The notes under the pieces are model-generated. The model had not been told where the DNA came from. It worked only from the letters and a program-made list of their open reading frames with translations, and searched no databases. Positions 1 through 64,000 of a DNA stretch of 64,000 bases are shown here, one piece after another; the first letter of the stretch is position 1, and every line of letters begins with the position of its first letter. The stretch spans positions 1-64,000 of the forward strand of contig BMTG01000021.1 in NCBI GenBank assembly GCA_014649555.1, in the 5' to 3' direction. A program made the translations under genes and the position numbers. This stretch comes from Streptomyces globisporus. GTDB taxonomy: Bacteria > Actinomycetota > Actinomycetes > Streptomycetales > Streptomycetaceae.

Positions 1-337
1 TGAGGGTGGTGGCGCCCTCGTGCTCGACGAGCGTGAGAGTCATGTGCCAGACGACTTCCCCGCCAGGCACCCGCGAGATGAGGACCAGACGGCGGGGGGC
101 CTGGCACTCCTGGATGGTGAAGACCTCGGCCTGGTGCTCGTCGCCCTCGTAGAGCATCCGGAAGTCGACCGAGCCGGTCGACGGGTCACCGGTCCATTCG
201 CCGATCCATCGGGCCAGGCGGTCCGACTCGGTGACCGCCGCCCAGACGTCCCCGATACCGGCCCGGAAGGTGCGGTCGAAGGCGACGCTGTCCAGGCCGT
301 CGATGGTCACGCGACGCCCGGTGGGGGTGCTGGTCAT
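1..337 (-). CDS. SRPBCC (AHSA1-like) domain protein, 3' end outside window
   Basis: The frame starts at an ATG at 337 with a strong AGGAGG site six bases upstream, and runs off the left edge after about 112 residues. The protein opens MTSTPTGRRVTIDGLDSVAF and continues with FRAGIGDVWAAVTESDRLARWIGEW, the N-terminal helix-loop of the START/Bet v1-like AHSA1 family; this gives a ligand-binding or Hsp90-activator-like fold with no assigned substrate. Its ATG overlaps the stop of a preceding minus-strand frame (ATGA), so it was once the downstream gene of a coupled pair. Such genes often follow an ArsR regulator, but the upstream partner here survives only as a short tail. Function unknown. Confidence 0.75.
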   Translation of the reverse strand, partial: MTSTPTGRRVTIDGLDSVAFDRTFRAGIGDVWAAVTESDRLARWIGEWTGDPSTGSVDFRMLYEGDEHQAEVFTIQECQAPRRLVLISRVPGGEVVWHMTLTLVEHEGATTL

Positions 338-474
338 GCGGATTCCTCCTGAGTTCTTCCGGTACCGGGAACGGCGTCGGTGCCGGCCCAGCGGTCATGC
401 ACCGTTCTGCGGACCTCCAGGTCGAGGGCGTCGAAGGCGCTCTCGGGGATCGTGGCGGTGCCGCTGACGAAAAC
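334..474 (-). pseudogene. 3' remnant of an unidentified minus-strand gene
   Basis: A minus-strand frame ending TGA at 334, overlapping the start of the AHSA1-like gene, encodes SGTATIPESAFDALDLEVRR followed by about 20 more residues. Its upstream part is missing: at about 475 the sequence changes to a plus-strand SARP-type fragment. The ATGA coupling suggests a real former gene, but I do not recognise the family from 45 residues. Confidence 0.3.
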
Positions 475-787
475 CCGGGAGCGGACCGCTCTGGCGCTGC
501 TCGCACTCAACCGAGGTCAGCGCATCAGCAAGGAGCATCTACTGCAGGCCGTGTGGGGCGAAAGGCTGCCGAGCACGGTCAACAGCCAGGTCTCGATCAT
601 CATGTACAACCTGCGTGCCTGCCTTGCCGCCGGGAAGAGCGATGTCATCGTCTCCGCAGGAGGCAGCTACACCCTGCTCGACGAGGCCTGCGACACCGAC
701 CTCGCCTTCGCCGAGTCACAGATCAGGCAGGCACGTGCAGCCGCGCCGGTTCCGGCGGCAGTGACGGCCTGGCGCCAGGTGTGGTCG
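475..787 (+). pseudogene. SARP/AfsR-type regulator fragment (winged-helix domain only)
   Basis: The plus-strand frame encodes TRERTALALLALNRGQRIS, then KEHLLQAVWGERLPSTVNSQ, ending GGSYTLLDEACDTDLAFAES. This matches the OmpR-like winged helix and the start of the BTAD domain of Streptomyces antibiotic regulatory proteins. The homology starts abruptly at about 475, without the usual N-terminal beta strand, and stops abruptly at about 787, where the sequence becomes the antisense of a thioredoxin reductase. It is therefore an internal piece of a pathway regulator with both ends lost, not a functional gene. Confidence 0.6.
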
Positions 788-1234
788 ACGACGTCGCGGT
801 CACGGAAGAAGAACCCGTCGCAGGTCGCACACCACGAGACGCTCCGGTCGGCCAGCTCGTCCTCCTTCGGCAGGCCGAGCTTGCGGTAGCCGGAGCCGGT
901 CGCGATGATCACCGTCTTGGCGCGGTGCACGGTGCCCGCGGAGTCGGTCGGCAGCTTGATGTCGCCGGTGAGGTGCACCTCGACGATGTCGTCGTCGATC
1001 ATCTCTGCGCCGAACTTCTCGGCCTGGGCCCACATGTTCTCCATGAGGGCCGGCCCATCGATGCCGTCGGGGAAGCCGGGGAAGTTCTCGACCTCGGTGG
1101 TGGTCGTTCGGGAGCCGCCGACGAAGATGCTGCTGCCGAACAGCAGGGGGCTTGAGCTGGGCGCGGGCGGTGTAGAGCGCGGCGGTGTATCCGGCGGGGC
1201 CGGAGCCGATGATGACCTCGCGTATCTCGCTCAC
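788..1234 (-). pseudogene. arsT: Thioredoxin reductase of the ars operon (arsT), truncated and frameshifted
   Basis: Starting at the ATG at 1234, sixteen bases after arsC stops, the minus strand encodes MSEIREVIIGSGPAGYTAAL, the FAD-binding start of TrxB. A run of five C's (G's at 1146-1150 on the plus strand) carries one base too many and breaks the frame. The next frame continues with MENMWAQAEKFGAEMIDDD and reaches the redox motif CATC in VSWCATCDGFF. Homology ends at about 790, just before the NADPH-binding GGG motif, so roughly the last half is missing. In Streptomyces ars operons arsC-arsT supply electrons for arsenate reduction; here that role would have to come from a housekeeping thioredoxin system. 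Confidence 0.8.
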
Positions 1235-1250
1235 GCCGTCGCCTCCGGCT

Positions 1251-1652
1251 TTATGGGGCGATTTCGACGATCAGACCCTCGATCAGGGTCTTGATCTCGT
1301 CGCGGATCGGGCGGACGGCGTCGACGCCCTGGCCGGCGGGGTCCTCGAGCTTCCAGTCGAGGTAGCGCTTGCCGGGGAAGACCGGGCAGGTGTCTCCGCA
1401 GCCCATGGTGATGCAGACGTCGGACTCCTTGACGGCGTCGACGGTGAGGATCTTCGGGGTCTCGGCGGAGATGTCGATGCCGACCTCGGCCATGGCCTCG
1501 ACGGCGGCCGGATTGACGGCGGCGCCTGGGTTGGAGCCGGCGGAGCGGACCTCGACGCGGTCGCCGGCCAGGTGGGCCAGCCAGGCTGCGGCCATCTGAG
1601 AGCGGCCTGCATTGTGGACGCAGACGAACAGGACGGACGGCTTGTCGGCCAT
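1251..1652 (-). CDS. arsC: Arsenate reductase, LMW-phosphatase (thioredoxin-coupled) type
   Basis: A 133-residue protein beginning MADKPSVLFVCVHNAGRSQM. It contains the P-loop CVHNAGRS (CX5R) of low-molecular-weight tyrosine phosphatase-fold arsenate reductases, and the later ITMGCGDTCPVFPGKRYLDW segment with the resolving cysteines and DW motif. It reduces As(V) to As(III) in the cytoplasm, recycled by thioredoxin. The start was chosen at 1652, preceded by GAGAAAGAACG, rather than an in-frame codon eight residues upstream. It is divergent from arsR-acr3, so the pair should be controlled together from the 1653-1747 interval. The gene is intact although its arsT partner is broken. Confidence 0.93.
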   Translation of the reverse strand: MADKPSVLFVCVHNAGRSQMAAAWLAHLAGDRVEVRSAGSNPGAAVNPAAVEAMAEVGIDISAETPKILTVDAVKESDVCITMGCGDTCPVFPGKRYLDWKLEDPAGQGVDAVRPIRDEIKTLIEGLIVEIAP

Positions 1653-1713
1653 GGTGATCGTTCTTTCTCGTCGCATGGCGGAACCCGGCCGCCAATGACT
1701 TCATCCCCCGCTG

Positions 1714-1744
1714 GTATCAGCAAGTGGTGATGTGACAGTATCAG
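1714..1744. promoter_or_regulatory. Direct repeat GTATCAG x2 between arsC and arsR (candidate ArsR box/promoter)
   Basis: GTATCAG occurs at 1714-1720 and again at 1738-1744, a period of 24 bases, directly in front of the arsR ATG at 1748. CAGTAT at 1735-1740 could be a -10 box, which would make arsR leaderless or nearly so. Binding by the arsR product is inferred from position only. Confidence 0.4.
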
Positions 1745-1747
1745 TGC

Positions 1748-2056
1748 ATGCTGACTTCAGTCGATCCTGATGTGATCCGGGTGCTGGGCGATCCGCTCCG
1801 CCTGAAGATCGTGACCCTGCTGGCGCGCGAGACGCTCTGCACGACGCACCTGGTCGAGGAGACCGGAGCCAAGCAGACCAACCTGTCCAACCACATGAAG
1901 GTGCTGCGCGAGGCCGGGATTGTGGCGACCGAACCGTGCGGCCGCTTCACCTACTACAAGCTCAAGCCTGAGGTCCTGGCTGGGCTGTCCGAGCAGTTCG
2001 CCGCACTGGCCGAGTCCGCCCGTACCGCTTCCGAGAACAAGAGGGCCTGTCCGTGA
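1748..2056 (+). CDS. arsR: ArsR-family arsenic-responsive repressor
   Basis: A 102-residue winged-helix repressor starting MLTSVDPDVIRVLGDPLRLK. The recognition helix is in ETGAKQTNLSNHMKVLREAG. It lacks the classic CVCDL site: a single Cys31 (ETLCTTHLV) lies where that motif would be, with Cys64 (EPCGRF) and Cys101 near the C terminus as other possible As(III) ligands, a layout common in actinobacterial ars operons. Its TGA overlaps the GTG start of acr3, implying coupled translation. It probably represses both its own operon and the divergent arsC. Confidence 0.9.
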   Translation: MLTSVDPDVIRVLGDPLRLKIVTLLARETLCTTHLVEETGAKQTNLSNHMKVLREAGIVATEPCGRFTYYKLKPEVLAGLSEQFAALAESARTASENKRACP

Positions 2057-3165
2057 CCTCCACCGAGCCCACCACCGCCCCCTCTCCCGCCGGCGGCGGA
2101 GACGACTCGGTCGTCAGGAAGCTCTCCACCCTCGACCGCTACCTGGCGGTGTGGATCCTGCTCGCCATGGCCATCGGCCTCGGCCTGGGCCGCCTCGTCC
2201 CGGGGATGAACGACGCGCTCGCGAAGATCGAGATCGGCGGGATCTCCCTGCCGATCGCGCTCGGCCTGCTGGTCATGATGTACCCGGTCCTGGCGAAGGT
2301 CCGTTACGACCGGCTCGACCGTGTGACCGGCGACCGCACGCTGCTGATCTCCTCGCTGGTCATCAACTGGATCGTCGGCCCGGCGGTGATGTTCGCCCTG
2401 GCGTGGATCTTCCTGCCGGACCTGCCCGAGTACCGCACCGGCCTGATCATCGTCGGCCTGGCCCGCTGCATCGCCATGGTCATCATCTGGAACGACCTCG
2501 CCTGCGGCGATCGAGAGGCCGCCGCCGTCCTGGTCGCGCTGAACTCGGTGTTCCAGGTGTTCGCGTTCGGCCTGCTGGGCTGGTTCTACCTCGACCTGCT
2601 GCCCCGGTGGATGAACCTCGGTGACGGCCAGGGCCTCGATGTGTCCGTGTGGCACATCGCGCTGAACGTCGTCATCTTCCTTGGCATCCCGCTGCTGGCC
2701 GGCTTCCTCACCCGCCGTATCGGCGAGCAGAAGATGGGCCGCGACGCCTACGAGCAGAGGTTCCTGCCGAAGATCGGCCCCTGGGCCCTGTACGGACTGC
2801 TGTTCACGATCGTCATCCTCTTCGCCCTGCAGGGGAAGACCATCACCTCGCAGCCGTTGGACGTGGTGCGGATCGCGCTGCCGCTGCTGGTGTACTTCGC
2901 GGTCATGTTCTTCGGCACGTTCCTGCTCGGCAAGGGTCTGGGCCTGGCGTACGACCGCACCACGACGCTGGCGTTCACCGCGGCGGGCAACAACTTCGAA
3001 CTGGCCATCGCGGTCGCCATCGCCACCTTCGGCGTCACCTCCGGCCAGGCGCTGTCCGGAGTCGTCGGCCCGCTCATCGAAGTCCCGGTGCTGATCGGCC
3101 TGGTCTACGTCGCGCTCGCCTGGCGCAGGAGATTCGCTCCGGGCGCGGTGACGACGGCCCCGTGA
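2053..3165 (+). CDS. acr3: Arsenite efflux permease, ACR3 family
   Basis: A 370-residue integral membrane protein with about ten hydrophobic segments. Key ACR3 features are visible: the cysteine in GLARCIAMVIIWNDLACGD and the conserved glutamate of GNNFELAIAVAIA, followed by GPLIEVPVLIGLVYV. It exports As(III) across the plasma membrane using the proton motive force. The GTG start at 2053 overlaps the arsR stop and its own stop overlaps the start of arsO, so arsR-acr3-arsO were translationally coupled. The gene is intact, so the core of the resistance (sensor, reductase, pump) is preserved. Confidence 0.95.
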   Translation: MTSTEPTTAPSPAGGGDDSVVRKLSTLDRYLAVWILLAMAIGLGLGRLVPGMNDALAKIEIGGISLPIALGLLVMMYPVLAKVRYDRLDRVTGDRTLLISSLVINWIVGPAVMFALAWIFLPDLPEYRTGLIIVGLARCIAMVIIWNDLACGDREAAAVLVALNSVFQVFAFGLLGWFYLDLLPRWMNLGDGQGLDVSVWHIALNVVIFLGIPLLAGFLTRRIGEQKMGRDAYEQRFLPKIGPWALYGLLFTIVILFALQGKTITSQPLDVVRIALPLLVYFAVMFFGTFLLGKGLGLAYDRTTTLAFTAAGNNFELAIAVAIATFGVTSGQALSGVVGPLIEVPVLIGLVYVALAWRRRFAPGAVTTAP

Positions 3166-4201
3166 CCCAGCACAGGGATGTGGTGGTGGTCGGCGGCGGC
3201 CGGGCTGGGCTGGCCGCCGCCGGCTACCACCTGCGGCGGCGCGGCCTCGACTTCGTCATCCTGGACGCGGAGGCGACGCCAGGCGGGTCCTGCAGCACAT
3301 GTGGGACTCGCTCACCTGTTCTCGCCGACCGCCTATTCCTCGCTGCCCGGCCGGCCGGGCGAGACTTACCCGGAAGCCGGGAACGTGGTGGACTACCTCA
3401 CCGATTACGAGAAGCGCTACAACCTGCCGGTCCTCCACGGCGCCCGCGCGGGCGCCGTGCGCCGCGACGGCGCGAAGCTCCTGGTCAAGGCAGACGCGGG
3501 CACCCGGCGAGCCCGGGCGGTCATCAGCGCCACCGGCACCTGGACACAGCCCTTCCTTCCCGCCGCCCCCGGCCGCAGCATCTTCGCCGGCCGGCAGCTC
3601 CACGCGGTGAACTACCGCTCCCCGGCCGACTTCGCCGGCCAGCACGTCATCGTGGTCGGCGGGGGGGGGAACTCCGGCGCCCAGATCGCCGCCGACCTCG
3701 CCCTGGACGGCAGCGTCCACGTGACGTGGGTGACCCGGCGCCCGGCGCGCTTCCTGCCCGACAGCATCGACGGCCGCGCCCTCTTCGACCTCTCCACCGC
3801 CCGCCGCCGTGCCCTGGGCGCAGGTTGCACCGACACCGGCGGCGTCGCCTCGCTCGGCGACATCGTCGCCGTGCCGCCCGTCCGCGCCGCCCGTGACGCC
3901 GGCCTCCTGGAAGCGAAGCCGATGTTCCCCCGGCTCACCGCCAGTGGCGGCCGGTGGGACGACGGCATTCACACCGTCCGCGGACGTGATCATCTGGTGC
4001 ACCGGCTTCCGCCCGGCCCTGTCCCATCTCGCTCCGCTGAACCTGCGCGGGCGTATCCCCACCGACGGCACCCGGGTCCTGAGCGAGCCGCGGCTGCACC
4101 TGCCCGGCTACGGCGACTGGACCGGCCCGGCGTCAGCCACACTCATCGGCGTCGGCCGCCCGGCCCGTGATGCCTCACACGAGATCGCACAGTCGAGATG
4201 A
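3162..4201 (+). pseudogene. arsO: Flavin-dependent monooxygenase ArsO, multiple frameshifts
   Basis: The gene begins at GTG 3162 (overlapping acr3) with VTQHRDVVVVGGGRAGLAAA, an FAD-binding Rossmann motif. Near 3292 a G is missing from what should be a Trp codon, and near 3312 a C is missing; the next frame resumes at LFSPTAYSSLPGRPGETYPE and carries an NADPH motif around GGGNSGAQIA. A third shift near 3960-3970 moves to the frame [14 protein letters not shown], typical of the family C terminus. The stop is at 4201, three bases from the convergent acetyltransferase. An unusual nine-G tract at 3661-3669 adds one glycine to the NADPH motif. ArsO is a flavin monooxygenase found in Streptomyces ars operons; this copy should be inactive unless the lesions are sequence errors. 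Confidence 0.8.
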
Positions 4202-4204
4202 CGG

Positions 4205-4711
4205 TCAGGTGATCGCCGGGCTGCGGCGCTCGAGAAGGACGACATCGCGCCAGACGCCGTGATGGCGCCCGATCCGCTCCCGCGTGCCGATGACCCGGAA
4301 GCCGGCCCGCTCATGCACGGCGAGGCTGGCGGCGTTCTCGGGGAAGACCCCGGACTGGATGGTCCAGATCCCGGCCCGCTCGGTCGATTCGATCAGCGCC
4401 CTGAGCAGGGTGGAAGCGACGCCGCGACCGCGGGCCGCCGGATGAACGTAGACGGAGTGCTCGACCACCCCCGCGTACGCGCACCGGTCGGAAACCCGGC
4501 TCGCCGCGACCCACCCCAGCACCTTCCCGTTCCCTTCGACGGCGGCGAAGCGGTGCGCGGGCAGCTTTGCCGCGTCGAACGTTTCCCACTCCGGGGCGGT
4601 GGTCTCGAGGGTGGCGTTCCCTTCGTCGACCCCCGCCTGGTAGATCGTCAGCACCTGCTCGGCGTGCTCCGCCGCCAGTGGCACGACCACCGCAACCAGT
4701 CCCCCGCTCAC
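4205..4711 (-). CDS. arsN1: GNAT acetyltransferase, ArsN1 / phosphinothricin acetyltransferase-like
   Basis: A 168-residue GNAT protein. The acetyl-CoA pyrophosphate loop is in [20 protein letters not shown], and the family C-terminal segment is [20 protein letters not shown] then [11 protein letters not shown]. This pattern is shared by phosphinothricin (bar/pat) and arsinothricin (ArsN1) acetyltransferases. The start GTG 4711 was chosen for its GGAGGG site; the longer frame would overlap arsR2. It lies directly behind arsR2 in the same direction, so it is probably arsenic-induced. ArsN1 inactivates the organoarsenical antibiotic arsinothricin by N-acetylation; assignment here rests on family plus context, and activity on phosphinothricin is not excluded. 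Confidence 0.75.
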
Positions 4712-4739
4712 CGCACCCGCCCTCCGGTCCGTCCGGTTG

Positions 4740-5114
4740 TCAGGCCGCACTCGGCATGGCCAGCAACTGGCCCATCGCGGCGAGCACCGAGGGCTCGACC
4801 CGGTAGTACACCCAGGTGCCGCGCCGCTCGGAGGTGAGTAGACCGGCCTCCTTGAGCTTCTTCAGGTGATGGGAGACGGTGGGCTGGGAGACGCCGACGT
4901 CGGAGATGTCGCACACGCACGCCTCCCCGCCCTCGTGCGAGGCAACGGCGGAGAAGAGCCGCAGCCGCACCGGGTCACCGAGCGCCTTGAACATCCGCGC
5001 TGCGGTCTCGGCCTCCGCGGCACTCATGGGACGCTCGGTCAGCGGCGGGCAGCACGGCACCACACTCTGGCCACCGGCGGGTTCGAGTAGCGGCAGCTCC
5101 TGCACATTCGACAT
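4740..5114 (-). CDS. arsR2: ArsR-family repressor with CVCD arsenite site
   Basis: A 124-residue ArsR/SmtB protein. Unlike the first arsR, it has the classic metal site [20 protein letters not shown], with Cys66 and Cys68 in the DNA-binding helix, plus an N-terminal Cys21-Cys22 pair (VVPCCPP). The start ATG 5112-5114 lies inside an inverted repeat, so a bound repressor would cover the initiation region; no ribosome site precedes it, suggesting leaderless translation. It is the first gene of a minus-strand pair with arsN1. It probably controls this pair and perhaps the flanking oxidoreductases. Confidence 0.9.
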
Positions 5115-5127
5115 ACGCCTATGTTGA
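5108..5127. promoter_or_regulatory. Inverted repeat, candidate ArsR2 operator
   Basis: TCGACATA (5108-5115), four-base spacer, TATGTTGA (5120-5127): arms match at 7 of 8 positions. The arsR2 start codon is inside it. The ten bases CTATGTTGAC recur at 6089-6098 in front of the flavoprotein gene, suggesting one regulator at both sites. Confidence 0.5.
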
Positions 5128-5156
5128 CACACGTCGAACCAGCCTGGGGAGGGCCG

Positions 5157-6061
5157 TCACCGGCATACGAAACGGGCGGCCACGCGCCGGGCGATCCGCT
5201 CCGTGTCCCGGCCGACACCGCGCAGCGAGTTCGACGAGAGGTTGCGCTGCCATTCCAGACCGACGAACGCCAGCCCCGGCACCTCGGTAGCCAGGCCCTC
5301 GCGGTGCCGGGGGCTCCCGTCGGCGTCCAGGGCGGTCCGGTAGCGGCCGTCGTCGAGGACGGGCTGCCGCGGCGGGCGTCTCAGGAGCCGACCGAGGGGC
5401 GTGGTGTCCAGGCCGGTGCGGGCCGTCCAGAAGTGCAGGTCCCGGCCGAGAATTCGCTGAGCTGCGCACTGCACCGGCCCGCGGGTGGCGAGCATGACGC
5501 GGGCGGCTCCGGCGAGCTCGGCGGCGATCTGCGCCGCGGAGTTGCCGGCCCCGACCACCGCCGGCCGGCCGCCGGTGAAGGGGACCGGGCTGCGGTATTC
5601 GGCGGCGTGCAGCACCTGCCCGGTGAACTCCGCCAGACCCGGCAGCGCCGGCCGGTGCGGTCGGCCGAAGGTGCCGGAGGCAGCGATGACGGCCCGCGCC
5701 CTGAGCCGGCCGCCGCCTTCGAGGACCACTTCGCATGCGGATCCGGCCCGGCGTACGGAGGTGACGCGCTGAGCGGTGCGGATGTCGGCGTCCAGGCGGT
5801 CGGCGTAGGCGGTGAGGTAAGCCACGACCTCGTCGCGATGCGGGTAGCGGTCCCCGTCGGCGCCGGGGAACGGCATGCCGGGCAAGGAGCTGTACCGGGC
5901 GGGCGAGAACAGCGTGAGGTTGTCGCAGTAGCGCGGCCACGCCCCGGCCGCACGGCCGCCGCCTCCAGCACCACCGGCCGCAGCCCGCGGCCCAGCAGCG
6001 CGTGGGCGGCGGCGAGCCCGGACTGGCCGCCGCCGATCACGGCGACGTCGATGTACTCCAT
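5157..6061 (-). pseudogene. FAD-dependent monooxygenase (ArsO-like), single frameshift
   Basis: From ATG 6061 (GGGGGA upstream) the minus strand encodes MEYIDVAVIGGGQSGLAAAH, an FAD motif. Near 5955 one G is missing in the stretch coding LEAGGRAAGAW, after which the frame resumes with YCDNLTLFSPARYSSLPGMP, includes the NADPH motif VVGAGNSAAQIAAEL, and ends RIARRVAARFVCR. It is a full-length (about 300 residue) paralogue of ArsO broken by one base. A sequencing error would restore the gene; otherwise it is dead. It sits between arsR2 and the divergent flavoprotein, with regulatory repeats on both sides. Confidence 0.75.
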
Positions 6062-6075
6062 GAACAATCCCCCAG

Positions 6076-6109
6076 TATCGATGAATGTCTATGTTGACGC
6101 TCATCAATA
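6076..6109. promoter_or_regulatory. Inverted repeat in the divergent promoter region of the two flavoproteins
   Basis: TATCGATGA (6076-6084) and TCATCAATA (6101-6109) form an inverted repeat with one mismatch around a 16-base centre that contains CTATGTTGAC, the sequence shared with the arsR2 start region. It lies between divergent starts at 6061 and 6170; operator function is inferred. Confidence 0.45.
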
Positions 6110-6169
6110 CAGGTGGCATGCTGGGCCGCGCAAGACATCGACAGATATCGAACCACGCAAGGAGTCGCC

Positions 6170-7573
6170 GTGAACGCGCCCGCCACCACCGAGCTGCCCG
6201 TCGTCGTGATCGGAGCCGGCCCCGTCGGCCTGGCCGCCGCCGCCCACCTGCTCGACCAGGGCATCGAGCCCCTGGTCCTCGAAGCCGCCCCCGCCGCCGG
6301 CGCTGCGGTGCGCGAGTGGGCGCACGTGCGCCTGTTCTCCACCTGGGGCGAAGTCGTCGACCCAGCCGCAGAAAAGCTCCTCGCTCCCACCGGCTGGACG
6401 CGGCCCGACCCGGACACCTACCCCTCCGGCGGCGACTGGGCCGAGCAGTACCTCCAGCCGCTCGCCGACGCCCTCGGCGACCGGGTCCGCCTCGGCACCA
6501 CGGTCACCGGCGTCTCGCGCACCGGCCGCGACCGCATCGTCGACGCCGATCGCGAGCAGCAGCCCTTCGTCGTGCACCTCGCCCACGCCGACGGCCGCGA
6601 GGAACGTGTCCTCGCCCGCTCCGTCATCGACGCCTCCGGCACGTGGGCCACGCCCGGCCCGGCCGGCGGCAGCGGCCTGGCCGCCCTCGGCGAACACGCG
6701 GCGAGCGACCGGATCACCTACCGCGTCCCGGACCTGAAGGACCCCGCCACCCGCGCCCGCTACGCCGGGACGCGCACTGCCGTGATCGGATCCGGCGCCT
6801 CCGCGTTCACCGCCCTCGCCTACCTCGCCGACCTCGCCAAGTCCAAGGACGGCACAGGCACCATGGGCGTATGGATCCTGCGCCGGGGCCTCTCCGGCTC
6901 CACCTTCGGCGGCGGCGAAGCCGACCAGCTCCCCGCCCGCGGCGCCCTGGGACTCGCAGCGAAGGCCGCCGTCGACGAGGGCCACGCGGACGCCGTGACC
7001 GGCTTCCGCACCGAAGCGGTCGAACGCGACACCGACGGCCGCCTGATCCTCGTCGGCGAGGACGGGCGTTGCCTGGACGCCGTCGACGAGCTGATCGTGC
7101 TGACCGGCTTCCGCCCCGACCTGTCCTTCCTCAACGAACTGCGCCTGGACCTCGACGAGCGCCTCCAGGCCCCGGCCGAACTCGCGCCGCTGATCGACCC
7201 CAACCAACACTCCTGCGGCACCGTCTACCCGCACGGCCACCGCGAACTCTCCCACCCCGAACCCGGCGTGTACCTCGTCGGAATGAAGTCCTACGGCCGC
7301 GCCCCGACGTTCCTGGCGATGACCGGCTACGAGCAGGTCCGCTCGGTAGCCGCCGCGATCGCGGGCGACCTCGCCTCCGCCGACCGCGTGGAACTCGTCC
7401 TCCCCGAGACCGGAGTCTGCGGCGGCGCCGGCCTTTTCGACACCTCCGACACCAGGGAAACCGAAAGCGGAGGCTGCTGCGCGCCCACCCCGCCTCTCGT
7501 CCGGCTCGGCACCCCCGCCACGGTCGGCGCAGCTGCCGAAGAGGCTCCAGCAGGCGGCTGCTGCAGCTCGTGA
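6170..7573 (+). CDS. NAD(P)-binding flavoprotein of the ars island with Cys-rich tail
   Basis: A 467-residue flavoprotein starting at GTG 6170 behind AAGGAG. An N-terminal FAD motif (VVVIGAGPVGLAAAAHLLDQ) is followed by an NAD(P) motif (TAVIGSGASAFTALAYLA) and the terminal GVYLVGMKSYGRAPTFLAMT segment of the pyridine-nucleotide oxidoreductase/FMO-like group. The last 45 residues are unusual: GVCGGAG, then GGCCAPTPP, then GGCCSS at the extreme C terminus, giving two Cys-Cys pairs and one single Cys separated by flexible sequence. Such vicinal thiols could bind or shuttle As(III). Its promoter shares a motif with arsR2. Role in arsenic oxidation or transfer is inference; reaction unknown. Confidence 0.75.
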   Translation: MNAPATTELPVVVIGAGPVGLAAAAHLLDQGIEPLVLEAAPAAGAAVREWAHVRLFSTWGEVVDPAAEKLLAPTGWTRPDPDTYPSGGDWAEQYLQPLADALGDRVRLGTTVTGVSRTGRDRIVDADREQQPFVVHLAHADGREERVLARSVIDASGTWATPGPAGGSGLAALGEHAASDRITYRVPDLKDPATRARYAGTRTAVIGSGASAFTALAYLADLAKSKDGTGTMGVWILRRGLSGSTFGGGEADQLPARGALGLAAKAAVDEGHADAVTGFRTEAVERDTDGRLILVGEDGRCLDAVDELIVLTGFRPDLSFLNELRLDLDERLQAPAELAPLIDPNQHSCGTVYPHGHRELSHPEPGVYLVGMKSYGRAPTFLAMTGYEQVRSVAAAIAGDLASADRVELVLPETGVCGGAGLFDTSDTRETESGGCCAPTPPLVRLGTPATVGAAAEEAPAGGCCSS

Positions 7574-8202
7574 CCAACCGGGGCGCCCCCGACGAGCTGG
7601 TCCAGCTGCTGACCGAAGAAGGCCCGCGCGACCCGCCCGAATTCGCACGCTCCGGGCCGAGGCGAGTGCCTCGGCCCGGCTTGTGGCGGATGAGACCGGG
7701 GCAGACGGTGCCGTATGGGTGTCCGCCGCTGTGCGAGCTGTGTGCGGCAAAGCGTTTCTGCGGTGAACTTCTTCCTCCGGGCGGTGAGCACCGGCGGTGG
7801 GCCTCGCCAGGGGTGGGGTGCGGCCGGTAGGACGCCTCGGTGATCAAGAAAGTCGGATCAGGATCCGGCGGACTGGATGCCGCTGGCCTCGGAGGCTCAG
7901 TGCCCGCTACGTGGGGGGAGTGCGTAGTCGCCAAGATCCGCTGGGGTCTGACCGCGGATGACCGTGAGCTTCAGGCGCTGAAGGTGTATGCCGGCCCCGG
8001 CGTCACCGAGCCGCCCGGCATGCTCGACCTCTACGCGTTCAGCCCCTCGCGCCGCGCGCCGAACTCTACGACGAGTAGCGACCGCCGACTGACACCAGTA
8101 TCCCGGCCCACAGGCGGGGCAAGCCGCGTGCTGTTCAGGTCGATCGCCTATCGTGCCACCGCGGAACTGTCCGCGAGCGCATTTCGGCAAGGAGAGAACG
8201 CC
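7574..8202. other. 629-bp interval between flavoprotein and APC permease
   Basis: Apart from the hairpin at 7652-7679 I see no supportable gene. The frame upstream of the permease start (from 7840) is open, but has low-complexity sequence without family resemblance and no ribosome site. Confidence 0.5.
7652..7679. terminator. Strong hairpin downstream of the ars island
   Basis: A perfect 12-bp stem, CCGGGCCGAGGC (7652-7663) with GCCTCGGCCCGG (7668-7679), around a GAGT loop. It is 78 bases after the flavoprotein stop and is the likely end of that transcript. Confidence 0.75.
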
Positions 8203-9474
8203 GTGAGCAGCATGCCTCCGCCCGCAGTCGGGCTGCCGGACGAACTCCGGAGGCGCCTGGGCGTGCCGGACGCGGTGATGATCGGGCTGGGGTCGATGAT
8301 CGGCGCCGGGATCTTCGCCTCGCTGGCCCCGGCCGCCCGCGCGGCCGGGTCCGGCCTGCTGCTCGGCCTCGCCCTTGCCGCCGTCGTCGCCTACTGCAAC
8401 GCCACCTCCTCCGCCCGGCTCGCGGCCCTTTACCCGGCCTCGGGCGGTACCTACGTCCACGGGCGGGAGCGGCTCGGCGCGTTCTGGGGTTACCTGGCGG
8501 GCTGGGCGTTCGTCGTGGGCAAGACCGCCTCCTGCGCGGCCATGGCCCTCACCGTGGGCACCTACGTCTGGCCCGGTCAGGCGCACGCGGTCGCGGTGGC
8601 CGCCGTGGTGGCCCTGACCGCGGTCAATTACGCGGGCGTCCAGAAGTCCGTTTTGCTCACGCGTGTCATCGTGGCCGTTGTCCTTGCGGTCCTCGCCGCC
8701 GTTGTGGTCGCATCGCTGACCTCCGGCGGAGTGGACGAGGCCCGCCTGGAGATCGGTGCGGACGCGACGGCGGGCGGGGTGCTCCAGGCGGCCGGGCTGC
8801 TGTTCTTCGCGTTCGCCGGATACGCCCGCATCGCCACCCTCGGCGAGGAGGTCCGCGACCCGGCCCGCACCATTCCTCGCGCGATCCCGGTCGCCCTGGG
8901 CATCACCCTCGTCGTCTACGCCCTCGTCGCCGTCTCCGTCCTCCTCGTCCTCGGCCCCGGCGGACTCGCCTCCGCCGGAGCCCCGCTCACGGACGCCGCG
9001 CGGGCGGCCGACGCCGGCTGGCTCGTCCCCGTCGTACGCGTCGGCGCGGCCGTCGCAGCCCTCGGCTCCCTGCTCGCCCTCATCCTCGGCGTCTCCCGCA
9101 CCACCCTGGCCATGGCCCGCGACCACCACCTCCCCCACGCCCTGGCCGCCGTGCACCCGCGCTTCCAGGTCCCCCACCGGGCCGAGCTCCTCGTCGGCGC
9201 CGTCGTCGCCGTGGCCGCCGCGACCACCGACGTACGCGGCGCGATCGGGTTCTCCTCCTTCGGCGTCCTGGCGTACTACGCCATCGCCAACGCCTCCGCC
9301 TGGACCCTGACCCCCGCCGAAGGACGTCCGGCCCGGATCATCCCCATCACCGGCCTGTCCGGCTGCCTCGTCCTGGCCTTCGCCCTGCCGCTGCCCTCCG
9401 TGCTCACCGGAGCCGCCGTACTCCTCATCGGCGCCGCCGCGTACGGCATCCGCCGCGTCGGCACACGCCACTAA
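8203..9474 (+). CDS. APC-superfamily amino acid permease
   Basis: A 423-residue membrane protein with about twelve hydrophobic segments. The first helix carries the APC signature VMIGLGSMIGAGIFASLAP; later segments include YPASGGTYVHGRERLGAFWG and the loop GEEVRDPARTIPRAIPVALG. It probably imports or exchanges an amino acid or amine; the substrate cannot be read from sequence. The start GTG 8203 follows AAGGAGAG, trimming about 120 unrelated residues from the open frame. The TAA stop (9472-9474) touches the terminal repeat of the IS element at 9475, so the native C terminus could have been altered by the insertion. Confidence 0.85.
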   Translation: MSSMPPPAVGLPDELRRRLGVPDAVMIGLGSMIGAGIFASLAPAARAAGSGLLLGLALAAVVAYCNATSSARLAALYPASGGTYVHGRERLGAFWGYLAGWAFVVGKTASCAAMALTVGTYVWPGQAHAVAVAAVVALTAVNYAGVQKSVLLTRVIVAVVLAVLAAVVVASLTSGGVDEARLEIGADATAGGVLQAAGLLFFAFAGYARIATLGEEVRDPARTIPRAIPVALGITLVVYALVAVSVLLVLGPGGLASAGAPLTDAARAADAGWLVPVVRVGAAVAALGSLLALILGVSRTTLAMARDHHLPHALAAVHPRFQVPHRAELLVGAVVAVAAATTDVRGAIGFSSFGVLAYYAIANASAWTLTPAEGRPARIIPITGLSGCLVLAFALPLPSVLTGAAVLLIGAAAYGIRRVGTRH

Positions 9475-9491
9475 AGCGTGTGGCAGAAGGC
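9475..9491 (+). repeat. IS left terminal inverted repeat
   Basis: AGCGTGTGGCAGAAGGC, matching the reverse complement of the right end at 15 of 17 positions. Confidence 0.75.
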
Positions 9492-9514
9492 TGTGGAGCG
9501 GGCGTTTCCCCTGT

Positions 9515-10339
9515 ATGAGTGGGGTGTTGAAGGCTGAGCATTTGTGGGTGGAGACGTTCTCGGGGCTGCGGATGCGGCAGTTCGATCGGCTGCTGAAGGT
9601 CGTGCGTGAGGGGGGCGGGAACGGCCCTGCCGGTGGCCGCCCCTGGTGTCTTCCGCCGGCCGACCGGGTGCTCCTGGTGGCCGTGTACTACCGCACGAAC
9701 CTCACCATGCGGCAGCTCGCGCCGCTGTTCGGCTGCTCCCCGGCCACCGTGTGCCGGATCATCCAGCGGCTGGGGCCGCTCCTGGCGATCGAACCGACTC
9801 CCCGCTCCGCTGATGCGACGGACCGGCTGTGGATCGTGGACGGCACCCTGATCCCGGTCCGCGACCGAAACATCGGGGCCTCCTCCCGCAACTACCGATT
9901 CTCCGCGAACGTGTAGGTCATCATCGACGCCGACACCAGACTGGTGATCGCAACAGCCCCTCCGGTGCCCGGCAACACCGCGGATGCCAAAGCCTGGCGG
10001 GACTCCGGCCTGGCCGGCATCTGCCAGGGCGTGACCGTGCTCGGCGACGGCGCCTACATCAACACCGGCCTCGTCGTTCCGCACCGTAAACGCCCCGGCC
10101 GCCCACTCCTGCCGGGCGAGGAATCCGACAACGCGGAACACCGACGTGTTCGGGCTCGCGGGGAACACGCCTTCGCCCGCATGAAGCCCTACAAGATCCT
10201 CCGCGACTGCCGGCAACGCGGAAACGCCTCCACCACGCAGTCCAAGCCGTCGCCGCACTCCACAATCACGCCCTGGTCGCATGGTCCACACGACACCAGA
10301 ACCCGGCTCCACCTGCCCAGCGCCCGGCTTCTGCAACAC
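9515..10339 (+). pseudogene. IS5-family DDE transposase with in-frame TAG and frameshift
   Basis: The frame opens MSGVLKAEHLWVETFSGLRM, has a helix-turn-helix (MRQLAPLFGCSPATVCRIIQ) and the first catalytic Asp in LWIVDGTLIPVRD. An amber codon at 9914-9916 follows YRFSANV, where related transposases continue without a break; the same frame then resumes VIIDADTRLVIATAPPVPGN and reaches LGDGAYINTGLVVP with the second Asp and GEHAFARMKPYKILRDCR with the glutamate. Near 10215 a one-base shift moves to RLHHAVQAVAALHNHALVAW, the normal C terminus. Two independent lesions make it inactive. Confidence 0.85.
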
Positions 10340-10342
10340 GCT
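10326..10342 (-). repeat. IS right terminal inverted repeat
   Basis: Reverse complement reads AGCGTGTTGCAGAAGCC, the partner of 9475-9491. Confidence 0.75.
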
Positions 10343-10986
10343 CCAGACGGGGGGCTCGGTGCGGTGCCCAAAAGCAGAACGTTGAACGCCTCGTTCTCGG
10401 CGACCGGGTGCCTGGCCATGAGGATGCCCATCCCTTCCCCGATCAGGTGCCGGGTGGCAACCGCCTGTTGCATCTGAGCGTGTGTGCGGGCGCTGGAGAG
10501 CGCCACCGCCGCATGGGAAGCCAGCAGCACACCGGCCGTCTCGCTGTCCGCAGTGAACGCGGCCGGCTCGCGGGAGTAGAAATTGAGCGCGCCGAAGTCC
10601 TCGTCCTCGGTGTACAGCAGGAAGCCCATCATGCTGCCCACGCCCAGCTTCTCGGCCTGGGGTAAGAAGTCAGGCCACCGCTCCTCTTCCTCGGTGAAGT
10701 CCGCGATCCGGAAGACCCGCTCCCCCGTAGAGCGGCGGGCGGCATCGAAACACGGCCCTTGGTCCAGCTGGTGCTGGAGTTGGTCCAGCTCCAGCACCAG
10801 CGGGTTCGTCGGTGCCAGCGTCTGCGCCTCCGCTCCGCTCAGCAGCAGGATGCCAGCCGCGTCACACCCAGCGGCCAGCTCGGTCGCCGATCCCGTGATC
10901 CGTTCTAACGACGCCTTCACCGACGGCTGCTCCAGCAGGCCGTGTGCCATCGCACTCATACGCTGCGCGAAGTCACGCCGGTCCAT
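10343..10986 (-). pseudogene. GAF-ANTAR antitermination regulator, C terminus lost at the IS
   Basis: From ATG 10986 (GAGGAAGGACG upstream) the minus strand encodes MDRRDFAQRMSAMAHGLLEQ, then a GAF sensor domain (DAAGILLLSGAEAQTLAPTN through GALNFYSREPAAF). The start of an ANTAR RNA-binding domain follows: ATRHLIGEGMGILMARHPVA then ENEAFNVL. Homology stops within the ANTAR helices about 30 bases before the IS end, and the frame then runs on into IS sequence. ANTAR proteins bind paired hexaloop RNA hairpins to prevent termination; without the last helices it should not. The cut is explained by the adjacent IS, though a short unexplained stretch (10343 to about 10375) remains between them. Confidence 0.8.
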
Positions 10987-11595
10987 GCCATCACGTCCTT
11001 CCTCCACCACGCCTACCCGAACGCGCCGCACCTCACCAGCCCGCACCGCCTCGAAGAGTTGCCGCCCGTATCGCTCTTCAGGCGGGACGGGGCGGTTGGC
11101 TGTACGCAACGTCACCGTTCGCGTTGCAGCCAAGGAAATCTCCGGGGCCGTGGCGTGGCTGCTCTCACACGGTGCCTCTTACGCCACCGGCACGACGATG
11201 AGGATCACTGACAGGATGTATGCACCATCAGCTCCGCCGGTTGGGGACAGTTGGGTAACGCTGAGAGCGCCGGCCGGCCCTCTCGGTCCAGCCGCGCCGG
11301 TAGGATCCGTTCCGTTTACACGGAGAGGACCGGGGCACCCCGTGGGCAGAGCCGGGGCAGCGACGCTCCCTGCGGGGGCTGCCCGGTCTCAGGTTCCCCC
11401 GGTTCGGAAACGACGCCGGGGGAACCGCACGACCGGGCCAGAGAGTCGGCCGTATTCGCCTACCTGTTGGGCGAGGTAGCGAGGCATTTGTCCGCCAGAC
11501 CTCCGTCCCTCGGGCGCCGCCCTACAGCTCCAGTGCCCGGCCTTCGGCATCCGTCGGCCGTGGCGCGCGACGGCGCGGGGAGAGAAAATTGAGGC
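10987..11595. other. 609-bp gene-free interval with one hairpin
   Basis: No coding region with family resemblance was found. The notable structure is the hairpin at 11392-11426, listed separately. The first bases should hold the promoter of the GAF-ANTAR remnant. Confidence 0.5.
11392..11426. terminator. Hairpin with 11-bp perfect stem, isolated
   Basis: GGTTCCCCCGG (11392-11402) pairs perfectly with CCGGGGGAACC (11416-11426) around a 13-base loop. No intact gene ends next to it, so it may be a terminator left from a lost gene or another structured element. Confidence 0.45.
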
Positions 11596-11992
11596 ATGAC
11601 AAAAGTGCCCCTGCAGATCAACGCCATCATCATCGACGCTGCCGACCCCGAGCGGCTCGCCACATTCTGGTCCGAATTGCTCGGCCGACCGATCGTGGAC
11701 CGTTCTGGCCCTTACGTCTGGCTGCGGCGCTAGAAAGAGGTGGGCATCGGCTTTCAGCAGGCCGATGAGCCCCATCCAAAGGAGAAGAATCGCATGCACT
11801 TCGACATCGCACCCTCCGATCCGGCTGCCGAACAGCAGCGGTCGAGGCGCTCGGAGGGCGGCGCCTGGAGGAGTACGCCGACGGGGTTTTCTGGTGATGG
11901 CCGACCCGGAAGGCAATGAGTTCTGCGTCATCGCCGGCGGGTCCGTCTCCGTCGGCCTGGATGCCCAGGTGCGCGCCCACTACCTCGACTGA
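11596..11992 (+). pseudogene. VOC/glyoxalase-like protein with amber codon and frameshifts
   Basis: ATG 11596 starts MTKVPLQINAIIIDAADPER, then LATFWSELLGRP, the first beta-alpha-beta unit of a glyoxalase/bleomycin-resistance (VOC) fold. An in-frame TAG at about 11731 interrupts YVWLRR-KEVGIGFQQADEP. Further on the frame breaks after DPAAEQQR, resumes as VEALGGRRLEEYADGVF, and breaks again before FLVMADPEGNEFCVIAGG, which ends normally at 11992. Three lesions in 130 codons mark it as a decayed gene; substrate unknown. Confidence 0.75.
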
Positions 11993-12108
11993 ACAATGCA
12001 TATTCCGCACGCTCTCTGACCCCGCCTCTGAGAGGGCACCAAGGTGACCTCTACCCGGGAAAATCGGATTTCCTCGAATCGGTACCTTGATATCTTCTGG
12101 CAACGAAG

Positions 12109-12645
12109 TCAGAAGGTGACATCATCTGTTGAAGTGATCTTTGCTCCCATATTTCGTTCCATCATGTGCAGCGCAGCGTCGGCCAGGTCTTGGTGAATGT
12201 GTGCCACCGCGTCCCTGGGGACCGTGACGTTCAGATGCCGGATGTGGGCATCGAGTGCTGAATAGAGCACACACTGTTCGGTGACCTGCCCGCAGAGCAC
12301 AAGGTGGTCGGCATCCAGCTGGGAGAGCAGATAGCTGAGCGGTGTCTCGTAGAAGATCGAGTGCCGTGCCTTGACGACGAAGAGAGATTCGTCGTCCGGC
12401 AGGATGGGTTGCACCAGCTCCGCGTTCTTCCCCGCGAGCGTCTTCTCGATGATCTCTCCGTGGTGGGATCGCCATTCTCCAAAATTGTCGTTCGCGTAGA
12501 TAACCGGGACCTTTTCCGAGCGGGCCCGGGCGATAAGCCGAGCGACGTGGGGCAGTGCACTCCGAACGGATGGAACGAGCAGATCGGCATCGGGGTGATC
12601 GTATGTATTGATCATGTCGACCACGATGAGCGCGTAGTTCCTCAT
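12109..12645 (-). CDS. Isochorismatase-family cysteine hydrolase
   Basis: A 178-residue protein starting MRNYALIVVDMINTYDHPDA. The family's catalytic triad is visible: Asp in IVVDMINTYD, Lys in FVVKARHSIFY and Cys in GQVTEQCVLYSALD, preceded by the usual cis-peptide region. Members hydrolyse amides or enol ethers (nicotinamide, isochorismate, carbamoyl compounds); the specific substrate is not evident. The start ATG at 12645 was chosen because homology begins there; no clear ribosome site is present. It is divergent from the alcohol dehydrogenase at 12772 and may share a promoter region with it. Confidence 0.85.
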   Translation of the reverse strand: MRNYALIVVDMINTYDHPDADLLVPSVRSALPHVARLIARARSEKVPVIYANDNFGEWRSHHGEIIEKTLAGKNAELVQPILPDDESLFVVKARHSIFYETPLSYLLSQLDADHLVLCGQVTEQCVLYSALDAHIRHLNVTVPRDAVAHIHQDLADAALHMMERNMGAKITSTDDVTF

Positions 12646-12771
12646 GACGTCATCATCGCAAAGGGGCCGCCCGTGTTCAGGCCCGCGCCCATCTGCGTGT
12701 TTCACAGTCGACAGGATGGGAACCCGGCACACTCGTTCGCGAATGCCGACGAAGTAAGTAGGGAGCGGACT

Positions 12772-13962
12772 GTGCGCGCACTGACCTACCAAGGCAAGCG
12801 GGATGTCCGGGTGGAGACCGTTCCGGATCCGAAGATCCAGGAGCCTACGGACATCATCGTCAAGATCACGGCCACCGGGATCTGCGGTTCCGATCTTCAC
12901 CTGACGGAGGTACTCGGGCCTTACCTCGACCCGGGTGACATCCTGGGCCACGAACCGATGGGGGTGGTGGAGGAGGTCGGCCGCGAGGTGACCGCCGTCG
13001 CTCCGGGGGACCGGGTCGTGATCCCGTTCAACGTGTCCTGCGGGCACTGCTACATGTGCGGCTCCGGGCTGCACTCGCAGTGCGAGACCACCCAGGTCCG
13101 CGAGCGCGGCATGGGCGCGTCCCTGTTCGGGTTCACGAAGCTCTACGGGCAGGTGCCCGGAGGACAGGCGGAGTACCTGCGGGTCCCCTTCGGCAACGAC
13201 CTGCCCATCAAGGTCCCGCACGGCCCCTCCGACGACCGGTTCGTCTATCTCTCCGACGTCCTGCCCACCGCCTGGCAGGCCGTCGAGTACGCCGACATCC
13301 CGCCCGGCGGCAGCGTCACCATCCTCGGCCTCGGCCCCATCGGAGCCATGGCCGCCCGCATCGCCCGCCACCGGGGCGCCGATCTCGTCATCGGCGTGGA
13401 CCTCGTCCCCGACCGCCTCGACCGGGCGAGCAGGCACGGGGCCACCTGCCTCGACCTGCGCCGGTACGCCAAAGGCAAGGAACTCGGTGACGCCGTCCGG
13501 GACCTCACCGACGGGCGCGGCACCGACGCGGTGATCGACGCGGTCGGCCTGGAGGCCCACGGCTCTCCCGTCGCCAAGGCCGCGCACACAGCAGTGGGCC
13601 TGCTCCCCGACGCTCTCGCGCAGCGCATGATGGAGACGGCGGGGATCGACCGTCTCGCCGCGCTGCACGCGGCGATCGACCTGGTGCGCAGGGGCGGCAC
13701 GATTTCCGTCTCCGGTGTCTACGGTGGCTCCGCCGACCCGATGCCGATGCTCACCCTGTTCGACAAGCAGATCCAGCTCCGCATGGGCCAGGCCAACGTC
13801 AAACGCTGGGTCGACGACCTGCTGCCCCTGCTCACCGACGACGACCCGCTGGGCGTGGACTCCTTCGCCACCCACCACCTTCCACTCGAAGAGGGGCCCC
13901 AGGCGTACAACACGTTCCGGGAGAAGGCCGACGGCATGATCAAAACCCTGCTCATCCCCTGA
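12772..13962 (+). CDS. Zinc-dependent alcohol dehydrogenase, formaldehyde-dehydrogenase-like
   Basis: A 396-residue MDR-superfamily enzyme. The catalytic zinc Cys lies in GICGSDLHLTEV and the His in ILGHEPMGVVEEVG; four structural-zinc cysteines occur in VSCGHCYMCGSGLHSQCE. The nucleotide-binding motif is VTILGLGPIGAMAARIARHR, and the insert after the Rossmann fold, including VYGGSADPMPMLTLFDKQIQ, resembles the long-chain FdhA-like group. It should oxidise an alcohol or aldehyde adduct with NAD(P)+. The GTG start at 12772 is preceded by GGGAG at good spacing; the open frame upstream belongs antisense to the isochorismatase gene. Confidence 0.88.
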   Translation: MRALTYQGKRDVRVETVPDPKIQEPTDIIVKITATGICGSDLHLTEVLGPYLDPGDILGHEPMGVVEEVGREVTAVAPGDRVVIPFNVSCGHCYMCGSGLHSQCETTQVRERGMGASLFGFTKLYGQVPGGQAEYLRVPFGNDLPIKVPHGPSDDRFVYLSDVLPTAWQAVEYADIPPGGSVTILGLGPIGAMAARIARHRGADLVIGVDLVPDRLDRASRHGATCLDLRRYAKGKELGDAVRDLTDGRGTDAVIDAVGLEAHGSPVAKAAHTAVGLLPDALAQRMMETAGIDRLAALHAAIDLVRRGGTISVSGVYGGSADPMPMLTLFDKQIQLRMGQANVKRWVDDLLPLLTDDDPLGVDSFATHHLPLEEGPQAYNTFREKADGMIKTLLIP

Positions 13963-14209
13963 GGCCGCGCAACGGCACGGCACAAGAGGAAGGGTGCCCA
14001 GGGTGGAGAACAGCCCACTCGTCCGGCGCAAGACGCGCTGAGCGCCTTCCTGCGCGGCGTACCCACCGGAGCGGGCGGGAACACCGCGCCGATGACTGGC
14101 CGGGAGATCGGCTGACCCGAGCAGTTCGGCGTCCACCGTGCCGGTGCTTCGCGGCTTCTGCCCGCCCGGGTCACCTCACGCCCCCTCGATCACTCGAGAA
14201 AGGACGAAC

Positions 14210-15094
14210 ATGACAAGCGGCGAACAGCAAGACCCGAATCAGCTCCATCCCCGCCCCGACTTCCCCCAGCAGGACCAGGCACATCCCGGCTGGACCGGTC
14301 CGATGGACCCGCCGCCCGACCACGGCGAGGAGTCCTACCGCGGCTCCGGCCTGCTCGACGGCAGGAAGACTGTGATCACCGGCGGTGATTCCGGGATCGG
14401 CCGCGCGGTGGCGCTGGCCTTCGCGCGCGAGGGCGCGGACGTTCTGCTGACCCACCTTCCCGAGGAGGAGCACGAAGCTCGGGCGACCGTTCGGCTGGTG
14501 GAGCAGGCCGGACGCAAGGCGGTGCCCGTCCTCTGTGACATCCGGGACGAGAAGCAATGCCGCTCGCTCATCGAGCGCGCAGTGTCCGAGTTCGGCCGCA
14601 TCGACGTCCTGGTCAACAACGCGGCCTACCAGATGTCCCAGCCCGACGGGATTTCCGCCATCTCCACCGAGCAGTTCGACCGTGTGATGCGCACCAACCT
14701 CTACGGGATGTTCTGGCTGTGCAAGACCGCCCTGCCGCACATTCCGGCAGGCGGGTCAATCATCAACACCACCTCGGTCCAGGCGTACAAGCCGAGCCCG
14801 CATCTCCTCGACTACGCGATGACCAAGGGGGCGATCGTCACCTTCACCCAGGGCCTGGCCCAGATGCTGGCCTCCGATGGCATCCGCGTCAACGCAGTCG
14901 CCCCCGGTCCGGTCTGGACCCCCCTCATCCCGGCGACGCTGCCCGACACCGCCGAGTTCGGGAAGCAGAGCCCGCTGGGCCGTCCCGCGCAGCCTGCGGA
15001 AATGGCTCCCGCCTACGTCTTCCTCGCCTCCGCGAATGCCTCGTTCATCACCGGCGAGATCATGAACGCCACCGGCGGCACACCGCTCCCCTGA
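14210..15094 (+). CDS. Short-chain dehydrogenase/reductase, general-stress (YhdG/YdaD) type
   Basis: A 294-residue SDR. A polar N-terminal extension rich in Pro, Gln and Asp precedes the cofactor motif TVITGGDSGIGRAVALAFAR. NNAAYQM, the catalytic Ser in IINTTSVQAYKPSPHLLDYA and Tyr-X3-Lys in DYAMTKG are all present, as is the closing FITGEIMNATGGTPLP. The N-terminal extension is typical of osmotic or general-stress SDRs. The start ATG 14210 has GAAAGGACG upstream. It follows the alcohol dehydrogenase in the same direction with a 247-bp gap, so joint transcription is uncertain. Confidence 0.88.
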   Translation: MTSGEQQDPNQLHPRPDFPQQDQAHPGWTGPMDPPPDHGEESYRGSGLLDGRKTVITGGDSGIGRAVALAFAREGADVLLTHLPEEEHEARATVRLVEQAGRKAVPVLCDIRDEKQCRSLIERAVSEFGRIDVLVNNAAYQMSQPDGISAISTEQFDRVMRTNLYGMFWLCKTALPHIPAGGSIINTTSVQAYKPSPHLLDYAMTKGAIVTFTQGLAQMLASDGIRVNAVAPGPVWTPLIPATLPDTAEFGKQSPLGRPAQPAEMAPAYVFLASANASFITGEIMNATGGTPLP

Positions 15095-15141
15095 CCGCCC
15101 AAGCCTCCGCCCACCCCTCAAGCCGAGGAGAAGTCCCCGCC

Positions 15142-15263
15142 ATGCGTGCTCTCGCCCTCGTCTGCACCTGAACGCCTCGCCCGCCCCGTCCAGCAGCCAG
15201 CACCTCGCCGAGCAGGTCATGGACCAAGCTCAGGACGAGGGCGCGAACTCCATGAGCAGCTGA
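15142..15263 (+). pseudogene. Flavodoxin/NAD(P)H oxidoreductase N-terminal remnant
   Basis: ATG 15142, with GAGGAGAAG upstream, begins MRALALVCT. One base is missing before the next codon; the following frame reads LNASPAPSSSQHLAEQVMDQ, the phosphate-binding N terminus of flavodoxin-like NAD(P)H oxidoreductases. Homology ends at about 15250, where the convergent FUSC gene ends. Only about 40 codons remain of what was probably the gene downstream of the SDR. Confidence 0.6.
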
Positions 15264-16357
15264 CGCGTCTCCAGCAGAAGTTGACCTCCAACAGCTGATG
15301 TCCTGGGTTCCTGGCGATGAAAGGTGTCGGTGAGCGAGCTGAGGACCGACCACGCTTCCCTGACGGCTGCGTCTCGGCGGTCGTGCTGTGTCGCATCGTT
15401 CCCGGGACCGACGAGCAGTTCGGCTTCGACGACGCAGATACTGCTGGCCTGGCCGAGCACGTTGGACAGCAAGCGGAAGAAGTCAGGCGACGGAGGGGCG
15501 AGTTCGGTGTCGTCGTTGATCGTCTCGAGCGTGCGAGTGATGGCCAGAACGCGGGTGCAGACCCGGCCCCACCGCATGTCCTCGGCGAACGGCGGAGGCT
15601 TCGGGCCCGCGCGCCGCAGCCGGCCGCCTGGGTTCCAGCGCGCCCCCTCCATTGCCCAGCGGCGGGCCTCGCTCACGTTCTGCAGCGACGCCGTGAGGCC
15701 GCCGGCCGAGTGATGCCAGCCCTCGGACTTCTCCAGCCCGTCCTCCTCACCGAGTCCTTCCGCCATGGCACCGAGCACGTCCGCTGTCTCCCGTGCAAGG
15801 CGGACGAGACGGTCGCGAACACTGCGAAGATGAACCGGCGGAAGAACGAACGCGTTGACCAGAAGACCGATCACCGCACCGATCAGCGTCTCCAGGAGCC
15901 GGTGCCCCACGGTGGACGTGCTGGACACCCCGCCGGTGATGACGAAGAGCGCCGTGGTGGCACCGTAGATGCCCTGGTTCCCGAAGCGCCGGTAGTTGCC
16001 GAGCAGCATCATGAGCGGCAGCGTGAGCAGCATGGCGGTCATGGTCCGGTCACGCGTGAAGGCCATCGCAGCGGACGCCCACAGAGTGCCCAGGGCGATG
16101 ATGGCGAACTGCTGGACTCCTGTGCGTACCGACTGGTAGACCGTGCTGCCGACCATCGCGATCGCCGTCCACGGAGCCAACAGGGCCATCGGCGCCTGGA
16201 ACCACCATCCACTCACCGCCCACGCGGCTATCGCCGCCCCCGCTGCCTTCAGCGACTGGACGAGCGTGTCCCGCTCCGGACCAACCTCAACGAACGCACT
16301 GCGGACCGACCGGTGCACCTCCGCCCACTCCCGGCCCGCCCACCGCCAAGCGCCCAT
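15230..16357 (-). CDS. FUSC-family (aromatic acid exporter-like) membrane protein
   Basis: A 375-residue protein with hydrophobic segments in the first 180 residues, including AAGAAIAAWAVSGWWFQAPM, ALLAPWTAIAMVGSTVYQSV, LTLPLMMLLGNYRRFGNQGI and LLETLIGAVIGLLVNAFVLP, followed by a soluble helical C-terminal half. This is the single-repeat FUSC architecture, related to YhcP/AaeB-type aromatic acid exporters. The first ATG in homology (16357) was used; the longer TTG start lacks support. The substrate is unknown. Its 3' end overlaps the flavodoxin remnant. Confidence 0.8.
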   Translation of the reverse strand: MGAWRWAGREWAEVHRSVRSAFVEVGPERDTLVQSLKAAGAAIAAWAVSGWWFQAPMALLAPWTAIAMVGSTVYQSVRTGVQQFAIIALGTLWASAAMAFTRDRTMTAMLLTLPLMMLLGNYRRFGNQGIYGATTALFVITGGVSSTSTVGHRLLETLIGAVIGLLVNAFVLPPVHLRSVRDRLVRLARETADVLGAMAEGLGEEDGLEKSEGWHHSAGGLTASLQNVSEARRWAMEGARWNPGGRLRRAGPKPPPFAEDMRWGRVCTRVLAITRTLETINDDTELAPPSPDFFRLLSNVLGQASSICVVEAELLVGPGNDATQHDRRDAAVREAWSVLSSLTDTFHRQEPRTSAVGGQLLLETRQLLMEFAPSS

Positions 16358-16799
16358 CCACCACGCCTCTAGCGCCAAGCCATTCCCCTTCGAAGCGCTA
16401 TCGCATCAACTGCCCCGCTCCTCATGCCCCTGGCGAAAGGCGAAGAACAGGACCACGGCCAACTGCCCCCCGCCCCTGGGTGAACGCGAAGGGAGGCGGC
16501 CAGACGCGAGAGGGAACCCGCGGGCACCTTCCCACCGACCGCGCCCCGCGAGCGAGGCCAGTGCGCCCCCGCACGGCCTGGGCAGCACATTTCACCACGT
16601 ACTGCTGGTGCGAGTGGGCCAAAGACACCACACACGGTCACCCTCCGAGCCGCACTCCCGCCCCCGCCCCCGCCGTTCCGCGCCTTGAGAAGGTGTTGCA
16701 CTGTCGCGGGGGGGGGGACACTCTGCCGCGGAGGATCGCCCGCCCGCGTAGGGACCCGACGGTCGACGGCTGCGGGCCCTGTACGGGGGCCGACGGCAT
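16358..16799. other. 442-bp interval without a recognised gene; contains a ten-G tract
   Basis: No supportable gene. A run of ten G's at 16708-16717 is the longest homopolymer I noticed and is a likely slippage or sequencing-error site. Confidence 0.5.
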
Positions 16800-17042
16800 C
16801 TACGAATGGGGCCGTTCACGTCCCCCGCAGACTCCCTCGGCCGTCCCATCGGCCCGCTGTCCGCCGGCCTCTCCCCCGGCTTCGAACACTCGGCGCGCCG
16901 CAGCACCTTCGTCAACGCTCAGACCGCCACCGGTCACGGGAAACACGGTTCTGCAGCGTTCGCACAGCTTCGCGCCTCCCGCCGGGGTACCACATGCCTT
17001 ACAGAACCCCTGCTTGCCTTCGCTTCCAGATATTCCGGTCAT
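16800..17042 (-). CDS. Small zinc-ribbon protein
   Basis: An 80-residue frame starting at ATG 17042 with GAAGGAAG upstream. Near the N terminus it has FCKACGTPAGGAKLCERCRT, two CXXC knuckles that would bind one zinc ion, followed by a polar, Gly/Ala-rich tail. It is either a short nucleic-acid or protein-binding zinc ribbon or the start of a truncated gene. The codon pattern is plausible, but no family was recognised beyond the ribbon. Confidence 0.4.
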   Translation of the reverse strand: MTGISGSEGKQGFCKACGTPAGGAKLCERCRTVFPVTGGGLSVDEGAAARRVFEAGGEAGGQRADGTAEGVCGGRERPHS

Positions 17043-17145
17043 GGTCTTCCTTCGATCGGGGGCTCCACCGCGTACCCACGGATGACGACATGACTCGAAG
17101 CGGTACAACGGAGTCGTCACCCGGAGCCCGCCTGGACAATCCGGA

Positions 17146-17756
17146 TCAGAGCACCTCGTGTCCGAGTGTTGCGGCCAGTCGGACCTCGAGTTCGGTGAGC
17201 CGGGTATGGGTGGGAGCCAGAGCCGTGTACCGCCAGCTCCGACCGTCCGGGGGGCGGTCGGCGTAGGGAAGGACGCCCTGGGACTCTCCGGGCTGGCAGT
17301 CCAGTCCGGCTTCGGAGAGGTGCCCGACCGTCTTGTCGAAAGTCATGGGCTCGATGCCGGTGACCGTGCCGGTGGACCAGGCGGGTCGGCCCCCGCCGGT
17401 CAGGCGGCTCACCATGGCCTGCGCGGTGGTGGTGGCGGTGCGTCGTACGTTGCACTCCCATGCGTACAGCGTGCCGTCCTGGGTGCACACCAGATCGAGG
17501 CTGTACGGCCCGCGATAACCTTCGGCGGCCAGCTGCCCGCCCAGCGCCAGGTCCAGTCGGTCAGCTCCTCGGCCGACCTCGCGGTCAGGCCCTTCAGGGG
17601 TGAGCAGCAGCCGGCGAAGGAGCCGCCGCTCATGCGCATCTCGCCGTCGTACACCACCTCATGGCGGCGACTGCTCGCAAAGTGCCGGGGTTCGGGACGT
17701 CGACGACGACGTGGCCGTGACCGCCGGGATCGACCCCCGGGTCCTGCTGCTGATCG
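17146..17756 (-). pseudogene. C-terminal part of a preATP-grasp (PGM1-like) peptide ligase
   Basis: The minus strand reads, across two frame changes (near 17660 and 17555), HVVVDVPNPGTLRAVAA, then VVYDGEMRMSGGSFAGCCSP, then GYRGPYSLDLVCTQDGTLYA and WECNVRRTATTTAQAMVSRL, ending LEVRLAATLGHEVL at 17146. Asp-Leu followed by Glu-Cys-Asn-Val-Arg-Arg is the metal-binding end of ATP-grasp carboxylate-amine ligases related to PGM1. The missing N-terminal preATP-grasp domain of this type is found nearby on the opposite strand (18003-18415). It is a broken gene in a rearranged patch. Confidence 0.55.
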
Positions 17757-17920
17757 CCGGGCGCCTGGGCCGATGGCCTGGACGCCCTGCAGACCGCCGG
17801 CATCGCCCCCGACGCCCCCGGCGTGGTGACCGCCGACGATCCGGCCACAGTCCTGGAGGGACTGACCGAGATGCTGGCCCACCACCGAGCCTGGGACCGC
17901 TTCACCCCGGCTGTCCGACC
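17757..17920 (+). pseudogene. C-terminal end of a KatE-type catalase (GATase1-like domain) fragment
   Basis: The plus strand encodes GAWADGLDALQTAGIAPDAP, GVVTADDPATVLEGLTEML, and AHHRAWDRFTP. This resembles the last 55 residues of the large-subunit catalase C-terminal class-I glutamine-amidotransferase-like domain. A TGA lies just upstream in frame, so nothing continues 5'. The matching upstream piece of such a domain occurs on the minus strand at 18413-18550. Confidence 0.45.
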
Positions 17921-18002
17921 TCGGCCCCGGTCGGCCCCCCGGCACACTCCCGGGGCCGACCGGCGTCGCACGCCGTGACGACGACGCGGAAGGCGATACA
18001 CC

Positions 18003-18415
18003 ATGATCAGCGAACACGAAGGCCCGGGCACCCTCGTCATCCTCGCCAACTTCGTGTCCCCGCTGGCAGTCGACCTCACCGAAGCAGCGGTCCTGCGCCA
18101 GTGGGCGGAGCAAGCGCCTCGCAAGCTGTGGCTCGCCCGGCCCGGCGACGTGCTGATCACCCCGGTCCCTCTCAGCGAGCCCTTCCGACGCTACGTCTTC
18201 CACCGGCTCGGCGTGCCGGAGAGATCGGTGACCGTCATCACCGTGCCCGACACGCCGCACCTGACGACGGCCCAGGCGCTGGCCGAGCACCATCTGCAGG
18301 AGCCCCTACGCGCCCTCGTCGCCGAGCGCCCGACCGCTCGGCTGCTCCCGACCGCGCTCGACGAAGCCTCCGCCGCCCTGGCCGCAGACCTGCGCATTCC
18401 CGTCGTCCCGAGACC
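18003..18415 (+). pseudogene. PreATP-grasp N-terminal domain fragment of a peptide ligase
   Basis: From ATG 18003 (GCGGAAGG upstream) the plus strand encodes TLVILANFVSPLAVDLTEAA, then VLRQWAEQAPRKLWLARPGD and VTVITVPDTPHLTTAQALAE, through ALAADLRIPVVP. This is the preATP-grasp domain that precedes the catalytic domain in PGM1-like ligases. After about 18415 the family pattern ends and the DNA is antisense to a catalase-domain piece. The catalytic half of the same kind of protein lies at 17146-17756 in the opposite orientation. Confidence 0.6.
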
Positions 18416-18550
18416 AGCGGGACCATTCCGGCGTCCAGCACCGCCCGGCGGATCGAGCGGACGCCGGACAGGTCCTGGTCGCCGGCGGTGACGATGCCGA
18501 TGATCCGGCCGTCCCCCGGCCACCTGCCGCCCGGAGAATCGGCGGCACGC
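18413..18550 (-). pseudogene. Catalase C-terminal domain fragment (upstream piece)
   Basis: The minus strand encodes GRIIGIVTAGDQDLSGVRSI then RRAVLDAGMVPLV, similar to the opening beta strand of the GATase1-like C-terminal domain of KatE-type catalases. It stops where the preATP-grasp fragment ends on the other strand. Together with 17757-17920 it suggests one disrupted catalase gene. Short, so only tentative. Confidence 0.35.
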
Positions 18551-18569
18551 CCCAGCTGAACGATCCTGG

Positions 18570-18651
18570 TCAGCCGAGGAAGCTCAGCCGCACCTGGCGG
18601 TCCGGGTTGTCCCGGTTCGTATCCACCAAACCCCGTTAGGGCAACCCCGAC
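18570..18651 (-). repeat. Two-copy conserved repeat, copy 1 (C-terminal coding end of an unknown family)
   Basis: The last 30 bases (18622-18651) are identical to 26999-27028. The rest encodes, on the minus strand, DRQVRLSFLG followed by a stop, as in copy 2, but with mainly synonymous base changes. Copy 1 has one extra base between the two parts, breaking the frame VALTGFGG ... DRQVRLSFLG. The parent gene is not recognised; it may be mobile-element related. Confidence 0.55.
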
Positions 18652-18793
18652 CCTACCGACACAACACATGCGTCCTGCTTCAGACTTCACCTGGAGCAGG
18701 ACGATTGCCCACAGGTCAGGCCGGCACGGGGTTGGCTCCGGACCCTATGAGCGTTGTACGCCCCTGGGGCCGATCAAGCTCACGGGCGGGCCG

Positions 18794-19063
18794 GTGGCTG
18801 CGATCGTCGTTCTCGGTGACCTGCTTGTGTGTCCCGTGCTGCTCCTGGCGTCCACAGGGGTCATCGGTACGGAGCCAACCACCCGAGCGGAGGAGACAGC
18901 TGCTTGGCAGTCCGCCGGGAAGCTGTACTTCGGCTGGCTGGCGGTAGGCGCGACATCCTTCGCCGTGCTGCGCATGCCGAAAGCTCTGCTCGCGCATGTG
19001 TCGACGATGTTGCTCTCACCCATTGCCCCGCTCGTGCTGCTGGTCTCGTCCGGTCTCGGTTGA
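18794..19063 (+). CDS. Small hydrophobic protein, possibly membrane
   Basis: An 89-residue frame from GTG 18794: VAAIVVLGDLLVCPVLLLAS, a short polar stretch, KLYFGWLAVGATSFAVLRMP, and STMLLSPIAPLVLLVSSGLG. Three hydrophobic segments could cross the membrane. No family was recognised and the ribosome site is weak, so this is a low-confidence gene. Confidence 0.35.
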   Translation: MAAIVVLGDLLVCPVLLLASTGVIGTEPTTRAEETAAWQSAGKLYFGWLAVGATSFAVLRMPKALLAHVSTMLLSPIAPLVLLVSSGLG

Positions 19064-19139
19064 TCCTGGACGTGCAGCTGCGGACAGAAGCAGCAGGCGC
19101 GACGACCGTCTGACCGCGTGAAGAAGCCGCACGTAACGA

Positions 19140-19463
19140 TTAGGGCAGCGGACGACGGGGCTCCGGGGCCGTGCGAAGACATTCGGCGACAGACCTGGCG
19201 TCGGCCACGCCGCTGATCGGACCCACCCGTGCCAGGCGCCCCGCCGGGTGCCATTCCAGAGTGCACGGCTGCACTGCCGCGTGGAACCCGGGGCGCGTTC
19301 GGCAGTCGAGGAACCGCCTCAGGCACCCGGTGGTGGCCATGAGGCTGTTCCGACAGCCGTGCACGGCAATCCGCAGGGCCTCCAGGACCTGCGGCGACCA
19401 GGGGCTGCACCGCGAACGGCATTGGCCGGCACCGCTGACGCGCCCCTGCCAGATTGCGGGCAT
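19140..19463 (-). CDS. Hypothetical protein
   Basis: A 107-residue frame including VLEALRIAVHGCRNSLMATT and GPISGVADARSVAECLRTAP. Amino-acid composition and periodicity look coding, but I recognise no family and see no strong ribosome site. It may be a fragment, given the broken genes on both sides. Confidence 0.3.
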   Translation of the reverse strand: MPAIWQGRVSGAGQCRSRCSPWSPQVLEALRIAVHGCRNSLMATTGCLRRFLDCRTRPGFHAAVQPCTLEWHPAGRLARVGPISGVADARSVAECLRTAPEPRRPLP

Positions 19464-19576
19464 GCATCAACCCTGGCGATCAGGAGCCTGACCCGGGGCG
19501 AGCGCCGACCGCCCTGCCCCGGCGAGATCACGGCCCCGGCGGACGGCTCCGACAGCGGGCGCGGGCTGCTGGCACA

Positions 19577-19775
19577 CCTGGGGCATCCCGTACCTCGGTG
19601 ACGCCTCGGAGTCGGCGGCCCTGATCATCGGGGAGCTGACGGCCAACGCGGTGACCCACGGCCGCGTCGCCGGCCGCAACTTCGAACTGCGCCTGTCGCA
19701 CATGCCCGGCGACCCGGAAACGCCGGGCCTCCTGCGGATCAAGGTCACCGACACGAGGCCGCGGGCCTTCGCAGA
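19577..19775 (+). pseudogene. RsbW-like ATP-binding (HATPase) regulator fragment
   Basis: The plus strand encodes TWGIPYLGDASESAALIIGE then LTANAVTHGRVAGRNFELRL and LLRIKVTDTRPRAF. This is the N-box region (ELTANAVTH) and following strands of the small serine/threonine-kinase-like ATP-binding proteins abundant in Streptomyces. The frame is broken upstream of TWGIP, and the remaining C-terminal motif is lost at about 19775. Non-functional remnant. Confidence 0.6.
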
Positions 19776-19888
19776 TGGTCTCCATCCGCGAAGGGCCTCC
19801 CCGGTCGCTCCTGCCGGACGCTCCGCTCGGGATGCGAGGCAGGCGCCGGCGGAAGCGGGGGCGTAAGTCCTCACGGCGGTGCGCCGGA

Positions 19889-22372
19889 CTACGGCGCCTC
19901 CATGAGGGTCTCCGTCGCGACGCTCATGTGCAGCCGCCGGGTGTGGTCGACGGTTCGTACCGGCCCGGTCAGCGTGACCCGGGCCACAAGGCGCGCGTCG
20001 GTGCACGACGCGCTCAGCAGCAGTTCGAGATCGCCCGGCTCGACGATCCGGCGGCCGTCGCGGCCGGTGAAGGACGCGAGGTCCGCCGGGACCGTCACCC
20101 GCACCCTGGCCGCCCGCCCGGGATCCAGGACGAGGCGTACGTACCCGATGAGGCGCCGCACCGGCTGGACCACGGAGGCGACCGGGTCGTGCAGATACAC
20201 CTGGACCACTTCGGTCCCCTCCCGCGCACCGGTGTTGCGGACGGTGCAGGAGAGCCTGAACTGCCCTTCCGTCGAAGCCCTTCCGTGCTCCACGACAAGG
20301 TCGCTCCACTCGAAGGCGGTGTACGTCAGACCGTGACCGAACCCGAACGCCGGGGTCGGGTCGACACTGGAGACGTCGCTGGAGTGGCCGAGCCGCGCCG
20401 CCAGGTACGTGGAGGGCTGGGAGCCCGGGTGGCGCGGCACGCTGACGGGCAGCCGGCCGGACGGTTCGGTGCGGCCGCTGAGCACCGAGGCGATGGCCCT
20501 CGTTCCTTCCTCGCCGGGGAAGAACGACTGCACCACCGCGGCCGCCTCGTCCACCGCACGCCCCAGGGCGTAGGGGCGTCCGGACAGCAGGACGACGACA
20601 ACAGGAGTGCCCGCGTCGAGGAGGGCGTCGAGCAGCAGCTGCTGGGCACCGGGGAGCGCCAGGTTCTCCGCGTCGCAGCCCTCCCCGCTCGTACCCCGCC
20701 CGAAGAGACCGGCCCGGTCGCCGAGTGAGACGATCACGAGGTCGGCGCTCCTGGCCAGTTCGACGGCCTCGCCGAAGCCGCCGGTGTCCGGGCCGTCGAT
20801 GTCCGCACCTTGTGCGGAGACAATCTCGCTGTCGGGGAATTCCGCCGCACATGCCTCGCGCAGGGTGGGAAGTTCGATGCCGAGCGGGGTCTCGGGATAC
20901 TGGCCCCCGACGTGGACGGGAAAGGCGTAGCAGCCGAGTACGGCCGTCGGGGTGTCGGCGTTGGGCCCGATGAGTGCGATACGGGCAGGGGCTCCGGCGG
21001 CCGCATTCGCCGCCAGGGGCAGGGTGCCGTCGTTGCGCAGGAGCACGACGGCCTGTTCGGCGACGCGGCGGGCGAGCGCCCGGTTCTCGTCGGAGTCGAG
21101 AACGACGGTCCCGCGCAGCGCCTCCGAGTCCCCGTCCGCGGAGCCGTCCGCACCCGCGGCTCCCGCGAGCACCGGCGGCACCGGCCTCCAGTCCGCGTCC
21201 AGAAGGCCCAACCGGGCCTTCTGGGCCAGCACTCGGCGTACCGCACGATCCACCAGCGCCTCCGGTACGAGGCCCTCGGCGATGGCGTCGGTCAGCGGGC
21301 CGCCGAACGCCCTGACGGTCGGCAGCTCCACGTCCACACCCGCGCCGAGCGCGGCGCCGGCCGCTTCCCCGAAGGTTGCCGCCACGCCGTGCAGCGTCTT
21401 CAGGAATGCGATTCCGAAGTAGTCCGCGACCACGGTCCCGTCGAATCCCCAGGTGTCACGGAGCAGGCCGGTCAGCAGTGGCCCGTCGGCCGCGGAGGGG
21501 ATTCCGTCGGTGTCGGTGTAGGCGTGCATGACGGACCGTACGCCGCTTTCGCGTACGGCCATCTCGAACGGGGTGAGGATGATGTCGGCCCGCTCCCGCG
21601 TGCCCATGCCGACGGGGGCGAGGTTGCGGCCCGCCCGTGAGGCGGAGTACCCGGCGAAGTGCTTGAGCGTGGCGACGATCCCGGCCGACTCGAGTCCCCG
21701 CACATAGGCGGTGGCGACCGTTCCCACCAGGTACGGGTCCTCGCCGATCGTCTCCTCGACACGGCCCCAGCGTGCGTCGCGTACGACGTCGAGGACGGGG
21801 GCGAGGCCCTGGTGCACGCCGACGGAGCGCAGGTCGCGGCCGATCGCGGCGGCCATCTCGCGGACCAGCTCCGGATGGAAGGTGGCGCCCCAGGACAGCG
21901 GCACCGGGTAGGCGGTCGCGCCCCAGGTAGCGAAACCGGCGAGGCATTCCTCGTGGGCGAGCGCCGGTATGCCGAAGCGGTTCGCTCCGGCGATGCGCTC
22001 CTGGGTGCGCGCCAAGGAGAGGGCGCCCACGGCCGGGTCGACGGGGGCCGTTCCGAACGGGCGGGTCAGTTGGCCGAGTCCGTGTGGAAGAAGGTCGTCG
22101 AGGTCGACGGCCTCCTCCATGTCGTGCTGGAACGGGGCGACTTCGGCGCCCTCGTCGGAAGCGCCCACCCAGACGCCGAAGAGCTGGGCCACCTTCTCCT
22201 GGAGGGTCATGACGGCGATCAGGGCGTCGGCCCTGGCCTCGGGAGCGAGGGCGGGATCGCGCCAGGGCCCGGTGCGGTGGTCCGTGGCACCGGACACCGG
22301 TGCCACGGAGCCGGTGGCCTCGGCGGGTTTCCGGACACCGGTGTTGCCGGTGCCTGCGATGTCGGCGGTCAC
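19889..22372 (-). CDS. Glycoside hydrolase family 3 beta-glycosidase (BxlA-like)
   Basis: An 827-residue GH3 enzyme with an N-terminal TIM barrel, an alpha/beta sandwich (PARIALIGPNADTPTAVLGC) and a C-terminal fibronectin III-like domain (FEWSDLVVEHGRASTEGQFR). The nucleophile is Asp317 in GTVVADYFGIAF; ATLKHFAGYSASRAGRN is the conserved substrate-binding loop; the acid/base candidate is the Glu in SGEGCDAENLALPGAQQ. There is no signal peptide, so it should split imported oligosaccharides in the cytoplasm. Its GTG start overlaps the stop of the second permease. Layout R-E-F-G-A matches the Streptomyces bxl (xylobiose) operon; beta-glucosidase activity is the main alternative. Confidence 0.88.
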   Translation of the reverse strand: MTADIAGTGNTGVRKPAEATGSVAPVSGATDHRTGPWRDPALAPEARADALIAVMTLQEKVAQLFGVWVGASDEGAEVAPFQHDMEEAVDLDDLLPHGLGQLTRPFGTAPVDPAVGALSLARTQERIAGANRFGIPALAHEECLAGFATWGATAYPVPLSWGATFHPELVREMAAAIGRDLRSVGVHQGLAPVLDVVRDARWGRVEETIGEDPYLVGTVATAYVRGLESAGIVATLKHFAGYSASRAGRNLAPVGMGTRERADIILTPFEMAVRESGVRSVMHAYTDTDGIPSAADGPLLTGLLRDTWGFDGTVVADYFGIAFLKTLHGVAATFGEAAGAALGAGVDVELPTVRAFGGPLTDAIAEGLVPEALVDRAVRRVLAQKARLGLLDADWRPVPPVLAGAAGADGSADGDSEALRGTVVLDSDENRALARRVAEQAVVLLRNDGTLPLAANAAAGAPARIALIGPNADTPTAVLGCYAFPVHVGGQYPETPLGIELPTLREACAAEFPDSEIVSAQGADIDGPDTGGFGEAVELARSADLVIVSLGDRAGLFGRGTSGEGCDAENLALPGAQQLLLDALLDAGTPVVVVLLSGRPYALGRAVDEAAAVVQSFFPGEEGTRAIASVLSGRTEPSGRLPVSVPRHPGSQPSTYLAARLGHSSDVSSVDPTPAFGFGHGLTYTAFEWSDLVVEHGRASTEGQFRLSCTVRNTGAREGTEVVQVYLHDPVASVVQPVRRLIGYVRLVLDPGRAARVRVTVPADLASFTGRDGRRIVEPGDLELLLSASCTDARLVARVTLTGPVRTVDHTRRLHMSVATETLMEAP

Positions 22373-23190
22373 TTTCCTCCCACTCCCATCAGCCCCTGTA
22401 CCAGGGCGCGGCGAGCGAACAGATAGACGATCAGGATGGGGAGCATGGACAGGACGACCGCGGCGAGCAGACCAGGGGTGTTGACTCCGTGCTCCGTCTG
22501 GAAGTCGTAGAGCCCCAAGGTGATCACCTTGGTCTCCGCCGACTGCGTCAGAACGAGGGGGAACAGGAAGCCGTTCCACGCCTGGAGCGCGGAGAAGACT
22601 ACGATGGTCGAGATCCCGCTCCTGGACAACGGCAGCACCAGCTGGAAGAAAACCCGTCGGGGCGAGGCGCCGTCCATCGTCATCGCCTCGTACAGATCGG
22701 GGGTGATGTCCCGCATCACACCCGTCAGGATCAGGGCGCACACCGGCATGGCGAAGGCCGCCGTCGGCAGGATGACGCCGATGAGGTTGTCGTAGAGACC
22801 GGCCTCGCTGATGACGAAGAACATCGGGACGATCACCGCCTGCGAGGGGATCGCCAAGCCCAGGAGGAACAACCGGAAGACCGTGGTGGTGGCGCGCCCC
22901 CGGCTCCTGACGATGGTGTACGCCAGCGGCGGGACGAGGAGCAGCACGATGCCCACCACGCACACGGTGACGATGACGGTGTTGAGGAAGTACTGCGCGA
23001 AGCCGCTGTTGAGGTCGTCGATGTAGTTGTCGAGCGTGAAGTGCTCGGGAAAGGACAGCGGGCCGTTCGCCGCGTAGTCTGGGCGCGTCTGGAACGTGGC
23101 GACGAGCATCACGTACAGCGGCAGGCCCACCACGAGGAGCCAGACCAGGGAGCCGAAACCGGCGAAGCAGTTGGGACGGCTCTTCCTCAC
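22369..23190 (-). CDS. Sugar ABC transporter permease, MalG/BxlG-like
   Basis: A 273-residue permease starting at GTG 23190 behind GGAGGGA, overlapping the stop of the first permease. Six hydrophobic segments are visible, and the EAA loop for ATPase docking is near YEAMTMDGASPRRVFFQLVL. It forms half of the membrane channel of a carbohydrate-uptake (CUT1) transporter. No ATPase gene is in the operon; Streptomyces CUT1 systems commonly use the shared MsiK ATPase encoded elsewhere. Confidence 0.9.
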   Translation of the reverse strand: MRKSRPNCFAGFGSLVWLLVVGLPLYVMLVATFQTRPDYAANGPLSFPEHFTLDNYIDDLNSGFAQYFLNTVIVTVCVVGIVLLLVPPLAYTIVRSRGRATTTVFRLFLLGLAIPSQAVIVPMFFVISEAGLYDNLIGVILPTAAFAMPVCALILTGVMRDITPDLYEAMTMDGASPRRVFFQLVLPLSRSGISTIVVFSALQAWNGFLFPLVLTQSAETKVITLGLYDFQTEHGVNTPGLLAAVVLSMLPILIVYLFARRALVQGLMGVGGK

Positions 23191-24122
23191 AGTCCCTCCA
23201 TGGTGCTGCGCATCTTGTCGTAGCCCGAGAGCCGCACCACGATCAGCGAGATGACTGTGGAGACGAGGACCAGGAGGAGGGCGATGGCGGAAGCCCCTCC
23301 GTAGTCGAAGCTCTTGAACGCCTTCTGGTACATGTAGTACGCGCTGATGGTGGTGTCGCTTCCCGGTCCGCCCTGGGTCAGGATGAGCACGGTGTCGAAG
23401 GTCGTGAGTCCGCCGACCACCATCAGGATCATCGAGGTGATGATCGCGTTGCGCAGCTGCGGCAGCGTGATGTGGAAGAACTGCCGGACCGTGCCCGCGC
23501 CGTCGATCTGCGCCGCCTGGTAGAGGACCTGCGGCACCGCGCGCGCCGCGCCCTGGTAGATCAGCGTGTGCAGGGGGGTGAACTGCCAGGTGCTGACGAA
23601 GACCAGGACGCCGATCGCGGTGGCCTGCTTCCCGAACAGGTTGCCGTCGCCGAAGAGCCAGGTCGCCTGCGCGGGGACGCCCATGTTGGGGTCGAGGACG
23701 GCGCGCCACAGCACGGACACGGCCGCGACGGACAGCAGCATCGGGACGAAGTAGATGGCGGACAGAACGCCCCGGTTGCGCTGGTGTCCCGCCGCCCAGA
23801 CCCCGAGCAGAATGCTCAGCGGCGTCTGGACGGCGACCCCGAGCACGGTGAGCAGGACGCTCAGCCAGAGGCTCTTGATCATGACGGGGTCGTCGAGAAG
23901 CTTCCTCCAGTTGTCCAGGCCCGCGAATTCCGGGTCGCTCAGACCGTCCCAGCTGGCGAAGGAGAGTACGGCGACCATGACGAGCGGGACGAGGGCGAAG
24001 AGGCCGAAGAAGACCGCGGCGGGGGCCGCCCAGAGAAATCCCGGGCGGCCCGCTCCGATGGCGGACGAGCCGTCCTTCTTGACCGTCTCACCGTCCGGGG
24101 AGAGGGCTGCGGTGGGGGTCAT
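23187..24122 (-). CDS. Sugar ABC transporter permease, MalF/BxlF-like
   Basis: A 311-residue permease from ATG 24122. A charged N-terminal tail precedes six hydrophobic segments; the EAA-type loop is at YQAAQIDGAGTVRQFFHITL followed by PQLRNAI. It partners the downstream permease (GTGA overlap) and the upstream binding protein (32-bp gap) in one transcript. The ribosome site is weak, so the exact start is less certain than the frame. Confidence 0.9.
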   Translation of the reverse strand: MTPTAALSPDGETVKKDGSSAIGAGRPGFLWAAPAAVFFGLFALVPLVMVAVLSFASWDGLSDPEFAGLDNWRKLLDDPVMIKSLWLSVLLTVLGVAVQTPLSILLGVWAAGHQRNRGVLSAIYFVPMLLSVAAVSVLWRAVLDPNMGVPAQATWLFGDGNLFGKQATAIGVLVFVSTWQFTPLHTLIYQGAARAVPQVLYQAAQIDGAGTVRQFFHITLPQLRNAIITSMILMVVGGLTTFDTVLILTQGGPGSDTTISAYYMYQKAFKSFDYGGASAIALLLVLVSTVISLIVVRLSGYDKMRSTMEGL

Positions 24123-24154
24123 GTCGTGTGTTCCGGGTCCGGATCTCCGTGGGC

Positions 24155-25456
24155 TCACGAGGTCGGCAGCGCCTGCATGGCCTTGATGAAGGCGTCCTCG
24201 TCCATCGAGCCGTTGAAGAACTGCTGGAGGGACTGGTACATCGCGGTGGCCGCCGACTGCGGGTACGCCTGGTCCCAGGAGAGCTGGAACGCCGGGGCCG
24301 CCTTGACCATGTCGTACTGGAACTTCGCGAACTCCGGGCTGGCGGCCGTGTCCAGGAAGCCTTCGGTGTTCGTCGTGGTCGGCAGGTTGCCGATGGCGAG
24401 CTGCGCCTTGACGAACCGGTCCGAGTACATGAGCTTCAGGAACTCGGCAGCGGCCCGCGGGTGCTTCGTCTTCTTCAGCACGGAGTAGAAGTTGTTGGTG
24501 TTGCCGACGACGTTCGCCCGGTCGCCCTTGCCGTCTTCGACGGAGGGGAAGGCGCTGTATCCGAGGTCGCTCTTCGCGAACTCGGGGTGCGCGTCCTGCT
24601 GCGTCGAGTACTCCCACGAGCCCATCAGCTCGAAGCCGGCCCGGCCGGTCGCCAGGAGCGTGGGGGAACCCTGGTCGGTGAACTTCACCGAGTCGTAGTT
24701 GGTGCCGAACGCACCGGCGTCCACCAATTCCCTGATCTTGCTCAGCGCCTTCCGGCTGTCCGGGCTCGCCCAGGCGTCCCGGTCGCCGTCGAGGGCCTTC
24801 TGGAAGAGCTCCGGCCCGGCGATACGGTCGTACAGGTACTCGAACCACATCAGCGTCGGCCACCGGTCGCCGCCCCCCAGCGCGATCGGGGTGACGCCGT
24901 CGGCCTTCAGCGCCTTGACCGCCGCCAGCAGGTCGTCCCAGGTCTTCGGGGGTTCGACGCCCGCCCTCTCAAGGACCTTGCCGTTGCTGAACAGCAGGAC
25001 GGGCTGCGTGCCCCGCATGGGGACCCCGTAGGACGTGCCGTCGACCACCGCGCTGTTGAAGACGGACGGCAGGAACTTCGCCTTGAGGTCGGGGGCCTCG
25101 GCGATGAAGGGGTCCAGCGGGAGGAGCAGGCCGGCGTCGACGAACGGTTTGATGCTGCCGCCGCCCCAGTTGAAGAAGACGTCCGGCGCCTGCTTGCTGT
25201 TGATGATCGTCTGCAGCTTGGCCTGGTAGTCGGCGCCGGGGATCGTGTCCAGGACAGCCTTCACCTTCGACGTCTTGTTGAAGGTGGCGACGATCTCCTT
25301 CTCCACCTTGTTCGCCGCGTCCCCGTAGACCAGGACGCGGAGGGTGTCGCCGCCGGCAGCGTCCGAGTCCCCTCCGCATCCGGACAGGGACAGCACCAGG
25401 GCGAGCGCGGCACCACCGACGACAACGGTCCGCGAGAACCGTGCGCGTTGTTTCAT
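24155..25456 (-). CDS. Extracellular sugar-binding lipoprotein (BxlE-like)
   Basis: A 433-residue solute-binding protein from ATG 25456, behind AAAGG. The signal peptide ends in a lipobox, LVLSLSGCGG, so it is a membrane-anchored lipoprotein. NTSequence features of family 1 binding proteins include LRVLVYGDAANKVEKEIVAT and WDDLLAAVKALKADGVTPIA. It delivers an oligosaccharide to the two permeases downstream. As the first gene after the LacI-type operator region it should be the most strongly regulated member. Confidence 0.92.
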   Translation of the reverse strand: MKQRARFSRTVVVGGAALALVLSLSGCGGDSDAAGGDTLRVLVYGDAANKVEKEIVATFNKTSKVKAVLDTIPGADYQAKLQTIINSKQAPDVFFNWGGGSIKPFVDAGLLLPLDPFIAEAPDLKAKFLPSVFNSAVVDGTSYGVPMRGTQPVLLFSNGKVLERAGVEPPKTWDDLLAAVKALKADGVTPIALGGGDRWPTLMWFEYLYDRIAGPELFQKALDGDRDAWASPDSRKALSKIRELVDAGAFGTNYDSVKFTDQGSPTLLATGRAGFELMGSWEYSTQQDAHPEFAKSDLGYSAFPSVEDGKGDRANVVGNTNNFYSVLKKTKHPRAAAEFLKLMYSDRFVKAQLAIGNLPTTTNTEGFLDTAASPEFAKFQYDMVKAAPAFQLSWDQAYPQSAATAMYQSLQQFFNGSMDEDAFIKAMQALPTS

Positions 25457-25468
25457 CGGCACACCTTT

Positions 25469-25481
25469 CGAAACTCTTTCG
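25469..25481. promoter_or_regulatory. Inverted repeat CGAAActcTTTCG, candidate LacI-family operator
   Basis: A perfect 5-3-5 inverted repeat, 13 bases before the binding-protein ATG and in the interval divergent to the LacI-type gene. Binding by that repressor is inferred from position. Confidence 0.45.
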
Positions 25482-25608
25482 ATCCCATTACCGAAACTTC
25501 CTGGGTCCGGACGCTAGAACTCTCCATCTGGGGGGTCAACCCTCGGTCGCGCCGTTATCGAAGCGTTACGTCTGAGCGTCAGCTGTCCCGTGCTTTATGC
25601 TCCAGGCC

Positions 25609-26628
25609 ATGCGCGATGACGAGAAAATGGGCCGCATCACTCTGGCTCAGGTGGCCGAGCAGGCCGGCGTCTCCCTTTCGACAGTTTCGAAGGTCCTCAA
25701 CGGGCGACAGGACGTGGCGACCCGCACGAGGGTCAAGGTGGAGCGCCTGCTGGAGGCCCATGCGTACCGGCGCACCACCCGGTCGGCCAGCGAGACACCG
25801 CTCATCGAGATCGTGTTCCACGAGCTGGAGAGCATCTGGGCGATGGAGCTGATCCGGGGGGTGGAGAACGTCGCCAAGGCCCACGGCACCGGGGTCGTCC
25901 TCACGGAAAGCGGAACCCGCCACGCGCCCGGCCCCGACTGGATGGAGGCGATGCTCCAGCGTCGGCCGCTCGGTGTCGTCCTGGTCTTCTCGACCCTCCC
26001 CGACGAAGTGAAACAGAAGCTCAGGGCACGCTCGATCCCCTGCGTCATCATCGACCCGGCCGGCGACCCCGACCCCGACGTGCCCTCGGTCGGCTCCGCC
26101 AACTGGAACGGCGGACTGGCCGCCACCCGCCACCTCATCGAGTGCGGGCACCAGCGCATCGGTGTCATCACCGGACCCGAGGACATGCTCTGCTCCCGGG
26201 CGCGGCTCGACGGCTACCGGTCGGCGATGACCATGGCAGGGCTGGAGGTGGACCCCAGTCTCATCCTGTTCGGCGACTTCCACGTGGAGGGCGGATACGA
26301 CCGCGCCGCCGAGATCCTGTCCCATCCGCAGCGGCCCACCGCGATCTTCGCGGGCAGCGACCTCCAGGCACTCGGCGTGCTGGAAGCCGCCCGGGTGCGG
26401 GGCCTGCGCGTCCCCCACGACCTCTCGGTGGTCGGCTACGACGACGTGCCCATCGCCCGGTGGGCCAGCCCGGCCCTCACCACGGTCCACCAACCGCTGC
26501 GCCGGATGGCGGAGGAGGCCGCGCAGATGCTGATGCGGCTTCGAGCCCGGGAACCGGTGTCCACACGGCTGGAGCTGGCCACGAGCCTGGTCGTACGCAA
26601 GAGCACGGCTCCACCGCCCGAGAACTGA
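25609..26628 (+). CDS. LacI-family transcriptional repressor of the sugar operon
   Basis: A 339-residue regulator. The N-terminal helix-turn-helix is ITLAQVAEQAGVSLSTVSKV followed by the hinge LNGRQDVATRTRVKVERLLE. The periplasmic-binding-like effector domain includes IGVITGPEDMLCSRARLDGY and LRVPHDLSVVGYDDVPIARW. It is divergent from the ABC-GH3 operon and presumably represses it until an oligosaccharide binds. ATG 25609 was used; a second in-frame ATG six codons later is possible. The arrangement matches BxlR or CebR regulators. Confidence 0.9.
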   Translation: MRDDEKMGRITLAQVAEQAGVSLSTVSKVLNGRQDVATRTRVKVERLLEAHAYRRTTRSASETPLIEIVFHELESIWAMELIRGVENVAKAHGTGVVLTESGTRHAPGPDWMEAMLQRRPLGVVLVFSTLPDEVKQKLRARSIPCVIIDPAGDPDPDVPSVGSANWNGGLAATRHLIECGHQRIGVITGPEDMLCSRARLDGYRSAMTMAGLEVDPSLILFGDFHVEGGYDRAAEILSHPQRPTAIFAGSDLQALGVLEAARVRGLRVPHDLSVVGYDDVPIARWASPALTTVHQPLRRMAEEAAQMLMRLRAREPVSTRLELATSLVVRKSTAPPPEN

Positions 26629-26640
26629 GCACCGTCGTGA

Positions 26641-26905
26641 CGCAGTCACCGAGCCGGTCCGCCGCGCTGTCCGGGCCATGCCCGGCCGCCTCTGGCATCC
26701 CGCCCTGGACCAGGACGGGACACTTCGTGATGGCGCTGAGGTCGCCGAGCCGACAGGAATGGTCGACCTGGTCGGCTACCCAGCCGGCACCCGCGTCATG
26801 GTGCGCCGCGAGCGGCCGCACCCCAGAGCCCAGCCGACCCTGTCGATCAGGACGAGGGCCTGCGTCACCAGGTGTTCCTCACCGACACCCCTTGGTGGGC
26901 GTTTG
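26641..26905 (+). pseudogene. IS1380-family transposase fragment
   Basis: The plus strand reads RRAVRAMPGRLWHPALDQDG, then VDLVGYPAGTRVMVRRERPH, and in another frame DEGLRHQVFLTDTPWW. This is the central part of IS1380-type transposases common in actinobacteria. It begins just after the LacI gene and both ends are missing. A one-base shift near 26845 separates the two frames. Confidence 0.6.
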
Positions 26906-26947
26906 GCGCGGCCGGACATCACTCCTACGGTGACGGCAGACTCAGTT

Positions 26948-27028
26948 TTACCCGAGGAACGACAGCCGAACCTGACGGTCGGCTTTGCCCCTGCTGGGTC
27001 CACCAAACCCCGTTAGGGCAACCCCGAC
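26948..27028 (-). repeat. Two-copy conserved repeat, copy 2
   Basis: Minus-strand frame VALTGFGG, then a short variable stretch, then DRQVRLSFLG and TAA at 26948. Bases 26999-27028 are identical to 18622-18651. The frame is intact in this copy, but nothing upstream is recognisable. It lies just downstream of the IS1380 fragment. Confidence 0.55.
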
Positions 27029-27427
27029 GGTAGCTGGCCGCCCGGCCCCTGCGGGCGCCTGTGCAACGTGTACGCCGAGCACGAGGTGCCGCTGTACGCC
27101 GCTCCCCCGCTGCTCCTGAGCAGGGTCGACGCGAGACCTGAAGGCTCGGGTCCGGGACCCAAGCACTCCGAGACCGTGAGCGATCATGTTGTCCGGTGTC
27201 GTCCAGGGGGCCGTGTCGTCCAACGGCTTCTGGTCAACGGCCGTGCGCGACTCTGCGGAATCCCATCCGGCCAGAGAGACTTCAGAATCTTCGGAACCCG
27301 GCAATTACCTCGCGTCGCGCATCAGCCGCGTAGCCCATAGGAGCGACAGCCCGGAGAACTCGGCGAGCACAACCGGTGATCACACCTCGGAGCCCCTCAC
27401 AGGATGACCGACGGCGACGGCTGGCGA
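27029..27427. other. 399-bp interval without a recognised gene
   Basis: No coding frame with family resemblance on either strand; no repeat or hairpin stands out. It separates IS debris from the metal-resistance module. Confidence 0.5.
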
Positions 27428-27814
27428 TCAGTCGGCGACGGCGGACTCGGGAGCCTCCGCCGGGAGGTCACGGACGCCCAGGCGCAGGTGTTCGACGTGA
27501 TAGAGGGCCTGGTCGAGAAGTTCGGCGACGTGGTTGTCGTAAAGGGCGTAGATGATGGAACGGCCATGGCGTTCGCCGGTGACGAGGCCGAGGTTGCGCA
27601 GCAGACGCAGCTGATGGGAGCAGGCAGAGGCTTCCATGCCTACGGCGTCGGCGAGATCGCCCACCGAGCTGGGGCCCTCCTGGAGACGGGCCAGGATGTG
27701 CAGCCGGGAGGGCGTGGCGAGGGCCTGGAGGGTGGCGGCGACATCGGCGGTCCCGACGGTGTCGAGACGTTCGCGGGTGGTGGCGCTGCTCCTGGCGTCT
27801 GTTCCGTGGCCCAT
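27428..27814 (-). CDS. nmtR: Nickel/cobalt-sensing ArsR/SmtB repressor, NmtR-like
   Basis: A 128-residue repressor starting MGHGTDARSS. It matches NmtR closely in the winged helix (TLQALATPSRLHILARLQEG, EASACSHQLRLLRNLGLVTG) and keeps the full metal set: N-terminal Gly2-His3, and the alpha-5 ligands Asp93, His95, His106 and His109 in YDNHVAELLDQALYHVEHLR. In Mycobacterium NmtR these bind Ni(II)/Co(II) and release the promoter of a P1B-4 ATPase. Here a P1B-4 ATPase gene lies divergently 95 bases away, with an inverted repeat between them. ATG 27814 was chosen because it restores the MGHG start. Confidence 0.92.
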   Translation of the reverse strand: MGHGTDARSSATTRERLDTVGTADVAATLQALATPSRLHILARLQEGPSSVGDLADAVGMEASACSHQLRLLRNLGLVTGERHGRSIIYALYDNHVAELLDQALYHVEHLRLGVRDLPAEAPESAVAD

Positions 27815-27836
27815 GGCGTCATCATACTCGCAACAC

Positions 27837-27852
27837 ATGAAGACCTGTTCAT
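27837..27852. promoter_or_regulatory. Inverted repeat ATGAAGAccTGTTCAT, candidate NmtR operator
   Basis: A 7-2-7 inverted repeat with one mismatch, embedded in AT-rich sequence between nmtR and the ATPase. Its spacing of two bases is typical of ArsR/SmtB-family operators. Confidence 0.65.
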
Positions 27853-27909
27853 ATATTCCTGTATGGTGGCCGCGTTGCCCGCCGTCCGCCCGCGAAGGGT
27901 TCTTTTGTC

Positions 27910-29886
27910 ATGTCTTCTGCTGTGGATCAACGACCCACGCCACCGGTTACGGAGGTGCCGCACGCGGCGCCTCCGAGGCGGCGTACGCGTCTCCTGGCTC
28001 TGCCGGAGGCTCGGTGGGCGCTGGCTTCCCTGCTGTTGTTCCTGCTGGCGCTCCCCGTGTATCTGCTGGGTGCTCCGGCGTGGGCATGGGGCCCGTTGTT
28101 CGCCGCGACCTATGTGACCGGCGGCTGGGAGCCGGGGTGGGAGGGGCTCAAGGCTCTGCGAGACAAGACGCTGGACGTGGACCTGCTGATGGTCGTGGCG
28201 GCACTCGGCGCCGCCGCGATCGGGCAGATCCTGGATGGTGCTCTGCTGATCGTCATCTTCGCGACCTCCGGCGCCCTGGAGGCGGTCGCGACCGCCCGTA
28301 CCGCGGATTCCGTGCGCGGCCTGCTCGATCTCGCCCCCGACGTCGCGACCCGGCTTCGTGCGGACGGCACCGAGGAGACCGTGGACGCCGAACGCCTGGC
28401 GGTGGGGGACGTCATCCTGGCGCGCCCCGGTGAGCGGGTCGGCGCGGACGGACGTGTTCTGGACGGGGCGAGCGACGTCGATCAGGCCACGATCACCGGT
28501 GAGCCGTTGCCGGTGGCCAAGCAGGTGGGGGACGAGGTGTTCGCCGGCACGGTGAACGGCAACGGTGCTCTGCGGGTGCGCGTCGAGCGGGATCCGGCGG
28601 ACTCGGTGATCGCCCGGATCGTGAAGATGGTCGAAGAGGCGTCCGAGACCAAGGCGCCGACCCAGTTGTTCATCGAGAAGGTCGAGCAGCGGTACTCGAT
28701 CGGCATGGTCATCGCCAGCCTGGCCGTCTTCGGTGTCCCGCTCGCCTTCGGCGACAGCCTCCAGTCGGCGCTGCTGCGCGCGATGACGTTCATGATCGTC
28801 GCCTCGCCGTGCGCGGTGGTCCTGTCGACCATGCCGCCGCTGCTGTGCGCGATCGCCAACGCGGGCCGCCACGGCGTGCTCGCGAAATCCGCGGTCGTGA
28901 TGGAGCGCCTGGGTCAGGTCGACGCGGTGGCGCTGGACAAGACCGGCACCCTGACCGAGGGCACCCCACGCGTCACCGACATCCTCCCCCTGCCCGGATC
29001 GAGCCTGGACGAGGAACGGCTGCTGGCCCTGGCAGGGGCTGCCGAGCACCCCAGCGAGCATCCCCTCGCCCGCGCCGTCGTCCGGGCCACCCGGGCCCGC
29101 GGCCTCATCCTCGCCGAGGCGACCGGGTTCGTCTCCTCCCCCGGAGCCGGCGTCACCGCGACCGTCGACGGACACGCCGTTCAGATCGGGTCCCAGGCCC
29201 GTCTCCTCCCTGAAGGGAGCCCGGAACTCGACGCCATGGTCCGCTCGCTCGAAGGAGGGGGCCGTACCGCGGTCCTCGTCCTCCGTGACGGCGCCCCCGT
29301 CGGTGTGCTGGGCATCGCGGACCGGCTGCGCCCGGACGCGGCGGCGACGGTGGCCGCGCTCACCGAACTGACCGGCCGCACCCCGGTGTTGCTGACCGGT
29401 GACAACGAGCGCGCCGCCCGCCGGCTGGCCGCCGAGGTCGGGATCGGCGACGTGCGGGCCGGGCTGCTCCCGCAGGACAAGGTGGCCGCCGTGCGGGCAT
29501 GGGAGGCCGAGGGCCTGCGGGTCCTGGTCGTCGGCGACGGTGTCAACGACGCGCCCGCCCTGGCCGCCGCGCACACCGGCATCGCGATGGGCCGGGCCGG
29601 ATCCGACCTCGCGCTGGAAACCGCCGACGCCGTCGTCGTCCGCGACGAACTCGCCACCGTCCCCGCCGTCGTGGCCCTCTCCCGGACCGCCCGCCGCCTG
29701 GTCGTCCAGAACCTGGTCATCGCCGGGACCTTCATCGCCGTGCTGGTCGCCTGGGACCTGATCGGCACCCTGCCCCTGCCGCTCGGCGTCGCCGGACACG
29801 AGGGCTCCACCGTCATCGTCGGCCTCAACGGCCTCCGCCTCCTGCGCGGAACCGCCTGGCTCCACCCCATCAAGGACACCGCGTAA
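27910..29886 (+). CDS. ctpJ: P1B-4-type metal-exporting ATPase (CtpJ/CoaT-like)
   Basis: A 658-residue heavy-metal ATPase. The phosphorylated Asp343 is in DKTGTLTEG, the actuator loop is TITGEPLP, and the hinge is VGDGVNDAPALAAAHTG. The transport site has Ser-Pro-Cys (299-301) and, in the last membrane segment, His630-Glu-Gly-Ser-Thr; SPC plus HEG[GS]T defines the P1B-4 subgroup, which exports Co(II), Ni(II) or Fe(II) from the cytoplasm. There is no N-terminal metal-binding domain, as usual for this group. Control by the divergent NmtR-like repressor is strongly suggested. Confidence 0.92.
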   Translation: MSSAVDQRPTPPVTEVPHAAPPRRRTRLLALPEARWALASLLLFLLALPVYLLGAPAWAWGPLFAATYVTGGWEPGWEGLKALRDKTLDVDLLMVVAALGAAAIGQILDGALLIVIFATSGALEAVATARTADSVRGLLDLAPDVATRLRADGTEETVDAERLAVGDVILARPGERVGADGRVLDGASDVDQATITGEPLPVAKQVGDEVFAGTVNGNGALRVRVERDPADSVIARIVKMVEEASETKAPTQLFIEKVEQRYSIGMVIASLAVFGVPLAFGDSLQSALLRAMTFMIVASPCAVVLSTMPPLLCAIANAGRHGVLAKSAVVMERLGQVDAVALDKTGTLTEGTPRVTDILPLPGSSLDEERLLALAGAAEHPSEHPLARAVVRATRARGLILAEATGFVSSPGAGVTATVDGHAVQIGSQARLLPEGSPELDAMVRSLEGGGRTAVLVLRDGAPVGVLGIADRLRPDAAATVAALTELTGRTPVLLTGDNERAARRLAAEVGIGDVRAGLLPQDKVAAVRAWEAEGLRVLVVGDGVNDAPALAAAHTGIAMGRAGSDLALETADAVVVRDELATVPAVVALSRTARRLVVQNLVIAGTFIAVLVAWDLIGTLPLPLGVAGHEGSTVIVGLNGLRLLRGTAWLHPIKDTA

Positions 29887-30020
29887 GCAAGCAACCGGCG
29901 TGCCGCCCCCACCAGAAGGGCGACACGGCCCACCGTCACCGTCTGCCGCGGCTGCTGCTGCGGCACCCGAGACCGAGTCCGCCTCCGCGGGCATCACCGA
30001 GCTCGGGGCCTTCCTCCCCC

Positions 30021-30550
30021 AAGGGCATCACCCCGGCTGACGTCACCTACGACAAGGGGGCCCGAGGGCTGGAAATTCGCCACGACCGAGGAGCGATACA
30101 GCGTTTCAGGCCCGGCCGTGGCCGTCGGCAAGGATGCCGCGTGCTCCGTCGCCGTCCGGCAGCTGCCGGACGGCGAAGACCCTAGCGTTCAAGACCCTCC
30201 AGTCCTACGACGACGGGCGCGTGAACCGCTGGGTCGAACTGGAGAAGTCCACCGGGGGCGGCCAGGGGCACTCCGCACCCGTGCTGGAACTCCAGGAAGT
30301 CGCCCCCGGCACCGAGCCGCTCGCCCCCAGCCCCAGTGCATCGAGCTCTGTCCCCGCAACGCCCACGCCGTCCAGCACGCCGAGTTCCGAGCCGGCAGAC
30401 CCGAAGGCGAAGCCGTCGGACAATGCGACGGCCGCGGAGGAAGAGAAGGGCTTCTCGCTCGCCCTGCCGATCGGCATCGTCGTAGTCGTTCTGGCGCTGG
30501 CCGGCGGCCTGTGGTGGTTCCTCAAGCGCCGCCGCACCGGCACCGCCTGA
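30021..30550 (+). pseudogene. YcnI-like (DUF1775) membrane-anchored protein, broken
   Basis: Pieces in successive frames read GITPADVTYDKGARG, GWKFATTEERYSVSGPAVAV, then TLAFKTLQSYDDGRVNRWVE, ending with a Pro/Ser-rich linker, the membrane anchor ALPIGIVVVVLALAGGLWWF and a KRRRTGTA tail. That is the second half and C terminus of a YcnI/DUF1775 protein, a family usually linked to copper. The N-terminal half and signal peptide are missing, and at least two frameshifts (near 30070 and 30180) occur. It follows the ATPase gene closely. Confidence 0.6.
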
Positions 30551-30648
30551 CCATGAACCTCACGGCCCCCGCGCCCGGGGGCCGCGAGGCCGACTGCCCG
30601 TCGCACGCTCGCGCACGAGCACACACATGCACATTCCGGCCAACGGCG

Positions 30649-30658
30649 GCCTACGATG
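30649..30658 (+). promoter_or_regulatory. Promoter element GCCTACGATG before kmtR-like gene
   Basis: TACGAT (30652-30657) fits a -10 box and is seven bases before the ATG at 30665, implying a leaderless transcript. The identical ten bases occur at 31082-31091 before the exporter. Confidence 0.5.
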
Positions 30659-30664
30659 TGCCGC

Positions 30665-31015
30665 ATGAGCGCAAGCACGCAACACGCAGGTGCGCAAAAT
30701 CCGCAGGAGCACGCCCAACGGCTTGCCGAGGCCGTCTCGGTCCTCGCGCTGCTCGCTGACGGCACCCGCCTTGCACTGCTGGAACAGCTCGGCCGCGGCG
30801 AAGCCGATGTCAGCACCCTCACCGAAGCATGCGGCGCCGCACGCCCCTCCGTCAGCCAGCACCTCGCCAAACTCCGCCTCGCCGGCCTGGTCACCACCCG
30901 CAAGGACGGCCGCCGCGTCGTGTACAAACTGCGCCACGGACACCTGCGCCGACTGGTGGAGGAGGCGCTCAACGTCGCCGACCACCAGCTCGGCTCACTG
31001 CCCCCGCACGACTGA
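30665..31015 (+). CDS. kmtR: ArsR-family nickel/cobalt sensor, KmtR-like
   Basis: A 116-residue repressor resembling Mycobacterium KmtR in its recognition region (AARPSVSQHLAKLRLAGLVT) and in the C-terminal segment HGHLRRLVEEALNVADHQLG. In KmtR a His in that first position, a Glu-His pair and C-terminal histidines bind Ni(II)/Co(II); here the His is kept, the pair is Asp-His, and a His lies in LPPHD. The substitution makes the metal assignment less firm. It probably represses itself and the MFS gene downstream, which has the same promoter element. Confidence 0.75.
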   Translation: MSASTQHAGAQNPQEHAQRLAEAVSVLALLADGTRLALLEQLGRGEADVSTLTEACGAARPSVSQHLAKLRLAGLVTTRKDGRRVVYKLRHGHLRRLVEEALNVADHQLGSLPPHD

Positions 31016-31064
31016 AAGCACCCGCTCCCGATGCCACTTCCGTCGATCTCCCACCAGTAGGTGC

Positions 31065-31091
31065 ACAGGTGCGCACATGTTGCCTACGATG
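31065..31091 (+). promoter_or_regulatory. Inverted repeat and promoter of the MFS exporter
   Basis: ACAGGTGC/GCACATGT (31065-31080; one mismatch) is followed at once by GCCTACGATG (31082-31091) with the -10-like TACGAT. The same ten bases precede kmtR, suggesting a common regulator. Confidence 0.55.
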
Positions 31092-31128
31092 GGACAGTCG
31101 CTCCATGCTGCTGACCGGGACGGGACCG

Positions 31129-32523
31129 ATGCTGTCCGTACTGCGCAACCGCACCTACCGACACCTGTTCACTGCCCAGGTCGTCGCCCTTACCGGAACC
31201 GGGCTCGCCACCGTCGCGCTGAGCCTCCTCGCGTACGACATCGCCGGGAACCACGCCTCCACGGTTCTCGGTTCGGCGCTGGCGATCAAGATGATCGCCT
31301 ACGTCGGGATCGCCCCGCTGATCGGCGCGGTCGCGGACCGCATACCGCGCCGGGCCCTGCTGATCACGACGGACCTCACCCGCGGTGGTGTCGCGATGGT
31401 CCTGCCGTTCGTCACCGAGGTATGGCAGATCTACGTTCTGGTCTTCCTGCTGCAAGCAGCATCGGCGGCCTTCACGCCCGCTTTCCAGGCCACCATTCCC
31501 GAGATCCTGCCCGAGGAGCGCGACTATACCCAGGCCCTGTCGCTCTCCCGGCTCGCCTACGACCTCGAAAGCCTCTTCAGCCCCGCCCTGGCCGCCGGAC
31601 TGCTGACCCTGGTCTCCTACAACTGGCTGTTCGCCGGAACGACCGTCGGTTTCCTGGCCTCCGCCGCCCTCGTCCTGGCCGCCGCGTTCCCCAAGCCCGT
31701 ACCCGTCGAGCGCACCGGCGGCGCCTACGCCAAGGCAGCCTTCGGGACCCGCCTGTTCTGGATCACTCCCCGTCTGCGGGCGCTCCTCGCCCTCGACCTC
31801 GCGGTCGCCGCCGCCGGGGCCATCGTCTTCGTCAACACTGTCGTGATCGTCCGGGACCACTTCGACCGCCCCGCCAGCGCCGTCTCCCTCGCGCTGGCCG
31901 CCTACGGCGCGGGCTCCATCCTCACCGCACTGACCCTGCCCCGCCTGCTGCGCCGCTTCACCGACCGGACCGTCATGCTCCCGGCCGCCTTCGCCCTCCC
32001 CGTGGTCCTGGCCGCCGTCGCCGTACTGACCGTCCGAATACCAAGCACCGGGACCTGGGCTGCGGCACTGTCGGCGTGGGCTGCGATCGGTGCTGCGTCT
32101 TCCGCCGTTCTCACCCCCGGTGGCAGGGTCATCCGACGCTCCGCGACCGACGCGGACCTCCCCGCCGCCTTCGCCGCGCAGTTCTCCCTCTCCCACAGCT
32201 GCTGGCTGCTGACCTACCCGCTCGCGGGCTGGCTCGCCGCCGGAGCAGGACTCCCGGTCACCGCGATGGTCCTCGGCGGTATCGCCCTGACAGCCGCGAC
32301 GGCCGCGGCCACGAGCTGGCCCGCCCATGATCCGGCCCGGCTCGAGCACGTCCACCCCGACCTGCCCGCCGGCCACCCCCACCTCACCGAGGCCCGCCGC
32401 TGCGCACACGGCTGGCAGCACCGCCACCACTACGTCATCGACCGCCACCACCACCGCTGGCCCGGCAGAGCCCACACCACCACCGGCCCGCACGCGGCAA
32501 CCGGCACCCGGCCACATCGCTGA
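31129..32523 (+). CDS. MFS metal exporter with histidine-rich C terminus
   Basis: A 464-residue major facilitator protein of about twelve helices. The start region MLSVLRNRTYRHLFTAQVVA and the loop GAVADRIPRRALLITTDLTR are typical of the DHA/NreB-like drug or metal exporters. After the last helix a 60-residue cytoplasmic tail is very His-rich: LEHVHPDLPAGHPHLTEARR, then HGWQHRHHYVIDRHHHRW. Such tails occur in nickel exporters of the NreB type. Together with its KmtR-like regulator this supports Ni/Co export. ATG 31129 was preferred over 31105 because GGGAC lies upstream and the -10 box would otherwise leave almost no leader. Confidence 0.82.
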   Translation: MLSVLRNRTYRHLFTAQVVALTGTGLATVALSLLAYDIAGNHASTVLGSALAIKMIAYVGIAPLIGAVADRIPRRALLITTDLTRGGVAMVLPFVTEVWQIYVLVFLLQAASAAFTPAFQATIPEILPEERDYTQALSLSRLAYDLESLFSPALAAGLLTLVSYNWLFAGTTVGFLASAALVLAAAFPKPVPVERTGGAYAKAAFGTRLFWITPRLRALLALDLAVAAAGAIVFVNTVVIVRDHFDRPASAVSLALAAYGAGSILTALTLPRLLRRFTDRTVMLPAAFALPVVLAAVAVLTVRIPSTGTWAAALSAWAAIGAASSAVLTPGGRVIRRSATDADLPAAFAAQFSLSHSCWLLTYPLAGWLAAGAGLPVTAMVLGGIALTAATAAATSWPAHDPARLEHVHPDLPAGHPHLTEARRCAHGWQHRHHYVIDRHHHRWPGRAHTTTGPHAATGTRPHR

Positions 32524-32762
32524 CACCGACACGGCAGCCCCGTCCGCCTCACCCCACAGGAGCCCGGGCCAGCCGAACAACGCCCCGGGTTCACCCGGGA
32601 CTGCTCGCACTTGCCTGCGACATCATCTGCCCGCACCACCTGCGAGCCTCAACCTGAAGCGATCAGTTGGTGAGGCTGAACCACCCCGGTCGCACATCGG
32701 TCAGAAGCGGCGGCAGGGACCGCCCGGCGGTGCGCAGGTCTTGATCCGCGACGTCAAGAGGC

Positions 32763-32945
32763 TCATGCAGGCTGAGCCCGCACCAGCCGCAGCCGCAGCC
32801 GCCATAGGTCGAAGATCTCGCTGCCGTCGGTTGCGACGTCGAGATCCGCCTCGGTGCCGTTGTCGCTGACGAAGCGGCACCCGGCCCCATGAACCGTGTA
32901 GGAGTAGGTGCCGAGCAGGCGGCCGGCGAGAGTGTCCGCGAGCGT
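32763..32945 (-). pseudogene. Fragment of a small unknown protein (DUF6896-like?)
   Basis: The minus strand encodes AGRLLGTYSYTVHGAGCRFV then SDNGTEADLDVATDGSEIFD and LWRLRLRLVRAQPA, stopping at 32763. It looks like a conserved small domain, possibly DUF6896, but its 5' end is replaced by IS701 sequence. No start codon of its own is evident. Confidence 0.35.
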
Positions 32946-33150
32946 AGCGCAGTAGGCGCTGCATCGGCCCGGGCCGGGCATGGCCGGCCTGTTCGGCCAG
33001 CTGCCAACAGTTCTTCCACTCGACGCTCGCCAGTAGCCCGAGCAGGTAGGCACGGGCCGCGGCCCGGGGTTCAACTCGCCCGAACCGAACCCCGATCCGG
33101 GCCATGACCTGGTCGAACATCGCTCGCCAGCGGGCAGGGTCTGAGCTATG
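32946..33150 (-). pseudogene. IS701-type transposase N-terminal fragment
   Basis: The minus strand encodes DPARWRAMFDQVMARIGVRF, GRVEPRAAARAYLLGLL and ASVEWKNCWQLAEQAGHARP, then PGPMQRLLRYAR, the N terminus of IS701-family transposases. The rest, with the catalytic residues, is missing. Upstream in another frame is a short unrelated stretch, ITEIAADPDAEDGLRMKVVA. It marks a recombination scar at the border with the intact half of the window. Confidence 0.65.
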
Positions 33151-33230
33151 GCGCCCGGCGCCACGACCTTCATTCGCAGACCGTCTTCCGCGTCGGGATC
33201 TGCGGCGATCTCGGTGATGGTGACCTTGAG

Positions 33231-33983
33231 TCAGCCGGAGTCTCCGACCAGCAGTGCCTCCAGACCTGCAGCCAGCTCGTCCGGCCCGCCCCGGTCGGCG
33301 AGACCGAGAGCCGAGGCCCGCAGCCGAGGCAGTTCACCGACGGGGATCCGGTGGAGACCCAGCCGGAAGGCCGGGTCAGGCTCTTCGGGATCGTCGTCCA
33401 TGGCCCGCAACTCGACGAGGATGAACCCGAGCAGCCATGCCGTGAATCTTCTGTGGATGCGGATGGCTTCTGGCTCGGCGAATCCGTACGCATACAGCAG
33501 GGCCAGGACGCGTTCGTCGCTCCGCAGAACGGGGAGGGGCCTGCGAGCCAGCGGGGTGGCCAGCAGGCGTGTGGCCAGGAGCGGCACCACGTGCGGGTGC
33601 CGCAAGGCGACCCCGTAGGTGGCGCGCGCGATGCGGTGGAGGCCGGGCTGCCAGCCGGGAGGCTCTGTCGGCCGCCGCTTCGACTCGGCCGCCCCGCCAG
33701 GGTCGTCCAGGTCTCGCCCGAGCTCCAGGTCCACTTGCAGCCAGAACTCCTCGACCAGGCCGTCCAGCAGTGCGTCCTTGCTGGGGGCGTACCGGTACAG
33801 CGCCATGGCCTCGACGCCGAGTTCCGCACCGAGTTTGCGCATGCTGAGGCCCGCCAGGCCGTCGCGGTCCACAACTTCCAGGGCCGCGAGGAGTACGCGC
33901 TCCCTGCTGAGTCGCCCGTAGCGCCCCTTGTCCCCGGCGCGGCGGGCCGGCCCACCGGCACCGTTCCCGTGTTCCTGCGTCAT
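33231..33983 (-). CDS. TetR-family repressor
   Basis: A 250-residue regulator. The N-terminal helix-turn-helix spans LSRERVLLAALEVVDRDGLA through ELGVEAMALYRYAPSKDALL. The C-terminal half (including PHVVPLLATRLLATP and FTAWLLGFILVELRAMDDD) resembles the TetR_C ligand domain. It is divergent from the polysaccharide operon with a perfect inverted repeat between, so it most likely represses that operon and itself. The inducer is unknown. Confidence 0.88.
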   Translation of the reverse strand: MTQEHGNGAGGPARRAGDKGRYGRLSRERVLLAALEVVDRDGLAGLSMRKLGAELGVEAMALYRYAPSKDALLDGLVEEFWLQVDLELGRDLDDPGGAAESKRRPTEPPGWQPGLHRIARATYGVALRHPHVVPLLATRLLATPLARRPLPVLRSDERVLALLYAYGFAEPEAIRIHRRFTAWLLGFILVELRAMDDDPEEPDPAFRLGLHRIPVGELPRLRASALGLADRGGPDELAAGLEALLVGDSG

Positions 33984-34032
33984 CGCGAACCCCACTTGAC
34001 ACCGTGAGACCTGAGGGTCAAAATCGTACATA

Positions 34033-34047
34033 TACGTTGTAAACGTA
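34033..34047. promoter_or_regulatory. Perfect inverted repeat TACGTTgtaAACGTA, candidate TetR operator
   Basis: A 6-3-6 perfect palindrome in an unusually AT-rich stretch 50 bases upstream of the TetR start and 43 bases upstream of the synthase start. Size and symmetry suit a TetR dimer. Confidence 0.7.
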
Positions 34048-34089
34048 CATAGCAAGCATACAGTGCTGGGCCCGAGAGGAGCGCCCGCC

Positions 34090-35919
34090 GTGATGCGGAA
34101 CGAGCTGAAGACGACTGATCTCATACAGGTGGAGCAACATCTGCGCGAGATCTCCGACGGAAACGTCGTCCGCGTCACCGAGGAAGGTCCGACTTTCGGG
34201 CATCCGTACCGAGTCCGCACCGTGCGCCGGACCACCTTCGTGGCCGCACTGCCTGCACGCGCCAGGAGGACTCTGTGCGTCATCGCCGTGGGCTGGGCAG
34301 CATCCTTCATCTGGTTCTGGCTCTGGTGGCTGCAACCTGAGCACCGCGCGGGCTGGGCCGGACTTGTCGTCAACAGCCTGTTGCTGCTCTACCTCACCGG
34401 CATCCCGGCCTACTTCTTCGTCACCGCTCTGCGGCTCCGCCGGGTCAATCCGGCCCTGCCGGTGCCTCCGCTGCCGGTCGCCTTCGCCGTGACCCGGGCG
34501 CCGTCCGAGCCGTGGCCGACCGTCCGTCACACCCTCGAAGCCATGCTGCTCCAGGACTACCCGCACGACTACGACGTCTGGCTCTGCGACGAGGACCCCT
34601 CCCAGGAGATCGAACAGTGGTGCCGACAGCACCATGTCCAGCTGTCATGCCGACGCGGTGTGGGCCCGTACCACCGGGCGACATGGCCTCGGCGCACTCG
34701 CTGCAAGGAAGGCAATCTCAGCTACTTCTACGACCACTGGGGCTATGCGCAGTACGCCGTCGTCGCCCAGCTCGATTGCGACCACGTGCCCGCTCCCACG
34801 TATCTCGCCGAGATGGTCCGGCCCTTCGGCGATCCCGCGATCGGCTATGTCGCCGCTCCCAGCGTCTGCGACGCCACGGACGGAGTTTCGTGGGCGGCGC
34901 GCGGGCGGCTGCACCGCGAGGCGATCTGGCACGGTGCGGTTCAACTGGGGCACAGTGACGGACTCGCCCCGATGTGTATCGGCTCCCATTACGCGGTGCG
35001 CACACGGGCCCTACGGGACGTCGGAGGTCTGGGGCCCGAGCTCGCCGAGGACTTCTCCACCACTTTCCTCCTGAACTCCTCGGGCTGGAACGGTGCCTTC
35101 GCCATCGACGCGGAGGCGCACGGGGACGGGCCGCTGACCTTCGCCGACATGGTGACGCAGGAGTACCAATGGTCCCGGAGCCTGACCACCATGCTGCTGG
35201 GCCTGCTGCCGCACCATCTCGGACGACTGCCCCTGCTCCTGAGGCTGCGCTTCGGCTATGCCCTGGCCTACTACCCCCTTCTCGGCCTGATGATCGTCTC
35301 CGGGCTGCTCCTCCCGCCGATAGCGGTGATCACGGGACTGCCGTGGATGAACGTCAACTACTTCGACTTCCTTCTGCACTTCTGGGTCATGCCCGTGTGG
35401 CTGCTCCTGACCCTGTCGCTGCTGCGCCACAGGCAGCTGATGCGTCCGCGCAACGCGCCTCTCATCAGCTGGGAGACATGGCTGTTCGCGCTCGCCCGCT
35501 GGCCGTTCGTCATCTGGGGGCTGCTCGGCGCGGTACGCCAGAAGGTCCGACCACGTCCGGTGACGTTCAAGGTCACCCCCAAGAACACGGGTGGGCCCCG
35601 CCCTCTTCCTGCTGTCCTGACGATGCCGTTCGCCGCCATTGCCGTACCCCTGGCCTCCGTGGCCCTCTACGGCGAACTGAACAGCCCGGCGGCCGGCTAC
35701 GTCTTCCTCTGCATCATCGCCGCGACGGCCTACGCGACAGTCGCTCTCGCCGTTCCCGTCCTGCACGTCCGGGAGGTGGCCAAGGCGTCGGACATGCGCT
35801 TCACAGACGCCATGGGGACCGCTCGGCTCCCCCTCGCACTCGGTGTGGTGTGCGCGGTACCCGTCCTGGTGTCGATCGTCCTCTATCCGGCCTACGCGGC
35901 CGCCGTCCTGGGCTGGTGA
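34090..35919 (+). CDS. Processive family 2 glycosyltransferase (cellulose-synthase-like)
   Basis: A 609-residue membrane synthase. Two hydrophobic segments precede a GT2 domain, and further segments follow. Catalytic positions can be read: Asp167 in LCDEDPSQE, D229-C-D231 in QLDCDHVP, and the general base Asp321 in LAEDFSTTF. The acceptor-binding Q(Q/R)xRW is replaced by Q357-EYQW361-SR. No PilZ domain is present, so c-di-GMP, if it acts, does so elsewhere. It should polymerise a UDP-sugar and extrude the chain. The start GTG 34090 follows AGGAG. It heads an operon with UDP-sugar genes. Confidence 0.85.
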   Translation: MMRNELKTTDLIQVEQHLREISDGNVVRVTEEGPTFGHPYRVRTVRRTTFVAALPARARRTLCVIAVGWAASFIWFWLWWLQPEHRAGWAGLVVNSLLLLYLTGIPAYFFVTALRLRRVNPALPVPPLPVAFAVTRAPSEPWPTVRHTLEAMLLQDYPHDYDVWLCDEDPSQEIEQWCRQHHVQLSCRRGVGPYHRATWPRRTRCKEGNLSYFYDHWGYAQYAVVAQLDCDHVPAPTYLAEMVRPFGDPAIGYVAAPSVCDATDGVSWAARGRLHREAIWHGAVQLGHSDGLAPMCIGSHYAVRTRALRDVGGLGPELAEDFSTTFLLNSSGWNGAFAIDAEAHGDGPLTFADMVTQEYQWSRSLTTMLLGLLPHHLGRLPLLLRLRFGYALAYYPLLGLMIVSGLLLPPIAVITGLPWMNVNYFDFLLHFWVMPVWLLLTLSLLRHRQLMRPRNAPLISWETWLFALARWPFVIWGLLGAVRQKVRPRPVTFKVTPKNTGGPRPLPAVLTMPFAAIAVPLASVALYGELNSPAAGYVFLCIIAATAYATVALAVPVLHVREVAKASDMRFTDAMGTARLPLALGVVCAVPVLVSIVLYPAYAAAVLGW

Positions 35920-35963
35920 GCGCGATGACCTCCGCAACGGTTTCTCAGCAAGGAAGCGTGCCC

Positions 35964-37019
35964 ATGAACGCACCTTCCACGATCCTGGTCACCGGTGGAG
36001 CCGGCTTCATCGGCTCCCACGCCTGCGCCGAACTCCTCGACCACGGCTACGAACTGATCGTGGTCGACAACTACTCCAACAGCACCCCTCAAGTCTTCGC
36101 CCGCGTGGAGAGGATCGCCGGCCGATTCGTCGGCACCGTGTACGAGCTGGACATCCGTGATCGGCACGCCCTTTCGGCAGTCTTCGACCGCCACTCTGTG
36201 GACGCTGTCGTACACTTCGCCGCTCTGAAGGCCGTCGGCGAGTCGACGCGGATGCCGGTCGAGTACTACGACACCAATGTCGGCGGGACGACCACCCTCC
36301 TGCGGGCGATGCACGAGCACGGGGTACGCCATCTGGTGTTCTCCTCGTCGTGTTCGCTCTACGGCGACGGCGACGGCGGGCCGCTCAGCGAGGGTGCGCC
36401 CGTCCGGCCCACCAACCCGTACGCGGCTTCCAAGGCGGCGTGCGAAAAGGTCCTCGCCGATGTCTGCCGGCGGGTTCCCGGCTTCACCGTGCTGTCACTG
36501 CGGTACTTCAACCCCGTCGGCGCGCACCCCAGCGGGCTGCTCGGGGAAGAGCCCCGCGGGACGCCGGACAACCTGATGCCCTATCTGGCACAGGTCGCCA
36601 TCGGGAAGCTCGATCGCCTGCACGTGTTCGGCGACGACTGGGCGACCCCCGACGGGACAGCCGTCCGCGACTACCTGCACGTCATGGACACCGTCGAAGC
36701 CCATCGCATCGCGCTGGAACACCTCGGAGACAGTCCGGGAATGCACGAGTACAACCTCGGTGTCGGCAAGGGAAGCTCGGTGCTGGAGGTCGCCGCCGCC
36801 TTCGGCGAAGCGTGCGGCAGGCCCATCCCCTACGACATCGCGCCCCGCCGCCCCGGCGACGTGCGCGAACTCGTCGCCGACGCCACCGCCGTAGCACGCG
36901 ACTGGGGCTGGCGGCCCACGCGGAACCTCGCCGACATGTGCCGGGACGCGTGGCGGTTCCAGCGACTCAACCCCTCGGGCCATGCCGGTTCTGCCCGGCA
37001 GGCCGACCGAAAGAAGTGA
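35964..37019 (+). CDS. galE: UDP-glucose 4-epimerase
   Basis: A 351-residue extended SDR. The NAD motif is ILVTGGAGFIGSHACAELLD; the catalytic region has VFSSSCSLYG and the Tyr-X3-Lys motif in NPYAASKAACEKV; RDYLHVMDTVEAHRIALEHL is a GalE landmark. It interconverts UDP-glucose and UDP-galactose (or the N-acetyl forms), feeding the synthase upstream. ATG 35964 was chosen for its AAGGAAG site; an in-frame ATG 13 codons earlier lacks one. It lies 44 bases after the synthase gene and 4 before ugd. Confidence 0.9.
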   Translation: MNAPSTILVTGGAGFIGSHACAELLDHGYELIVVDNYSNSTPQVFARVERIAGRFVGTVYELDIRDRHALSAVFDRHSVDAVVHFAALKAVGESTRMPVEYYDTNVGGTTTLLRAMHEHGVRHLVFSSSCSLYGDGDGGPLSEGAPVRPTNPYAASKAACEKVLADVCRRVPGFTVLSLRYFNPVGAHPSGLLGEEPRGTPDNLMPYLAQVAIGKLDRLHVFGDDWATPDGTAVRDYLHVMDTVEAHRIALEHLGDSPGMHEYNLGVGKGSSVLEVAAAFGEACGRPIPYDIAPRRPGDVRELVADATAVARDWGWRPTRNLADMCRDAWRFQRLNPSGHAGSARQADRKK

Positions 37020-37023
37020 CGTC

Positions 37024-38343
37024 ATGCGGATGACAGTCATCGGTACCGGATACGTCGGAACAGTGCACGCTGCGTGCATGGCCGCGATGGGCCACGAGGT
37101 CCTCGGTATCGACGTCGACGCCGATCGAATCGCCTCCCTGGCCGCAGGCCGCGCACCCATCCGAGAGGCGGGTCTGGACGAACTCCTGGCCCGTACGGTC
37201 AAGTCCGGACGGTTGCGTTTCTCCACCTCCCTCGCCGAGGGCGCCGCCTTCGCGCGAACGCACTTCGTGTGCGTCGGCACCCCGCAGCGCCCCGACGGCG
37301 AAGCCGCGGATCTACGGTGCGTCGACGCCGTCACGGACGAGCTGGCACGGCATCTGCGGCCCGGCAGCCTGGTCGTGGGTAAGTCCACCGTGCCGGTCGG
37401 CACCGCGGCCCGGCTCGGCCGGCGGATCGCAGCCGTCGTCCCGGACGCCGAGGTCGCCTGGAACCCGGAGTTCCTGCGTGAAGGCTCGGCCGTTCAGGAC
37501 TCCATGCGGCCCGAGCGCATCGTGGTGGGTGTGACCTCGGCACACGCCGAGTCCGTCCTGCGGACGCTGTACACCCCCCTGCTGCGTGCGGGCGCCGTCT
37601 TCTTCAGTACCGACACGGCCACGGCGGAGCTCGTCAAGGTTGCCGCCAACTCCTTCCTGGCCACGAAGATCTCCTTCATCAACGCCATGGCGGAGGTGTG
37701 CGACGCTGCCGGGGCGGATGTCACGGTCCTTGCGGCAGCCGTAGGCGCCGACTCGCGGATCGGCGAGCTTTTCCTCGAACCCGGGCTGGGCTTCGGCGGG
37801 AGCTGCTTCCCCAAGGACATCAGGGCTTTCGCGGCCCGCGCCGAGGAGATCGGCGCAGGCGAGGCGGTGGCGTTCCTGCACGAGGTCGACCGGATCAACA
37901 CCCGCCAGCGGGAGCGTACGGTCAGCCGGGCAAGGCGCCTGGTCGGCGGGTCCTTCGCCGACCGCCGGGTCGCGGTCCTGGGCGCCTCCTTCAAACCCGG
38001 CAGCGACGACGTGCGGGACTCGCCGTCCCTCGCTGTCGCTGCGTCCGTGGCACGGGAGGGGGCCACCGTGCGGGTGCACGACCCGCAAGCCCTCGACAAC
38101 GCGCGCGCCGCGCTCCCCGATCCGACGTACACCCTCGACATCCCCAAGGCCTGCGAGCAGGCGGATCTGGTGCTGCACCTCACGCCGTGGCCCGAGTACC
38201 AGCAGATCGACCCCCGCGCACTCGTCCCCGTCGTGCGACACCCCGTACTGCTGGACGCCAGGAACAGTCTGGACGCCCGACCCTGGCGTGCGGCCGGCTG
38301 GTCCCTGCACGCGCTGGGCGACCCCACGGGAGGCACATCATGA
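37024..38343 (+). CDS. ugd: UDP-glucose 6-dehydrogenase
   Basis: A 439-residue NAD-dependent dehydrogenase. The dinucleotide motif is MRMTVIGTGYVGTVHAACMA; the signature GKSTVPVGTA and EFLREGSAVQD follow, and the catalytic cysteine is in GLGFGGSCFPKDIRAF. It oxidises UDP-glucose twice to UDP-glucuronate in the cytoplasm. Its stop overlaps the ATG of the decarboxylase gene (ATGA), which uses its product directly, so flux to UDP-xylose appears built in. Confidence 0.95.
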   Translation: MRMTVIGTGYVGTVHAACMAAMGHEVLGIDVDADRIASLAAGRAPIREAGLDELLARTVKSGRLRFSTSLAEGAAFARTHFVCVGTPQRPDGEAADLRCVDAVTDELARHLRPGSLVVGKSTVPVGTAARLGRRIAAVVPDAEVAWNPEFLREGSAVQDSMRPERIVVGVTSAHAESVLRTLYTPLLRAGAVFFSTDTATAELVKVAANSFLATKISFINAMAEVCDAAGADVTVLAAAVGADSRIGELFLEPGLGFGGSCFPKDIRAFAARAEEIGAGEAVAFLHEVDRINTRQRERTVSRARRLVGGSFADRRVAVLGASFKPGSDDVRDSPSLAVAASVAREGATVRVHDPQALDNARAALPDPTYTLDIPKACEQADLVLHLTPWPEYQQIDPRALVPVVRHPVLLDARNSLDARPWRAAGWSLHALGDPTGGTS

Positions 38344-39350
38344 AAGTCCTGGTCACCGGCGGGAGCGGATTCGTGGGGTCCCACCTGTGCGAGGCGCTGC
38401 TCCTCCGGGGTGACTCCGTGTGGTGCCTGGACAATTTCTGCACAGGCGAACCGGAGAACACAGCCCATCTCAGCGCGGACCCCCGTTTCCGGCTGCTGCG
38501 GGCCGACGTGACGTCGGCACTCGACATTCCCGGCCCCGTGGACGTCGTAGCTCATCTGGCCAGTCCTGCGTCCCCGCCGGACTACCACCGGCTGCCGCTG
38601 GAAACCCTGTCGGCGGGAGGGCGGGGCACGGAGAACGCGTTGCGCCTGGCCCAGCGCCGAGGCGCGCGCTTCGTACTGGCCTCCACCAGCGAGGTCTACG
38701 GCGACCCCGAGACCCACCCCCAGCCGGAGAGCTACTGGGGCAACGTCAATCCGGTCGGCCCGCGCAGCGTCTACGACGAGGCCAAGCGGTACGCGGAGGC
38801 GATGGCGATGGCGTACCGCCGCAGTCTCGGCGTGGATGTGGGCATCGTCAGGATCTTCAACACCTATGGGCCACGGATGCGCCCCTACGACGGCCGCGTG
38901 GTGTCCACGTTCGTGCGGGAGGCTCTCGCCGGCTCTCCTCTGACCGTCTACGGGGACGGCAGCCAGACCCGCAGCTTCTGTTACGTCGATGACCTGGTGC
39001 GCGGCATCACAGCGATGATCGACCACCCCGGGCTCAGCGGTCCCGTCAACCTGGGCAACCCGGCGGAGCGTACTGTCCGGGAGCTCGCAGACCTTGTGCT
39101 GGCGATCACCGGATCCCGCTCCGGAATCGAGTACCGCCCGCTCCCCGTCGACGACCCCACCCGGCGGCGTCCAGTCATCACGCGCGCCCGTGAGCAGCTC
39201 GGCTGGGAGCCGCTCGTCCCGGTCGACGACGGACTGCGGCGCACCGCTGACTGGTTCATCGCCCACTCTTCCTCTCCATGGCGCGGCCCCGGGACGCAAC
39301 AGCCCTCCGCAGGGCCGCGCCCCCTCCATCCTCAGACGGCGGAGGCCTGA
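38340..39350 (+). CDS. uxs: UDP-glucuronate decarboxylase (UDP-xylose synthase)
   Basis: A 336-residue extended SDR beginning MKVLVTGGSGFVGSHLCEAL. The UXS-type signatures HLASPASPPDYHRLPLETL, STSEVYGDPETHPQPESYWG, the Tyr-X3-Lys of YDEAKRYAEA, and GDGSQTRSFCYVDDLVRGI are all present. It converts UDP-glucuronate to UDP-xylose by oxidation, decarboxylation and reduction with bound NAD. It is coupled to ugd by ATGA overlap and is four bases from the next gene. A bacterial polymer containing xylose or glucuronate is implied. Confidence 0.88.
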   Translation: MKVLVTGGSGFVGSHLCEALLLRGDSVWCLDNFCTGEPENTAHLSADPRFRLLRADVTSALDIPGPVDVVAHLASPASPPDYHRLPLETLSAGGRGTENALRLAQRRGARFVLASTSEVYGDPETHPQPESYWGNVNPVGPRSVYDEAKRYAEAMAMAYRRSLGVDVGIVRIFNTYGPRMRPYDGRVVSTFVREALAGSPLTVYGDGSQTRSFCYVDDLVRGITAMIDHPGLSGPVNLGNPAERTVRELADLVLAITGSRSGIEYRPLPVDDPTRRRPVITRAREQLGWEPLVPVDDGLRRTADWFIAHSSSPWRGPGTQQPSAGPRPLHPQTAEA

Positions 39351-39354
39351 TCCC

Positions 39355-40995
39355 ATGCGCGGCTCGACCACGACCGCTGTCGCCGCCGCGGCCCTCCTTC
39401 TCGCCGCGAGCGGGTGCGGCGCCACGCCGCACTACGAACCTCCGTCCGCCACGTACTACGTCGCTCCCGGCGGCGACGACCAGAGCTCCGGCACCTCTCC
39501 CGGCGAGGCCTGGCGCACCCTCGCCAGGGCGGAACGTACGGGGCTGGCACCGGGTGACAAGCTGTTGCTGGAGGGCGGTGCCCGGTTCTCAGGCACGATC
39601 ACCGTGGGCGAGGAAGAGGCCGGTGCCGCGGACCGGCCGGTGACCGTCGGCTCGTACGGCGGGGGGCGGGCGACGGTCGCGGCGACGAACAGCCCCGGAA
39701 TCTCCGTGTACAACACGGCCGGGGTGGAGATCCGCGACGTCAAGGTGACCGGAGCGGGACGTTCCTACACGCAGGAGGGGGGCATCAACATCTACAGCGA
39801 TCGCGAGGACGGTGCGAAGCTGGACCGGGTGACGGTCGCCGATGTCGAGGTCTCCGGTTTTCGGGCGGGTATCGCGGTGGGCGGCACCGAGTCCGGCTCC
39901 GGTTTCCGCGATGTGACGGTGCGACAGGCCGAGGTGCACGGCAACAAGGATGTCGGGCTGCTGACCTACGGTCCCCGGTTCGACGCCGACAAGCCCGCCT
40001 ACGCGCACCGCGACATCCGCATCGAGGGGGTGGAGGCGCACCACAACACGGGCGATCCCGAGCTGACGGAGACGCACTCGGGCAACGGCATCATCCTGGG
40101 CGGCGTACAGGAGGCGACGGTCCGTTCCTCCCGTGCGCACGACAACGGAACGCGCTCGTCGGCCGAAGCCCCGGCAGGACCGGTGGGCATCTGGGCCTAC
40201 GACGCGGCAGATGTCGTGCTGGAGGAGAACACGTCCTACCGCAACCACACCGGCTCGGCGGTGGACGGAGCGGGCTTCGGCCTCGATGCGAACGTCTCCG
40301 GCTCGACGATCCAGAACAACCTGGCGTTCCAGAACGACGGGCCCGGCTACTACGTCTACACGAACAAGAAGAACGGCGCTCACAGAGAGAACACCATCCG
40401 CTACAACGTCGCCACCGAGAACGGGCGCAAACTGCCCGTCAACGGCGCCCTGGCCATCCACGGCCAAGACATCCGGAACCTCAACGTCTACCAGAACACG
40501 CTGGTGATGTCTGATTCCCCCAACGGTCCAGGGCCGGCCGTGCGCCTGAGGGGCGGGCAGTCCGGCGTCACTCTGCGCAACAACATCCTCGTCACCGAGC
40601 GCGCTCCCCTCGTCACCGCCGAGGCTGACCTGCGGCCCCGCGACGTGGTGATGCAGGGGAACGACTACTTCGAGCCGACGGGCTCGTGGCGCATCGACTG
40701 GGACGAGCGCACATTCCCCGATCTGGACGCGTGGCGGACCGCAACAGGGCAGGAACGAGCCGATGGCCGGTCCACCGGGCTGGCTGTCGACCCGTGCTTC
40801 GCCGGCGGCGCTCTGCCGGACATCCGCTCCGCGGCGGATGCACGCCTGATCGTGCCCGACTGCGCCGCACTCGCGGGCAAGGGCCTCGACCTGCGGCGCC
40901 TCTTCGGCACCGAGGCGGGCACCGTCGACTACTTCGGCAGAACGGTCGGCACACCGCCTCCCATCGGCGCTGCGGTCCCCCCGGCTTCGGAATAG
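39355..40995 (+). CDS. Secreted right-handed parallel beta-helix lipoprotein
   Basis: A 546-residue protein. The signal peptide ends in a lipobox (LLLAASGCGA), so it should be attached to the outer face of the membrane. The rest is Asn/Gly-rich with many short strands (ISVYNTAGVEIRDVKVTGAG, GFGLDANVSGSTIQNNLAFQ, NVYQNTLVMSD), the pattern of right-handed parallel beta-helix polysaccharide lyases, hydrolases and epimerases. No catalytic site could be assigned. As last gene of the sugar operon it probably trims or modifies the exported polymer. Confidence 0.8.
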   Translation: MRGSTTTAVAAAALLLAASGCGATPHYEPPSATYYVAPGGDDQSSGTSPGEAWRTLARAERTGLAPGDKLLLEGGARFSGTITVGEEEAGAADRPVTVGSYGGGRATVAATNSPGISVYNTAGVEIRDVKVTGAGRSYTQEGGINIYSDREDGAKLDRVTVADVEVSGFRAGIAVGGTESGSGFRDVTVRQAEVHGNKDVGLLTYGPRFDADKPAYAHRDIRIEGVEAHHNTGDPELTETHSGNGIILGGVQEATVRSSRAHDNGTRSSAEAPAGPVGIWAYDAADVVLEENTSYRNHTGSAVDGAGFGLDANVSGSTIQNNLAFQNDGPGYYVYTNKKNGAHRENTIRYNVATENGRKLPVNGALAIHGQDIRNLNVYQNTLVMSDSPNGPGPAVRLRGGQSGVTLRNNILVTERAPLVTAEADLRPRDVVMQGNDYFEPTGSWRIDWDERTFPDLDAWRTATGQERADGRSTGLAVDPCFAGGALPDIRSAADARLIVPDCAALAGKGLDLRRLFGTEAGTVDYFGRTVGTPPPIGAAVPPASE

Positions 40996-41068
40996 GAGGC
41001 CGGGCTCAGCTCCTCTCCTGACGAGATGCAGAGCACGTACCGCGTGCCTACGCTCGGAAGGGAGGCGG

Positions 41069-44000
41069 ATGCCTGTGGCCCGGAATCGAGCACTGATGGT
41101 CGGCTTCGCCCTCATCGTGGCCGCCCTCACCTCGGGCTATCTGATGTGGCCTGCTGCCCACGCCCCCCTGTGGGCGATGATCGGTGTCGCCGGCGTGGTG
41201 GCGATCCTGGTCGGCGTGCGGGTCAACCGGCCCGACTGCCGCTGGCCGTGGTGGGTACTCGCCGCCGCGCTCCTTCTCTTCGCCACGGGCGACACGTTCT
41301 ACAACGTGACGGAGGCGTACTTCTCCGCGTCGAACCCGTTCCCGTCCCCCGCTGACGCCTTCTACCTCATGACCTACCCTCTCTTCACCGTGGGACTGCT
41401 CGGTCTGGTGCACAACCGCATGGCGGGCCGTGACGTGCCGGGGATGCTGGACGCGCTGATCATCACGGCCGGACTGGCCCTTCCGGTCTGGGTCTTCCTG
41501 GTGCAACCACTCACACAGGCCGACGGGCTGACTTGGGAGCAGCGTGCGATCAGCATCGCTTATCCACTCGGTGACGTCCTCGTCCTGGCCCTGCTGGTGC
41601 GACTGCTCACCCTCGGCTCCGCACCGAGCCGGAACCGGTCCCTGCACCTTCTGGTTCTCGGCACGCTGACGCTCCTCTGCTTCGACATCGCGTACGGGAT
41701 TCTGCAACTCAGCGGCACCTGGCAGGCGGGCACCGTGCTCGACAGCGGATGGGTCTTCTTCTACACCGCCTGGGGCATGGCGGCACTGCATCCCTCCATG
41801 GCCGAACTGACAACGCGGGAGCACCGTCAGGAGTCGCTGGTCCCGCCGACCGGCCGGTTGTTCCTCCTGTCCGGCACCGTCCTGATCGCTCCCGGCATCC
41901 TGCTCTACGAGGGGCTTCGTGGCAGAGCCGAGGATGCCTCCGTGATCGCCGCCTTCTCCGGGATTCTGATCCTGCTGGTCATCCTGCGGCTGACGGGCAT
42001 GATCGTGGCCCATCGCAAGGCCGTGGCCAGAGAGGTCGCCCTGCGGAACGCGGCAGCCTCACTGCTGGCGGCGGTGAGCGCACAGGAGATAACCCGGTGC
42101 TGTGACCGCACCGTGGACGCACTGTTCGGTTCCCGGCCCGTCGAGCACGCGAGCATGCTCTTGTCAGCCGACGATGCCCAGGACACGCAAGCCGACACGA
42201 GACCCGGTACGCCCCCCGTCGGCCGCTTGCGGGACACACGGACGGGCCAGGTTCCCCCGGGGCAGCCGACCGAACTGTTCACCCGTCGATCCCGCTTGAT
42301 GCCGATCTCACGGCTGGGCCCAGGCATCACCGCCGCGCTGGGACGCCTGAGCACCGTTCTTGTCTGTCCGACCGTCGGATCCGACCGGCCCGACCGTCCC
42401 GACAGCGCAGACGTGCCGGGAATACTTCTGACCGCAGGGCCCGTGAAGCGGCTCGGCGAAATGCGCAGTTCCCTGGAGATCCTTGCCTCACACGCAGGAC
42501 TCGCACTGGGACGAGTCGCCCTGCGCAAGGAGATCATCCGGCAGGAGAGTGAGGCGTACTTCCGCACGTTGGTGCGCAATGCCTCGGACGTGATTCTCAT
42601 CGTCGCGTCCGACAACACCGTCCGTTACGCGAGCCCATCGGCCCGGTCCGTTTTCGGAGAGGTCAAGCTGCTCGGTACCACACTGCACGAGCTGATGCAC
42701 GAGTGCGACCGGGCCCGGGCGGCCCGGCTTCTGGCCATGGTGCGGAACGGGAAACAGGGAGAGGCCCAGGACCACTGGCACATCCCCAACGGCAACGGCA
42801 CCCTCGAAGTAGAGGTGAGCTGCCGCGACCTGCGACAGGATCACACCGTGCAAGGGCTCGTCGTCACCCTCCGGGACGTGACGGAGCAGCGTCAGCTGGA
42901 ACACGAACTCACCCAGCGGGCATTCCACGATCCGCTGACCGGCCTGCCCAACCGCATGCTGCTGCTGGAGCGGATCGAGCGAGCGCTGCTGCGCGGCCGC
43001 CGTGAATCGACCCTGACGTGCGTGCTGTTCATCGACCTCGATGACTTCAAGATCGTAAATGACAACATGGGCCACTCCTCCGGGGACCAGCTACTCAACG
43101 CGGTGGGTGTCCGGCTCACCGAAACCGTTCGACGCACCGACACGGCCGCGCGCCTGGGCGGCGACGAGTTCGCCGTACTCATGGAGGGCGCGAAGGAGCC
43201 CATCGACGCCGAACTACTGGCCGCTCAGATCGTCCAGAGCCTCAACCGCCCGTTCCGGCTACCGGACGGCTCAGTTGGTATATCGGCGAGTGTGGGCGTG
43301 GCGACGGCGATGGACAGTGCGGACAGCGAGGAACTACTGAGCCACTCCGACTTGGCGCTCCGTGCTGCCAAGGCGGGGGGTAAGCGCCAGTGGCGGCGCT
43401 TCCAAACCCGGCTACGGGTCCGCATGATCGAACAGCACGACCTGCGGGCGAGCCTCGATTCGGCGATCGTCCAGAAGGATTTCGCGTTGCGCTACCAGCC
43501 TGTCGTGGACCTCAGGGGTGGTCACATCGTCGGTTTCGAGGCGCTCGCTCGCTGGCCACACGCCCGGCGAGGGCTGGTTCCGCCGCAGCAGTTCATCGCA
43601 CTCGCCGAGGAGACCGGCCACATCATGCCTCTCGGCACCTGGGTACTGGGCAAGGCAACCGGCGACATCGCGGCCCTGCAGCAGGCCGCCGGAAGGGACC
43701 CTCCCTATGTGAGCGTCAATGTGTCGGCCCGTCAGTTTCGCGACCCGGACTTTCTGGACGAGGTCTGCGGAGTGCTCACCACACCCGGACTCTCCCCGGG
43801 GTCGCTCCAGCTCGAGCTCACCGAAACCGTCATGCTGCGCTGGGACGGCCAGGTCGAGTCGGTCATGCAGTCCCTCAAGGACCTGGGCGTACGCATCGCC
43901 CTCGACGACTTCGGCACCGGCTTCTCCTCGCTCCGCTATCTCAGGGAACTGCCCATCGACGTGCTGAAGATCGACAAGTCGTTCATCGACGAGATCACGA

Positions 44001-45556
44001 CGGATTCTCAGCAGGTGGCGCTCGTGGAGGGCATCGTTCACATCGCTGACACGCTCGGCCTCCAGGTGATCGCCGAGGGGATCGAGGATGCCGGGCAGCG
44101 CGATCTGCTGGCCCATATGGGCTGTCGGTACGGGCAGGGTTTTCTCTATGCCCGCCCGATGACCGCCCGACAGAGCGCGTCGTTGCTCCAGCGGCCCAGG
44201 CGAAGTTGGCGGACGGAGGCGAGCGAGCCGCATCGTGGGACAGCTCGTCGGGGCTCTGTCGGCCCTGTTGAAGATCCGAGTGCCGGAGAAGGGAGCAGCA
44301 CGATGCCCGACATCACCACATCGATCATGAAGGCCCGACGGGATCAGCGTTTGAGCGACCTGGAACATCTTCGGCGAACCAGCCCCATGAGCGACGCGGT
44401 CCTCGACGAGGTGCAAGGCCGCCACATACGGTGCGGAGACCGGTGGCTGATCGACTTCGCCTCCTGCAACTACCTGGGGTTCGACTGCGATCCCGAGATC
44501 ATTGGTGCCATCGAACCCGCCGTGCGGCGCTGGGGCACCCACCCGAGCTGGTCGCGGTTGCTCGGCAGCCCGCGCATCTACCCCGAGATAGAGGAGCGAC
44601 TCGCCGCGCTTCTCGAGGCCCCGGACACCTTGCTGCTGCCGACGGCGACCCTGATCCATGCCTCGGTGATCCCGGTTCTCGCAGGCTCGGGGCACGTGTT
44701 CGTCGAGGCGACTGCCCACCGGACCGTGTACGACGGTTGCGTGGCCGCCCGCGGGCAGGGGGCGACCCTGCAGCGGTTCCGTGGCGACCGGCCCGACCAA
44801 CTCGACGCCCAGCTCGGGGCAGTGCCGCCCGGATCCACACGGCTGGTCTGTCTGGACGGCGTGAACAGCATGAGCGGCAACATCCCGGACGTGCCCCGGC
44901 TGGCGGCGATCTGCCGGAACCGCGGCGCCACCCTGTACCTCGACGACACGCATGGGTTCGGGATCGTCGGAGAGCGACGCGGCGACGAGCTGTGTCCGTA
45001 CGGGGCGCGCGGGAACAGTGTGGTCCGGCACACCGGGGAAACCTACGACGACATCGTGCTCGTCGGCGGCTTCTCCAAGGCGTACTCGTCGCTGCTCGCC
45101 TTTCTGGCGCTCCCCACCCCCCTCAAGGATCTGTTGAAGATCGCGGCGGGCCCCTACCTGTATTCCGGGCCGTCACCCACTGCCTCGCTGGCGACAACAC
45201 TCGCCGGCCTCCAGGTGAACGAGCGCCGTGGCGACGCCATTCGCGCCGACGTGTACCGCAAGACGGCCAAGGTGCTCGACCATGTCCACGGCCTCGGCAT
45301 GGCGACGCCCAACACCGACGGGCTGCCGATCGTGGAGATCGTGCTGTCGGACGCGTCGGACCTCGACGCGGTGGCCGACTTCCTGTGGGACAGCGGGATC
45401 TACGTCACCCTGGCCGCTTACCCTCTCGTGCCCCGGGACCGTGTGGGCTTCCGGGTACAGATCACAGCGCTGAACTCCGATGACGACATCGACCGGCTCA
45501 ACACCGCGCTCACGGCGCTCTGCGAGCGTTTCGCCGTACTGCGGCCGGGGAGCTGA
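41069..45556 (+). CDS. Membrane PAS-GGDEF-EAL protein, frame continuous with an oxoamine synthase
   Basis: The frame opens at ATG 41069 behind GGGAGGCGG and has no stop until 45556, 1,495 codons. Residues 1-330 hold about eight to ten membrane segments, a GAF-like stretch follows, then a PAS domain (YFRTLVRNASDVILIVASDN). Gly-Gly-Asp-Glu-Phe is at 697-701 (RLGGDEFAVLM) and Glu-Ala-Leu at 824-826 (FEALARW), with EAL residues LTETVML and DDFGTGFSSLRYL intact, so both synthesis and breakdown of c-di-GMP are possible. Beyond residue 1045 a linker leads into an alpha-oxoamine-synthase domain that also has its own start (separate entry). Whether the cell makes a fusion, two proteins or both cannot be told. 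Confidence 0.8.
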   Translation: MPVARNRALMVGFALIVAALTSGYLMWPAAHAPLWAMIGVAGVVAILVGVRVNRPDCRWPWWVLAAALLLFATGDTFYNVTEAYFSASNPFPSPADAFYLMTYPLFTVGLLGLVHNRMAGRDVPGMLDALIITAGLALPVWVFLVQPLTQADGLTWEQRAISIAYPLGDVLVLALLVRLLTLGSAPSRNRSLHLLVLGTLTLLCFDIAYGILQLSGTWQAGTVLDSGWVFFYTAWGMAALHPSMAELTTREHRQESLVPPTGRLFLLSGTVLIAPGILLYEGLRGRAEDASVIAAFSGILILLVILRLTGMIVAHRKAVAREVALRNAAASLLAAVSAQEITRCCDRTVDALFGSRPVEHASMLLSADDAQDTQADTRPGTPPVGRLRDTRTGQVPPGQPTELFTRRSRLMPISRLGPGITAALGRLSTVLVCPTVGSDRPDRPDSADVPGILLTAGPVKRLGEMRSSLEILASHAGLALGRVALRKEIIRQESEAYFRTLVRNASDVILIVASDNTVRYASPSARSVFGEVKLLGTTLHELMHECDRARAARLLAMVRNGKQGEAQDHWHIPNGNGTLEVEVSCRDLRQDHTVQGLVVTLRDVTEQRQLEHELTQRAFHDPLTGLPNRMLLLERIERALLRGRRESTLTCVLFIDLDDFKIVNDNMGHSSGDQLLNAVGVRLTETVRRTDTAARLGGDEFAVLMEGAKEPIDAELLAAQIVQSLNRPFRLPDGSVGISASVGVATAMDSADSEELLSHSDLALRAAKAGGKRQWRRFQTRLRVRMIEQHDLRASLDSAIVQKDFALRYQPVVDLRGGHIVGFEALARWPHARRGLVPPQQFIALAEETGHIMPLGTWVLGKATGDIAALQQAAGRDPPYVSVNVSARQFRDPDFLDEVCGVLTTPGLSPGSLQLELTETVMLRWDGQVESVMQSLKDLGVRIALDDFGTGFSSLRYLRELPIDVLKIDKSFIDEITTDSQQVALVEGIVHIADTLGLQVIAEGIEDAGQRDLLAHMGCRYGQGFLYARPMTARQSASLLQRPRRSWRTEASEPHRGTARRGSVGPVEDPSAGEGSSTMPDITTSIMKARRDQRLSDLEHLRRTSPMSDAVLDEVQGRHIRCGDRWLIDFASCNYLGFDCDPEIIGAIEPAVRRWGTHPSWSRLLGSPRIYPEIEERLAALLEAPDTLLLPTATLIHASVIPVLAGSGHVFVEATAHRTVYDGCVAARGQGATLQRFRGDRPDQLDAQLGAVPPGSTRLVCLDGVNSMSGNIPDVPRLAAICRNRGATLYLDDTHGFGIVGERRGDELCPYGARGNSVVRHTGETYDDIVLVGGFSKAYSSLLAFLALPTPLKDLLKIAAGPYLYSGPSPTASLATTLAGLQVNERRGDAIRADVYRKTAKVLDHVHGLGMATPNTDGLPIVEIVLSDASDLDAVADFLWDSGIYVTLAAYPLVPRDRVGFRVQITALNSDDDIDRLNTALTALCERFAVLRPGS
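44303..45556 (+). CDS. Alpha-oxoamine synthase-family PLP enzyme (internal start in the GGDEF-EAL frame)
   Basis: An internal ATG at 44303, seven bases after AGGGAG, begins a 417-residue fold-type I PLP enzyme similar to 8-amino-7-oxononanoate synthase, serine palmitoyltransferase and CqsA. Features: IDFASCNYLGFDCDPEIIGA, the PLP-stacking His in EATAHRTVYDG, Asp-Asp-Thr-His at 214-217 (LYLDDTHGFGIVGERRG), and Lys259 in GGFSKAYSS, which should bind PLP. The family condenses an amino acid with an acyl thioester. The methyltransferase gene starts eight bases after its stop, suggesting a two-step product. The ribosome site argues for separate synthesis; the lack of a stop upstream permits a fusion. 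Confidence 0.78.
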   Translation: MPDITTSIMKARRDQRLSDLEHLRRTSPMSDAVLDEVQGRHIRCGDRWLIDFASCNYLGFDCDPEIIGAIEPAVRRWGTHPSWSRLLGSPRIYPEIEERLAALLEAPDTLLLPTATLIHASVIPVLAGSGHVFVEATAHRTVYDGCVAARGQGATLQRFRGDRPDQLDAQLGAVPPGSTRLVCLDGVNSMSGNIPDVPRLAAICRNRGATLYLDDTHGFGIVGERRGDELCPYGARGNSVVRHTGETYDDIVLVGGFSKAYSSLLAFLALPTPLKDLLKIAAGPYLYSGPSPTASLATTLAGLQVNERRGDAIRADVYRKTAKVLDHVHGLGMATPNTDGLPIVEIVLSDASDLDAVADFLWDSGIYVTLAAYPLVPRDRVGFRVQITALNSDDDIDRLNTALTALCERFAVLRPGS

Positions 45557-45563
45557 GCAGCAG

Positions 45564-46313
45564 ATGGTGAAGCGTGTGACCCGCAATGACGACGTGGACT
45601 GGGACAGCTGGCCGGTCCAGGACTACCTCGCGGAGAACTACCGCGATCTGCATCCGTCCGACGCGGCCGTGATCGCGCATCACAGCGCGGTCTATCGCGG
45701 CATCGAGGCGGACAGCGCCGCTCGTACGGTCGAGTTCGGGGCAGGGCCGAACCTCTATCCACTCCTGCTCGCCGCGGCCGCGAGCCGTCGGATCGACGCG
45801 GTCGAGGCAAGCGCCGCCGGGGTCCGGTATCTGGTCGGACAGATCACCCGCAGGCCCGACGCCAGCTGGGAGCAGTTCCATGCTTTGTGCCGGGAGCTGA
45901 ACCCCGACTTGCCTCCGACGCTGCCCGAGGCCCTCGCCGCGGTCAACGTCGTCCACTCGGACGTGCGGAACCTGAAACCCGGCACCTATGACATCGCTTC
46001 GATGAACTTTGTCGCCGAAGGAGTCACCGAGGACTTCACCGAGTTCGCGGACTTCTGCCGCCGCTTCGCGCACTCCGTTCGGCCCGGCGGACGACTGATC
46101 GCAGCCTTCATGGAGAACATGCCGACGTACCGGATCGGCCCGGCGTCGCAATGGCCCGGCTGCCCGATCGATCCCTCGGTCGTCACCGCGGTCTTCGCGC
46201 CGCTGACCGATGACCTGCAGGTCACACGGATCGGCGCCGACGCCAGCCTGCCGGACTACGGTGACTCCGGAATGGTGCTGCTGTCCGGTCTCAGGCGCAT
46301 GCCTCCGGGGTGA
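45564..46313 (+). CDS. SAM-dependent methyltransferase, NNMT/PNMT/TEMT-like
   Basis: A 249-residue protein starting MVKRVTRNDDVDWDSWPVQD. The N-terminal YLAENYRDLHPSDAAVIAHH segment and the SAM motif ARTVEFGAGPNLYPLLLAAA, then IDAVEASAAGVRYLVGQIT, resemble the nicotinamide/phenylethanolamine N-methyltransferase group. FVAEGVTEDFTEFADFCRRF continues the fold. It lies eight bases after the oxoamine synthase and could N- or O-methylate its amino ketone product; this is inference. Its 3' end overlaps the convergent GH15 gene by 23 bases. Confidence 0.75.
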   Translation: MVKRVTRNDDVDWDSWPVQDYLAENYRDLHPSDAAVIAHHSAVYRGIEADSAARTVEFGAGPNLYPLLLAAAASRRIDAVEASAAGVRYLVGQITRRPDASWEQFHALCRELNPDLPPTLPEALAAVNVVHSDVRNLKPGTYDIASMNFVAEGVTEDFTEFADFCRRFAHSVRPGGRLIAAFMENMPTYRIGPASQWPGCPIDPSVVTAVFAPLTDDLQVTRIGADASLPDYGDSGMVLLSGLRRMPPG

Positions 46314-48099
46314 CGCCCGCCCGCTGCAGGGCGAACGCCGACTCCACCAGTGCGATGTGGCTGAAAGCCTGGGGGGTGTTGCCCATGTGGCGGTGGCGTA
46401 CCGGGTCCCACTGCTCCGAGAGCAGTCCGACATCGTTGCGTACGGCGAGTACTCGCTCGAACGCCTCTCGTGCCCGGCCTCGCTCGCCCATCGCCGCGAG
46501 CGCGTCTGCGTACCAGAGCGAACATGCGACGAAGGTGCCCTCGCCGCCGCGCAGGCCGTCCACACCATGCACCCCTCCGCCGCCCTCTTGGTAGCGTCGC
46601 ACGAAGCCGGCCTGGTCCAACTCACGCATCGCAGCGATGGTGCTTCGCACCCGGAAGTCGCAGGGGCGGAGGAAGCCGAGCTTGGGCATCAGCAGTGAGG
46701 ACGCGTCGAGGGCGGACGAACCGTAGGACTGCACGAAGGAACGGCGCACGGGGTCCCATCCCATCCGGCACACCTCGGCGTGGACGGCATCCCGCAGAGC
46801 CCGCCACGGACCCGATGATTCGGTTCTGCCCAGGAGAGCCCCGATGCGCAGCGCTCTGTCGGCCGCGACCCACGACATGACTTTGGAATGGACGAAGTGC
46901 CGTCGCGGGCCACGGACTTCCCAGAGGCCTTGGTCGGGCTCACGCCAATGCTCACGCAGATGGCTCATCAGCGCATTGACCAGGCTCCACATGTGCTCCT
47001 GCAGCGGTATGCCCGCGCGAAGCGATCTGTAGAGAGTGTCGAGGACGGCTCCGTACACGTCCAGCTGGAACTGGCCCGCGGCGGCGTTCCCGAACCGTAC
47101 CGGGCGTGCTCCTTCGTACCCCGGCAGCCAAGGGGCCTCGGTCTCAGGAAGGCTCCGCTGCCCTTCTATGCCGTACACCGTCTGCAGGCCGGCGGGCCCG
47201 CCGGCGACGGCTCGCAACAGCCAGTCCAGCCATGCGGCGGCCTCGTTCCTGTATCCGCTGCGCAGCAGGCACGACAGGGTGAGGGTGGAATCACGCAGCC
47301 AGCAGTACCGGTAGTCCCAGTTGCGTTCTCCCCCCAGATGTTCGGGGAGGGAAGCGGTCGGCGCGGCGACGATGCCGCCCGTGGGAGCGTAGGTGAGCGC
47401 TTTGAGCGTGATCAGCGAGCGCACCACGGAGTCGCGCCAGGGGCCCTGATAGCGGCATTGAGCCGCCCATTCCTGCCAGAAGTCGCGGGTCTCCTTCAAC
47501 GCGGTCTCCGGGGGAACGCACAGCGGAGCGGGCATCTCGCAGAGATGGGAAGGAGCCCACGCGAGCATCAGAGTCAGCCTGCGCCCCGCGGTCACGGTGA
47601 AATCAACGACAGTGGAGCCGGACCGGCGTACTCCTTGCCCCGCGTCGTCAGCACGCTGCCAAAGAGAGTCCGGCCCGGCGACGGCCACCGTGCAGGCACC
47701 GGCGCTGCGCACCCACGGGACGACCCGTCCGTGGTTGAAACGAGGTCTCAACTCGCTGCGCACCCTCACACAGCCTGACTGGCCCTCCACCGTGCGCACG
47801 ACGCACGGGAACCGGGTACGTGGCGGCATGAAGTCACTGACCCGAACCGTTCCGGAGTCGGTCTCCCACCAAGTGTCCAGGATAAGGGTGCCGTCTCGAT
47901 AGGCTCGACGGGAGCATTGCTCCGCGCCCACCGGTGCGACACGCCAAAAGCCGTTGTCGTCGGTGCCGATCAGGGAAGCGAAGCATGCGGGGGAATCGAA
48001 GCGCGGAAGGCAGAGCCAGTCGATCGCCCCATCCTGGGCGATCATGGCAGCGCTTTCGAGGTCTCCTATGAGGGCGTAGTTCTCGATTGGTTTACTCAT
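46291..48099 (-). CDS. Glycoside hydrolase family 15 (glucoamylase/trehalase-like)
   Basis: A 602-residue enzyme starting MSKPIENYALIGDLESAAMI, with no signal peptide. The N-terminal beta-sandwich carries AMIAQDGAIDWLCLPRFDSP; the (alpha/alpha)6 barrel holds ERNWDYRYCWLRDSTLTLSC and the C-terminal VGLLSEQWDPVRHRHMGNTP with the second catalytic Glu. Cytoplasmic actinobacterial members include trehalases and glucoamylases; substrate not resolved. It is transcribed toward the methyltransferase and overlaps it tail to tail. Confidence 0.88.
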   Translation of the reverse strand: MSKPIENYALIGDLESAAMIAQDGAIDWLCLPRFDSPACFASLIGTDDNGFWRVAPVGAEQCSRRAYRDGTLILDTWWETDSGTVRVSDFMPPRTRFPCVVRTVEGQSGCVRVRSELRPRFNHGRVVPWVRSAGACTVAVAGPDSLWQRADDAGQGVRRSGSTVVDFTVTAGRRLTLMLAWAPSHLCEMPAPLCVPPETALKETRDFWQEWAAQCRYQGPWRDSVVRSLITLKALTYAPTGGIVAAPTASLPEHLGGERNWDYRYCWLRDSTLTLSCLLRSGYRNEAAAWLDWLLRAVAGGPAGLQTVYGIEGQRSLPETEAPWLPGYEGARPVRFGNAAAGQFQLDVYGAVLDTLYRSLRAGIPLQEHMWSLVNALMSHLREHWREPDQGLWEVRGPRRHFVHSKVMSWVAADRALRIGALLGRTESSGPWRALRDAVHAEVCRMGWDPVRRSFVQSYGSSALDASSLLMPKLGFLRPCDFRVRSTIAAMRELDQAGFVRRYQEGGGGVHGVDGLRGGEGTFVACSLWYADALAAMGERGRAREAFERVLAVRNDVGLLSEQWDPVRHRHMGNTPQAFSHIALVESAFALQRAGVTPEACA

Positions 48100-48444
48100 G
48101 ATCGGAATACGCCGTCGAACACAAGCCGCTCCCTTCATTTTACGGCATCTCACGCTTTCGCCCCCCTCCCACTGACCGGCCGGCCCGACCTCAGCGAGGC
48201 GTTCGTCGGCGCCTTCCTCACCGATGACGCCATGCCCCTGGCCAGTCAAAGCACCCCGTCCGGACAAAGAGCCTATTGAGGTTCAGACTGGAACCGCAGG
48301 GTCATCGCGCAATGGAGCGTAAGCACGGGTGCCTGTTGCGGAAGGACCGGGGTCGATCACCGTAGAGCGCAGAGGAGACATGAGGAGCGTCGACTGCGCA
48401 GCGGGGCCCAACGGGCCCGTACCTGCGAGAGAGGAGTCGCGGCC
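48100..48444. other. 345-bp divergent promoter region between GH15 and phosphatase genes
   Basis: No gene. Both genes point away from it, so it should hold two promoters; no confident boxes or repeats were identified. Confidence 0.5.
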
Positions 48445-49683
48445 ATGACCCGTCGCCCGAGCGATCTTCCCCGGCTGCTGACAGCGGCGGAGACGGCAGC
48501 GCCGGTTGAGGCCGTGGCCGTGGTCGCGGAAGATCTGCGCAGGCGTTTCGCGGCTACAAAGGTCTCGTTCCTCATCGTGGATCTGACCGGCAGAGCGCTC
48601 GCGCGGCTCTCCACCGCCACCGCCACGGGCAGCGACGGGGAAACGGAGCGGATCCCTCTGTTCGGAAGCGTCTACGAGCAGGTGATCCGCACCCAGCGGC
48701 CGCATCACGAGCCCGCCGGACAAGAACAGCGGGTAATCGTTCCTGTGACCAACCGGGGGGACGCGATCGGCCTGCTCGAACTGCTCCTGCCGGCCGGCAG
48801 GAGCGAGGAAGAGGTTGTCCTAGCTGTCGGGGAAGCCGCTCACGCGCTGGCCTACGTCGTGATCGCCAACGGGCGCTTCACCGACTTCTACACCTGGGGC
48901 AAGCGCTCCAGACCTCCGACTCTGGCAGCGGAGATCCAGTATCAGCTGCTTCCACAGGCACTGTCCTGCGAGGCCGCGCAGTTCACTCTGAGCGGGAGTC
49001 TGGAGCCCTCCGAGGACCTCAGCGGCGACACGTTCGACTACGCGCTGGACCGCGACACCCTGCACCTGTCGGTGACCGACCCCATGGGCCATGACCTCGA
49101 CGCAGCCCTGGCGGCCACCGTCCTGGTGGGTGCGCTGCGCAGAGCCCGCCGCGCCGGAGCATCCCTCGCCGAACAGGCCCGTCAGGGCGACCAGGCCCTG
49201 ACCAGCCACGGACAGGGCCACGCCACCGGACAACTGCTGCGCATCAACCTCCACACCGGAAGAACCGAGCTCGTCAACGCCGGCCACCCCTGGCCCCTGC
49301 GCATGCGTGCAGGCTTGGTGGAAACCGTTCCCTGCCAGGTCGACCAGCCTTTCGGGCTGGCCGTCGTCTCACCCCGGCCCTACCGCGTCCAAACCCTGGA
49401 CCTGCGCCCCGGAGACCGGCTCCTCATGCTGACCGACGGCATGCTCGAACGCCACGGAGAGAAGGTCGACGTGGCTGCCCTGCTGCGGCAGACCCGCAGT
49501 CTGCACCCACGCGAGACCACGCTGATGCTGACCTCCGCCGTCCGCGACGCCGCAGGCGGCCGCCTCGAAGACGACGCCACTGTGGTGTGCCTGGACTGGC
49601 ACGGCCCGCAAGAAGACCACCGCCACGTCAGCTCCGGCGCGGACACCCACCAAGCCTCAGCCGCCCGCCCACCCAACCGCTGA
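48445..49683 (+). CDS. SpoIIE/PP2C-type serine phosphatase with N-terminal sensor domain
   Basis: A 412-residue protein from ATG 48445, behind GAGAGAGGAG. The N-terminal 150 residues resemble a GAF-type sensor (EDLRRRFAATKVSFLIVDLT). The C-terminal PP2C domain has EIQYQLLPQALSC, metal-binding Asp in EDLSGDTFDYA and DPMGHDLDAAL, INLHTGRTELVNAGHPWPLR, LLMLTDGMLERHG and LEDDATVVCLDW. Such phosphatases dephosphorylate anti-anti-sigma factors in partner-switching pathways. No cognate kinase or antagonist is next to it, though an RsbW-like remnant occurs at 19.6 kb. Its target is unknown. Confidence 0.88.
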   Translation: MTRRPSDLPRLLTAAETAAPVEAVAVVAEDLRRRFAATKVSFLIVDLTGRALARLSTATATGSDGETERIPLFGSVYEQVIRTQRPHHEPAGQEQRVIVPVTNRGDAIGLLELLLPAGRSEEEVVLAVGEAAHALAYVVIANGRFTDFYTWGKRSRPPTLAAEIQYQLLPQALSCEAAQFTLSGSLEPSEDLSGDTFDYALDRDTLHLSVTDPMGHDLDAALAATVLVGALRRARRAGASLAEQARQGDQALTSHGQGHATGQLLRINLHTGRTELVNAGHPWPLRMRAGLVETVPCQVDQPFGLAVVSPRPYRVQTLDLRPGDRLLMLTDGMLERHGEKVDVAALLRQTRSLHPRETTLMLTSAVRDAAGGRLEDDATVVCLDWHGPQEDHRHVSSGADTHQASAARPPNR

Positions 49684-50015
49684 CCGCGCCACCACCGCCC
49701 GACCCACCGACTCAACGACGTTGGCGTTGTCGACGTTCGTGGGAGTCCGCCCGTACGGCAGCCGTGAAAAGAAGGCCCCCACGCCCCAGCCTCCGCTGAA
49801 CACGCGGCACGGACTCGACGAACGTGCATCGGCAGAATTCATGGAGTCAGGCGTCCCCGTGGCGCGAACGGACCGGCCGAGATGCGCCCGCCGAGCATTC
49901 GTGGTCACCTGACGTTACGGGCACCACTTCGCTACGGCCTCGTCCCGAGGGACCCACTACGGCCGCCGGCAACGCGTCCCTCCCCAAGTCCACCGAGCCC
50001 ATCCGGAGACGGCTG
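49684..50015. other. 332-bp interval upstream of the sigma factor gene
   Basis: An open frame extends upstream from the sigma gene through this region, but its sequence has no family resemblance and is probably non-coding leader. Nothing else stands out. Confidence 0.45.
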
Positions 50016-50582
50016 GTGTCCGAGCGAACTGCTGCGACTTCGTCCGACTGTTGCCCGAACGATTGCGGCGCCCCCAGGCACGGCGACACCGTGCGGGATT
50101 CCTTCGAGAGCATCTACACCCACTGGCATCCACAGGTGCTTCGCTGGGCCAGACGCCGCTGCGTCGATCCTCAGGAGGCCGAGGATGTCGCGCAGCAGGT
50201 GTTCGCCGACGTCTGGCGCTACTCCGGTAGGTACTGCTCTCGCCGGGGGGAGATCGGCCCCTGGATCTACGGCATCACGGTGCACAAGGCCGCCGACGCG
50301 TCTGCCGCCGTCGCCCGCAGGTACGAGGGGTTGCGCCGTCTGATACGGAGCCCCGTCGCCGCGAACCCTGACGTCGGTGCCGGAGCCGTCGAGCGGGTGC
50401 ACATGGCATCCTCCCTGTCGGAATTGCCGGACCGAAAGCGCGAGGTCCTCTTCCTGGCCTATTACCTGGACATGACTCAGCCGGAGGTTGCGGGGCTTCT
50501 CGACCTGCCCTTGGGGACGGTCAAGAGTCACACCAGACGGGGTCTCAGGGCTCTCGCCCACCTCCTCGACGCACATGCGTGA
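50016..50582 (+). CDS. ECF-family RNA polymerase sigma factor
   Basis: A 188-residue sigma factor. Region 2 is SFESIYTHWHPQVLRWARRR then DPQEAEDVAQQVFADVWRYS; region 4 is LPDRKREVLFLAYYLDMTQP followed by VAGLLDLPLGTVKSHTRRGL. GTG 50016 was chosen because of GGAGAC upstream; a GTG at 50091 is possible. No anti-sigma gene follows. In other Streptomyces an ECF sigma (LitS) next to the crt genes drives light-induced carotenoid synthesis; this gene is in a similar position, but no LitR-like regulator is in the window. Confidence 0.85.
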   Translation: MSERTAATSSDCCPNDCGAPRHGDTVRDSFESIYTHWHPQVLRWARRRCVDPQEAEDVAQQVFADVWRYSGRYCSRRGEIGPWIYGITVHKAADASAAVARRYEGLRRLIRSPVAANPDVGAGAVERVHMASSLSELPDRKREVLFLAYYLDMTQPEVAGLLDLPLGTVKSHTRRGLRALAHLLDAHA

Positions 50583-50590
50583 AGGAACGC

Positions 50591-51958
50591 TCAGTGGTCC
50601 TCCACGATGCCGCCCATGGCCCGCATCAGCCGACTGGCCATCCAGTCCGGTCCGCGCCGTCCGACCTCCCGCGTCCAGCGCGACAGACCAGCGGGAAGGT
50701 CCGTCAGCAGCTGCCGTACCGCGCTTCCGGCCATGCGCGGACCGAGCCGGGACGGGTCGAGACAGACCGCGAGCTCTGCCCTCTCGGCGTCATGGGCGAT
50801 CGAGAACTGATCGCTGGAGAACGGCAGGATGAGCGCTGGAGTGCCGGATGCCACGCATTCCGTGAAGGAATTGTTCCCACCGTGATGAACCATGGCGTCG
50901 GCCCGCCCGAGGAGCCACCGCTGGGGGACCACATCCGCGATGTGCACGTTCGGGGCGGAGAGATGGGCAAGCGCTGCTGCGCGTTCTCCCGCGGCGACGA
51001 CGACCGCTGCCTCCGGGACCTCGAGAAGCACACCTCGTACGAGCTTTGCCAGTACGTCGTCACGAGCCGACAGGAAGGTGCCGAGAGCCACGAGTACCAA
51101 CCGGCTGTGCGTCTCTCTCAGCCTGTGCACGAGACCCTCCCACGCCTCGCCGGGGCTCGGCTCCGCGGCCGGTGCGCAGTGGCCCCCGTACAAGAACCTC
51201 GTGCCGTTCCGTGGATGCTCCGGAAGCCAATCGAATCGCGGATAGTTGAACAGCACGGCCTGCCGGGAGGCGAGAGCGAAGGCTCGAACCGGTGTCCGGA
51301 CCGTGGGCGCGTGCGTGCGCACGACTTCCGCGAATCGTTCCGTGAACGCCGCGTCGTTGGCTCGCGCCGCCCGCCGCAGCTCGGCGACACGGCCCGGGGC
51401 GGGCTGGATCGCACGGGGCCAGGCGTAGGGAACACCGAAGAGGGTGTCCGCCGTTTGGGGCACGTACGTCGGGTGCCCTGGACAGAATGTGGCGTAGCGC
51501 AGCCCGAGACAGTGAAGCGCCAGCGTGACCGGGTAGCTCAACTGGTCGACGACGTACCAGTCCGGCGACAGCCGAGCGTCCAGGGTCCGGATCCCGGCGA
51601 GCACCCCCGCCGGGTCCGAGAGCATGTCCTCCCCGCGGTGCCGGGCCTGGGTGAGCAGTGCCGCGATCGCACCGTCCCGCGTCGACCTGAGGAATTCCTC
51701 CAGTCGCTCTGTCTCCCGCGCGCCCTGCCGGGTGCGCTGGGCGATTCCCGTGTTCGCGTTCGGGGTGACGGTGAGAGAGACGAACTCGACATCCGCCGAA
51801 CGGGCGAGCGGCGCGAAGGAGGGCGCGCTGACGAAATACACGTCGGCACCGCAACGGGCGAGCGCGCCCGCCAACACGGACAGGGGCTGGGCGTGTGAAA
51901 GGAAGGGAGGACTGACGACCGCGATGCGGGGCCGCCGGGCATGACGCAAGGACCTCAT
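50591..51958 (-). CDS. Family 1 glycosyltransferase (MGT/CrtX-like)
   Basis: A 455-residue GT-B enzyme starting MRSLRHARRPRIAVVSPPFL. The N-terminal domain has SHAQPLSVLAGALARCGADV; the nucleotide-sugar-binding C-terminal motif is VPQRWLLGRADAMVHHGGNN followed by SFTECVASGTPALILPFSSD. Macrolide and carotenoid (CrtX) glucosyltransferases share this pattern. The position beside carotenoid genes suggests a glycosylated carotenoid, but the acceptor is not proven and no hydroxylase other than the Rieske protein is seen. It ends eight bases from the convergent sigma gene. Confidence 0.8.
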   Translation of the reverse strand: MRSLRHARRPRIAVVSPPFLSHAQPLSVLAGALARCGADVYFVSAPSFAPLARSADVEFVSLTVTPNANTGIAQRTRQGARETERLEEFLRSTRDGAIAALLTQARHRGEDMLSDPAGVLAGIRTLDARLSPDWYVVDQLSYPVTLALHCLGLRYATFCPGHPTYVPQTADTLFGVPYAWPRAIQPAPGRVAELRRAARANDAAFTERFAEVVRTHAPTVRTPVRAFALASRQAVLFNYPRFDWLPEHPRNGTRFLYGGHCAPAAEPSPGEAWEGLVHRLRETHSRLVLVALGTFLSARDDVLAKLVRGVLLEVPEAAVVVAAGERAAALAHLSAPNVHIADVVPQRWLLGRADAMVHHGGNNSFTECVASGTPALILPFSSDQFSIAHDAERAELAVCLDPSRLGPRMAGSAVRQLLTDLPAGLSRWTREVGRRGPDWMASRLMRAMGGIVEDH

Positions 51959-51983
51959 GCCAAGACATTCGCCTCGTGTCGAT

Positions 51984-52006
51984 GTCACGGATGCACGGTC
52001 CGTCAC
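51984..52006. promoter_or_regulatory. Motif GTCACGGA-N7-TCCGTCAC in the divergent glycosyltransferase promoters
   Basis: The same two eight-base blocks, with an eight-base spacer, occur at 63646-63669 between crtY and the DUF4383 gene. Both sites are in divergent promoter regions of the carotenoid locus. The regulator is unknown. Confidence 0.4.
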
Positions 52007-52116
52007 CCCTTCACGCGGCCGTGAGGAAAAAGCCGGAGTTCTCTGCGGCTCGCGCATCCGTTCTCCGGATCGGCGACGAAGCACTACCGGCCGACTGTCG
52101 TCGTCGAGGAGTTCCG

Positions 52117-54204
52117 ATGAATCGCTCGCACCCTGCCGCGACCAGCGCTGATCGCACCCCGCGAAGCTGCGCGACGTTCGCGTCCGATCCGTTCGTGGCA
52201 GCCAGAGCGGACCACTGGCGACGGTCGACCGGTGACCCTCCACAATGGTGCGCGCCACATCCGAACCTGCTGGCCGAACTGGTTCAGGCCGAGTACCACC
52301 CTGATGGTGGCACGGATGACCCGCCGACGCTCGCCTCCCGGCGGGATGTGGATCTGGCCCGATTGCGTCACCGGATGCGGTCCGGGAACGTACCGCCGCC
52401 GCTGGATTGCGTCCGGCTTCTCGACGGTGGTGCCCTCACCGGGGCAGCCGTCTTCGACGCATGGCCCTACGCCGTGCGGCGCCATGGGCCGAGGAGCGCC
52501 AGTGCCGCCCTGGAACACGGCCTGCGAAAAGCTCGCAACCCCGACTCCGTACGGTTCCTGCTCGACCTGGCCGCATCCTCGTACCTGCGGCCACTGCCCG
52601 AGGCGGAACTGCTCGCGCTGTCGGTGGGAGGCAACCGAGGAGTGCGCCATGCCGCCTGGCGCCTTCTCGCCGCCTACGACCGCGCCCATCTCCTGCCCAC
52701 CCGAGCCGAACACCGGGAAGACACCTACGAACGGCTCCTCAGAGGCACCCTGCGCAACGTCCCCTTGGCAGGTGCCGAGGCCGTGTCCCTGCCTCCCGGA
52801 ATCCTCGTGGCGCAGTCCATGCTCATCGGACACCTGGACCGTCCGGGCGAGGGCCTCAGCGGCGGTCTCAGCGTCCTTCTGGGCTCCCTGGGAGACGCTC
52901 TGGCACAGACCGGACGTGTCGCCGGCGTGGTCACCGTGGTGACTGCGAGCCGACCGGAACTGGAAGCAGATCCGGTGCTTCTGCTCCGGCGCGCGAACGG
53001 GCACTGGATCCTCAGACTTCCCGTGGACAGCCCCCGCCACGTACGACCCGAGGAGATGGGAAGCCATCGGGAAGCAATGGCATGGTGGGCGGCCAGACTC
53101 TTCGGAATGCTGGGCAGGCCGATCGACGTGCTTCACGTCCGCTACGCCGACGACGGCTCGCTCGCGGTTGCCGAAGCCGCACGCAGGGCGGGACTGGGGC
53201 TGGTCTTCACCGCGACACCGGACCCGCACCGCCAGATCACCGAAAGGCACGACGTGCCCGGTGCGGAACCCGACAGCCTCCGCCATGACCTCCACCGGGT
53301 GTTCCTCGCGGACCGGCTTATCCAGCGAGCCGACCGCGTCCTCGGGATCGCAGCCGGGGACGAGGAGTCGACCGGACTGCGCTCGTACTTCCCGCAACTG
53401 AGCGAGCGGACCGGGGAGGGGCCGGTCCGTACGACGCCGGAGGGCATCCCTCCCTACCGGCCACCGTCGAACGAGGTTCGCCGCCGCGAGCAGCTCCTCG
53501 CCAGAATCGATGCGATCGCCCTTGCCGACCCGTCCCGCGTACCAGCAGTTCTGCTCACCGTAGGCAGGTTGCACCCCGTCAAACAGCAGGACGTCCTTGT
53601 GCGTTCCTGGGTGGATTCGGGGTGCTACGAGAGGTCGGTTCTCGTACTTGTGGGAGGCAGCCCGCCGGAGGACGAGGATTCCGTGGAACGTTCCATGCGC
53701 GACCGCATCGGCGAGGCCGTCGCTTCCTCCCCCGAGGCCTGGAAGCGGCTGCTCCTCCTACCGGCCCTTTCCAATGCGGAGGTGCGCTTGCTGGAGCGTT
53801 CACTCGCGGACCCGGCGAGGCGCATTCGGGCCCGGTACGTATGTCCGAGTGCGAAGGAGGAGTTCGGACTCGCGGTACTCGAAGCAATGGACGCCGGCCT
53901 CATGGTGGCGGCTCCGAAGCGCGGGGGCGTCCCGCACTACCTCGTCGACGGAACGAACGGCCTCCTGCTGGACACCTCGAACTCGCGCACTCTCGGCGAA
54001 GGGCTGAGTCGCCTGCTCAGCATCGACGACGAGGAAGCCCGTGTGATGGCGCGCCGGGCCCAGAACCTCGCCCGCTCAACGTACTCGTCGACCGCCATGG
54101 CCCGGACACTGGCCGATCACTACGCGTCCGTGCCGAGAGAAGCAGGTCGCAGGACTGGAGGCCATCTCGGAACCCTTCAACCGCGTACACACGTCCGCTC
54201 ATGA
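52117..54204 (+). CDS. Large family 4-type glycosyltransferase
   Basis: A 695-residue protein. The N-terminal 220 residues are unassigned; a GT-B core follows, with GILVAQSMLIGHLDRPGEGL then SGGLSVLLGSLGDALAQTGR (acceptor domain, sucrose-phosphate-synthase-like), AVLLTVGRLHPVKQQDVLVR, and CPSAKEEFGLAVLEAMDAGL (the EX7E donor motif). ATG 52117 follows GAGGAG. It is divergent from the other glycosyltransferase with a shared motif between. Retaining glycosyl transfer is likely; substrate and any link to carotenoids are unknown. Confidence 0.8.
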   Translation: MNRSHPAATSADRTPRSCATFASDPFVAARADHWRRSTGDPPQWCAPHPNLLAELVQAEYHPDGGTDDPPTLASRRDVDLARLRHRMRSGNVPPPLDCVRLLDGGALTGAAVFDAWPYAVRRHGPRSASAALEHGLRKARNPDSVRFLLDLAASSYLRPLPEAELLALSVGGNRGVRHAAWRLLAAYDRAHLLPTRAEHREDTYERLLRGTLRNVPLAGAEAVSLPPGILVAQSMLIGHLDRPGEGLSGGLSVLLGSLGDALAQTGRVAGVVTVVTASRPELEADPVLLLRRANGHWILRLPVDSPRHVRPEEMGSHREAMAWWAARLFGMLGRPIDVLHVRYADDGSLAVAEAARRAGLGLVFTATPDPHRQITERHDVPGAEPDSLRHDLHRVFLADRLIQRADRVLGIAAGDEESTGLRSYFPQLSERTGEGPVRTTPEGIPPYRPPSNEVRRREQLLARIDAIALADPSRVPAVLLTVGRLHPVKQQDVLVRSWVDSGCYERSVLVLVGGSPPEDEDSVERSMRDRIGEAVASSPEAWKRLLLLPALSNAEVRLLERSLADPARRIRARYVCPSAKEEFGLAVLEAMDAGLMVAAPKRGGVPHYLVDGTNGLLLDTSNSRTLGEGLSRLLSIDDEEARVMARRAQNLARSTYSSTAMARTLADHYASVPREAGRRTGGHLGTLQPRTHVRS

Positions 54205-54377
54205 CGCGCGAGCGAGGTACGGCGGAAGCGGCGGGCGCTCGCTGCCCGAGGTGGTGCCACCTGGTTTCGCGAACGGCGGACCGGACGGCGGCCTCGGCCT
54301 CACTTCCGGGGGCGGATCTTGACGGACCCCGATCCGCCCCCGGGTCGACCGTCAACGGTCAGCAGTCAGTACCGCGG

Positions 54378-54971
54378 TCAGCGGCACAGCGAAGCCGGCC
54401 GGGCGACGCCGCCGTCCTGACGCGTCAGGCGAAGATCGCACGGATCGATGCCGGCATCGGTGAATGCCTCGATCGCCGCGGCCGATGCCTCGGACCTGAG
54501 GGCCGGTGTCCGGGACAGGAGGAACCCTGCGGACCGCTCTTCGTTGGTCACGGCTGCCCAGGAGTAGTCCGGGGCCAGTCCCACCACCACGTAGTTGGCA
54601 TCCTTGCCGTGAACGTAGCCGCCGCCGGGCCGGGGTGTGAAAGAGACGTTGAGGCGCGTGTTCGATTCGTCCAGCGGTCGTGCCGCGCCCTTCACCTCGC
54701 TGGTGGACCCCCACCACGTGGTACAGGAGTTCCGGACACCGACGCTGCCATCGGACTGCGGCGTGTACTGGGCCCGCACGTTCTTCTTGCACTGAATCTC
54801 GAACAGCTGCGGCACTGCGGCAATTTGGTACCAGGTGCCGGCATACCGGCCAAGGTCGACCCGGCTGACCTGCCGCGAGTCGGCGGCGCCGGCCTCGGCG
54901 GCGCCGGCGAGCGTCAGAACGGAGCTGACAGCAACTACCGCGGCGCGCCGGATCAAAGACGAAACGGACAC
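54378..54971 (-). CDS. Secreted lipocalin
   Basis: A 197-residue protein with an N-terminal signal peptide (LIRRAAVVAVSSVLTLAGAA then EAGAA). The lipocalin first motif is RYAGTWYQIAAVPQLFEIQC, and YVVVGLAPDYSWAAVTNEER matches the Blc-type core; Cys residues in QCKKN, NSCTTW, DPCDLR and the C-terminal LCR could form two disulfides. The fold binds hydrophobic ligands outside the cell. The GTG 54971 start is preceded by AAGGAG. It is divergent from crtE, so a role in carrying a carotenoid or other lipid is attractive but unproven. Confidence 0.85.
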   Translation of the reverse strand: MSVSSLIRRAAVVAVSSVLTLAGAAEAGAADSRQVSRVDLGRYAGTWYQIAAVPQLFEIQCKKNVRAQYTPQSDGSVGVRNSCTTWWGSTSEVKGAARPLDESNTRLNVSFTPRPGGGYVHGKDANYVVVGLAPDYSWAAVTNEERSAGFLLSRTPALRSEASAAAIEAFTDAGIDPCDLRLTRQDGGVARPASLCR

Positions 54972-55304
54972 GATCACTCCTTGCTCAGTGGACTACGACA
55001 CGCGGTGTTCAGCCGTGGAGGTCTCCTTGGATTCACCCCCGAGATTCCAGCCCCGGGGTCAGCCGGGACGGCGCCGAGGCGGCACGCGCGTACGGCGAAG
55101 CGAGTCTTCCCGGGCGGCGTGCCCCCTTTGCTCAACTGGCAGCGATGCACCGCCCCGAGGAAGATCGTTTCTGGGTTCTTCATCGTTCCTGGGGTCTTCA
55201 CAGACAGCGCAAGGACTCCACCAGGGCTCTTCCCGTTCCGATCGACACCGCATCGGACTTCCGGCCCCTGGGGAGCAACTGCTATTCCGATGAGAGGTGA
55301 AGAC
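54972..55304. promoter_or_regulatory. 333-bp divergent regulatory region of lipocalin and crtE
   Basis: No gene. It must carry the promoters of both genes, and contains the tandem repeat at 55164-55199. No -35/-10 pair was identified with confidence. Confidence 0.5.
55164..55199 (+). repeat. Two contiguous 18-bp direct repeats upstream of crtE
   Basis: ATCGTTTCTGGGTTCTTC (55164-55181) is followed directly by ATCGTTCCTGGGGTCTTC (55182-55199), 16 of 18 bases alike. The start of crtE is 106 bases downstream. It could be a regulator site or a recent duplication. Confidence 0.6.
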
Positions 55305-56609
55305 ATGTCACGCCGTCGTGCTGTGCGGGCTCCAGCCTCGCCGTATACGACTCACGACAACCACGCCCAACGGGCGCCGGCGGTCGAAGCGTCCCGCTCC
55401 GCGTCTCACGAGGATCACAGTGGGAAGGAGAGGAAGGGCCACGTCCCGAGCGTCGCCGGGCCGCCCGACAGACAGTCAGCCGAACACGCGCCGGACCATG
55501 ACACCGACACGGCGAGAGCCGTGGAGCACATGCTGGATGTCTACACCGGGCAGCGCGTACGCGACGCCCGGACTGTCGACCCGTTGTTCTCGCAGGAGGT
55601 CGCTGAGCGAGTGCGGCTCTTCGCGCTGCGCGGCGGTAAACGCATGCGGGCGCGGTTCGCCTGGTGGGGCTGGCGCGCGGGTGGCGGCTCCCCGATCGGG
55701 AAGGGCGCCGAGTCCGCCCTCCGGCTCGGAGCCGCTTTGGAGTTGATCCAGACCTGCGCGCTCATCCACGACGATGTGATGGACGGGTCGTCACTGCGCC
55801 GCGGGTCGCCGGCGCTCCACGTCGAGTTCGCCGACAACCACGCACGGTCCGGTATGCGGGGAGACCACAACGCTCACGGGCGGGCAGCGGCGATCCTGGC
55901 CGGCGACCTGGCCCTGGCCTGGGCGGACGATCTTGTCGCCGACATCCTGACCGGATCAGCGAACCGCGAGCACGTTCAGAGGCTGTGGCGTGCGATGCGC
56001 GGTGAAATGGTCGCAGGCCAGTATCTGGACATGCGCGCCCAAGCGGACGGCTCATCCACTACGGATCGGGCTTTGCGTATCGCCTGTCTCAAAACGGCTC
56101 TCTACACGGTCGAGCGACCCCTGGCTCTCGGCGCGGCACTCGCCGGAGCCGACGGCCGGACAACGTCCGCTCTCTGCTCCGCGGGTCGCAGCGCAGGTAT
56201 CGCCTTTCAGCTGTACGACGACCTGCTGAGCGTCTTCGGGGACTCGTCGGTCACCGGAAAGCCCTCTGGAGAGGACATTCGCGCCGGGAAACTCACCTAC
56301 CTGACGGCGGTGGCGCGGACGTTGTCGGAAGAGGCCGGGGACACCTCCGCCCGGCACGTGCTGAACCGATCACTCGGCGATCCCTCTCTTTCCGGTGCCG
56401 GGCTGGACGAGCTGCGCCGAACCCTGGAACACACGGGAGCACGCAGGGCGACGGAGAGGGAGATCGACCGCCTGGTCTCGGACAGTCAGGAACATCTGTT
56501 GAGGGCTGCACTTTCCGCGTCCGTGCACGGACGCCTCTCCGCTCTGATCGGGTCAGTCGTCGGCATGCCCCTCGCCTACCGGGTCCCCGACAGCGACGTG
56601 GTCCGGTAG
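55305..56609 (+). CDS. crtE: Geranylgeranyl diphosphate synthase
   Basis: A 434-residue trans-prenyltransferase. The first Asp-rich motif is LIHDDVMDGSSLRRGSPALH and the second is AFQLYDDLLSVFGDSSVTGK; GGKRMRARFAWWGWR binds diphosphate. It chains isopentenyl units to C20 GGPP, the carotenoid precursor. An N-terminal extension of about 70 polar residues precedes the usual start of the family, with no alternative start codon near the domain. ATG 55305 follows GAGAGGTGA. It is the first gene of the crtE-I-B-Rieske transcript. Confidence 0.92.
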   Translation: MSRRRAVRAPASPYTTHDNHAQRAPAVEASRSASHEDHSGKERKGHVPSVAGPPDRQSAEHAPDHDTDTARAVEHMLDVYTGQRVRDARTVDPLFSQEVAERVRLFALRGGKRMRARFAWWGWRAGGGSPIGKGAESALRLGAALELIQTCALIHDDVMDGSSLRRGSPALHVEFADNHARSGMRGDHNAHGRAAAILAGDLALAWADDLVADILTGSANREHVQRLWRAMRGEMVAGQYLDMRAQADGSSTTDRALRIACLKTALYTVERPLALGAALAGADGRTTSALCSAGRSAGIAFQLYDDLLSVFGDSSVTGKPSGEDIRAGKLTYLTAVARTLSEEAGDTSARHVLNRSLGDPSLSGAGLDELRRTLEHTGARRATEREIDRLVSDSQEHLLRAALSASVHGRLSALIGSVVGMPLAYRVPDSDVVR

Positions 56610-56669
56610 CGGCCCTCCAGTACCTGCTGCGAGACAGCGAAAGCCCCCCTCCCCAGGAAAGGGAATCAG

Positions 56670-58232
56670 GTGAAATCAGTACCGGGACCGACTGATCATG
56701 TGGTCGTCGTCGGAGCAGGTCTGGCGGGTCTCTCTGCCACCCTGCATCTTCTGGGCGCCCAACGGCGTGTCACGGTCATCGAACGCGAGGCGTCACCGGG
56801 CGGACGCGCAGGACGCTTCGACATGGGCGGGTTCCGCGTCGACAGCGGACCCACCGTGATGACCATGCCCGAAATCGCCGACGAAGCCTTCGCCGCCGTC
56901 GGCGACCGTCTGGCCGACCGGGTCGAGCTGCTGGAACTGCATCCCGCCTACCGGGCGCAATTCGCAGACGGAGGCCAGCTGGATGTACACACCTCCGCAG
57001 ACGCCATGGAAGACGAGATCCGCCGCTTCGCGGGCGACCGTGAGGCGGCGGGATACCGACGTCTGCGAGCCTGGCTCACCGACTTGTACGCCGCGCAGAT
57101 GCGGCGCTTCATCGATACCAACTTCGACTCGCCCCTCCAGTTGGTGCACCCCGACCTGGCACGGCTGGCGCGCCTGCGCGCCTTCGGACGGCTGGATCCC
57201 CAGATCGGCCGGTTCCTCTCGGACGAGCGCCTGCGACGGGTCTTCTCCTTCCAGGCCCTGTACGCGGGCGTGGCCCCCGAACGCGCACTGGCCGCTTATG
57301 CGGTGATCGCCTACATGGACACCGTGGCGGGCGTGTACTTCCCTCGCGGCGGGATGCACGCTCTCCCGCGCGGGATGGCCGAATCGGCTGCGCGGGCGGG
57401 AGCGGATTTCCGCTGGAGTACCGAGGTCGAACGCCTCGAGCACAGCGGCAGCCGGATCACCGCCGTGGTGACGGCGCAAGGTGAGCGCATCCCGTGCGAC
57501 GCCGTGGTCCTCACCCCGGACCTTCCCGTCGTCTACCGGCTGCTGGAGCGAGCTCCCCGACGAGCGGTGAAACTTCAGCATTCTCCGTCCGCCGTGATCC
57601 TGCACGCCGGAACGGACCGGACCTGGCCTCAGCTGGCCCACCACACCATCTCCTTCGGCGCGGCCTGGAGGACCACGTTCCGGGAGCTGACCGTCGATGG
57701 GCGCGTGATGAGCGACCCCTCGCTCCTGATCACCCGACCCACGACGCACGACTCCTCGCTGGCTCCCGAGGGCAAACACCTCCACTACATCCTGGCTCCG
57801 TGCCCCAACACGGACATCGGCCCGGGGCTGCGCGAGTGGCAGGACCTTTCGCCGCGGTACCGCGACAGCCTCGTCACCGAGCTGGAACGCCGCGGCCTGG
57901 ACGGCCTCGGCGCGTCGATCGAGGAAGAGTGCCTCGTCACTCCGGCCGACTGGACGGCCCAGGGGCATGCGGCAGGTACACCTTTCTCGGCCGCACACAC
58001 CTTCGCCCAGACCGGCCCCTTCCGGCCACGCAACCTGCTGCGCGGGATCGACAACGCCGTCATCGCGGGCTGCGGCACCACACCCGGCGTCGGCGTGCCC
58101 ACCGTGCTGATCTCCGGGAAACTCGCGGCGTCCCGCGTCACCGGGAGTGCCGGCGCACCACGTGGGACGTCCGCGGCTCGACGCAGCGGCCCCTCCGGCC
58201 GGACAGCCTCCACCAAGGCTGTGAACTCATGA
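56670..58232 (+). CDS. crtI: Phytoene desaturase
   Basis: A 520-residue CrtI-type flavoenzyme. The FAD motif is [20 protein letters not shown] with [20 protein letters not shown] and [14 protein letters not shown] next to it; the C-terminal FAD-contact segment is [20 protein letters not shown]. It desaturates phytoene to lycopene at the membrane. The GTG start at 56670 has AAAGGGAATCAG upstream. Its stop overlaps the crtB ATG (ATGA), so the two are made together. Confidence 0.95.
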
Positions 58233-59281
58233 CGCGACGAGAGCTCGACGCCGCGGGCATCGAGGAGCCCGCACTGCGCGCGGCGTACACGCACTGCCGG
58301 CGACTCAACGCGCGGCACGGCAAGACCTACTTCCTCGCCACTCGCCTGCTGCCGCTCTCCCGCAGGCCCGCCGTTCACGCCCTGTACGGGTTCGCCCGCT
58401 GGGCCGACGACATCGTGGACGATCTCAGCGGCAACGCCACGCGAGCCCAGCGCGACAGGGCCCTGCACACGCTGCGGGACAGCCTGGACACCGGTCTGCG
58501 CACCGGCAGGAGCGAGGAACCGGTGGTTCAGGCACTGGTTCACACAGCCGTGCGGTACGACATCGACCACAGCTATTTCGTCGACTTCATGGCCTCGATG
58601 CTGAGCGACCTCGACGTCACCGACTACCCCACGTACGAGCATCTCGCCAGGTACATGCACGGCTCGGCCGCGGTGATCGGTCTGCAGATGCTGCCGGTGC
58701 TCGGGACCGTGACGCCCAGGGAGGAGGCAGCGCCGCATGCGGCGGCCCTGGGTGTCGCTTTCCAACTCACCAATTTCCTCCGAGATGTCGGCGAGGATCT
58801 CGACCGGGGGCGGGTCTACCTGCCGGCCGACCTTCTGGCAGCCCACGGGGTGGACCGCGAACTTCTGCTGTGGAGCCGCAGAAGCGGACGGGACGACCCA
58901 CGGATCCGGGCGGCCGTCCTGGACGTCGTGGCACTGACGCAAGATGTCTACCGGCAGGCGTACCCGGGGCTGGACATGCTCGATCCGGTCACTCGGCCCT
59001 GCATGCGAACGGCGTTCACGCTGTACCGCGACATCCTGGGGGCGATCGAGGCGGACGGCTTCCAGGTCGTACACCGCCGTTCGGTGGTGCCGCGGCGGCG
59101 AAGGGCTGCGGTCGCCCTCGCGGGGGCGATCCGGATGGCAACGGCCGGACGCGCAGGCGGCGGCCGTCCGGGGGGCCTGCGCGACACTGCCCCGGCCGCC
59201 CCGGGAGGAGAGCCGTTCCTTCACCAGCAGTCCGCACTGCGGCAGGAGAAGGAACTGCCTCGGCTGCCGCCTCACCCGTGA
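58229..59281 (+). CDS. crtB: Phytoene synthase
   Basis: A 350-residue squalene/phytoene synthase. Asp-rich motifs are [16 protein letters not shown] and [20 protein letters not shown], the two magnesium-diphosphate sites; [20 protein letters not shown] lies between them. It joins two GGPP molecules head to head into phytoene. It is coupled to crtI. About 40 residues after the catalytic domain are polar and Gly/Pro-rich. The Rieske gene begins 81 bases downstream. Confidence 0.95.
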
Positions 59282-59362
59282 CGCTTCGGGGTTCGTTCCG
59301 ACGCGAAGGGAGAACCGGCCCCGCGGGCTGTGTACAGCGACCTTATGAGGAGAGATCACGAC

Positions 59363-60409
59363 ATGACAGGACCGGACGACGGCGGCGGATCCAGTCGGCC
59401 GGAACGCCGCCGCAGCCTGCGCGACCGTGTTCCGCTGCGTCTACGGAAGCCGGTTGCCTGGCACCGGCAAGGACCCACCTGGCGGGAGGCGAAACCGGCG
59501 ACCATCGCGGCGGCTCTCAAGCGGGCGAAAGCGCTGCCCTCCGGGAACTGGTACGTGATCGGGGCGAGCCGGGAGATCGGAGGGCGGACGCCCTTCGGCC
59601 GGAGCGTCGCGGGAACCGATGTCGTCGTCTGGAGAGACACGAAGGGCCGTCTCAAGGCGGGCCCCGGTAGCTGCCCGCACCTGGGTGCTCCGCTGCGGGA
59701 CAGCCCGGTGGTGTGCGGAACCCTGGTCTGTCACTGGCATGGACTGGCTATACAGGGCGACGCGTTCGCCGGGTGGACCCCCTATCCGGTGTACGACGAC
59801 GGCGTGCTGGTCTGGGTCCGTCTGGACGCCACCGGCGGGGAAGCGCCCCTTGACCGGCCCGTACTGCCGGCGCGACCCGATCTCATGAGTTCCGTCGCCG
59901 CCGTCTACACAACCGTGGGCACCTGTGAGCCGGAGGACATCGTCGCCAACCGGCTGGATCCGTGGCACGGCGCCTGGTTCCACCCGTATTCGTTCGTCGA
60001 CCTGAAAGTCCTCGACACGTCACATGGATCATCGCCAGATCATGAGGACGGCTTCGCGGTCGATGTCTCCTTCAAAGTCGCCGGCCGTGCCGTGGTGCCC
60101 GTGCGGGCGGTCTTCACCACGCCGGAGCCTCGCACCGTGGTCATGCACATCACCGAGGGTGAGGGTGCGGGCTCAGTCGTCGAGACGCACGCCACCCCGC
60201 TGGAGCCCGACGCGCTGGGCAACCCTCGCACAGCGGTCATCGAGGCGGTCATCGCTACCTCCGGCCGCCCCGGGTTCGCCATCGCCAGGGCAGCCGCGCC
60301 GCTGCTTCGGCCCTTGATGCGCAGCGCGGCGGGACGGCTGTGGCGCGACGACCTGGCCTATGCGGAGCGGCGCCTGCACCTGCGCAGCAAGGGACAGTTC
60401 CCGGGCTGA
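59363..60409 (+). CDS. Rieske [2Fe-2S] protein of the carotenoid locus (DUF5914-like C-terminal domain)
   Basis: A 348-residue protein with a Rieske cluster site, Cys104-X-His106 (SCPHLGAPLRD) and Cys123-X2-His126 (LVCHWHGLAIQG), after a basic N-terminal region. The remaining 200 residues form an unfamiliar domain (ANRLDPWHGAWFHPYSFVDL, NPRTAVIEAVIATSGRPGFA) that I associate with DUF5914 in Streptomyces crt loci; a mononuclear-iron site of classical oxygenases is not obvious, though WHGAWFHPY has paired histidines. Position after crtB and facing crtU suggests it modifies an aryl carotenoid, for example ring hydroxylation. ATG 59363 follows AGGAGAG. Confidence 0.82.
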   Translation: MTGPDDGGGSSRPERRRSLRDRVPLRLRKPVAWHRQGPTWREAKPATIAAALKRAKALPSGNWYVIGASREIGGRTPFGRSVAGTDVVVWRDTKGRLKAGPGSCPHLGAPLRDSPVVCGTLVCHWHGLAIQGDAFAGWTPYPVYDDGVLVWVRLDATGGEAPLDRPVLPARPDLMSSVAAVYTTVGTCEPEDIVANRLDPWHGAWFHPYSFVDLKVLDTSHGSSPDHEDGFAVDVSFKVAGRAVVPVRAVFTTPEPRTVVMHITEGEGAGSVVETHATPLEPDALGNPRTAVIEAVIATSGRPGFAIARAAAPLLRPLMRSAAGRLWRDDLAYAERRLHLRSKGQFPG

Positions 60410-60460
60410 GCAACGGTGCGGAGCGGGAAGAGCCGGAGTCTCCCCATCATCGAGAGACCA

Positions 60461-60494
60461 GCTGGGACCGTCGGAGCGTACCGACGGCCCCAGC
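60461..60494. terminator. Bidirectional hairpin terminator between Rieske gene and crtU
   Basis: GCTGGGACCGTCGG (60461-60474) pairs with CCGACGGCCCCAGC (60481-60494) with one mismatch in 14 around a six-base loop. It lies in the 105-bp gap where the two carotenoid transcripts converge. Confidence 0.8.
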
Positions 60495-60514
60495 CTCAGG
60501 TCAGCGGACGAGGG

Positions 60515-62080
60515 TCATCCGCTCGTGGCCATCCGGGCAAGCAGACGCATCGCCCGGGACCTGCCGCTGCGCGGCACCGTCCACAACGCCTGCCCCCGCA
60601 CTCCCCACCTTTCGAGCAGGGCGTTCGCGGCGAGGAATCCGCTGGTCGCGGCGCGCTCCATCAGAGCGACGGGCAGGTCGGTCCGCACCAGGTCACCCGC
60701 CAGTACGAGCGTGGGATCCGCGGTGCGCACCTCGGGCCGGTCGGCATAGGAGCCCACGGGGAAAAGGGGGCAGTCCGCTCGCCACTCGTGCCGGGCGTCG
60801 ACGATCTTCGCGTCCCGGGTCTCCGGATAGACGCGGTACAGCTGGTTCAGCAGCCGTTCCTGTTCGACCGGCCTGTCGGCACCCGGTGCGACAGCGTAGG
60901 CGTGGAGCTCCACCACCGAACCTCCGGTGCGGGCGGCCCAGCGGGCGGCCTCCCCTTCCCAGCGCTCCAGGACGCTGATGTTGTCGAGCGACTCGTAGCC
61001 ACCCGTGCCGAGGAAGCCCGCTCTGCCTGCTCGTACCGGACGGTCCAGCCACAGGCGGGAGACCAGAAAGGGCGGGGCGCTGCGAAGCCGGGAGATGCCG
61101 TCACGCCACTCGGTGTCGACGAGGCCGGGCGATGCCTCGACCAGTCCCCGCAAGCCCGGAACGTCCAGGGCGAGAACGGTCGCGTCGAAGTGCGCGGGTG
61201 CTCCGCCGGCCGTGATCCGGTAGCCGCCGGAGCGCTGCGGTGCGACCGTCTCCACAAAACTGCCGGTGCGCAGCTGGACGCGGTGGCCCTCCAGATAGTC
61301 GGCCAGTGGATCCCACAGAGCCTGCGGGAACGGCTCGTCGGGAACGTCGAAGAGCAGGCCCTCGCTGGACCCCAGGAAGTAGATGTGGAACATCAGGACC
61401 AGTTCCGCGGCGGACAGTTCGCGCGGATCGGCGAAGAAGCTGCGGGAGAAGACCTCGAAGGCCAGGTGCTGGGCTGCCTCGGGAAAGCGGATACCGGCCA
61501 GGAAGTCATGAGCGCTCATCGAGTCGAGCCGGCTGTAGACCTCCGGCACACGGACGTCCAGCAGCGGAAGCGCGGCACGCGGGTCCATACGTGCCATGTC
61601 GCGCCAGCCGAAGCTGGGACTGAGCGCCGCGAACCCCAGCGCACTCCACGGCGGCGTGCGAGGGACTTTGGCGAAACTGTCGTAGAGACCCGAACTGTGC
61701 TGCAGCGGGTAGTCCGGTACGGACGTCAGCATGCCGAGGTTGCCGTCGGCACGACGCAAGAGGCCGCGGAGATTGTAGTACTGCCGGAAGAACGCGTGGA
61801 AGCCGCGGCTCATGGTGGCCCTCGAACCGTCGGCCAGTTCCACCGGCCAGCCCGCGAGCCGGCCGCCGAGCGTCGTCTCGCTCTCGTACAGGGTGACCTG
61901 CGCGCCGCGTTCGGCGAGGCCGGTCGCGGCGGCCAGACCGGCGATGCCCCCGCCGACCACCGCCACGCGTGGCGTGTCACCGGCGAACCGGGAGAGCCCC
62001 GGCTTCGGACGCAGAACCTCCGCCTGCCTGTCCCTTCCCCGGCGAGGGGCACTGCGGTCAGCGTTCCAGCGTGGTGACAT
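60515..62080 (-). CDS. crtU: Beta-carotene desaturase/methyltransferase (isorenieratene synthase)
   Basis: A 521-residue CrtI-like flavoenzyme, close to the usual CrtU length. Landmarks: RVAVVGGGIAGLAAATGLAE (FAD), TLYESETTLGGRLAGWPVEL, SRGFHAFFRQYYNLRGLLRR, and the C-terminal PTLVLAGDLVRTDLPVALME followed by RAATSGFLAAN. CrtU turns beta-ionone rings into aromatic phi-rings, giving isorenieratene. ATG 62080 is preceded by AAGGAA. It follows crtY on the same strand with a 135-bp gap. The presence of crtU and crtY predicts an orange aryl carotenoid. Confidence 0.92.
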   Translation of the reverse strand: MSPRWNADRSAPRRGRDRQAEVLRPKPGLSRFAGDTPRVAVVGGGIAGLAAATGLAERGAQVTLYESETTLGGRLAGWPVELADGSRATMSRGFHAFFRQYYNLRGLLRRADGNLGMLTSVPDYPLQHSSGLYDSFAKVPRTPPWSALGFAALSPSFGWRDMARMDPRAALPLLDVRVPEVYSRLDSMSAHDFLAGIRFPEAAQHLAFEVFSRSFFADPRELSAAELVLMFHIYFLGSSEGLLFDVPDEPFPQALWDPLADYLEGHRVQLRTGSFVETVAPQRSGGYRITAGGAPAHFDATVLALDVPGLRGLVEASPGLVDTEWRDGISRLRSAPPFLVSRLWLDRPVRAGRAGFLGTGGYESLDNISVLERWEGEAARWAARTGGSVVELHAYAVAPGADRPVEQERLLNQLYRVYPETRDAKIVDARHEWRADCPLFPVGSYADRPEVRTADPTLVLAGDLVRTDLPVALMERAATSGFLAANALLERWGVRGQALWTVPRSGRSRAMRLLARMATSG

Positions 62081-62215
62081 CTGTGTGTTCCTTGTCAGGC
62101 GGGCGGACGAGTAGGGGGCATGGGGAGGGCAGTCGCGCGGGCGGAGCACGTAGGCCGGGCGGAGAAGCTCAGGTCTGCGGCCAACCGGCGGACCTGGCCG
62201 CGAACGACGCGTTCA

Positions 62216-63448
62216 TCACGAAGCCCCGCGGCGCAGGAACGGCATCTCGGCGACGGTGCGCAGCATCGGCAGCACGGGAGTGGCGAATCCGATGGTGAGA
62301 TCCTCGCGGACGCTGGTCCGGCCGTCGAGGAAGCGCAGCATCCGCTCCATGGGGACTTGTTCGAAGAGGCGGGTGAAGAAGTCCGCACCGGCCACGCGTC
62401 CGCTGTCGAGGGCACGCAGCATGACGGCGTCCAGGGCGAGCGAACGCCGGGAGTAAGCCTGTGGTGGAGCGGGCAGCGCACCCCGACGATAGGCGGTGGC
62501 GATCGCGAGGCTCTGGCGTTGCACGGCGGCGAAGGTGTAGCCGGTCGCGGGCCTGGTCGCGCCTCCGCTGGTACCGATGCGAAAGGTGTGGCGCCCGATC
62601 TGCCGCGGGAACCGTGCGTCTGTCATCGGAATGACGCCCTGCTCGGTGTCCCAGACCTCGAACGGCCCGAGACCGAGGATCTGGGTCGTGTAGTGCTCCA
62701 GCGCGGCGTCGTAGGACGCCCGCGACAGCGGTGCCGCGGAGAACTCCGTGTACTCCACCAGTGCCCGGTCGGGTCCGAGGGGGAGGAGATAGCCGAACGA
62801 GAGCCCGTGCGCCGGTTGCGGGGTGCGGAAGTCCATGAGGCAGGCGGTGTCTTCGGCGAAGGGCGCGGTAGCACCGGCCAGGGGGGCATCGGTGCGGACG
62901 AACCAGCCGCGGAAGTGCTGCAGCATCGTGGTGCGGCCGGGCGGCAGTTCCCGCCGCGGCCGCGAGTCGTACACCCAGCGTGCGTGCAGCAGCACCTGTT
63001 CCCCGTCAGGTGTGGTGGCCGTGACCTGGGCGCCGTCGGGCAGATCCGCCACACGGTCGACGGTGGCGGTCAGCCGCCCCACGAGGGAGGAGCCTGCCAG
63101 CCGGAGATCGACGAACTCCTCGAATCCGCGTGAGCGAATCATCTTGTAGCGCCACGGGTGCGGCCGGCTTTCCCACTCCTGTCCGTCCGGCCCGCGGACG
63201 CTCAGCCGCTCCCATGATCGGACCACCACATCGTCGAAGTCGCCCTGGCCCCGCTCCCAGAAGCACCACGTGCGCTCCGGAGGACGCAGAGGGCCCGGCG
63301 GAGCATCGATCAAAAGCACACGTGGGGCGGGGCGACCGCCGCGGCTCGCCGATGCCTCACCGAGGCGGGCGGGCGGGGACGTGAGCCGGTAGGCGAGCGA
63401 CAGCCCAGCGGCCCCCGCCCCGACAATGACGATGTCGGCGTCTGTCAC
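62216..63448 (-). CDS. crtY: Lycopene beta-cyclase
   Basis: A 410-residue CrtY-type cyclase. The dinucleotide motif is DADIVIVGAGAAGLSLAYRL; ERTWCFWERGQGDFDDVV and WRYKMIRSRGFEEFVDLRL are characteristic, as are LMDFRTPQPAHGLSFGYLLP and GTSGGATRPATGYTFAAVQR. It cyclises lycopene to beta-carotene, the substrate of crtU. The GTG start at 63448 was chosen because homology begins there, with AGGAGAGACAGG upstream. It is the first gene of the minus-strand carotenoid transcript. Confidence 0.93.
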   Translation of the reverse strand: MTDADIVIVGAGAAGLSLAYRLTSPPARLGEASASRGGRPAPRVLLIDAPPGPLRPPERTWCFWERGQGDFDDVVVRSWERLSVRGPDGQEWESRPHPWRYKMIRSRGFEEFVDLRLAGSSLVGRLTATVDRVADLPDGAQVTATTPDGEQVLLHARWVYDSRPRRELPPGRTTMLQHFRGWFVRTDAPLAGATAPFAEDTACLMDFRTPQPAHGLSFGYLLPLGPDRALVEYTEFSAAPLSRASYDAALEHYTTQILGLGPFEVWDTEQGVIPMTDARFPRQIGRHTFRIGTSGGATRPATGYTFAAVQRQSLAIATAYRRGALPAPPQAYSRRSLALDAVMLRALDSGRVAGADFFTRLFEQVPMERMLRFLDGRTSVREDLTIGFATPVLPMLRTVAEMPFLRRGAS

Positions 63449-63645
63449 GAGTACCTGTCTCTCCTCACGCAAGGCGACTTCGGCGCGCTATCCGCCATCA
63501 GAGATCACGAATTTTCCCAGCACCGCTCCCCCGTGAGCAGGCCGGTTGGGGTGCCTGGCTCCGGAAGCACGGCGGTCCGCCCGATCGGACGAATTCTGCG
63601 TGTTCAACACCTTCCATCTGCATCCGAATCATGGATCTCCGCGAA

Positions 63646-63669
63646 GTCACGGATAGTTCCGTCCGTCAC
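63646..63669. promoter_or_regulatory. Motif GTCACGGA-N8-TCCGTCAC upstream of crtY
   Basis: Second occurrence of the paired blocks found at 51984-52006; here in the interval divergent between crtY and the DUF4383 gene. Confidence 0.4.
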
Positions 63670-63710
63670 AGAGGCAAGGAGTACGGGTGCTCACGTTCGA
63701 AAGGAACCGC

Positions 63711-63791
63711 ATGGTGTTCATGATGGTCGGAGGGCAACAACACCCATCCATTTTCTCGTCCGCTGTACGTCGACGGGTGGGAGCGCGATGA
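63711..63791 (+). CDS. Possible 26-codon leader peptide before the DUF4383 gene
   Basis: ATG 63711 is preceded by AAAGGAACCGC, a good ribosome site. The frame (MVFMMVGGQQHPSIFSSAVR ...) ends in TGA at 63789-63791, overlapping the ATG of the next gene in ATGA. Coupling of a short leader to the membrane protein is suggested; no family recognised. Confidence 0.35.
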   Translation: MVFMMVGGQQHPSIFSSAVRRRVGAR

Positions 63792-64000
63792 AACTCAGTG
63801 ACGAACTCCCCACCGATCACCATCTGGTCAGGGTGTACCGGGTGGGAGGCGCTGTGTGCGGGTGCATTCTGCTCGCCTTCGGATGTCTGGGCTTCGCGGA
63901 CGCTCTGAGCCCCTTCAACACGTCGGGCGACCGCATCGCGGGCATGACGACCAACATCGCTCTCAGTTGGGTCTCCGTCGTCGTCGGCCTGGTCCTGCTC
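63788..64000 (+). CDS. DUF4383 membrane protein, 5' part
   Basis: From ATG 63788 (GGGAG upstream) the frame encodes MKLSDELPTDHHLVRVYRVG, a hydrophobic segment (VCGCILLAFGCLGFADALSP), NTSGDRIAGMTTNIALSWVS and the start of a second hydrophobic segment, then leaves the window. This is the opening of DUF4383 four-helix membrane proteins, common in Streptomyces; function unknown. Confidence 0.75.
   Translation, partial: MKLSDELPTDHHLVRVYRVGGAVCGCILLAFGCLGFADALSPFNTSGDRIAGMTTNIALSWVSVVVGLVLL

Follow-up and report, generated by a model that had tools for sequence, protein, structure and literature searches.

A membrane GGDEF-EAL protein and an alpha-oxoamine synthase form a gene pair, fused in many Streptomyces, that is probably a c-di-GMP-linked module of actinobacteria

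In most Streptomyces loci that have the pair, a membrane protein with PAS, GGDEF and EAL domains and a pyridoxal phosphate (PLP)-dependent enzyme of the alpha-oxoamine synthase (AOS) fold are encoded in one uninterrupted reading frame, and at the level of the family this fusion is, as judged from comparison of the sequences, both real and selected. The pair is probably a c-di-GMP/AOS module of actinobacteria, fused in many Streptomyces, in which synthesis would be tied to local c-di-GMP. Here, we describe the copy found in a 64,000-nucleotide stretch of Streptomyces globisporus DNA (the window), referring to its membrane PAS-GGDEF-EAL part as the GG half, and set it beside its relatives in the genus and beyond.

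In the window, 1495 codons run without a stop from 41069 to 45556 on the forward strand, placing the protein with multiple transmembrane (TM) segments and PAS, GGDEF and EAL domains in the same frame as the AOS-fold enzyme, with the GG half at residues 1-1078 and the PLP enzyme at residues 1079-1495 in a Pfam scan (Table 1). An initial annotation of this DNA had described a single stop-free frame with intact GGDEF (697-701) and EAL (824-826) motifs and an internal ribosome site and start, all of which is as stated, GGAGAAGGGAG at 44285-44295 preceding the ATG at 44303. Catalytic residues are present in all three enzymatic domains, GGDEF, EAL and AOS.

Table 1. Features of the module and of its surroundings in the window
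Feature	Position	Strand	Basis
GG half, membrane PAS-GGDEF-EAL; N-terminal TM region first	41069..44302	+	Pfam, hydropathy
PAS domain (residues 497-609)	about 42557-42895	+	Pfam
GGDEF domain (residues 618-773)	about 42920-43387	+	Pfam
EAL domain (residues 794-1030)	about 43448-44158	+	Pfam
Linker, EAL-domain end to AOS core, 192 nt, open; takes in the first 22 codons from ATG 44303	44177..44368	+	
52 nt absent in the S. anulatus orthologue L035	44224..44275 (place approximate)	+	Pairwise alignment
Shine-Dalgarno-like GGAGAAGGGAG, before the internal start	44285..44295	+	Sequence inspection
AOS-fold PLP enzyme, 417 aa from internal ATG; H139, D215, H217, K259, R384	44303..45556	+	Pfam, NCBIfam, profile and fold matches
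SAM-dependent methyltransferase, start 7 nt past the AOS stop	45564..46313	+	NCBIfam score, flank comparison
Polysaccharide-type genes: GT2-like glycosyltransferase, GalE-like epimerase, UDP-glucose dehydrogenase, epimerase, beta-helix protein	34063..40995	+	Pfam; GalE-like gene by tblastn only

The GG half is predicted to carry both diguanylate cyclase and phosphodiesterase sites for c-di-GMP. The GGDEF and EAL profiles (PF00990 and PF00563) match the window protein at 139.5 and 248.1 bits against cut-offs of 23.8 and 31.3, respectively, an I-site RxxD lies at 688-691 (R688/D691), and the EAL domain has all of E824, N884, E919, D946, D947, K970, E1003 and Q1023, which we take to be its catalytic residues. 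Across the 110 loci compared, the GGDEF motif positions are kept in 109-110, and GGDEF, I-site and EAL residues as a whole in 102-110, K970 being replaced by R in eight. A simple hydropathy scan at a strict threshold gives seven N-terminal TM segments, a number that may in truth be higher.

The C-terminal part of the 1495-codon product matches Pfam Aminotran_1_2, and a profile of it finds, among solved structures, ThAOS (1.8e-49), serine palmitoyltransferase (SPT; 5.5e-46), and KBL and BioF to about 1e-35, the best matches being ThAOS 8s1y/7poa and SPT 3a2b/8guh. The predicted model has a pLDDT of 85.3 and aligns to the ThAOS, SPT and BioF structures at a TM-score of about 0.8. H139, D215, H217 and R384 occur in all 110 loci and K259 in 106, residues whose roles we take to be those of the AOS stacking His, Asp, His, carboxylate-binding Arg and Schiff-base Lys; together with the type I PLP fold these five place the protein in the AOS superfamily, and profile, fold and residues thus agree with the initial annotation, which had called it a PLP enzyme of the oxoamine-synthase family. 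Its narrower label, a CqsA/SPT-like enzyme, is not supported, both curated cut-offs being missed. Indeed, none of the 11 NCBIfam models that match the AOS (among them BioF, SPT, KBL, ALAS and CqsA) reaches its cut-off: BioF scores best, at 163.1 bits against 426.45, and SPT gives 151.5 against 500. Assignment as a CqsA-type autoinducer synthase was considered and rejected, NF005526 reaching 55.7 bits against 428. The subfamily has a motif of its own, WGTHPxWSR, present in 108 of the 110 loci, and a relaxed version of it recurs in 46 of 50 distant ones. From the fold and catalytic residues, the likely reaction is one in which an amino acid and an acyl thioester yield an alpha-amino ketone. The PLP lysine is missing from four fused loci (L053, L073, L103 and L109, with Q, Q, R and N in its place), the frame being otherwise open, so that AOS activity is evidently not always needed. 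A search of a plasmid collection gave 490 records, all below 60% identity; among the 15 matches listed, identities are 28.6-30.2% and the annotations are BioF or aminotransferase.

Relatives were gathered from a genus sample, in which 68 of 392 genomes carry a close AOS, and from a named genome collection with 65 AOS loci. The 133 records, less 17 duplicates and three without one half at threshold, make 113 distinct loci, from which three were dropped to leave 110: L093, with reversed order, L164, with stops in the AOS, and L165, which is truncated. The latter two, both from Streptomyces, are broken AOS sequences that lie beside GGDEF-EAL sequence. The 96 loci of the Streptomyces side comprise the window's genus and one metagenome-assembled genome (MAG), L079; the other 14 come from other actinobacteria. 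A locus was called fused if both halves share a frame with no stop between them. A long open frame was not accepted as evidence by itself, because GC-rich DNA lets the AOS frame run on by chance, as in L094, where it extends for 1701 aa and the GG half sits in another frame.

By this definition, 85 of the 110 loci with both halves in this order are one stop-free frame (Streptomyces and one actinomycete MAG), and 25 are split, namely 11 in Streptomyces and all 14 elsewhere in the actinobacteria. The initial annotation had named a stop before the internal ATG in every orthologue as the mark of two ordinary genes, and this is not what the 85 loci have. Openness of the linker is in itself weak evidence, since stops occur in only 17 of 85 fused linkers in each of the two other frames, so that such a linker is stop-free about four times in five; likewise, stops alone are a weak signal, being present in five of the 90 loci with in-frame linker length and in 17 of 85 when the other frames are read. 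The length of the linker is more telling. It is divisible by three in 90 of the 96 Streptomyces-side loci, 85 of those 90 also being stop-free, and on a quick, midpoint-rooted AOS tree, where change counts are rough minima, these 96 loci have undergone at least 60 changes of linker length and only about five changes of frame class; free drift would alter the class in two of every three length changes, or about 40 times. The 14 other loci have 12 length changes and five frame-class changes, with remainders of 0, 1 and 2 in three, eight and three loci, and among the 25 split linkers taken together the remainders number 8/8/9. Two earlier counts made within the 85 fused loci, of no stops in 4551 codons and of 52 length changes all divisible by three, were discarded as true by selection; the count over all 96 loci, which replaced them, leads to the same conclusion.

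The linkers of the fused loci also look like coding sequence, the in-frame coding composition being the best of the three frames in 84 of 85 and GC at the three codon positions standing at 0.813/0.662/0.884. In 71 of the 85, no Shine-Dalgarno-like start (at least four matching bases) lies at -80 to -30 of the AOS core. It is the keeping of frame class through many changes of length, together with this coding composition, that leads us to regard the fusion as a real and selected property of the family. An AlphaFold model of the fused region (882 residues of L050, 20 rows) was poor, with a pLDDT of 58.8 and a pTM of 0.39.

The fused state is not fixed, changing to or from the split one at least seven times within the 96 Streptomyces-side loci. 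At the split junctions of L038, L039, L045, L046, L094 and L099 the two genes meet in ATGA or TGATG overlaps, which are typical of translational coupling, and a start near -66 of the AOS core is seen repeatedly in split and in some fused loci. The module probably began as neighbouring genes, one for a membrane c-di-GMP sensor with cyclase and phosphodiesterase and one for a PLP-dependent synthase of AOS type, an operon being taken as ancestral because all 14 non-Streptomyces loci are split, on a tree rooted at its midpoint only. On the Streptomyces side, indels would then have turned the junction of the coupled pair into one frame, with some later splits, and the result would be one protein, anchored in the membrane, that combines sensor, diguanylate cyclase, phosphodiesterase and synthase.

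The window's own copy has to be judged separately from the family. Its AOS falls in a group of four with L035 (S. anulatus), L038 and L039 (SH-aLRT 97), the other three of which are split, leaving the window copy as the only open one. There is an even chance that in this genome the halves are made as two proteins, by translational coupling within an operon, and that a 52-nt indel in high-GC DNA opened the frame by accident. The closest relative, L035, has its halves put out of frame by exactly this clean indel, upstream of the ribosome site; L038 and L039 are split with TGATG junctions; the Shine-Dalgarno sequence and ATG 44303 are retained, many split and some fused loci likewise having a start placed about -63 to -75 relative to the AOS core; and the window linker is compositionally flat (codon-position GC of 0.641/0.625/0.672), ranking 79 of the 85 fused loci by in-frame margin of coding score, when any frame of such a linker has about an 80% chance of being free of stops. 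On the other side, the AOS tree assigns the same number of changes to an ancestral fusion kept in the window, with two splits, as to one split and one re-fusion, and fusion is also seen in the near relatives L036 and L037, which likewise keep an internal start with a Shine-Dalgarno sequence. Separate translation in the window strain thus appears about as likely as fusion, and both products may be made. The open frame in this assembly may also be a base error, with no bearing on the family result. What the initial annotation had proposed, a fused or co-translated product, stands for the family, in most Streptomyces loci having the pair; in this genome it may or may not be a fusion.

Beyond Streptomyces, sampling at the level of the class found the AOS subfamily in 36 of 394 genomes, and at the level of the phylum in 25 of 396, counts that include the window genome and others of its genus. 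The distant loci compared number 53, made up of 50 of the 65 non-genus matches listed (10 of 19, 18 of 23 new and 22 of 23) plus L093, L098 and L099. In 45 of the 53, tblastn (E up to 1e-8) places a match of GGDEF-EAL type no more than about 9 kb from the AOS; chance would give about 2%, by simple arithmetic from nine GGDEF-type matches in the 8.25-Mb genome of the window strain itself. The arrangements are diverse: the GGDEF-EAL sequence may lie directly upstream of the AOS, or follow it on the same strand with its domain 1.8-5.5 kb away; it also occurs 2.6-4.6 kb upstream on the same strand, 1-1.5 kb downstream on the opposite strand and, in two loci, upstream on the opposite strand. Among the cases downstream on the same strand, L093 and L205 have the start of the GGDEF-EAL gene adjoining the AOS. 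In L093 (8001-12295) the order is reversed, the AOS being followed directly by the GG half. No GGDEF-EAL match was found in the remaining eight of the 53 loci, six of which have a flank of less than 4 kb on at least one side, with L098 and L240 lacking one despite at least 8 kb on both sides. Other neighbours recur as well. In one distant family (L184, L187-L189 and L222-L239), a gene adjoining the GGDEF-EAL gene is shared by 17 loci, the member scanned in L188 being a leucyl/phenylalanyl-tRNA protein transferase, and a gene beside the AOS is shared by 15, the member scanned in L237 being a methyltransferase of a family other than the window's; a further neighbour, for which a scan of the copy in L095 gave an MFS transporter, recurs in 12 of the 65 loci compared.

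The gene directly downstream of the AOS encodes a methyltransferase in 48 of the 64 loci whose flanks were compared, and in 46 of the 49 on the Streptomyces side. It is related to the SCO2525 family but falls below that family's cut-off (127.1 bits against 240), and a search of solved structures gave no match at E 0.01. In the window, the module is followed (46291-50582) by a minus-strand GH15/trehalase-like gene, a SpoIIE-type phosphatase and an ECF-type sigma factor, and the polysaccharide-type genes upstream are kept in several near relatives. Flank matches among the 64 loci were to galE in 13, ugd in nine, epimerase in eight and beta-helix genes in three. Such neighbours raise the question of whether the AOS is a passenger, brought together with GGDEF-EAL genes by surface-polysaccharide or developmental islands and having no direct functional coupling to them. 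The presence of galE, ugd, epimerase or beta-helix genes beside the module in the window and several near relatives, and of similar polysaccharide-type genes beside other relatives of the GG half, is what such islands would give. We nevertheless consider this improbable, as the galE, ugd and epimerase matches are confined to 13, 9 and 8 of the 64 loci, distant families keep a GGDEF-EAL-type neighbour of the AOS in several arrangements, and a fusion with frame-preserving indels is not expected of a mere passenger.

Paralogues of the GG half have other partners. Those at 58-60% identity have an epimerase or beta-helix gene as neighbour in all four fetched loci, and no AOS was found in the stretches fetched around any of the four. 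For those at about 45-47%, the gene directly after, of about 1090 aa, is of the MbtH-adenylation-PCP-reductase type in each of the 10 loci fetched (L244 and L247-L255, being all ten places at least 76% identical to the query), and in two of the ten a scan gave MbtH, AMP-binding, PCP and NAD_binding_4 (A-T-R) domains. Proteins of A-T-R type release aldehydes, and products with an alpha-amino carbonyl would be a theme common to the AOS and A-T-R partners, if both act as we suppose. Of the lysine-less AOS loci, three (L053, L103 and L109) come from genomes G228, G349 and G253, each of which carries the GG-reductase pair; G099, G114 and G139 have both this pair and an AOS that may keep the lysine. 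Functional replacement, with loss of the AOS lysine in genomes that carry the reductase gene, is offered as a lead only.

These partners bear on a further reading, in which the membrane domain senses the product of the AOS, so that synthase and receptor would share one chain with c-di-GMP as output, as an actinobacterial counterpart of CqsA/CqsS and LqsA/LqsS, which are themselves synthase-receptor arrangements. Several predicted TM helices and a PAS domain in the N-terminal region would suit a receptor, and the pairing of the 45-47% paralogues with a second kind of synthase in all ten fetched loci fits with it; but the enzyme is far from CqsA by score and there are relatives of the GG half with no AOS nearby, and we hold product sensing to be possible though unlikely. 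A broader form of the idea would have this membrane GGDEF-EAL family repeatedly joined to makers of alpha-amino carbonyls, each protein or pair being a device complete in itself, with one part making a diffusible amino ketone or amino aldehyde (or the pyrazine formed from it) and the c-di-GMP part reading or gating it. This we think doubtful; if true, such devices would be an undescribed class of small-molecule signalling in actinobacteria.

The c-di-GMP/AOS module remains our preferred reading, with coupling of the AOS to c-di-GMP turnover suggested by the fusion and by the gene neighbourhood. The AOS would condense an amino acid with an acyl thioester to an alpha-amino ketone, which the methyltransferase may then modify, and either c-di-GMP turnover would gate the synthase or the membrane domain would sense what the synthase makes; in this genome, with its open frame and separate start, full-length fusion and free AOS could both be produced. 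Weighing against the module are the four fused loci without the catalytic lysine, the 58-60% relatives of the GG half with no AOS in the fetched stretches (four of four), the eight of 53 distant loci with no GGDEF-EAL match, the restriction of the AOS to 68 of 392 genus-sample genomes, and the window linker itself, which is not coding-like and whose sister copy is split. The question matters as c-di-GMP controls both development and antibiotic production in Streptomyces, and the conserved physical link of a small-molecule synthase to a GGDEF-EAL enzyme whose two sites are intact provides a concrete, testable candidate for a signal or output. Obligate fusions are, moreover, clean genetic material, allowing single catalytic point mutations within one gene.

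The initial annotation knew of no described example of this pairing, and the open-licence PMC literature likewise yielded no GGDEF-EAL/AOS pair, nor any c-di-GMP enzyme tied to an alpha-oxoamine synthase, 8-amino-7-oxononanoate synthase or serine palmitoyltransferase. Among known c-di-GMP enzymes, the nearest in architecture is CdgF of Streptomyces venezuelae, which is found in the membrane fraction and has the layout 10TM-PAS-PAC-GGDEF-EAL, no key residue missing from either domain (PMC6205966); the GG half is built in the same way. Orthologues of CdgF are taken in PMC6205966 to share at least 45% identity with it. Its function is described as still to be defined (PMC13232838), the signals perceived by the sensory domains of the S. 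venezuelae c-di-GMP enzymes are given as unknown (PMC6205966), and no AOS partner for CdgF is mentioned in the portions of PMC6205966 consulted, the words 'aminotransferase' and 'fusion' being absent from its main text. RmdA, RmdB, CdgA and CdgC of Streptomyces are, like the GG half, composite GGDEF-EAL enzymes of c-di-GMP metabolism, none of them reported, in the portions of the literature consulted, as joined to a biosynthetic enzyme. On the side of the synthase, SPT, BioF, KBL, ALAS and ThAOS share fold and catalytic residues with the window AOS, ThAOS being 26-27% identical to it in structural alignments, and the motif WGTHPxWSR stands where SPT 3a2b has YGTGCAGSR. The alpha-hydroxyketone autoinducer synthases CqsA, LqsA and JqsA belong to the same PLP fold family, solved CqsA chains matching the AOS profile at 6.7e-16, but the window AOS scores far below the cut-off of the CqsA model NF005526 (55.7 against 428 bits). 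CqsA and LqsA work with histidine-kinase receptors, rather than on one chain with GGDEF and EAL domains.
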